31,319 bases of DNA, taken from a virus. Below are positions 1-31,319 of this stretch, in pieces (the stretch's first letter is position 1; each line of letters opens with the position of its first letter). Location of the stretch: the IMG/VR virus record IMGVR_UViG_3300009000_000027, positions 1 to 31,319 of that record; one strand, written 5' to 3'. Made by a program: the position numbers and the translations under genes. The notes beneath the pieces were generated by a model. The model ran no database searches and had not been told where the DNA came from. It saw only the letters and a list, made by a program, of their open reading frames with translations.

Positions 1-3000
1 CCGGTGATTACATTGATCCATTTACTGGCAACTACACCGGTAATTACATTGATCCATTTACCGGTAACTACACTGGTGACTACATTGATCAATTTACGGG
101 CGACTATACTGGCGACTATGTTCGTCCGTTCACGGGTAACTATACTGGCGACTATGTAAGACCCTTCACTGGAAACTATACCGGTAATTACATTGATCCA
201 TATACCGGTGAATATGAAGGTTCATACGAACGACCATTTACCGGTAACTACACTGGTGATTATGTTCGTCCATTTACGGGTAACTACACTGGTGATTATG
301 TTCGTCCATTTACTGGCAATTATACCGGTGATTATCTAAGACCGTTCACAGGAAACTATACGGGTAATTACCTTGTTCCTTATGAAGGAAACTACGAAGG
401 TTCATACGAACGACCATTTACCGGTAACTACACTGGCGACTATGTAAGACCATTTACTGGAAACTATACCGGCGACTATGTCCGACCATTTACGGGTAAC
501 TATACAGGCAACTATCTGGTACCGTATACTGGTGATTATGAGGGGGATTATGCCTCACTCTTTGAAGGAAACTATGAGGGTTCATACGCAGTAGATTATA
601 CCGGAAACTATGAAGGTAACTATGCTGCAAATTATGTGGGTAATTACGAAGGTGATTACAACGCTATTTACGTGGGCGATTACGAACGTACAGATCCCGA
701 ACCATATACAGGTAATTACACACGAGCAGATGCAGAAGGATTTGCTGCGGAGTTCACTGGTTTAGGTGGTGACACGTTTGTTTCTGCTGGTGATTCTTAT
801 CTTGGTGACCCCAACGATGTCGTTATTTCAAGAAACTCTGGTCTATCGCATTGGGTTGCGATGGAGAATGGAACCATCAACTACTCTGTGGTGTACAGTG
901 GTACTCAGATCTTTATAAATGGGTCATCGGTAATAGGCCCAACTTCAGGCCCACAAAGTGGTACATTTTCGGTTACTGCGGGGGATTTGATCAATTCAAA
1001 TGGATTGCCGTTCCACCTATTTGATCAGGCTAATAACCATTTGGTAGTCCCAACTGCGGTGCATGGTCGTGCATTTGGTACATATCAAAACCGATACGAT
1101 TATACACTGTTTTTCTATTCACAAGATGCGGGTACAGTAAACATCTACGAAAATGCTGGTGGTACTGGTGGCATTGGTGGAACACCCACCGACACAGTCA
1201 GTCTGCCTGGTGGTCAGGTAGTGTCATATTTTATCGGAAATTACACAGGTAATTATCATTATTGGACATCGGACGTTGACATAGTATCGTCAGTCACAGG
1301 CATCACTGGTGATAAATTTATCGTACCACCCTTAGCAGACCCTAACGAAAAAGTCTACCGTAGAAGAAGTGCATTTTCTCGTGATGAAAATGGCGGCACT
1401 GTTAACCAGACCAACACATACTGGACATCGGATTCGACACTAAGACACTTTAACATGGAAATTGCAGATGGTTCGGGTGGTGATGCGAACCACGGTCTGC
1501 CCGAAAAATACCTGTCAAACCATTACTCATGGGGTCAGGAACTTAGTGACTTCGCACTTGTAATACCAAACACGGGTTATGTTCGAGTAGAGAGTTGGAA
1601 TGGTTCCGCATGGGTACAACAAGAAGAATTCTTTGCAACCGGTTCTGAATCTAGTCCTACCTATATTTTCCGTGATGGCACAACTGGATTTGGATCACAA
1701 GGTTCAATTATATCTGGTGCCGCCGCAAACTTCAACGCAGATACATTGTGGAGATGGGTAGGTACACAACCATTTTACATTGTTGTTAATGATGTTTCAA
1801 ATGATGAAGAACCTTTGTTAGGTTGGATGGCTGATCTTGAAGATGGTGTGTATGTCGTTGATGACTTTGTAGGGGACTATGGTCGTACCGAAGATCAGAA
1901 CTATCTTGGTAATTATGAAGGTGACTACGCTGCAAATTATGTAGGAAACTATGAGGGTGACTATAACGCAATTTATCAAGGTGAGTATACGGGTGTTCCG
2001 GTTGAACCTTATACCGGTCAATACACGGGAGTACCAATTGAACCCTACACCGGAAACTATACAGGCGTTGCAACCCAACCTTATACTGGTGACTATGGTC
2101 GAATTGATCCTGAAGACTATACCGGTGATTATGAAGGCATTTATGTTTCAATCTTTACCGGTGATTACGAAGGTGATTACAATGCCATTTATGAAGGTCA
2201 GTATACTGGTCAGATAGAACAACCATATACCGGTGAATACACTGGTGTGCCATTACAACCCTATACCGGTAATTACACTGGTGATGATGTCGAACCATAC
2301 ACTGGAGACTATGGACGCATCGACCCCGAACTTTATGTTGGTGAATACGAAGGTGACTACAATGCCATTTATGAAGGTCAGTATGAAGGTGACTATAACG
2401 CAATTTATGAAGGTCAGTACACTGGTCAGGTAGCAGAACCTTATGAAGGTCAATATACTGGTGAACCACTGCAACCCTATACTGGAAACTATACAGGCGT
2501 TGCAACACAACCCTACACTGGCGATTATGGACGAATTGACGACGAACCATATACTGGTGCATATGAAGGAAACTATGCTGGACAGTACACTGGTAATTAC
2601 GAAGGTGATTATAACGCTATTTACGTGGGTGAATACACGGGTACTCTGGAAGAACCATACACCGGTGAATATACAGGTGTTCCAACTGAAACCTACAGTG
2701 GCGATTACACTGGTGATGATGACCAGTTATATGTCGGTGACTATGGTCGTATCGATGATGAGTTGTATACAGGAAACTATGAAGGTGACTACGCTGCAAA
2801 TTACGTAGGAAATTATGAGGGTGACTATAACGCAATCTATGTTGGCGAATACACGGGTACTCTGGAAGAACCATACACCGGTGAATACACTGGCGAACCA
2901 TTACAACCGTACACTGGAAACTATACGGGTGACGATGTCCAACCTTATACCGGTGATTATGGACGCATTGATTCGGAAGACTACACCGGAAACTATGAAG

Positions 3001-5441
3001 GAGACTATAACGCCATCTATGCAGGGGATTACGAAGGTGACTACAATGCGATTTATGAAGGTCAGTACACCGGTGCTCTTGCAGAACCTTATGAAGGTCA
3101 ATACACTGGTGAACCTTTGCAACCTTATACCGGTAATTACACTGGTGATGATGATGAAACATATACGGGTGACTATGGTCGAATAGATCCCGAAAACTAT
3201 ACTGGAGAATACGAAGGTGAGTACATTGCAAATTACACCGGTGATTATGAAGGCAATTACGTAGGAACGTATACCGGTGACTATGGTCGTATTGATCCGG
3301 AACTTTATGTTGGTGAATATGAAGGTAATTACGATGCGATATACATCGGTGATTATGAAAGAACCGATCCTGAACCTTATACGGGTGATTATGCAGGACT
3401 TTACGCTTCGAACTACACTGGTAATTACGAAGGCGACTACAATGCCATTTACGTTGGCGATTATGAACGAAGTGATCCAGAAACATATACCGGTGAATAT
3501 GAAGGTGAGTACGTTGGTCTTTACATTGGTGACTATGGTCGTATCGATGATGAACCCTACACAGGTAATTACGAAGGCGACTATAACGCAATTTATGTTG
3601 GGGAATATTCTAGAGACGATCAAGAACTTTACGTCGGTGATTATGGACGCGAAGACCCCGAAACATACACCGGTGACTACGAAGGCGTTTACATTGGATT
3701 GTATGCCGGTGAATACGAACGTACAGATGACGAACTCTACACCGGTGCTTATGAAGGCATCTATGTTGGAGAATATGTTGGTGACTATGGTCGCATAGAC
3801 CCCGAACTTTACGTCGGTGACTACTCACGTATCGATCCCGAAGATTACACGGGCGACTACTCACGCATTGATCCAGAAGAGTATGCTGGGGATTATTCAC
3901 GAATCGATCCCGAAGATTATACAGGCGATTACGAAGGCGACTACAATGCAATCTACATCGGTGACTATGAACGCACGGATGACGAATTGTATGTGGGTGA
4001 TTATACTGGTGTTTACGCAAGTGTTTATACCGGAGATTACTCACGCATAGATCCCGAAGATTACACCGGAGACTATGAAAGAACAGATCCCGAAGATTAT
4101 ACTGGTAATTACGAAGGTGTTGCTGTAGAAAACTATACGGGCGACTATGAACGCACCGACGATGAACTATATGTGGGCGACTATACCGGAGTCTATGCAA
4201 GTGACTATACGGGTGATTATGAAAGAACCGATCCTGAAGATTATGCCGGAAACTACATTGGTGAAAATGAAGAGTTGTACATCGGAATCTATCAGGGTGT
4301 TGTGACAGAACCCTATGAAGGAAATTATACTGGCGACGATTCCGAATTGTACGTTGGTGAATATACGGGTGTTCTTGAAGAACCTTATACTGGAGATTAT
4401 GAAGGTGTTTACGTTGGTGAATATGAGGGACAATACGAAGGTGTTGTAGAACAACCGTATGAAGGAGATTACGAAGGCGACTACGTTGGTTTGTATGTCG
4501 GTGAATATGAGGGGGACATTGTTGAACCCTATACGGGCGATTACACTGGAGTATATGCCTCTGATTACACAGGAATCTATGCGGGTGTTACTGAAGAGTT
4601 TTATACCGGAAACTACACTGGTATAGAAGAAGAACTCTATACTGGAGATTATGAAGGCATATATTCTGCGGACTATATTGGTGAATATGGTCGCCAAGAA
4701 GAAGAACCTTATACCGGTGAGTATGAGGGTGTTCTTGAGGAACCTTACAGTTCAATATATGCGTCAGAGTATGAAACAGATTATACCGTAGTTTACACAG
4801 GTAATTACGAATCTGATTATGAAGGAACATACACCGGCGATTACGGATCTGCTTACACGGGTGAGTATCAGAGTGATTACACAAGTGCATACACTTCTGA
4901 ATACGAGGCATCGTACACTAGTGAATACACTGGGGATTACGTTGGACTCTATACGTCAACGTATACCGGTGATTATGCTTCCGATTATGAACAGGCATAT
5001 CTTGGAAACTTTATCGGTGACTATAATCCAGATTATGAATCTCAATATGCGGGAGAATACTCTGGTGATTACTCCGGTGATGCATATGTACAAAATTATT
5101 CTTCGGATTTTATTGACAATGAGTACGAAGGCGCGTATAATACAGATTTCGTACCATATTCTGGTAGATATGAAGCGATAGATTTAGAGAATTATGATGG
5201 ACAAAGTTTTGATGATTTCTACATCGGTAACTTTACTGGTAACACATTTGAAGGCGATTATGCATCATCATATACGGAAGATATATATACCGTAGTATAC
5301 CAAGCCGAATATCAGGGTGAGGACATTGAAGAGACGTATGTAGGAAACTACGTCGGTGAACTGACCTATGGTCAAGGTGGTAAGTTGTTGGATGCACCTA
5401 CCACTATTGAAACATACACATTATATGTAAGGACTGCTTAA
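1..5441 (+). CDS. Giant tyrosine-rich tetrad-repeat virion/fibre-like protein (5' end outside window)
   Basis: The reading frame is open from the first full codon (position 3), so the gene starts upstream; the GTG at 636 is an internal valine codon. In the window 1812 residues are coded, ending at TAA 5439-5441. Nearly all of it is a four-residue repeat with Tyr/Phe at position 1 and usually Gly at position 3 (YTGD, YTGN, YEGD, YVGE), alternating with eight-residue units such as YGRIDPEL or YTGVPVEP. The register stays a multiple of four codons throughout, except for a non-repetitive domain (about 762-1865) and slips near the C-terminus. It is very acidic and aromatic, with almost no Cys. The last ~70 residues lose the pattern and may be a cap. 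No signal peptide or membrane segment is visible in this part. The location in a T4-like late region suggests a virion fibre or adhesin; this is inference. I do not recognise a named family. The next gene's ATG overlaps the stop by one base. Confidence 0.9.
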   Translation, partial: GDYIDPFTGNYTGNYIDPFTGNYTGDYIDQFTGDYTGDYVRPFTGNYTGDYVRPFTGNYTGNYIDPYTGEYEGSYERPFTGNYTGDYVRPFTGNYTGDYVRPFTGNYTGDYLRPFTGNYTGNYLVPYEGNYEGSYERPFTGNYTGDYVRPFTGNYTGDYVRPFTGNYTGNYLVPYTGDYEGDYASLFEGNYEGSYAVDYTGNYEGNYAANYVGNYEGDYNAIYVGDYERTDPEPYTGNYTRADAEGFAAEFTGLGGDTFVSAGDSYLGDPNDVVISRNSGLSHWVAMENGTINYSVVYSGTQIFINGSSVIGPTSGPQSGTFSVTAGDLINSNGLPFHLFDQANNHLVVPTAVHGRAFGTYQNRYDYTLFFYSQDAGTVNIYENAGGTGGIGGTPTDTVSLPGGQVVSYFIGNYTGNYHYWTSDVDIVSSVTGITGDKFIVPPLADPNEKVYRRRSAFSRDENGGTVNQTNTYWTSDSTLRHFNMEIADGSGGDANHGLPEKYLSNHYSWGQELSDFALVIPNTGYVRVESWNGSAWVQQEEFFATGSESSPTYIFRDGTTGFGSQGSIISGAAANFNADTLWRWVGTQPFYIVVNDVSNDEEPLLGWMADLEDGVYVVDDFVGDYGRTEDQNYLGNYEGDYAANYVGNYEGDYNAIYQGEYTGVPVEPYTGQYTGVPIEPYTGNYTGVATQPYTGDYGRIDPEDYTGDYEGIYVSIFTGDYEGDYNAIYEGQYTGQIEQPYTGEYTGVPLQPYTGNYTGDDVEPYTGDYGRIDPELYVGEYEGDYNAIYEGQYEGDYNAIYEGQYTGQVAEPYEGQYTGEPLQPYTGNYTGVATQPYTGDYGRIDDEPYTGAYEGNYAGQYTGNYEGDYNAIYVGEYTGTLEEPYTGEYTGVPTETYSGDYTGDDDQLYVGDYGRIDDELYTGNYEGDYAANYVGNYEGDYNAIYVGEYTGTLEEPYTGEYTGEPLQPYTGNYTGDDVQPYTGDYGRIDSEDYTGNYEGDYNAIYAGDYEGDYNAIYEGQYTGALAEPYEGQYTGEPLQPYTGNYTGDDDETYTGDYGRIDPENYTGEYEGEYIANYTGDYEGNYVGTYTGDYGRIDPELYVGEYEGNYDAIYIGDYERTDPEPYTGDYAGLYASNYTGNYEGDYNAIYVGDYERSDPETYTGEYEGEYVGLYIGDYGRIDDEPYTGNYEGDYNAIYVGEYSRDDQELYVGDYGREDPETYTGDYEGVYIGLYAGEYERTDDELYTGAYEGIYVGEYVGDYGRIDPELYVGDYSRIDPEDYTGDYSRIDPEEYAGDYSRIDPEDYTGDYEGDYNAIYIGDYERTDDELYVGDYTGVYASVYTGDYSRIDPEDYTGDYERTDPEDYTGNYEGVAVENYTGDYERTDDELYVGDYTGVYASDYTGDYERTDPEDYAGNYIGENEELYIGIYQGVVTEPYEGNYTGDDSELYVGEYTGVLEEPYTGDYEGVYVGEYEGQYEGVVEQPYEGDYEGDYVGLYVGEYEGDIVEPYTGDYTGVYASDYTGIYAGVTEEFYTGNYTGIEEELYTGDYEGIYSADYIGEYGRQEEEPYTGEYEGVLEEPYSSIYASEYETDYTVVYTGNYESDYEGTYTGDYGSAYTGEYQSDYTSAYTSEYEASYTSEYTGDYVGLYTSTYTGDYASDYEQAYLGNFIGDYNPDYESQYAGEYSGDYSGDAYVQNYSSDFIDNEYEGAYNTDFVPYSGRYEAIDLENYDGQSFDDFYIGNFTGNTFEGDYASSYTEDIYTVVYQAEYQGEDIEETYVGNYVGELTYGQGGKLLDAPTTIETYTLYVRTA
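3..760 (+). repeat. Tetrad repeat array, N-terminal block (12-residue / 36-bp cycle)
   Basis: About 63 consecutive four-codon units in frame. Much of the block follows a 12-residue cycle of the form YTGDYVRPFTGN, with variants containing IDP, LVP and ERP. Synonymous codons vary freely between copies (ACC/ACT/ACA/ACG for Thr; GGT/GGC/GGA for Gly), so the protein repeat is stricter than the DNA repeat. It is coding sequence, not an intergenic array. Confidence 0.92.
762..1865 (+). other. Non-repetitive globular domain inserted in the tetrad-repeat protein
   Basis: About 368 residues without the tetrad pattern, rich in Ser, Gly, Asn, Trp and beta-forming residues. It contains several similar strand-like stretches, for example DKFIVPPL, FALVIPNTGYVRVESW and FYIVVND. 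The tetrad register is kept on both sides (FAAEFTG before, DDFVGDYGR after), so it looks like a module inserted into or projecting from the repeat scaffold. It resembles beta-rich adhesin domains of marine phage fibres in general character only; I cannot name a family. Boundaries are approximate. Confidence 0.7.
1866..5080 (+). repeat. Tetrad repeat array, main block
   Basis: About 268 consecutive four-codon units. They mix simple tetrads (YTGD, YEGD, YNAI, YVGE) with eight-residue units in which the second aromatic is replaced (YGRIDPEL, YERTDPEP, YTGVPLQP, YTGDDVEP). YEGDYNAIY recurs many times in the first two thirds. Towards the end, Ser/Ala-containing tetrads (YTSE, YASD, YESD) dominate. 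Near 5080 a GDAYVQNY segment adds one residue and breaks the register. Confidence 0.92.
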
Positions 5442-5911
5442 TGAGTTATAAAATTTTAGATAATGCCTACTGGGAAGACGGTATCGACGACCGTTCGGTT
5501 TTAAAATGTATACGAATGCATGATGAACCTGGCGGAAAACAACGAAAGGAGATCATTAACTTCTCTAGATTGCTTCCGGATCGTTCTCTATGCCCTCAAT
5601 ATAAAGAAGTGGTATCGGTGGTTGGTCAAAAGAGAATCGATGATAATACCACAGAACGTCGCAAAAGAAAAGCGATGGAACAAAAAACGGGTGCAATCAA
5701 AAAGGAACAACAGCAGAAGACTCAGATGTTGGAGAAACTTTTCGCGTTGAAACTTCAAGCATTCGAAATTCCCGAAATCCGTGATAGTACGAACAAGAAA
5801 CTCCGAACCAAACTGCGGCGAGCACAAAATGAAATAGAAATGAATGCCTACGCAACGTTGCTCATTGGTATGGAGAATGGTATATTTAAAGAGGATGATA
5901 AGAGTGAGTGA
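5441..5911 (+). CDS. Conserved basic coiled-coil-like protein of T4-like marine phages
   Basis: 156 aa. The ATG overlaps the previous stop (TAATG), with TAAGGA at 5428-5433 as a well placed ribosome site. The N-terminus (SYKILDNAYWEDGIDDRSVL) resembles a hypothetical protein I associate from memory with T4-like marine phages, placed near structural genes. Residues ~65-140 are rich in Lys, Arg, Glu and Gln (ERRKRKAMEQKTG, KKEQQQKTQMLEKL) and look helical, probably coiled coil. No catalytic motif is visible. Its position between the tetrad-repeat fibre and the glycosyltransferase, with overlapping junctions on both sides, would fit a fibre assembly or chaperone role, but that is inference from context only. 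Confidence 0.85.
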   Translation: MSYKILDNAYWEDGIDDRSVLKCIRMHDEPGGKQRKEIINFSRLLPDRSLCPQYKEVVSVVGQKRIDDNTTERRKRKAMEQKTGAIKKEQQQKTQMLEKLFALKLQAFEIPEIRDSTNKKLRTKLRRAQNEIEMNAYATLLIGMENGIFKEDDKSE

Positions 5912-6668
5912 ACCAACAAAGGGATTTGTCGTTGTCGCGTCAAGGAAAAAATTCTTTTATTTGTCTGCACTCAATCTAATCGAGTCAGTACAAGATTTTT
6001 ATCCCGAAGCAAAGTTCTGTCTAGTGACCGAAGAGAGATTTCTAGACGAACGTGGACGATCTGTTGCTGATCAAATTATTTTATGTGATGATCATAAACG
6101 TGCAAAGATATGGGGTATGGCAAGATCACCATACGATTTAACATTCTACATTGACGCAGATACCGAATGTGAACATGAAGATATCGCAAAAGTATTTGAC
6201 TTATTTAACGGACATGATATACTATTCACGGGACTTCCACCCGAACGCCACTATTGTTATGCCGAAGTCTTTTTTCCTGGCGCTACAAAACCCGATGGTT
6301 CAAGAGGTGGATTTGAATTGTGTGGGGGTGTGTGTCTCTATGACATGAGAAACGAACTGGTACGTGACTTTATGCACGATTGGTTTGATCTTACTGTCGA
6401 ACAATATTCTGGTCGATGGTGGCCAAAAGATGAGAATGGAAACGAAGATTTACACAATTATCCTCCGTCTTTTAAAAGATGGGATCAGTTTTCGTTGTGG
6501 TGGTTGGTCAACAAGGAACCAAAATACCAAGAACTAAAAGTTGGTATTATGGAAGATGATGCACGATGGAATTATTATTCAAAGTATAAAGCACACCTTC
6601 AACACAACAAAGAACCAGTTGTTATACGACACTATTCTTCAGCAAGTGCGAAGCAAGGGGTGTATTAG
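5904..6668 (+). CDS. GT-A-type glycosyltransferase-like protein (nucleotide-diphospho-sugar transferase)
   Basis: 254 aa from the GTG at 5904. This start overlaps the previous gene by 8 bases and has AGAGG (5890-5894) at 9-base spacing. ATG 5895 is a possible alternative; the in-frame ATG at 5844 lies deep in the previous gene and is unlikely. The N-terminus GFVVVASRKKFFYLSALNL fits a Rossmann-like beta-alpha start. LTFYIDADTE (residues ~79-88) supplies the D84-A-D86 motif typical of metal-dependent GT-A sugar transferases. Downstream, GGFELCGGVCLYD and the RWDQFSLWWL segment resemble acceptor-site and C-terminal regions of such enzymes. It would transfer a sugar from a nucleotide-sugar to an unknown acceptor. 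Lying between the fibre gene and the oxygenase gene, it may act on a virion protein. The substrate is unknown. Confidence 0.85.
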   Translation: MSEPTKGFVVVASRKKFFYLSALNLIESVQDFYPEAKFCLVTEERFLDERGRSVADQIILCDDHKRAKIWGMARSPYDLTFYIDADTECEHEDIAKVFDLFNGHDILFTGLPPERHYCYAEVFFPGATKPDGSRGGFELCGGVCLYDMRNELVRDFMHDWFDLTVEQYSGRWWPKDENGNEDLHNYPPSFKRWDQFSLWWLVNKEPKYQELKVGIMEDDARWNYYSKYKAHLQHNKEPVVIRHYSSASAKQGVY

Positions 6669-7352
6669 ATGATAATGAAAGACATTCCATTAAACGATTA
6701 TGCAGTTGAAATTCTCAACGATACTCTCTGGTTACTCGAAGACGATCATTACAAATCTGTTCACATGAATGGTCAGAAAGTCTATAACAAAGAAAGTGCA
6801 GATTATTATACGAGCAATGCATACTTTGAAAAGATACGAAACATGGGAACTACTCATGATGGTTATCCTGAAAGGTTTGCTGCATACTCGTTCGGAAGTA
6901 ATGGAATGAACTTTCATAAAGATGCCGGTCATGTCGCAGATGAAGCGGCACAACGCATATTTAAATTTTATGAAAAGATTCAAACACAACTCAATCTGAA
7001 AAAGAACGCATTGTTTAGTATCTACCCGCCGGGTGGTTTTATTGCATGGCATAATAATGCAAATGCCTCTGCGTATAATTTTATCTTCACATACAGTGAA
7101 ACCGGTGACGGTTACTGGAGACACTATGATCCAGTGAAGAAAGAAATGGTCACTATACCAGATGTGAAAGGGTGGCAATGTAAAGCAGGATACTTTGGTG
7201 CATATCATGATGGAGTTGATAAGATCGTATATCACACTGCAAGGAATACGAGTCAAACTGGTCTGCGAATGACCGTTGCATTTGTTATGGATCGTTCTGA
7301 GATGTCATCTGGAATACAAGATTGGGTAATTGAAGATATTCGTGCTGAATAA
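6669..7352 (+). CDS. 2OG-Fe(II) oxygenase-like protein
   Basis: 227 aa; ATG follows the glycosyltransferase stop directly (TAG-ATG), with AAGGGG at 6655-6660 as ribosome site. The C-terminal half reads like a double-stranded beta-helix oxygenase: SIYPPGGFIAWHNN (H128), FTYSETGDGYWRHYDP, then KIVYHTARN (H189) and GLRMTVAFVM (R200), which fits the second metal His and the 2-oxoglutarate-binding Arg. The residue two after H128 is Asn130, not the usual Asp/Glu, so the metal triad is atypical. Similar proteins occur in T4-like marine phages by my recollection. Expected reaction: 2-oxoglutarate- and O2-dependent hydroxylation of a protein or small molecule. Translational coupling to the glycosyltransferase suggests they work on one substrate. 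TATAAATA directly after the stop begins a new transcription unit. Confidence 0.8.
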   Translation: MIMKDIPLNDYAVEILNDTLWLLEDDHYKSVHMNGQKVYNKESADYYTSNAYFEKIRNMGTTHDGYPERFAAYSFGSNGMNFHKDAGHVADEAAQRIFKFYEKIQTQLNLKKNALFSIYPPGGFIAWHNNANASAYNFIFTYSETGDGYWRHYDPVKKEMVTIPDVKGWQCKAGYFGAYHDGVDKIVYHTARNTSQTGLRMTVAFVMDRSEMSSGIQDWVIEDIRAE

Positions 7353-7354
7353 TA

Positions 7355-7362
7355 TATAAATA
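7355..7362 (+). promoter_or_regulatory. T4-type late promoter TATAAATA
   Basis: Exact T4 late-promoter octamer, three bases after the oxygenase stop and 29 bases before the ATG at 7392. The ribosome site (TATGGA, 7379-7384) fits within the leader. It would be read by a gp55-type late sigma factor. Confidence 0.8.
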
Positions 7363-7391
7363 GAACCATAACACTTTTATGGAACTATCTC

Positions 7392-7742
7392 ATGGCACAT
7401 TACGAAGATCTCACTATCGATCAGGGTACAGATGTCGCAATCGACATCTATCTCGTCAACAAGGATAATTCAAAGAAAGACCTTACGGGATATCAGGCCG
7501 CTGCAAGAATGGCGACCAGTTATGACGCAGATAGTGACGATAAGATATCGTTTACTGCAGCGGTTGCGTCTCCCGCAACTGATGGTATTCTGAATTTATC
7601 TTTGACCAACGCACAAACTGCTCTTTTGAATCCTAAAAAACGATACGTCTATGATGTAGAAGTCTCTCTTGACAGTGATGGATCTACTACCATCGAGAGA
7701 GTCTTACAGGGTCTCATTACTGTTACTCCATCGGTCACGTAG
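7392..7742 (+). CDS. Small beta-sandwich-like virion protein
   Basis: 116 aa. It begins MAHYEDLTIDQGTDVAIDIYLV and continues LTGYQAAARM, DGILNLSLTNAQTALL and RYVYDVEV, ending in ERVLQGLITVTPSVT. This strand-rich layout resembles small phage baseplate/fibre attachment domains of the BppU N-terminal type, in which a ligand-like input is followed by a short beta sandwich. No catalytic residues are seen. It is the first gene behind a clear late promoter and is followed 9 bases later by a fibre-like gene, so a virion role is likely. The family assignment is tentative. Confidence 0.8.
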   Translation: MAHYEDLTIDQGTDVAIDIYLVNKDNSKKDLTGYQAAARMATSYDADSDDKISFTAAVASPATDGILNLSLTNAQTALLNPKKRYVYDVEVSLDSDGSTTIERVLQGLITVTPSVT

Positions 7743-7751
7743 GACTGAACA

Positions 7752-8573
7752 GTGGCGAATTATCGCGTCGATAAGATAACTGTTGGATCTCCCGACTACA
7801 AAGTTATTGTAGGAGATTACACCAAGGTATTGAAAGTCGTTGTTGGTGTTCCAACACGAAATGTCTTGGTGTCCAACTCTGTCCTTCTCAACGATGTTGT
7901 AGGTATCACTACCAGCAACATTCAAGATGGGGATATCCTTATTGCCGATAGTGATGGTATACTTGTCAATCGTCCCCTAGAAGCGAATAAGATTGACGGT
8001 AAAGTGTACGAGAGAGACTCTGATCGGGGTCTTATTCTTATTCGAAGATCTCCCACAGATGGTGTGCCAACCTCGTTAAGATCGGGAGAACTTGCATATT
8101 CTTATCTATCCGATCCATCGTTTGGTGGTGGTGGCAATGGTGGAGATCGACTCTACTTTGGTGTAGGTTCAGATGGTAATGAACTTGCAGAAAGAATTGA
8201 TGTCATTGGTGGTAAATATTTTACCGATCTATTACTTCATAATCACGGAATCAATACACCCAACACAGCGGCAATTGTTGATTCCGCGAAGAGAATAAAC
8301 GAATGGTTTGTTGATGCGTTGCAAGCAGATTCTGCAACAATAAAAAATCTATCTGTCACTGCAATCAATGCTGCGGATTTGATCACAAATCTTCTTAATA
8401 ATATCATCGAAGGAGACGGTATTGACATTCGAGAATCAGATGGCAAAATTGTAATTGCAGCAGAATTTGCAACGGCAAATAACGCAGGTATCGTGTCACT
8501 CGACTCCACACAGTTTAATGTGGGTGGTACGGGACAGACAGAAATCACAACTTTAGACGGTGGATTTTTCTAA
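7752..8573 (+). CDS. Tail-fibre-like virion protein
   Basis: 273 aa from a GTG start, with AGGA at 7741-7744 placed 7 bases upstream. No ATG exists near the N-terminus. The N-terminal ~55 residues are Val/Asp-rich (VGSPDYKVIVGDYTKVLKVV). A central SLRSGELAYSYL segment followed by GGDRLYFGVG is the SGELA-type module common in marine phage tail fibres. The C-terminal ~90 residues (NNIIEGDGIDIRESDGKIVI, then GIVSLDSTQFNVGGTG) look like a fibre tip or trimerisation region. Probable fibre or fibre connector; host target unknown. Confidence 0.85.
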   Translation: MANYRVDKITVGSPDYKVIVGDYTKVLKVVVGVPTRNVLVSNSVLLNDVVGITTSNIQDGDILIADSDGILVNRPLEANKIDGKVYERDSDRGLILIRRSPTDGVPTSLRSGELAYSYLSDPSFGGGGNGGDRLYFGVGSDGNELAERIDVIGGKYFTDLLLHNHGINTPNTAAIVDSAKRINEWFVDALQADSATIKNLSVTAINAADLITNLLNNIIEGDGIDIRESDGKIVIAAEFATANNAGIVSLDSTQFNVGGTGQTEITTLDGGFF

Positions 8574-8579
8574 TAAATA
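8573..8579 (+). promoter_or_regulatory. Possible late promoter-like ATAAATA
   Basis: A seven-base match to the late octamer directly at the stop of the preceding gene. It is only six bases before the ATG at 8586, so a transcript from it would be nearly leaderless. It may be chance or drive an inefficient message. Confidence 0.25.
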
Positions 8580-8585
8580 AAGACT

Positions 8586-10913
8586 ATGGTAGACTTTACT
8601 CTTTTAAATAAACGAACAGGGGTTCCGGGCCGAAGACCAGGCATCTCTCAAATCGAACTAGGTGAGATCGCGATCAACACCTATGACGGACGTATGTTTA
8701 TTAAAAGAGATCAGGATGGAAACATCGACGTTGTTCAGGTCGGTGATGATGCTGTCGAGAACGTATTCTATGTATCCAAATCTGGTCGAAAAGGAAATCT
8801 GGGTACCTCACTTCAAGATGCATTCTCTACTCTTGATTCCGCAGTTTCTTTTGTAACTGCACAACAATTCTTTACATTTAATGAGACCAAATGTCGTCGT
8901 GACTTTGGTTTGATTTTTGATGGATTGTATCATGATATTGCTTTTGGAACAAACTACAATGCTGTAACTTCCGGTCTTTCATATCAACGAGGAAGTGCCA
9001 GTGTAGTAAGAGAACAACAGATTGTTGCGACACGAAGTGGTTTCAATGAAGCAAAGGGTGCGGTTGCATCTGTACCCGAAGTTAAAGCAAGTACCGGTGT
9101 GGATGGTGCATTACAGAGAAACAATCGTCACTGGAGTGAAGTCGTTGACATTCTAGTGAACGGTCAGGTGAGTACAGAAATTGCCGCAGACACTTTGGTG
9201 TTTCCTGAACCTGTTGTTCTTCCAACACCAGATGCAAACGATGCAGCAATCATATTGAGAAACAATCGGTCGTATCTCAAAGACGAGGTAGTTGCATACA
9301 TTACCGCAAACTATCCATCACTGACATATGATGAAACTAAGTGTCGTCGAGACGTGGGTTTCATTGTTGATGCACTTACATTCGATGTTCTCTACGGAGG
9401 CACACATGCAGTTCAGATCATTGCACAATCTTATTTTGTCGATGGTGTATCTCAACTTCCTAGTGGACAACAGACACAGTCGGTTGCATCATATACTCAC
9501 CTCGCCACTATAATCTCAGAACTTTTTCAAAACAGTTTAACATCTAATCTTGCAAGTGGTGCAGACACTTCAGGTAATGGTGGTCAGTATGCCACATCAA
9601 TAGAAGGTAATTTAGTCACAGGAACACTGGTACCCATCTTTACCGATGTGATCGCCGCAGACAGTCTGTCGGGATTACCCGCAAAGATAGAACCAAATTA
9701 TGTTTCGCGAGGTGTGAGTTCAGAACTACGTGATGCGATTACTGCGACACAAAGAATAGAAAGTCTTATCATTACACAGTCAGTCGAACGTGCAGCGACA
9801 ACCGGTGACACAACGATCTATCTCAAGTCTGGAGATTACACGATCAACAACCCGTTGAAGTTACCCCCCAAGACTGCTATCGTGGGGGATAACCTACGAA
9901 CCGTGACCATTCGTCCACAGAGTGTAGATTCAGATCTGTTCTACATGGACAACGGTACGTTCATTAAGGACGTAACATTCCGTGATCATCAAAGTCTTGC
10001 GGCGTGTGTGTCGTTCGACCCCAATGTAGATTCGCCTGGCGCAGGGCCGTTTATCATCCAGTCACCCTATGTCCAGAACTGCACATCGATTACCACAGAT
10101 GGTGTGGGTATGCGTATTGACGGTTCGAAGTGTTCAGGACTTCGGTCGATGGTATCAGACGCCTTTACACAGTATAACGCAGCTGGTTTCGGAGTGCAAC
10201 TATTAAATCGTGGATATTCACAAATTGTGTCAATGTTCACTATTTCCACGGCAACTTCTATCTCTGCAAAGTCTGGTGGTCAATGTTCGATTGCGAACAG
10301 TAACGCATCGTTCGGTGACTTTGGTCTGGTGGCAGAAGGATCGAGTCCATCCTTGTATCGTGGTTTCTTAGAATCTGATCAGGGTGTCTTTGCTGATGTG
10401 GTTCGTTTCACGGACGTAAGAAACCTTGACTCGTATAGTTATCTGGATGAACTGAATGCCTTTAAGAAACCAAACTATAATGACGCAATTCGTTTTGACA
10501 GTGAAGATTTCTTTTACACAATCACTGCAGTCGATTCAGTATCGCCTGGCGTCTATGATCTGACATTCCAACCACCGATGAACGAACCGAAACTGGCAGG
10601 TCAAACGGTCAACTTCCATCAACGGTCACAAATCACAACCTCATCACATACCTTTGAGTATGTGGGTGCGGGTACAAACACATTTACTGCGATTCCTCAG
10701 AACGGTGGTATTCCTAGTCGATCACGTGAAGTCGTGTTTGACTCTGCAAACCAAGAAGGTCTCGTGGTATTCACAAGTACGGATCAGTTGGGTGACTTCC
10801 GAATTGGTGCAGACTTGACCATTAATAGGGCAGCAGGACGAATTGAAGGTGAGACCTTTGAACGATCTCTGTTCGAAATTCTAACACCATACATCTTGGC
10901 ACTTGAGGGTTAA
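8586..10913 (+). CDS. Large fibre/tailspike-like protein with right-handed beta-helix-like segment
   Basis: 775 aa. The N-terminus holds ISQIELGEIAINTYDGRMF (residues ~20-38), the LGEIAIN-type attachment motif of many marine phage fibres. A module beginning ETKCRRD-x-G-x-I-x-D occurs twice (residues ~100 and ~249), an internal duplication. From ~410 the sequence changes to DTTIYLKSGDYTINNPLKLP, AIVGDNLRTVTIRP and FIKDVTFRDH, typical of pectate-lyase-like beta-helices found in tailspikes and receptor-binding proteins. No obvious depolymerase catalytic set can be identified. The ribosome site is weak (AAAG at 8580-8582). The C-terminus (EGETFERSLFEILTPYILAL) is helical. A role in host attachment is inferred. 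Confidence 0.88.
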   Translation: MVDFTLLNKRTGVPGRRPGISQIELGEIAINTYDGRMFIKRDQDGNIDVVQVGDDAVENVFYVSKSGRKGNLGTSLQDAFSTLDSAVSFVTAQQFFTFNETKCRRDFGLIFDGLYHDIAFGTNYNAVTSGLSYQRGSASVVREQQIVATRSGFNEAKGAVASVPEVKASTGVDGALQRNNRHWSEVVDILVNGQVSTEIAADTLVFPEPVVLPTPDANDAAIILRNNRSYLKDEVVAYITANYPSLTYDETKCRRDVGFIVDALTFDVLYGGTHAVQIIAQSYFVDGVSQLPSGQQTQSVASYTHLATIISELFQNSLTSNLASGADTSGNGGQYATSIEGNLVTGTLVPIFTDVIAADSLSGLPAKIEPNYVSRGVSSELRDAITATQRIESLIITQSVERAATTGDTTIYLKSGDYTINNPLKLPPKTAIVGDNLRTVTIRPQSVDSDLFYMDNGTFIKDVTFRDHQSLAACVSFDPNVDSPGAGPFIIQSPYVQNCTSITTDGVGMRIDGSKCSGLRSMVSDAFTQYNAAGFGVQLLNRGYSQIVSMFTISTATSISAKSGGQCSIANSNASFGDFGLVAEGSSPSLYRGFLESDQGVFADVVRFTDVRNLDSYSYLDELNAFKKPNYNDAIRFDSEDFFYTITAVDSVSPGVYDLTFQPPMNEPKLAGQTVNFHQRSQITTSSHTFEYVGAGTNTFTAIPQNGGIPSRSREVVFDSANQEGLVVFTSTDQLGDFRIGADLTINRAAGRIEGETFERSLFEILTPYILALEG

Positions 10914-10915
10914 TC

Positions 10916-11287
10916 ATGGCAATCCCATTAAATGAATTTAAAACGAGAACTGCGAAGTTGGTCTCTAAACCGCCGGGCGGGTTCATTGGTGACAGTGATG
11001 TCATCTACACGACTCCCAACGGTATTACTGCGATTGTGTTGATGGCGCAGGCCGCCAACACGTCTGAAACAGAAGTACACAATGTGACTTTTCAACACTT
11101 TGATACCACCTCCGGTGTTTCGACAAATGTTGTTAAAAACTTTGAAGTCCAACCCAATGATGCAGCGGGTCTTATTACCGGCAAACTTATTGTAGAACAG
11201 AACAACAAGATGCGAGCATTCACTGAAAATCAATCAGATAGTGATGTAAACTTTATCTTTTCATTCTTGCAAGCATTGAACGGTTAA
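10916..11287 (+). CDS. Small virion-associated protein, unknown function
   Basis: 123 aa, starting two bases after the tailspike-like gene, with GAGGGT at 10905-10910. It opens MAIPLNEFKTRTAKL and ends NFIFSFLQALNG. The middle is strand-like (DVIYTTPNGITAIVLMAQAAN, cut short here). No enzyme motif, signal peptide or membrane segment is visible. The PNGITAIVL stretch followed by a beta-rich body resembles small accessory proteins located beside fibre genes in T4-like marine phages. Its placement between two fibre-like genes makes a structural role likely; function unknown. Confidence 0.8.
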   Translation: MAIPLNEFKTRTAKLVSKPPGGFIGDSDVIYTTPNGITAIVLMAQAANTSETEVHNVTFQHFDTTSGVSTNVVKNFEVQPNDAAGLITGKLIVEQNNKMRAFTENQSDSDVNFIFSFLQALNG

Positions 11288-11291
11288 TTAA

Positions 11292-14200
11292 ATGGCGCAG
11301 AAACGGTTATCACAGTTAAGTGGAAAGATAAGAACACGGGCGTTTAGTCGTCTCGATTCTGATCGTTACACTTTTCTCAATCTAGAACAGGCAGAACCCA
11401 ATGCGGGTTTGCCTGCGGACAGTGGTGGCCTATTTCAATCTGCATTAGACGGTACACGTAGTTTCACAAGTAGTCCAAGTTTGCGGGGTCTCTTCTTTCA
11501 AGCAGACACCCTTGACTCTACAATTGGAAACGATCGATACGTTCTTAGTGTCAATGATCCTTATAATCAAGAAAGTCCCGTTGGACTTATCAGTATTGCA
11601 GAACTATTGGGAGACAGTGGTTTTGCGACGGATGACTTACAAGCAGTAACAGAAGCAGGTAATATCACCACACTTCCTATTACAACGGGTGGTCTTGCAC
11701 TTACGTTTGTCGACAGTAATCCAAACTCAGCTACACTTCTTGTCTTAGACTTATTAACAGATAGTGTTGGTAAAAGGTCATTTGCTTCCCTTGCAGATGA
11801 TGCAGGTCTTATTTCTCAGGGTGATGCAATTCAGGCAGGTGGTCTGTCAATCACTCAGGTCGACAGTGATCCAGACACTCAGACAGTCCTTGTCATTAAT
11901 GAACTCACAGACAGTGTGGGCAAAAGATCATTTGAATCTCTCGCTGATGACCTTGGATTGATTAAACAAGGTGATCGAATTGACGCTAGTGGTCTAACCC
12001 TACAGACAGACAGTGATCCAGACACACAGATTGTTCTTGTACAAGATTTACTCACCGACTCTGTAGGCAAACGTTCGTTCCAATCACTTGCAAACGAAGC
12101 AGGATTCATTCAACAAGGTGATCCTATTGTCGCTGGTGGACTCACTCTTACTGTTGCAGATAGTGATCCATTTTCACTCACAGTACTTGTTAAAGATTTA
12201 CAAACCGACTCAGTAGGCATTCGGTCGTTTGAGTCTCTTGCAGACGATCTTGGATTGATCAAACAGGGTGACCGAATCGAGGCAAGTGGACTTACCTTAC
12301 AAGCAGATAGTTCAGATGACCTAACAGTTCTTACAATAGACCTTGTCACCGATTCAGTCGGAAAGCGTTCATTCGAATCTCTCGCTGATGCCCTTGGGTT
12401 GATTCAGCAGGGTGATCAGATCAATGCTGGTGGTTTAACACTGACAACCGATAGTTCTGATGATCTCACAGTATTGACCGTTGATCTTGCCACAGACAGT
12501 GTTGGCAAAAGATCGTTTGAGTCTCTTGCGGATGATCTTGGTTTAATCAAACAAGGTGATCGAATTGACGCCAGTGGATTAACTCTTACCACTGATAGCG
12601 ATTCCTCTACAACCGTTCTGGTTATTGATCTATTAACAGACAGTGTTGGTAAAAGGTCTTTCCAAGATCTCGCCGAAGAAGCGAACCTAATTCAACAAGG
12701 AGATCGAATCGTTGCTGGTGGTTTACAGATCACCATTGCAGACTCCGACTCCGACACGAATCAGATTCTCGTATTAAACTTAGAGACTGACTCCGTAGGC
12801 ATTCGTTCCTTTGGTGATCTTGCGGATGAAGCGGATCTTATTCGTCAGGGTGATAGGGTTGATGCGGGCGGATTAACTCTTGTTACAGATAGTTCAGATG
12901 ATCTGACTGTCCTCACGATTGATCTTCAAACGGACTCCGTAGGTAAACGATCATTTGAATCATTGGCGGAAGAATTAGGATTAATTCAACAGGGTGATCA
13001 GATCAATGCCAGTGGTCTAACTTTACAGACTGACAGTGATCCAAACTCTCTAACAGTATTGGTACAGGATCTTCAAACAGATTCAGTAGGAAAAAGATCG
13101 TTCGAATCTCTTGCAGATGATCTAGGACTGATTAAACAAGGCGATCGAATTGACGCTAGTGGATTAACTCTTACTACTGATAGCGACTCTTCTGCGACAG
13201 TTCTTGTTATTGATTTGCTTACTGATTCTGTTGGTAAGAGATCTTTCCAAGACCTTGCTGAAGAAGCAAACCTTATTCAACAGGGCGACCGCATCGTTGC
13301 GGGTGGTTTGCAAATTACTGTGGCGGACTCCGATTCCGACACAAACCAAATACTCGTTCTAAATCTTGAAACCGACAGTGTTGGTATTCGTGCGTTTGGT
13401 GATCTTGCGGATGAAGCGGGATTAATTAAACAAGGCGATATCATTAATGCCGGTGGATTGACTTTAGTTGCTGATAGTTCGGACGACTTGACGGTTCTCA
13501 CCATAGATCTCCTTACGGATTCGGTTGGTAAGAGATCGTTTGAATCTCTTGCGGACGACTTGGGTCTGATTAAACAAGGTGATCGAATCGACGCAAGTGG
13601 TCTGACATTGGCAGCGGATTCTGATTCGGATACAAACCAAGTACTTGTAATCGATCTATTGACAGATAGTGTTGGCAAACGGTCGTTCCAAGATCTTGCG
13701 GAAGACGCAAATCTGATCCAACAAGGAGATAAGATTGTCGCAGGCGGTCTACAGATTACCGTGGCAGATTCCGACTCCGACACGAATCAGATACTTGTTC
13801 TTAATCTTGAGACGGATTCGGTAGGAATTCGAGCATTTGGTGATCTTGCGGATGAAGCAGGATTAATTAAACAAGGCGATATTATCAATGCGGGTGGTCT
13901 GAATCTAGTTGCGGATTCCGACTCTGACACCAACCAAATCCTCGTACTTAATCTTGAGACGGATTCAGTAGGTATTCGTGCATTCGGTGATCTTGCTGAT
14001 GAAGCCGGTCTGATTCGACAGGGTGATATTATCAATGCGGGTGGTTTATTACTTACTGCCGACAGTGACTCCGAGTCAACAAGCCTTCTTGTACTGAATC
14101 TCGAAACCGACAGTGTTGGTATTAGGAACTTTGCGACCCTCGCAGAAGAAGCGGGTTTAGGTGCAGATACTCTTCAGATCGTTACTGATCGAGGTGACTC

Positions 14201-14696
14201 AACAAATCGCAATATTACGATTTCAGGTTTGTCAATCACCAATATTGATAGCGATGATACCACAGATCAACTTTTAGTTCTGAACCTCACTACAGACTCC
14301 GTAGGTATTCGGTCGTTTGCACAACTTGCAGAACAAGCGGGTGTGGGTGAGGATACACTTCAATCCGTTACGGAACGAGGTGACTCTACCGATCGTGCAA
14401 TTAACCTCAAACAAGGTTTGACAATCAACAACTTGCCGGTTGATAATCTAACCACCACGGTTCTGGTTCTTACCGGTGAGGATAGTGTTGCGATTCGAGA
14501 GTTTGCGTCACTAGATGCCACAGTACAAGAGACATTACAGACTGTTACGGAACGCGGTGATAGTACGGACAGAGATATTCTCATACGCAACTCTTTGACT
14601 GCGGATTCGGTAAAAGCATCGGTTGGTTTCTTTGACACAAATAATATTCAACTTATCATCTATGATTCCGCAGGGTCAATACTCTGGGGTGCATAA
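11292..14696 (+). CDS. Long tandem-repeat virion/fibre-like protein (16 copies of a ~49-aa unit)
   Basis: 1134 aa. The N-terminal ~115 residues are unique (MAQKRLSQLSGKIRTRAF, then RYVLSVNDPYN). Residues ~160-942 are 16 head-to-tail units of 48-50 residues with consensus G(K/I)RSF-x-x-LA(D/E)-x-x-x-LI-x-QGD-x-I-x-A(G/S)GL-x-L, a DSD-rich turn, then VLV-x-(D/N)L-x-TDSV. Three further degenerate units follow containing TERGDSTDR. The C-terminus (VKASVGFFDTNNIQLIIYD) could be a tip domain. The unit suggests an elongated beta-rich stalk; Asp-rich turns might bind Ca2+, which is inference. No strong ribosome site is visible (TTAATTAA before the ATG), so translation may be coupled to the previous gene 4 bases upstream. 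I recognise no named family. Confidence 0.88.
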   Translation: MAQKRLSQLSGKIRTRAFSRLDSDRYTFLNLEQAEPNAGLPADSGGLFQSALDGTRSFTSSPSLRGLFFQADTLDSTIGNDRYVLSVNDPYNQESPVGLISIAELLGDSGFATDDLQAVTEAGNITTLPITTGGLALTFVDSNPNSATLLVLDLLTDSVGKRSFASLADDAGLISQGDAIQAGGLSITQVDSDPDTQTVLVINELTDSVGKRSFESLADDLGLIKQGDRIDASGLTLQTDSDPDTQIVLVQDLLTDSVGKRSFQSLANEAGFIQQGDPIVAGGLTLTVADSDPFSLTVLVKDLQTDSVGIRSFESLADDLGLIKQGDRIEASGLTLQADSSDDLTVLTIDLVTDSVGKRSFESLADALGLIQQGDQINAGGLTLTTDSSDDLTVLTVDLATDSVGKRSFESLADDLGLIKQGDRIDASGLTLTTDSDSSTTVLVIDLLTDSVGKRSFQDLAEEANLIQQGDRIVAGGLQITIADSDSDTNQILVLNLETDSVGIRSFGDLADEADLIRQGDRVDAGGLTLVTDSSDDLTVLTIDLQTDSVGKRSFESLAEELGLIQQGDQINASGLTLQTDSDPNSLTVLVQDLQTDSVGKRSFESLADDLGLIKQGDRIDASGLTLTTDSDSSATVLVIDLLTDSVGKRSFQDLAEEANLIQQGDRIVAGGLQITVADSDSDTNQILVLNLETDSVGIRAFGDLADEAGLIKQGDIINAGGLTLVADSSDDLTVLTIDLLTDSVGKRSFESLADDLGLIKQGDRIDASGLTLAADSDSDTNQVLVIDLLTDSVGKRSFQDLAEDANLIQQGDKIVAGGLQITVADSDSDTNQILVLNLETDSVGIRAFGDLADEAGLIKQGDIINAGGLNLVADSDSDTNQILVLNLETDSVGIRAFGDLADEAGLIRQGDIINAGGLLLTADSDSESTSLLVLNLETDSVGIRNFATLAEEAGLGADTLQIVTDRGDSTNRNITISGLSITNIDSDDTTDQLLVLNLTTDSVGIRSFAQLAEQAGVGEDTLQSVTERGDSTDRAINLKQGLTINNLPVDNLTTTVLVLTGEDSVAIREFASLDATVQETLQTVTERGDSTDRDILIRNSLTADSVKASVGFFDTNNIQLIIYDSAGSILWGA
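11769..14117 (+). repeat. 16 tandem ~49-codon repeats
   Basis: Units are counted from each Gly of G(K/I)R-S/A-F to the next: 2349 bases over 16 units (mean 48.9 codons). Units fall into types that recur in the fixed order A-B-C: units 6-8 (12504-12941), 10-12 (13089-13526) and 13-15 (13527-13970). A has FESLADDLGLIKQ, B has FQDLAE(E/D)ANLIQQ, C has FGDLADEA(D/G)LI. This indicates duplication of three-unit blocks. Confidence 0.9.
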
Positions 14697-14699
14697 ATA
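14692..14699 (+). promoter_or_regulatory. T4-type late promoter-like CATAAATA
   Basis: CATAAATA overlaps the stop of the repeat protein and lies 28 bases before the ATG of gp13. It differs from the T4 octamer only at the first base. It is well placed to start the neck-gene transcript, with GGAG (14717-14720) in the leader. Confidence 0.7.
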
Positions 14700-14727
14700 G
14701 AGTAAGAAACTTTATTGGAGAAAATTC

Positions 14728-15477
14728 ATGGCAGTGCCAAGTTCAAGACAAACATTGATTGACTATTGTCTACGCAGATTGGGACAACCGGTAATCGAAA
14801 TCAATGTCGACACAGATCAGGTAGAAGACCGTGTGGATGACGCATTGGCAATGTACCGTGAATTCCATGACGATGCTTTGGTTAGAATCTTTTTAAAACA
14901 TCAAGTGACTGCATCGGACATTTCAAACGGTTACATTCCTATCTCAGCAGACATTCCGTATATCAAAAAGGTGTTTCCATTAAATCCTACGTATTCTAAT
15001 ATCAATATGTTTGACATTCGTTATCAATTGATGTTGAATAGTCTGGGTGACTTTATGCAGTTTGCTGGAGGCATGTCATACTACTACCAGTTGGAACAGT
15101 ATCTTGATTTTCTTGACAGTGTGCTTACTGGTGAACCGATTGTAACATTTTCAAGAAATCAGAATAGACTTTACCTACACGGAAACTTCGAGGATAAAGA
15201 CGTGATTGAAGGTGAGTATATTCTCATGGAGGCATATCAACAGGTAGACGAAAATACCTATAATGTATGGAACGATATATTCATGAAAGATTATACCACA
15301 CAATTGATCAAACAACAATGGGGTTCTAATCTAATTAAGTTCGAAGGTATGCAGTTGCCTGGCGGTGTCACAATGAACGGTCGTCAACTCTATGATGATG
15401 CAACGCAAGAATTACAAAGACTAGAAGAAAAACTGAGACTCGAATACGAACTTCCAGTCGATTTCTTCATGGGATAA
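14728..15477 (+). CDS. 13: Neck / head completion protein gp13
   Basis: 249 aa. The N-terminus (SRQTLIDYCLRRLGQPVIEI, then VDTDQVEDRVDDALAMYREF) is characteristic of T4-like gp13, the neck protein that with gp14 closes the filled head and provides the tail attachment surface. The length is somewhat below T4 gp13 (about 300 aa), as I recall for marine relatives. The position directly before gp14 and gp15 matches T4 order. GGAG sits 7 bases upstream of the ATG. The C-terminal part (LQRLEEKLRLEYELPVDFF) is helical and conserved-looking. High confidence. Confidence 0.92.
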   Translation: MAVPSSRQTLIDYCLRRLGQPVIEINVDTDQVEDRVDDALAMYREFHDDALVRIFLKHQVTASDISNGYIPISADIPYIKKVFPLNPTYSNINMFDIRYQLMLNSLGDFMQFAGGMSYYYQLEQYLDFLDSVLTGEPIVTFSRNQNRLYLHGNFEDKDVIEGEYILMEAYQQVDENTYNVWNDIFMKDYTTQLIKQQWGSNLIKFEGMQLPGGVTMNGRQLYDDATQELQRLEEKLRLEYELPVDFFMG

Positions 15478-15480
15478 TAA

Positions 15481-16353
15481 ATGGCGACTAATCTTTACTT
15501 TACACAGGGAACACTAAACGAACAGACACTCTACGAGGATATCGTAATCGAATCCTTGAAGATGTATGGTCAGGATGTGTATTATATTCCCCGTGAAATT
15601 GTCAATCGAGACGGCATCTTCCAAGATGATTCGGTCTCTCGTTTTGACAACGCATATCGTATCGAAATGTACATCGAGAATATCGATGGATTCGATGGTG
15701 AGGGCGATCTTTTCACCAAGTTTGGAGTAGAGATTAGAGATGCTGCCACCTTTGTGGTCGCACGTCGACGATGGCATAACACAGTATCTCTTTATGAAAA
15801 CGAAGAAGAGACTCCGTTCTATCGTCCCCGTGAAGGCGATCTCATCTATCTTCCATTGTCAGGTTCCATGTTCCAGATACAACGAGTGGAAACCGAAGAA
15901 CCATTTTATCAGTTAAAGAATCTACCCATCTTCAAAATGCGTTGTGAGTTGTTTGAATACAACGATGAAGATTTTGATACTGGAGTGGACACGATTGATG
16001 TGGTTGAGAAGAACCATGCCTATCAGAATGTTCTTACAGTTGGATCAAACCTATCGTTTGACGAAGGAGAGGCAGTACGTCAGGTCAATTCGACATTCAC
16101 CATTACCGGTGAGGTGGTCAAATATGACGAACCCAATGGTCTTCTTTATCTTGCACACTCTGCGGCATCTGACGGGAATTACCACGATTGGACAACGGTC
16201 GCGCCGGTTGAAGGACTCACCAATGGGGAATCAGTCACACCCACACAGGTAGGTGAAGATCTACAAGAGAGTACACAGAATGCAGACTTCGATACGATTG
16301 GAGATGGATTCGTGGACTTCTCTGAAAGTAATCCGTTTGGAGATCCACAGTAA
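15481..16353 (+). CDS. 14: Neck protein gp14
   Basis: 290 aa, three bases after the gp13 stop, with GGGA at 15471-15474. The N-terminus (NEQTLYEDIVIESLKMYGQD, then YYIPREIVN) and the central RRRWH / EGDLIYLPLSGSMFQI segments fit T4-like gp14, the gp13 partner in the neck. The order 13-14-15 supports it. Residues ~195-290 are an acidic, partly beta-rich C-terminal part ending NPFGDPQ. The stop codon overlaps the gp15 start by one base (TAATG), indicating coupled translation. Confidence 0.9.
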   Translation: MATNLYFTQGTLNEQTLYEDIVIESLKMYGQDVYYIPREIVNRDGIFQDDSVSRFDNAYRIEMYIENIDGFDGEGDLFTKFGVEIRDAATFVVARRRWHNTVSLYENEEETPFYRPREGDLIYLPLSGSMFQIQRVETEEPFYQLKNLPIFKMRCELFEYNDEDFDTGVDTIDVVEKNHAYQNVLTVGSNLSFDEGEAVRQVNSTFTITGEVVKYDEPNGLLYLAHSAASDGNYHDWTTVAPVEGLTNGESVTPTQVGEDLQESTQNADFDTIGDGFVDFSESNPFGDPQ

Positions 16354-17624
16354 TGTTTGGCACTCATTTTTATCATCAACGAATACGAACTGCTGTCGCA
16401 GTCTTTGGATCTCTTTTTAATAATATAAAGATTGTTCGAAAGAATTCCAGTGGTGGGGGTGTCAGTCAGGTCAAGGTGCCTCTTTCTTACGCACCTAAGA
16501 GAGACTTCATCGCACGTCTTGATGCCATGGCAGATGGAGAAAATGCGGAACGTCAGATCGCAGTCAAACTGCCACGTATGTCGTTTGAGATTGTTGCGAT
16601 GAACTATGATGCACAACGACAGTTGCCTAAGACGAACAGTTGTCGTATACCATCGACTTATGGTAATGCGACAGAGATTTACACTCCAGTACCCTACAAT
16701 ATAAACTTTCAGTTGAACGTTTATGCACGTGGTCAGGATGATGCATTACAGATCGTAGAACAAATTCTACCTTATTTCACTCCAGCATACACACTGACAA
16801 CAAAACCGTTGAGTGACTTTGAGGGTATCAAAGAAGACACTCCGATTACAATGCAAGGCATTACGTTTTCAGATGATTTTGAGGCGACACTAGAACAGCG
16901 TCGAACCGTTATCTACACTCTTGATTTCGAAATGAAAATCATGATGTACAAGGCAACGGGAACACCTCAACCAGTTATTACACAATACGATGTGGAAAAT
17001 GCAGACCTCAACGGGAATGTGTTTTTCCAGACAGCAGACAGTGCCGCATCGGTTACTAAAGGTCTTTCAACATCTACATCCGAAGACACTGCGGTCTCTA
17101 CAGATTTCCAAGCATACAATGTGCCACTTACAACACACGGACTTCGACTTGGAGACTCTGCATCTAATGGTGAAGTGAGTGTAGTATACACCAAACGATT
17201 GGTTTCTGCAAGCGGAATTGTAGTGGCACAAGGTACACATACATACACTCCAGATGCAAACTTCAATGGAGTAGATCAGTATACTTTAGAAATATTGTAC
17301 GGTGATTCTGCAAATCCAAGTACAATTGAAAAGACTGTTAATGTTACAATTGGTGCAGTACAGGATGTGGTGTCTACCTCACTTGGGCCGTTTGCATTGA
17401 CCGTAGGTGTCGCAGATATTAGAGACGTTTCTAGTAATGATCCATTCACAAGTCCAACATACAGTATTGTAAGTAATGGTTCATTAGGTAATGCTATAAT
17501 TAGTGCAAGTGGTCTTGTGACATATGATCCACAATTTGCAGGAACGGACACTGTAACGTATGGCGTTACACCTTCAGGTGGTACAAGAGAGAACGTTACG
17601 ATAACCTATAACAACAGCGTATAA
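16353..17624 (+). CDS. 15: Tail completion / sheath stabiliser gp15 with two C-terminal Ig/cadherin-like domains
   Basis: 423 aa. Residues 1-~200 match T4-like gp15, which caps the tail tube and sheath and joins tail to neck: MFGTHFYHQRIRTAVAVFGS, LFNNIKI, VKVPLSYAPKRDF, DDALQIVEQILPYF and the closing TLDFEMKIMMY. T4 gp15 is about 272 aa; this one carries ~180 extra residues. The extension holds two repeats of the kind found in bacterial adhesins: residues ~243-335 with HTYTPDANFNGVDQYTL, and ~340-423 with GLVTYDPQFAGTDTVTY. Such Ig/cadherin-like domains usually decorate surfaces or bind glycans. TGGAG (16338-16342) precedes the start. Decoration of the neck is inferred. The extension is in frame with no sign of frameshift. 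Confidence 0.9.
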   Translation: MFGTHFYHQRIRTAVAVFGSLFNNIKIVRKNSSGGGVSQVKVPLSYAPKRDFIARLDAMADGENAERQIAVKLPRMSFEIVAMNYDAQRQLPKTNSCRIPSTYGNATEIYTPVPYNINFQLNVYARGQDDALQIVEQILPYFTPAYTLTTKPLSDFEGIKEDTPITMQGITFSDDFEATLEQRRTVIYTLDFEMKIMMYKATGTPQPVITQYDVENADLNGNVFFQTADSAASVTKGLSTSTSEDTAVSTDFQAYNVPLTTHGLRLGDSASNGEVSVVYTKRLVSASGIVVAQGTHTYTPDANFNGVDQYTLEILYGDSANPSTIEKTVNVTIGAVQDVVSTSLGPFALTVGVADIRDVSSNDPFTSPTYSIVSNGSLGNAIISASGLVTYDPQFAGTDTVTYGVTPSGGTRENVTITYNNSV

Positions 17625-17627
17625 ATA
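17620..17627 (+). promoter_or_regulatory. T4-type late promoter TATAAATA
   Basis: Exact octamer overlapping the gp15 stop, 27 bases before the ATG of the next gene. GAGGA (17643-17647) serves as the ribosome site of that gene. Confidence 0.8.
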
Positions 17628-17654
17628 TAGATACGAATTCTTGAGGAATAAGAA

Positions 17655-18824
17655 ATGGCAGGCGTAAAAATAAGCGAACTGGACGAACTGACCGGAGCGA
17701 ATGCAACAGACTCCGATGTTCTGGTGATCGTTGATATTAGTGACGGTGTAGACGGTGTCACCAAAAAAATTAAATATGGTAATCTAATTGCGTCACAGAT
17801 CGAAACTGCGGAAAAATCAGATCAAATTCGAATCGAAGATCTTGCCGCCGTTGATTTTAGTTTTCCAGTTTTAGTTGCACAAAGTGCCATTGCTGGTGAC
17901 AGATATGACTCTGTTGGTTTTAATGTAGATGGAACCGATAAATTTTTATATAACCCCGCTCAAGGAAAAATAACAGTCAGTCGATTAGAAGGTGTTGCAG
18001 ACGAAGCATTGGTAGCGGACTCCGCAAACTTCAATTTAAACTCAATTAACGACGTTGCAGACGCATTTCCAGGCCTTGTTTCAGGTCAGGTATTAAAATA
18101 CGACGGGACTAAATGGACAAACCAGAATGATATCGTAGGTACTTCAGGTTCCGGTGTTATCGCACAACAAATTCAAACAAAGTCTGCCGGCGATCTTGAC
18201 GCATCTTTCCTCATACCGATGGTAGGTTCGGTAGGTGCTGACTCAGTAGATGTGGACAACCAACTAACATACAATCCCAGTTCAAACACGTTGACCACAA
18301 CAAATTTCGCAGGTAATGCATCGAGTGCAACAACGGCGGATCTTGCGACTGTATCAACTGACACAAGAAACGTAATTGCAGATAGTGCAACAACTGGTGC
18401 ACTTTATCTACTCATGCGTGAAGACTTTAACTTGGGTGCAGATAGTGCAAAGTTTGATCTCAACTTCACTTACAACGCAACCAGCGAAACACTGTTTGCT
18501 ACTAATTTTTCGGGTGATGGATCGAGTGTTACCAACGTTGCTGCAGCGAGTGCCACAACAGCGGACGCTGTTGCAGTAAGTTCAGCATCCAATGATGCAA
18601 CATTTTATGTTCACTTTGGTGATGCAACATCTGGAACAGACGCACTCAATGTAAACACAAACTTAACTTATAACCCAAGTGGAGATGGATTACTCACGAG
18701 TGTACTTGCGTATACAGCAACTACGGCGGGTGATTGGAATGGATCTGCACCAACAACGGTAGGAGACGCCATCGACCGTCTTGCGACATTAGTCAAGACA
18801 TTAAACGGTGGTACAGGAGCATAA
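17655..18824 (+). CDS. Tail-fibre-like protein with LTYNPSSNTL-type repeats
   Basis: 389 aa. It starts MAGVKISELDELTGAN followed by DSDVLVIVDISDG and TKKIKYGNL, an N-terminal attachment module shared with the next gene and seen widely in marine phage fibres. The rest carries four loosely repeated units marked by FLYNPAQGKITVSRLEG (~residue 95), LTYNPSSNTLTTTNFAG (~207), FTYNATSETLFATNFSG (~275) and LTYNPSGDGLLTS (~345). They are separated by Ala/Thr/Ser-rich linkers such as ASATTADAVAVSS. This layout is typical of fibrous shafts. It sits first behind a late promoter. Receptor unknown. Confidence 0.88.
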   Translation: MAGVKISELDELTGANATDSDVLVIVDISDGVDGVTKKIKYGNLIASQIETAEKSDQIRIEDLAAVDFSFPVLVAQSAIAGDRYDSVGFNVDGTDKFLYNPAQGKITVSRLEGVADEALVADSANFNLNSINDVADAFPGLVSGQVLKYDGTKWTNQNDIVGTSGSGVIAQQIQTKSAGDLDASFLIPMVGSVGADSVDVDNQLTYNPSSNTLTTTNFAGNASSATTADLATVSTDTRNVIADSATTGALYLLMREDFNLGADSAKFDLNFTYNATSETLFATNFSGDGSSVTNVAAASATTADAVAVSSASNDATFYVHFGDATSGTDALNVNTNLTYNPSGDGLLTSVLAYTATTAGDWNGSAPTTVGDAIDRLATLVKTLNGGTGA

Positions 18825-18827
18825 TAA

Positions 18828-19646
18828 ATGGCTGATATTAGAATATCACAATTAACCGAACTTGACGCTGCACCATCGGACAGTGATGTATTGGTCATTA
18901 ATGATGTGAGTGTATCGTCAACTAAAAATATTACAGTAGCAAATTTTCTAAGTGGAATTGCACGAAACATTACGGATTCAGATGCTGGATGTGTTGTTGA
19001 AGGTGAACTCACCGTAAACAACGGGTTGAGTGTTGGTGGTACACTTGACGTGACTACTGCAAATATCGACACGATTGACACATCCGCAAACCTCTTGACC
19101 ATTGGTACTGGACTCGGCACTAATGACACCTTGAAGGTGGGTCAGATTGATATCAACCAGATGGGTAACCTAGATGGTTCGGGTATCACATTGGTCTCTA
19201 ACCTGAGAGCCGATGATGATAAGGAATTCCGTGTGGGTGATGCTGGTGACGGCAAATTCTACCACGACGGATCTAATACCTACCTAGAAGAAGGTGGAAC
19301 TGGTTCACTGTTCCTTCAATCCAATGGCGCGGGCGTCTTTATTCGTAATAAGACCAACGAGTTAAATTTCATTGGTTGTCAAACCGGAGACGGACAAACT
19401 CGACTATATTACAATGGTGGTGGAACCGCTGACCAAAAATTAAACACTAGAAATGCTGGTGTTACTGTAACTGGCGAAATGCAAAGTGACGAATTACAGG
19501 TGTTATCCCCAACAGTACCAACATCATCTACGGATGCAACGGGCGGGGTTGGACAAATTGCGTGGGATGCAAACTACATATACGTATGTGTGAGTTCGAC
19601 AGGTGATAGATGGAAACGCCTTGCCAATCCGTTATCAACCTTCTAA
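18828..19646 (+). CDS. Tail-fibre-like protein, paralogous N-terminal module
   Basis: 272 aa, three bases after the previous stop; AGGAG at 18815-18819. The first ~45 residues (DIRISQLTELDAAPSDSDVL, then VINDVSVSSTKNITVANF) repeat the attachment module of the preceding gene. A middle section with ELTVNNGLSVGGTLDVTTAN and DTIDTSANLLTIGTG looks like a beta-helical shaft. The C-terminal half (FYHDGSNTYLEEGGTGSLFL, then RLYYNGGGTADQKL and QIAWDANYIYVCVS) resembles fibre tip domains of marine phages. Likely a second fibre component or alternative adhesin. Confidence 0.88.
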   Translation: MADIRISQLTELDAAPSDSDVLVINDVSVSSTKNITVANFLSGIARNITDSDAGCVVEGELTVNNGLSVGGTLDVTTANIDTIDTSANLLTIGTGLGTNDTLKVGQIDINQMGNLDGSGITLVSNLRADDDKEFRVGDAGDGKFYHDGSNTYLEEGGTGSLFLQSNGAGVFIRNKTNELNFIGCQTGDGQTRLYYNGGGTADQKLNTRNAGVTVTGEMQSDELQVLSPTVPTSSTDATGGVGQIAWDANYIYVCVSSTGDRWKRLANPLSTF

Positions 19647-19658
19647 TTGGTATTATAG

Positions 19659-22600
19659 ATGCATAATAATTTTTTGGACAAAAGACGTAGAAATCTACGT
19701 TTACAACCTGATCAGGTAGAACTTGTTTTACCGGAACACTTCGCTGCGTCTTATCCAAAATTCGTTAGTCTTCTCAAGTTCTATTATGATTTTCAGAATG
19801 AAGAGAAAGCAACCGAACTGTTAAATCATCTCTTTGCAGCACGGGATATTACCGAAACAGATATAGAATTACTTTCGTACATTGAGGATGAGTTACTTTT
19901 GGGTGACGCATACTTCGAAAGTTTCGCAACTGGTGAAGCACAGAAGCGTGCCGCTGCAAACTTCTCAAATACTCTATTTCGTTCAAAGGGAACACCATTT
20001 GCAATTCAGTGGTTTTTCCGTTCGTTCTACGGTCTTGATGCTGAAGTAACAGAAACCAAAAATAATGTGTTCATTGTTGGTGAACAAGAATCAACAATAG
20101 GTACCAACTCTCTCAAGTATATCACAGATGATAAACTTTATCAAACATTTGCGTATCTAATTCGTACAGAAATTCCTATTTCTAAATGGGGTGAACTATT
20201 TAAACTGTTCGTGCATCCCGCAGGAATGTATCTTGGTGCCTCATTGTTGGTAGAAGATGAAGTTTTAGATCGTCTCTTTACCGAAGATTCGGATGTGACA
20301 ATTAGCACAAGAACTTCTCCCACGTGGGCAACGACGGTTTCACCCTCATCATCGGCGTCAGAAGGTACAGATTTCACAATCACACTAACTGGTACTAATG
20401 CACTAGACACTCAATATCGATACTATCTGGATACAGAAAATTCAACATCTGTGGACGATTTCGACATTAGTGGAACATTCCCCGATTCAACAAATAAACA
20501 AGAGTTTTTGTTGTCGGGTGGAACCGCTGATGTTGTCATACCAACATCAATAGATTTCGATGAAGGTGAAGGGACGGAAACGTTTTCAATATATTTTGAA
20601 GACCAAGAAGGACGTGCTCTTGCAAACACTCAAATAAGTCTTACTGATATTGTATCAACCTACACGTTGACTGCAAGTGACACTAATCCAAATGAAGGTG
20701 ATATAGTCACAGTTGATGTTGCCGGAACCAATGTTCCAAACGACGGAAACACTACACTATATTGGTGGATCGATCCAACTTCAATAGGTGATTCAAACTT
20801 TGTTTATCCAAATCCATATCCTCGGCAGTCAAGTGCATCACCGGTGGTTCTTACATCTAGCAATGGAACAATTGAATTTAGGACAAGGGTTGACAACGAT
20901 GGTAGTGGACATATTTTTGATTTAAAACTTCAAACAGAACCAACGGGTGGAATTCAAAAGGCGACACAAGCATTTACTGTAAGTGACGTGATACCAACGT
21001 TCAAATTTGGTAGTCCTACCGCAGCGGATAATGTTTTTGATAACCGTGACATTCTGGTGACCGAAGGGGATGATATTACTGTAAGACTACAGATTGACTC
21101 TACCACTATTGGCGAGACCGTGCGGTATGACATCTTTACTAGTGACACAAGAATTCAAACAACCAGTGGTGAATTTGTCACCACAGACATTGACGAAATA
21201 TACACGCTTTCCGGCACATTAACTACAGATGTCTATGACAGTGTCTCCAGTACATATCAATTAAGAACATTGTCTGTCTCTGATTCTGATGGTTATTTTA
21301 ATCCCATTATATCTGACACTAAGGTATTGAAACTAGGAAGTCTATCCCCCACGTTTAGTGTTTCGCCAGATCAAACGGGTCTGGGTGAAGGGGATACTGT
21401 TCGATTCGATATTACCGGAACTAACATTCAAGACGGAAACTCTGCGAAGTACTATATCAGTCATGGAACGACAGATGATGCAGACTTCTCTGTTGCACCA
21501 CCTACATCTGTAGGCACTGCACAGAATCTTAATTTTACTGATGACTCCGCAAATGTGTCATTTACTTTCGCATCTAACACTGATACGGACGATGCTGCAA
21601 ACGAAGACTTTACTTTAAAAATTATAGATCTGGATGATGTTGAAGTTGCTTCTATTTCGTATACCATTTTGGGTGCTAACACTTACTCAATCACTACGCC
21701 TGCGGGTGTTGATGAAAATAATGCTTCTGTAGTCGCTACATTTACCACAGACGATGATGATGGCACTTACTACTATTACGTAGAAGGAACCAATATCACT
21801 TCTGATGATTTTATCTCTGGTTATGCAAGTAGTGGAGCGAGAGGAACATTCACTGTATCAAGTGGAGAAGGCGACATTGAAGTTGTTACCAAAGCAGATT
21901 TAAGACGTGAACTAAACCCTGAAAACTTCAAAATATATGTTTCTGCGGATGCGTCTTCAGGCGTTCTTACATCAACAGGCGATATCGCTATCTCAGACAC
22001 TTCATTGCCAAGTTACACAGTGACTATGTCTGATATTACCGAAGGTCAAGCTCTGAATGCGATTGTTTCAAGTAATTCACCGATTGCAGAAAGCATTTAC
22101 GTTAATTTCAAAACAATATCGGGCGATTCAGTAGGGTTTGGTGATGATACCCCCTTACCTCAAAACGTAAGTTCTGCATTAGGGTCAAAAAGTTTTGTGA
22201 CAACGACTCCGGTTACGAGTGTTGCCGAGGGTGATCGAACAGTACAGGCTACTGCACATGTTAATAGTTACACCGGTGTATTGGTGGGAACTGCTACTGC
22301 AACTGTTTCTGATGCCACTCCCTCATATACCTTAACAACCAACAAGACGAGCGATTCTGCAAATGAGGGTGACACGATTCAGTTTACCTTTGGTGGTTCA
22401 AACGTACCGTCTGATACGTACTACTATAGACTTTCTGATATTAAACCAAAACTTTACGGAACTAATGTACAAACGAATGCGATTGAAAATAGTAACATTT
22501 ATTTAACCGCATCCATCACAGATCTTTCAAATCTTTCGACCGGAATGGAAGTTCGTGGATTCGATATTGAAAATTATTTTGACAGTGAAGCAACCATCTC

Positions 22601-23396
22601 AGTTATCTCAGACGTTTCAAGTGGATATGATCTGATACAAATGTCAGAAAATGCTTCAGGAACTCTTGTTTACACTGCACCAAAACTGGCATATTTTGCA
22701 TTACCTCAAGTGTGGGAAGACTTTGTTGGTTCTGGTTTAGGTGGTAGTGGAGCACCTTATGGTAGTTTTAGTTACACTTCTGGTTCAACTGCGACGTTCA
22801 ATTTGAGTGTTGCGGATACGCCCGATGTTGTAGATCCAGCGACAACGACTTATGTAATGGAAGTTGCAACAGCACCGTCAGGTTCTGCTTTAGTGAACCG
22901 ATCATTTACAATTTATGATGGCGACGAAGATCCAACTCCAAATGTTCAACGTGGTAATTTGACAGATCCGGATAGTTTTAGTTCTCAGACTAGAGGTGTT
23001 GATGCATTTTGTACAATCACATTTAAATCCAACGCTGAGATTGAAACTGAAACGGAATTTCTTGTTGGAGGTTCTACAGTAACCGATCAGGGGGATTGGG
23101 TCGATGACACTGGAGTCAATTTCACCAACTCTGAATTTGAAATAACTGCAACTCTAGTATCTTCTACTGGTAGTTCAGGAGATGTTGTTGGTGACTTTGG
23201 TGTAGATGCGACATTAAATACGAATCAGGTTTGGTATGTTGTTGCAGATTTACCAAGCACTGAAGGATCTACAAACATCTTTTCAGCAGAGATTGAGTTT
23301 ACTATTCGTGAAATTGCAAATCCGTCCGTAAATACAACTACATTTACTGTGGATTTGACTTCGAGTTCGTATCTGCCACCTGAAAGAGATTTCTGA
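19659..23396 (+). CDS. Large baseplate/virion protein with stacked Calx-beta/Ig-like domains
   Basis: 1245 aa. Residues 1-~205 form an alpha-rich head (LRLQPDQVELVLPEHFAASY, FRSKGTPFAIQWFFRSFYGL) that resembles structural proteins of T4-like marine phages. Then follow about seven ~110-aa beta domains starting near residues 220, 334, 447, 564, 675, 784 and 888. Each has an E-G-D/E-x-V motif early on (SASEGTDFTITLTGTN, NPNEGDIVTVDVAGTN, GLGEGDTVRFDITGTN, SANEGDTIQFTFGGSN) and ends in an (A/I)SD-type linker, as in Calx-beta domains, which often bind Ca2+. The seventh is longer. A different domain starts near 1099. No strong ribosome site precedes the ATG. Probably a virion adhesin or baseplate-attached fibre. 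Confidence 0.88.
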   Translation: MHNNFLDKRRRNLRLQPDQVELVLPEHFAASYPKFVSLLKFYYDFQNEEKATELLNHLFAARDITETDIELLSYIEDELLLGDAYFESFATGEAQKRAAANFSNTLFRSKGTPFAIQWFFRSFYGLDAEVTETKNNVFIVGEQESTIGTNSLKYITDDKLYQTFAYLIRTEIPISKWGELFKLFVHPAGMYLGASLLVEDEVLDRLFTEDSDVTISTRTSPTWATTVSPSSSASEGTDFTITLTGTNALDTQYRYYLDTENSTSVDDFDISGTFPDSTNKQEFLLSGGTADVVIPTSIDFDEGEGTETFSIYFEDQEGRALANTQISLTDIVSTYTLTASDTNPNEGDIVTVDVAGTNVPNDGNTTLYWWIDPTSIGDSNFVYPNPYPRQSSASPVVLTSSNGTIEFRTRVDNDGSGHIFDLKLQTEPTGGIQKATQAFTVSDVIPTFKFGSPTAADNVFDNRDILVTEGDDITVRLQIDSTTIGETVRYDIFTSDTRIQTTSGEFVTTDIDEIYTLSGTLTTDVYDSVSSTYQLRTLSVSDSDGYFNPIISDTKVLKLGSLSPTFSVSPDQTGLGEGDTVRFDITGTNIQDGNSAKYYISHGTTDDADFSVAPPTSVGTAQNLNFTDDSANVSFTFASNTDTDDAANEDFTLKIIDLDDVEVASISYTILGANTYSITTPAGVDENNASVVATFTTDDDDGTYYYYVEGTNITSDDFISGYASSGARGTFTVSSGEGDIEVVTKADLRRELNPENFKIYVSADASSGVLTSTGDIAISDTSLPSYTVTMSDITEGQALNAIVSSNSPIAESIYVNFKTISGDSVGFGDDTPLPQNVSSALGSKSFVTTTPVTSVAEGDRTVQATAHVNSYTGVLVGTATATVSDATPSYTLTTNKTSDSANEGDTIQFTFGGSNVPSDTYYYRLSDIKPKLYGTNVQTNAIENSNIYLTASITDLSNLSTGMEVRGFDIENYFDSEATISVISDVSSGYDLIQMSENASGTLVYTAPKLAYFALPQVWEDFVGSGLGGSGAPYGSFSYTSGSTATFNLSVADTPDVVDPATTTYVMEVATAPSGSALVNRSFTIYDGDEDPTPNVQRGNLTDPDSFSSQTRGVDAFCTITFKSNAEIETETEFLVGGSTVTDQGDWVDDTGVNFTNSEFEITATLVSSTGSSGDVVGDFGVDATLNTNQVWYVVADLPSTEGSTNIFSAEIEFTIREIANPSVNTTTFTVDLTSSSYLPPERDF

Positions 23397-23398
23397 TA

Positions 23399-23734
23399 AT
23401 GATTGATGATAAAAAGAATATTAGGGACGACTATGAAACATCTCGTGATACCTATCTCGAATTAATGGAGACAGGTAAACGTGGGTTAGATCTTATGGTC
23501 GAGGTTGCACGAGAGTCTGAACACCCCCGTGCGTTTGAGGTATTGTCTGGTATGATCAAGAACGTCGCTGACGTAACTGATAAACTCATGGATCTAAATA
23601 AGAAGAACAAGGAGATCCTCGCAGAACCCAAGGCGGAAACAGAGGTCACCAACAACAATGTGTTTATTGGAAGCACTACCGATCTTCAACGGTTGCTTCA
23701 TAGTGAAGAGAAAGATATAACTCCAGATGACTAA
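23399..23734 (+). CDS. 16: Small terminase subunit gp16
   Basis: 111 aa, two bases after the previous stop; AAAGAG at 23383-23388. The pattern DDYETSRDTYLELMETGKRG, then EHPRAFEVLSGMIKNVADVT, a helical Lys-rich stretch, and NNVFIGSTTDLQRLL aligns with T4 gp16 (DDY...A.SPRH.EV, VFMGSPTDL). gp16 forms the ring that recognises DNA and regulates gp17 during packaging. It is shorter than T4 gp16 (164 aa), mainly at both ends. The last 8 bases overlap the gp17 start. Confidence 0.93.
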   Translation: MIDDKKNIRDDYETSRDTYLELMETGKRGLDLMVEVARESEHPRAFEVLSGMIKNVADVTDKLMDLNKKNKEILAEPKAETEVTNNNVFIGSTTDLQRLLHSEEKDITPDD

Positions 23735-25334
23735 TCATTATATGGGGAACCCCAATGTCAAGGGTGACGGGGTTCAACAGCAGTGGACAGAACACGATGT
23801 CAAAGAATATGCAAAGTGTATGCGAGATCCTGCTTACTTTGCACGGACATACATTAAGATTATATCACTCGATAGTGGTCTTGTCAACTTTAATTTATAC
23901 CCGTATCAGGAAAAAATGTTCGATCATTTTAACGACAATCGTTTCTCGATCGTACTCGCCTGTCGACAGAGTGGTAAAAGTATTTCGTCCGTTGTTTTTC
24001 TGCTTTGGTATGCTATATTTCATCCTGAAAAGACTATCGCCGTCCTCGCTAACAAAGGGGCTACGGCGCGTGAAATGCTCTCCAGAGTCACCTTGGCACT
24101 TGAAAACTTACCTTTTTTTCTACAACCTGGCTGTCGAGCACTCAACAAGGGTTCTATTGAGTTTAGTAATAATAGTCGCATTATTGCTTCTGCCACTAGT
24201 GGTTCTTCTATACGGGGTATGTCTGTTAACCTGCTTTTTCTTGACGAGTTTGCTTTTGTTGAGCGAGCATCTGAGTTCTATACTTCCACCTATCCCGTTG
24301 TCTCTGCGGGTAAAGATACGAAGGTTATCATTACGTCTACGGCAAATGGTATCGGGAATACGTTCCACAAGATCTGGGAAGGCGCAGTACAACAAACGAA
24401 TGAATATAAAGCGTTTACAGTAAACTGGTGGGATGTGCCGGGCCGTGATGAGGAATGGAAAAAACAAACCATTTCGAATACGAGTCAATTACAGTTCGAC
24501 CAAGAATTCGGAAACACATTCTTTGGTACAGGCGATACACTGATAAACGCAGAGACGTTATTAAACTTCCGTGCATCCCCCCCTAAAAAAGTTCTGGAAG
24601 GTGGAGACCTCAAGGTCTACGATGAAACGCAACCCAAACACGATTACATAATGACTGTCGATGTAGCGAAGGGTCGAGGGTTGGACTATAGCACCTTTTC
24701 GGTGATTGATGTTACTACACGCCCGTTTAAACAGGTCGCAGTGTATCGGAACAATCGTATCTCTCCAATACTCTTCCCAGATATTATATATAAGATTGCG
24801 AAAGCCTACAACAACGCATATGTGATAATCGAGTCAAATGATGCAGGACAAGTTGTGTGCAATGGTCTGTATCACGATTTTGAATATGAAAACATTCATC
24901 TAGAATCGTCTATCAAGAAGAACGCCATTGGTATCGAGATGAACCGAAAGGTCAAACGCCTTGGTTGTTCTGGTATCAAAGATCTACTCGAAGAGAACAA
25001 ATTGTTGGTGGTAGACGAAGAAACGATTCTTGAGATTTCGACGTTTGTCGCAAAGGGACAGTCTTATGAGGCGAGTGACGGAAACCACGATGACCTCATG
25101 ATGAATCTAGTGATGTTTGGTTTCTTTATATCAACTCAACATTTCTCTGACATGACTGACGTGAATATCAAAAAGATGATGTTTGAACAACAGATGGCAG
25201 AAATAGAAAACGACATGATACCGTTTGGTTTCATCGACAATGGAGATGACATCATCGATGAAATTGAAGCAAGGGAAGAGATGAAGAACAGGGGATGGCA
25301 GATACCTTGGGATCATAACTTAGAAATGTATTAA
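23727..25334 (+). CDS. 17: Large terminase subunit gp17 (packaging ATPase-nuclease)
   Basis: 535 aa. ATPase domain: Walker A ACRQSGKS (residues 78-85), Walker B LLFLDEF (169-175, catalytic D173/E174) and coupling motif ITSTANG (202-208). Nuclease domain: MTVDVAKGRGLDYSTF (D312), IIESNDAG (E369) and GNHDDLMMN (D455/D456), matching the RNase-H-like metal triad of T4 gp17. It translocates DNA into the prohead and cuts headful concatemers. It overlaps gp16 by 8 bases, so translation is probably coupled; the ATG at 23742 is an alternative start. The C-terminus (RGWQIPWDHNLEMY) is complete and no intron is visible. Confidence 0.96.
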   Translation: MTNHYMGNPNVKGDGVQQQWTEHDVKEYAKCMRDPAYFARTYIKIISLDSGLVNFNLYPYQEKMFDHFNDNRFSIVLACRQSGKSISSVVFLLWYAIFHPEKTIAVLANKGATAREMLSRVTLALENLPFFLQPGCRALNKGSIEFSNNSRIIASATSGSSIRGMSVNLLFLDEFAFVERASEFYTSTYPVVSAGKDTKVIITSTANGIGNTFHKIWEGAVQQTNEYKAFTVNWWDVPGRDEEWKKQTISNTSQLQFDQEFGNTFFGTGDTLINAETLLNFRASPPKKVLEGGDLKVYDETQPKHDYIMTVDVAKGRGLDYSTFSVIDVTTRPFKQVAVYRNNRISPILFPDIIYKIAKAYNNAYVIIESNDAGQVVCNGLYHDFEYENIHLESSIKKNAIGIEMNRKVKRLGCSGIKDLLEENKLLVVDEETILEISTFVAKGQSYEASDGNHDDLMMNLVMFGFFISTQHFSDMTDVNIKKMMFEQQMAEIENDMIPFGFIDNGDDIIDEIEAREEMKNRGWQIPWDHNLEMY

Positions 25335-25335
25335 T

Positions 25336-25343
25336 TATAAATA
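25336..25343 (+). promoter_or_regulatory. T4-type late promoter TATAAATA
   Basis: Exact octamer two bases after the gp17 stop. The gp18 ATG is 67 bases downstream, giving the longest leader among these promoters. AAAAGGA (25397-25403) is a strong ribosome site, as expected for an abundant sheath protein. Confidence 0.82.
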
Positions 25344-25410
25344 AATGCATTGAAGAAATTTACCGTATTATGTCACTTATCATAACTCAAACGAATAAAA
25401 GGATACGATT

Positions 25411-27150
25411 ATGGCTCTTTTAAAGTCCGAATCCCCAAACGTTCAAATCAGAGAGGTCGATCTATCCGGTACTTTGCCGTCGGTAACTTCTTCTACTGGT
25501 GCGTTTGTTGGAAACTTTGCTTGGGGCCCCATCAATGAACCAATTCTTGTCGGCAACGAAGCAGAATTGATTTCAAACTTTGGAGCACCCGATCTTAATG
25601 ACAGTATATCGTCAATCGATTACTTGTCAGCTAATCAATTTCTGAAATATTCATCTAATACCTATGTTGTACGTGGATCTGCGAACTCTGCACGAAATGC
25701 TGTATCTGATGGTGGTACTGCTGTACTGATCGAAAATCGTGACGATTTTGACGCAGGCACATGGACTGGCGAGTTTTTCGCAAAGTATGCAGGTGCTGCC
25801 GGTAATGCACTGAAGATTTCTATGTGTGTTGCTGATTCTGCATCTTCTACAGAGTTTGCAAGTTGGGACTATGCAGATCGATTCGATGCAGCTCCTGGCA
25901 CTTCTGATTACGTTGCACAACGTTCAGCAGATAGTTCAGTTGCACTCGACGAAGTTCACGTAGTTGTTCTCGATGCAGACGGAACTTTCACAGGTAATAG
26001 AAATGGTGTTTTAGAAACATTCCCCAATCTTTCACTTGCTACAGACGCTCGTACAGATGATGGTCGAAAGAACTACATCTTAGATGCGTTGACAGAGAGA
26101 TCACAGTACATTTACGGTAATGGTCATCCATCAATCGGTGCTATTTCTACAACTGGTGTGACTGCTGCAAACTTCGTAGCTGCAACTCACGGTGGTGGTA
26201 ATGCTGACGGGGTCAGGACAGAAACCAATGATTTTGGTAGTGGTGTCAATCCTGTTGATTTGACTACTGCTGAATATGACACTGGTTTTGCACTGTTCGA
26301 AGATGAAAATACTATTCAGGTAGATTTTCTCATTGCTCCCGGCTTGGTGGCCGCGAATGACCAACAGACAGTGGTAAATGATCTAGTCGCAATCGCAGAA
26401 GGTCGTAAAGACTGTGTTGTAATCGCGTCACCAGACCGAACAGCTGTTGTTGGTCAAGCGACTCCTACCACATCGATTACTACATTTGCGAGTGGTCTCA
26501 CTAAGTCATCATACTTGATTGTTGACAATAACTACCTCAAGGTGTATGATAAGTACAACGACAAGTACGAGTTCATTCCTGCCGCTTCATCAACTGCGGG
26601 TCTGATGGCAAATACCGACGATGTTGCTGCTCCTTGGTACTCACCAGCGGGTGGACGACGTGGTCGATACTTGGGTGTTTCATCTCTTGCATGGAATCCA
26701 ACCAAGTCACAACGAGACACACTGTACAAGGCAGACGTTAACCCAATCGTCAACCTGCCTGGTCAAGGTGTGATTCTCTATGGGGATAAGACTTTCTTAG
26801 GTAAGCCTTCAGCATTCAACCGAATCAACGTTCGACGACTATTCGTGGTCATGGAACGTGCGATCAAGGGTGCTGCACAAAACGTTCTTTTCGAATTCAA
26901 CGATGAGTTTTCTCGTGCAGAGTTCGTAGGAATTATCGAACCCTTCCTTCGTGATATTCAGGGGCGTCGAGGTATTTCGGATTTCCGTGTTGTGTGTGAT
27001 GAATCAAACAACACTCCGGATGTCATCGATGCAAATTCATTCGTCGCGTCCGTCTTCGTTAAGCCTGCACGGTCTGTCAACTTCGTTCAATTGAACTTTG
27101 TTGCGGTTCGAACTGGTGTAGACTTCGAAGAAGTGCTCGGTGTAGTATAA
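25411..27150 (+). CDS. 18: Contractile tail sheath protein gp18
   Basis: 579 aa (T4 gp18 is 659). The N-terminus (SPNVQIREVDLSGTLPSVTS, then GAFVGNFAWGPINEPILV and NEAELISNFGAP) is the standard T4-like sheath start. The C-terminal part (NRINVRRLFVVMERAIKGAA, FEFNDEFSRAEFVGIIEPFL and RRGISDFRVVCDESNN) is the conserved sheath domain that forms the inter-subunit strand mesh. The sheath surrounds the gp19 tube and contracts on infection. The middle, residues ~110-260, is the variable surface-exposed part. gp19 follows 11 bases later on the same transcript. Confidence 0.95.
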   Translation: MALLKSESPNVQIREVDLSGTLPSVTSSTGAFVGNFAWGPINEPILVGNEAELISNFGAPDLNDSISSIDYLSANQFLKYSSNTYVVRGSANSARNAVSDGGTAVLIENRDDFDAGTWTGEFFAKYAGAAGNALKISMCVADSASSTEFASWDYADRFDAAPGTSDYVAQRSADSSVALDEVHVVVLDADGTFTGNRNGVLETFPNLSLATDARTDDGRKNYILDALTERSQYIYGNGHPSIGAISTTGVTAANFVAATHGGGNADGVRTETNDFGSGVNPVDLTTAEYDTGFALFEDENTIQVDFLIAPGLVAANDQQTVVNDLVAIAEGRKDCVVIASPDRTAVVGQATPTTSITTFASGLTKSSYLIVDNNYLKVYDKYNDKYEFIPAASSTAGLMANTDDVAAPWYSPAGGRRGRYLGVSSLAWNPTKSQRDTLYKADVNPIVNLPGQGVILYGDKTFLGKPSAFNRINVRRLFVVMERAIKGAAQNVLFEFNDEFSRAEFVGIIEPFLRDIQGRRGISDFRVVCDESNNTPDVIDANSFVASVFVKPARSVNFVQLNFVAVRTGVDFEEVLGVV

Positions 27151-27161
27151 GGAGATAGAAA

Positions 27162-27749
27162 ATGGCAATTTTAGGAGTAGATGACTTTAAGGCAAGGTTG
27201 AAGGGCGGTGGTGCTCGTGCTAACCTTTTCAAAGTCACATTAAACTTCCCCGCTGCCGCGGGCGCTGGTTCAGATGTCATCGAAAAGGCATCTTTTCTCT
27301 GCAAAACTGCACAGTTGCCCGGCTCGACGGTGGGTTCTTTCGATGTAAATTTCCGTGGACGTGTTTTAAAACTGCCTGCAGAAAGAACATTCGATAACTG
27401 GTCAATCACTATCCTGAACGATACGGATTTTGCAATTCGTAACGCAATGGAAAGATGGTCTAATTCAATTGCAGGACATGCATTCAACACTGGAACACTT
27501 GACCCCGCATCTTACCAACAAGATCTGATTATAGAACAATTGGATCGTGATGGTACAAGTGACGAAGGTAAAGTGATCAAGCGTATCAACATCGTTGGTG
27601 CATACCCCGCAACTATTAGTCCTATCGAGTTGAGTTATGATACAACTGGTGAAATTGAGACATTTGATGTAGAATGGGCATATCAGTACTGGACAGATCT
27701 AGGTGCTGACGATGCTCCAACCACCGACCAGAAGCCAGGTCGAGGTTAA
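27162..27749 (+). CDS. 19: Tail tube protein gp19
   Basis: 195 aa (T4 gp19 is 163). Start ATG with TAAGGAG (27148-27154) overlapping the gp18 stop. The sequence MAILGVDDFKARLKGGGARA, NLFKVTLNFP, FLCKTAQLPGSTVGSFDVNF, RTFDNWSITILNDTDF and TFDVEWAYQYW matches the T4-like tube fold. It polymerises into the inner tail tube on the baseplate, inside the sheath. The C-terminal tail (DLGADDAPTTDQKPGRG) is short and disordered. An intrinsic terminator lies 26 bases after the stop. Confidence 0.95.
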   Translation: MAILGVDDFKARLKGGGARANLFKVTLNFPAAAGAGSDVIEKASFLCKTAQLPGSTVGSFDVNFRGRVLKLPAERTFDNWSITILNDTDFAIRNAMERWSNSIAGHAFNTGTLDPASYQQDLIIEQLDRDGTSDEGKVIKRINIVGAYPATISPIELSYDTTGEIETFDVEWAYQYWTDLGADDAPTTDQKPGRG

Positions 27750-27765
27750 TAACGTTTAAAACGTC

Positions 27766-27773
27766 TCTAAATA
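27766..27773 (+). promoter_or_regulatory. Late promoter-like TCTAAATA
   Basis: A two-base variant of the T4 late octamer, 45 bases before the gp20 ATG. It abuts the 5' arm of the terminator hairpin (27776). If initiation occurs about 6 bases downstream, as in T4, the transcript would start inside the stem and lack most of its 5' arm. It is weaker than the exact octamers elsewhere. Confidence 0.5.
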
Positions 27774-27775
27774 AA

Positions 27776-27802
27776 GGGGAACCTTCGGGTTCCCCAATTT
27801 TT
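27776..27802 (+). terminator. Intrinsic terminator between gp19 and gp20
   Basis: A perfect 8-bp stem GGGGAACC (27776-27783) / GGTTCCCC (27788-27795) closed by a TTCG tetraloop, followed by AATTTTT. Three A residues precede the stem. It would end the abundant gp18-gp19 transcript before the portal gene. Confidence 0.88.
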
Positions 27803-27818
27803 AAATTTAGGAAACAGT

Positions 27819-29501
27819 ATGGCGGAAGATAACGGTAACGTTTTAAAACTATTTGGTTTTGAGATTAAGAGAGCAGGCAAGAAAGAAACCGGTTCTCAAA
27901 AACTCGCATCACCAGTAATACCTACAGATCCGGACGGTGCAGGATATACCTCAGCACAGGCGGGTTACTATGGTCAATATATTAATCTAGAAGGTGATCA
28001 GGCAAAAGACAATCACCAATTGATCATGCGTTATCGAGGGGTTGCTCAACATCCCGAAGTCGATATGGCAATCGAAGAGATTGTTAATGAAGCAGTCGTT
28101 GCATCCGAATTGGAATCATCGGTCGAGATTTCTCTTGATGAGATTGAAGCTCCCGATAAGATCAAGGATGTTATTCGACAAGAATTCGAAAGTATTGTGT
28201 CTATGTTAAAGTTCAACGACATGGGACATGATATATTCCGTTCATGGTATGTGGACGGTCGTGTAGTGCATCATTTACTCGTGAACGAATCAAACCTCAA
28301 GGCAGGTATTCAAGAGATTCGTCACATTGATGCGGCACGTATTCGCAAAGTCAAAGAAGTCAAGTACAAGAAAGACCCCAAAACTAATGTCAAGATTGTA
28401 GATAAAATAGAAGAATTCTATATTTACGACGAAAAGCCCGGTCAATCTACTAGTTCGGTAAAAATTTCTACTGATGCGATTAGTTATATCACATCGGGTG
28501 TACTTGACGAATCCAAAAAGAAAGTATTGTCACACCTACACAAGGCACTGAAACCCATCAACCAATTGCGTATGATGGAAGACAGTCTTGTGATCTATCG
28601 TCTTGCACGTGCACCAGAACGTCGTATTTTCTATATCGACGTAGGTAACTTGCCACGTGGTAAGGCAGATCAGTACATGAAAGACATCATGACCAAATAT
28701 CGTAACAAGTTGGTCTATGATGCAAATACCGGTCAACTCAAAGATGACCGCAAGCATATGTCTATGCTTGAAGACTTCTGGTTACCCCGTCGTGAGGGTG
28801 GTCGAGGTACAGAGATTTCAACACTGCCAGGCGGCGATAACCTTGGACAGATTGATGATATAATTTATTTTCAAAAGAGATTGTATCGATCACTCAATGT
28901 TCCGGTGAATCGTCTTGAACAGGAGGCGCAGTTCTCGCTCGGTCGTTCTACTGAAATTTCACGAGACGAAGTGAAGTTCCAGAAGTTTGTAGACCGACTG
29001 CGCCGTCGTTTTGCAATGATGTTCTTAGGTATTTTGCGTAAGCAATTAGTACTAAAACAAATCATCACCGAACAAGATTGGGAAGAATGGAAAGACGACA
29101 TCTATATTGACTATGTGAAGGATAATCACTTCACAGAACTCAAAGAGATGGAAATCTACCGTGAACGTGCGGGTCTTCTCAATGAGATGGTTGGATTTGT
29201 TGGAGAGTATATCTCTAAAGAATGGGCAATGCGTAATATTCTTCGTTTATCTGACGACGACATTGATCAAATGCGTAAAGAAATTGATGGTGAAATCAAG
29301 TCGGGTGAAGTAGACGATCCAGACGAAGAACCTGAAGAGAAAGCACCACAAGAACAGAAACCGGTTCCCGTTCAGGTAGTGCCTGAAAAACCCAAAGAAG
29401 AAAAACCCGAACCGAAACAAGAACGTTATATACCCTCTAATAATGATGAATTGACTGAAGAATTGACACGGTACATGGCGAAGTTAAATGAGCAAGATTG
29501 A
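27819..29501 (+). CDS. 20: Portal vertex protein gp20
   Basis: 560 aa (T4 gp20 is 524). Recognised by YRGVAQHPEVDMAIEEIVNE, HIDAARIRKVKEV, RIFYIDVGNLPRGKADQYM, EDFWLPRREGGRGTEISTLP, GDNLGQIDDIIYFQ and LYRSLNVPVNRLEQ, all classic T4-like portal signatures used in marine phage surveys. It forms the dodecameric ring at the head vertex through which DNA passes and on which gp17 docks. The last ~80 residues are a Glu/Pro/Lys-rich, probably disordered tail (EEPEEKAPQEQKPVP). AGGA at 27809-27812 precedes the ATG. The 3' end overlaps the collagen-like gene by 14 bases. Confidence 0.96.
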   Translation: MAEDNGNVLKLFGFEIKRAGKKETGSQKLASPVIPTDPDGAGYTSAQAGYYGQYINLEGDQAKDNHQLIMRYRGVAQHPEVDMAIEEIVNEAVVASELESSVEISLDEIEAPDKIKDVIRQEFESIVSMLKFNDMGHDIFRSWYVDGRVVHHLLVNESNLKAGIQEIRHIDAARIRKVKEVKYKKDPKTNVKIVDKIEEFYIYDEKPGQSTSSVKISTDAISYITSGVLDESKKKVLSHLHKALKPINQLRMMEDSLVIYRLARAPERRIFYIDVGNLPRGKADQYMKDIMTKYRNKLVYDANTGQLKDDRKHMSMLEDFWLPRREGGRGTEISTLPGGDNLGQIDDIIYFQKRLYRSLNVPVNRLEQEAQFSLGRSTEISRDEVKFQKFVDRLRRRFAMMFLGILRKQLVLKQIITEQDWEEWKDDIYIDYVKDNHFTELKEMEIYRERAGLLNEMVGFVGEYISKEWAMRNILRLSDDDIDQMRKEIDGEIKSGEVDDPDEEPEEKAPQEQKPVPVQVVPEKPKEEKPEPKQERYIPSNNDELTEELTRYMAKLNEQD

Positions 29502-30564
29502 TACAGTCTCTACTGCGTTTTCTATTGTACATACGCAAAATGAGATACAAAAACTAGAAGAGAAGTTATTATATCTTCTCGATGAAGTCCGTGTGATTCA
29601 GGGGCCAAAGGGTGATCGTGGTGAACGTGGCCCCCAAGGTGCTCGTGGTGAACGTGGTGAACAAGGGCCCAAAGGTGATAAGGGAGTAAAGGGTGACAGA
29701 GGAGAACAAGGCCCTCGTGGACTTGAAGGAAGTAAGGGCGATGCTGGCGATCGAGGAGAGCGCGGCGAAAAGGGCGAAAGAGGAGAACAGGGACTTCAGG
29801 GGGTTCGCGGAGATACAGGTCTTACGGGCCCAGAAGGCAAACAAGGCCCGCAAGGGTTAAGAGGAGAACGCGGTGAGAAAGGTGAGCAGGGGCCACGTGG
29901 TCTCGACGGGGTTCAGGGTCTCAAAGGTGATCGTGGTGAGACCGGTGACACAGGTGCTCAAGGTGAGCGTGGCTTAACCGGTGAAAAGGGTGAACGAGGT
30001 GATGTCGGCCCTCAAGGGCCTCAAGGGCCCAAGGGTGAAAAGGGTGACAAAGGAGATTCTGGTAAGGACGCTCCAGACTACGAACCAAGATTTGAAGAAC
30101 TCCTCAAAGAATTCAACAAGAAGGTATCCGATCAACAGGCAACTGTCAATAAGAACGTTGATCGACAGTTAAGCAATTTACAGAAGTCACTGAGTAGTCT
30201 TGGTGGCGGTGGTTCATATAAATTAGTAGACAATGCGGATGTTGATAAGGCCGCATTAAAAGGAGTCGTGGACAATGCGATTCTTATTTACGATCCCGCA
30301 ACAGGTAAGTTTATTGCGGATTCTTTTGTAAACGTACTAGACAGGTTGAAAGCAGAATTGGAAGTTCAATACAACAGATTGATTGATGTGGAAGGTTCTT
30401 ACACCTATGTTGGTGAGGCATTGCCTGGCACTGGTGAAGGTGAATCGAAATGGCGCATCAAACGCATTGAAGAAGTCGGTGATGACTTTAACATATTATG
30501 GGCAGATGGTGACGCAAATTTCAATAATATTTGGACTGATCGAGTAACTTTCACATACTCATAA
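29488..30564 (+). CDS. Collagen-like fibre protein
   Basis: 358 aa. Residues 1-38 are a helical N-terminus (EIQKLEEKLLYLLDEVRVIQ). Residues 39-194 are 52 uninterrupted Gly-X-Y triplets rich in GER, GEK, GDR, GPQ and GPK, a charged bacterial/phage collagen expected to form a triple helix. A helical linker follows (KEFNKKVSDQQATVNKNVDR), probably a trimeric coiled coil. The C-terminus contains NAILIYDPATGKFIADSF and SYTYVGEALPGTGEGESKWR, a knob-like domain common on marine phage fibres. The start lies inside the gp20 end, implying coupled translation. The role is probably a head or tail fibre; the location beside gp20 does not decide which. Confidence 0.92.
   Translation: MSKIDTVSTAFSIVHTQNEIQKLEEKLLYLLDEVRVIQGPKGDRGERGPQGARGERGEQGPKGDKGVKGDRGEQGPRGLEGSKGDAGDRGERGEKGERGEQGLQGVRGDTGLTGPEGKQGPQGLRGERGEKGEQGPRGLDGVQGLKGDRGETGDTGAQGERGLTGEKGERGDVGPQGPQGPKGEKGDKGDSGKDAPDYEPRFEELLKEFNKKVSDQQATVNKNVDRQLSNLQKSLSSLGGGGSYKLVDNADVDKAALKGVVDNAILIYDPATGKFIADSFVNVLDRLKAELEVQYNRLIDVEGSYTYVGEALPGTGEGESKWRIKRIEEVGDDFNILWADGDANFNNIWTDRVTFTYS
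29602..30069 (+). repeat. Collagen-like GXY triplet array
   Basis: Fifty-two consecutive Gly-X-Y codon triplets without interruption. Charged pairs (K/R at Y, E/D at X) dominate and Pro is mostly in the X position (GPK, GPQ, GPR). Synonymous codons vary between triplets. Confidence 0.95.
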
Positions 30565-30565
30565 T

Positions 30566-30573
30566 TATAAATA
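30566..30573 (+). promoter_or_regulatory. T4-type late promoter TATAAATA
   Basis: Exact octamer two bases after the collagen-like gene, 41 bases before the ATG at 30615. The leader holds AGGAG (30603-30607) as ribosome site. Confidence 0.8.
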
Positions 30574-30614
30574 ATCGTAATTAAAACAATAACTCTCTAG
30601 CTAGGAGTAGCAAC

Positions 30615-31319
30615 ATGCCAACAATTACAGATCCCGATAATTTATTCGACACCGGCGACGATTCCGCTGGTAAGAGTATACATATCGACACAGCGTTACG
30701 CACGATTAAAATCCGTAACAATAGCGCTGCTCCGCAAGGGCCAGTGCTTGACCAAACGGGTGTTACACTTCAGGCACTCTATTCATTCTTAAAAGAAGAG
30801 TGGAAAGATGACCCTAATAACAAATCACTCATCGCATATCCTTTCCCCTTGGTTGCGATTACACCAGAACAGTTCGAATGGCGTTATGGATGGTCACCTG
30901 CTGACGATTCATCTCGTTCATTGATTCGTACTGCGGGATGGCGAGAATTTGGTACCGATGATGCAACACAGTTGCGTGAGTACATTGGTACAATTTCTTT
31001 GGGTAATATCGACGGTGACCAGAACCAAGACGACGCCGGTGACCAAGATACAGTATACTACGGTTGGTTTAACGCCACAACTGGTGTTGCGGTTGCAGGG
31101 CCTTTTGACTATGACTTCCCTGGCCCAGTTAACCAAGCGGTACAAACTCAAGGCAACGCCGACAACGGCAACTTTGACCGTCGTGGAAACACATTGCGTC
31201 TGTTTGTTCGACAACCCGCAAAAACATTTGACCAGACTGACACAGTCGACATTGGTTTGGTAGCTGGATCAACATTACCATACAACACTCAACGATTCCC
31301 TCTTGTAGAAAACGAAGAC
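30615..31319 (+). CDS. Virion structural protein of T4-like marine phages (3' end outside window)
   Basis: At least 235 codons, open to the right edge. It starts MPTITDPDNLFDTGDDSAGK after AGGAG at 7-base spacing. GVTLQALYSFLKEEWKDDPN, then YPFPLVAITPEQFEWRYGW and SRSLIRTAGWREF, form a conserved module I associate with large structural proteins of T4-like cyanophages. The next segment (DDAGDQDTVYYGWFNATTGV, then FDYDFPGPVNQAVQTQGN and RGNTLRLFVRQPAKTF) is strand-rich. No catalytic motif is visible. It has its own late promoter, as expected for a well-expressed virion gene. The exact role is unknown. Confidence 0.88.
   Translation, partial: MPTITDPDNLFDTGDDSAGKSIHIDTALRTIKIRNNSAAPQGPVLDQTGVTLQALYSFLKEEWKDDPNNKSLIAYPFPLVAITPEQFEWRYGWSPADDSSRSLIRTAGWREFGTDDATQLREYIGTISLGNIDGDQNQDDAGDQDTVYYGWFNATTGVAVAGPFDYDFPGPVNQAVQTQGNADNGNFDRRGNTLRLFVRQPAKTFDQTDTVDIGLVAGSTLPYNTQRFPLVENED

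Follow-up and report, generated by a model that had tools for sequence, protein, structure and literature searches.

The fibres of bacteriophages are a known kind of structure. In T4-type phages, the long, short and L-shaped tail fibres are linear trimers whose C-terminal tips are distal, and the intertwined β-helix found in the tail spike of T4 (gp5 C-terminal part) and in VgrG is based on an 8-residue V-x-G repeat, in which Gly recurs together with β-branched or turn residues. A composition rich in Tyr and Gly, combined with short strand-turn repeats, is a property of resilin and of the cross-β silk of lacewing egg stalks. Among GenBank phages, the one relative of the protein described here is CDS0201 of C48C1 (GenBank OQ984149, Kyanoviridae), a 3347-residue 'hypothetical protein' that was found by tblastn and pattern searches. 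A marine T4-like virus, the cyanophage S-RIM2, encodes a 'structural protein' (SWTG_00067) with a period-4 x-T-G-N (VTGN) repeat, which matches the gp5/VgrG β-helix weakly. In pelagimyophages, the interval from VrlC to gp14 has been described as a host recognition cluster (PMC7029224).

The stretch of DNA analyzed here (the window) is an entire IMG/VR record of 31,319 bases. An open frame at 3..5441 on the plus strand (frame 3) encodes 1812 residues before a stop codon at 5439-5441 and runs off the left edge of the window. As the record ends at that edge, the 5' end of the gene and the base domain that it encodes in relatives are missing here. The frame and the three genes that follow it are composed as follows.

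3..734, plus strand: repeat block A (residues 1-244), made of dodecads exemplified by FTGNYTGDYVRP and cut by the left edge
720..1877, plus strand: inserted modular domain (residues ~240-625), non-repetitive and, in the AlphaFold model, β-rich
1863..5060, plus strand: repeat block B (residues 621-1686), a series of dodecapeptides in register with one another, Y-x-G-(D/N)-Y-x-(G/R)-x-x-x-x-x
5061..5405, plus strand: C-terminal segment with a degenerate repeat, alignable among close relatives
5406..5438, plus strand: putative C-terminal closing strand IETYTLYVRTA (residues 1802-1812), which resembles the strand that ends base repeat 2 in relatives
5441..5911, plus strand: companion gene 1, encoding a charged protein of 156 residues and immediately following the fibre gene in every relative that could be tested
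5904..6668, plus strand: companion gene 2, glycosyltransferase-like by eye (DADTE and GGVCLYDMR stretches)
6669..7352, plus strand: companion gene 3, 2OG-Fe(II)-oxygenase-like by eye (WHNN...YH-x10-R)

The Tyr/Gly repeat is real and far beyond chance. Over the whole frame, 294 of the 340 gaps between one Tyr or Phe and the next are multiples of 4, compared with a mean of 60.6 (sd 7.1) and never more than 83 when these residues were shuffled 2000 times, and the gaps are of 4 or 8 residues in 58 of 58 cases in block A and in 213 of 215 in block B. An earlier note on this DNA had described more than 330 Tyr/Phe tetrads running through at least 1812 residues, with aromatics spaced by 4 or 8 residues up to about base 5080. 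The length of the frame and the spacing in both blocks bear out this description, the phase ending near residue 1686 (base ~5060), but residues ~245-620 (bases ~735-1862), between the blocks, are non-repetitive and devoid of any 4-residue phase. The tetrads had also been overcounted: there are 60 in block A and 266 in block B, ~273 of them with Tyr or Phe at position 1, and [YF]xGx occurs 207 times in the protein.

The tetrad, taken by the same note as the unit, is a sub-period of a dodecapeptide. Autocorrelation is strongest at 12, 24 and 36 residues, and the three successive tetrads of the block B dodecad are occupied by an aromatic residue in 100%, 100% and 41% of cases and by Gly in 97%, 68% and 8%. 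At the DNA level, the periods detected by TRF include 36, 180, 216 and 432 nt. Both Tyr codons (TAC/TAT, 105/153) and all four Gly codons (GGT/GGC/GGA/GGG, 121/32/45/7) are used; that silent sites vary while the amino acids are kept argues for selection on the protein rather than for fresh duplication alone. With a net charge of -296, the protein is strongly acidic. The argument that an extended strand would place the aromatic and Gly residues on one face holds, as nearly all spacings are even; positions 2 and 4 are mainly T/E/V and D/N/E, respectively.

Profile searches, which the note had proposed as a way to detect a known repeat family, gave no match for the repeat in Pfam, PHROG or PDB sequences, and the 1812-residue protein (P0001) hit 0 PHROG families; known phage tail-fibre families are thus unmatched. 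FeoB-like Pfam and PDB matches to residues 1363-1410 (E 0.14-0.3) were judged to be due to chance. The period was correctly said to differ from those of collagen, pentapeptide and RTX repeats: Gly is found at positions 3 and 7 of 12 rather than at every third residue, there is neither a 5-residue period nor a 9-residue Gly/Asp period, and none of the three families is matched in Pfam. Similarly, a period of 12 without PDB match sets the window's repeat apart from the gp5/VgrG β-helix. The Tyr/Gly elastomers and silks are not homologous to the phage protein, which, in contrast to them, has conserved ends, and T4-type fibres share with it their genomic place and a probable role in host recognition, with no sequence match. 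As for SWTG_00067 of S-RIM2, it gives tblastn matches to block A (E ~1e-11), but these fall on the VTGN repeats, which have aliphatic in place of aromatic residues; its ends are not homologous, with no common base domain or C-terminal strand seen, and it was rejected as a homologue. Its gene neighbours are also different, so that the likeness is probably convergent. C48C1 CDS0201, on the other hand, has a 12-residue Tyr/Gly shaft, inserted domains, the C-terminus ETYTLYVRVA, the downstream trio of genes and a base domain homologous to that of the family. It differs from the window's protein by its Arg-rich, basic shaft and by its other inserted domains.

The domain that separates the two blocks is predicted by AlphaFold to be β-rich (pLDDT ~90). 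It has no confident match in the PDB; the best Foldseek E value is 0.009 at a TM score of ~0.1, and weak jelly-roll or CBM6-like matches (1o8p, probability 0.57) give only a hint of its possible character. It is found once or twice along the shafts of three relatives (L013, L018 and L045), carries a further insertion in the shaft of L019, and is also free-standing in other viral contigs, some of them 164-167 kb long. We infer a role in surface binding for this domain. In L114-L126 it lies within short separate proteins, the C-terminal segment of some of which is LamG-like by eye.

The 1812-residue frame is probably the C-terminal part of a giant putative adhesion fibre of uncultivated T4-type viruses. 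The N-termini of its relatives align with each other, and the base domain that they form is encoded in at least 183 IMG/VR stretches (131 in an earlier search). C48C1 is the one GenBank phage that has it; none was found in the genome_contigs collection, and the base domain matches 0 PHROG families, the family being unmatched in both Pfam and PHROGs. Its members are 495-4484 residues long. Sixty-eight distinct base modules were gathered, 31 of them in complete frames of 495-3150 residues; C48C1 CDS0201 and the G001 protein are longer. In G001 (L019/L023) the gene is entire and encodes 4484 residues, with 43 matches to the window's repeat. The gene is incomplete in the close relatives L011/L018 and L012/L013, and distant members may be short (590 residues in L021, 1117 in L022). 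Most shafts of the family are made of the Tyr/Gly unit, whose Tyr and Gly skeleton is kept across clades with the remaining positions free. A few members (L053, 10001-18010; L055, 9992-16363; L057) have a different repeat, FIDNIDYIDN with spacings of 6 and 10, on the same base, which indicates that the shaft is exchangeable. Tandem pairs of fibre genes, both with a base domain, precede the companion trio in L088, L092, L104, L060, L073, L152, L153, L155 and others, and might possibly form heteromeric fibres. No such protein was found in the equivalent region of HTVC008M, Melnitz or Mosig, nor does any of the cultured pelagiphages and methylophages examined have the fibre family. Literature searches on C48C1, on the YTGNY, tetrapeptide and Tyr-rich repeats and on giant proteins yielded nothing on it. 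The giant phage fibre or adhesin proteins form a family that is real, large and unnamed, with a repeat that is new to the databases searched.

Complete members have in common the N-terminal base domain and a C-terminal [YWF]TLYxR strand. The base domain (AlphaFold pLDDT ~95) consists of three related repeats of ~85 residues, of which repeats 2 and 3 are homologous (hhalign probability 96.7%, E 3e-10) and repeats 1 and 3 match weakly (probability 75%); Foldseek searches with it against the PDB and BFVD returned nothing below E 0.2. In the AlphaFold model of the short member L088, residues 1-255 (pLDDT mostly 90-97) form three helix-plus-hairpin units, the first two with a hairpin of their own and the third without its last strand, and the last ten residues of the protein form a strand of pLDDT 96, ~200 low-confidence residues away from the base. 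Such a base domain could be combined with the C-terminal peptide ETIETYTLYVRTA. With a profile of the last strand of repeat 2, for which the window was left out, the window's C-terminus, IETYTLYVR, ranks 1 of 1804 positions. Of 30 proteins, 17 have their own C-terminus as the top-ranked site, and another three, which carry an extra C-terminal domain, have the closing-strand motif top-ranked at an internal site. In 30 of the 31 complete members, as in the window, the motif [YWF]TLYxR is placed at a distance of exactly 8 residues from the C-terminus, while in the complete members the stretch that precedes it varies from 218 to 2715 residues. The similarity spans 9 residues only, and joining the strand to repeat 3 brought almost no gain in hhalign score (52.3 vs. 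52.2 without it). An uninterrupted ('empty') third repeat was found in none of the members searched (68 base modules, 31 complete frames).

A conserved strand that is similar to that of base repeat 2, has a fixed place and is modelled as ordered suggests that the shaft, of 218 to ~4000 residues, is probably a loop anchored at both ends. Given the models, the simplest reading is probably that the C-terminal strand closes unit 3, the shaft being an insertion in the hairpin loop of that unit; strand swapping between subunits would look identical to closure within one subunit. Since the window is devoid of the base domain, the closed loop is argued from its relatives. This layout is absent from the databases and the literature searched.

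Downstream of the fibre gene, the window encodes gp13, gp14, gp15, the small and large terminase subunits, sheath, tube and portal, in that order (PHROG/Pfam), which corresponds to the tail module of Kyanoviridae-type T4-like phages. Its portal protein is most similar to that of C48C1 (66% identity), with ~52% identity to those of Methylophilales, Synechococcus and Pelagibacter phages. In G001, a VrlC homologue is encoded directly upstream of the fibre gene (BLASTP pieces down to E 2e-52 against VrlC of HTVC008M), and the genes of the fibre family lie in the host-recognition cluster, on the downstream side of VrlC whenever the latter is seen. No psbA was found in C48C1 or in 13 related contigs, so that a cyanobacterial host is without support. 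The companion trio follows the fibre gene in fixed order in 28 of 28 distinct testable relatives, as well as in the window; not part of this count are 14 cases, each the first gene of a tandem fibre pair for which the available DNA stops short. The product of companion gene 1 is suspected to be an assembly chaperone. The product of companion gene 2 has no significant match in Pfam or the PDB, and that of companion gene 3 has none in Pfam, nor was hhalign to annotated phage oxygenases significant; as the likenesses to GT-A glycosyltransferases and 2OG-Fe(II) oxygenases were noted by eye, without support from profile searches, they are offered as inference only. In the profile searches with the companion genes, hits to two WD40-type chains were confined to 43 residues and were put down to chance.

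Several other genes of the window encode proteins with repeats or extensions. The 1134-residue protein encoded at 11292-14696 is made of ~49-residue repeats (..LTDSVGKRSFESLADDLGLIKQGDRIDASGLTL..), and the homologues at the corresponding place have 393 to 1134 residues, which indicates that the number of repeats varies strongly. The tail sheath stabilizer gp15 (16353-17624) has a C-terminal Ig/cadherin-like extension (PF16724 and PF17963), the 1245-residue protein at 19659-23396 combines a baseplate-wedge-like match near its N-terminus (PF23786) with a long region of repeats that are Ig- or Calx-β-like by eye, and a collagen-like fibre protein is encoded directly after the portal gene (29488-30564).

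On balance, these data are best explained if the window's frame represents the C-terminal 1812 residues of a giant fibre or adhesin of a T4-like (Kyanoviridae-type) myovirus, docked by its base, with its shaft as a closed loop and assisted by the trio. The base domain would dock on the tail or baseplate, and the C-terminal strand would complete the third repeat of its own base, or that of a neighbouring subunit, such that the whole shaft, inserted in a hairpin loop, would project as a closed loop. The Tyr/Gly units would either fold into short β strands that turn at G-(D/N) or act as a flexible tether studded with Tyr; the shaft would hold the modular domains away from the tail for contact with the host cell, and the companion trio may help the fibre to fold or modify it. 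In its most specific form, this proposal depicts a giant loop of up to ~4000 residues of in-register 12-residue Tyr/Gly β units, sometimes with modular binding domains, set in the hairpin of a new-fold three-repeat base. Both ends of the chain would be at the virion, and three dedicated companion genes would serve to fold or modify the fibre; in that form it is put forward tentatively, as somewhat short of probable.

A shaft without order would be compatible with either a looped or a linear layout. The single-chain structure prediction proposed in the earlier note gave a confident fold for the inserted domain but not for the shaft, which has pLDDT values of 22-46 in both AlphaFold monomer models (window and L088). 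Disorder is thus possible, in which case the shaft would be a flexible leash or a sticky brush without a regular fold, like Tyr-rich elastomeric proteins. Values below 50 in both models, a charge-hydropathy balance on the disordered side and a net charge that differs by clade (-16 per 100 residues in the window, +4 to +10 in the C48C1 clade) speak for it, but obligate oligomers and shallow alignments commonly give low pLDDT as well. A multiple-of-4 register maintained through more than 1000 diverged residues speaks for an ordered shaft, although duplication of a 36-nt unit could also keep the register, and β structure is consistent with the even spacing and with the conserved G-(D/N) pairs. 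In the window's model, low-confidence strands of 10 residues are linked by two-residue turns at the G-D or G-Q of the dodecad, which fits the near-invariant Gly and the mostly Asp or Asn residues at dodecad positions 3-4, but this strand-and-turn geometry is only a hint. A disordered or elastic tether is therefore plausible, if doubtful. The proposal of an undescribed fibre architecture survives in that nothing in Pfam, PHROG or the PDB matches the repeat and that gene position and relatives fit a fibre or adhesin; a single strict tetrad ladder along the whole chain has to be abandoned, given the dodecad unit, the interruption by a modular domain and the lack of a confident monomer fold for the shaft.

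The ordinary layout for a phage fibre would be linear, with the N-terminal base on the baseplate, a trimeric β shaft made of the new repeat and the C-terminal strand at the distal tip or in a trimerization (foldon) element. It is the default, conserved C-termini often are tip or trimerization elements, and the position of the gene is equally consistent with it. It appears unlikely, however, as the C-terminal motif is similar to a strand of the base itself, reaches a pLDDT of 96 in a model where the base is its sole ordered partner, and hardly varies, although tips are normally the most variable part. Should the protein be produced in infected cells to coat or aggregate the hosts without being part of the virion, the enzyme-like appearance, by eye, of the companion genes would be accounted for; the location of the gene between VrlC and the neck genes, beside those for L-shaped tail fibre assembly and tail fibres, makes this quite improbable. 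Lastly, breaks inside the repeat in the window and two close relatives are expected when repeats stop assembly, but uninterrupted frames of up to 4485 residues in independent contigs and in one complete genome, together with the conserved ends, leave hardly any likelihood that a low-complexity region gave rise to an artefact of assembly or frameshifting.

If the closed loop is true, this fibre design is unlike the linear trimeric fibres of phages in that the chain returns to its own base, so that the length of the shaft would be free to change, from 218 to ~4000 residues, with both ends undisturbed. If demonstrated, such a layout would be new in a categorical sense. The simple repeat unit lends itself to expression and to trials as a protein material, and a protein family of at least 183 viral contig stretches gains borders and neighbours.
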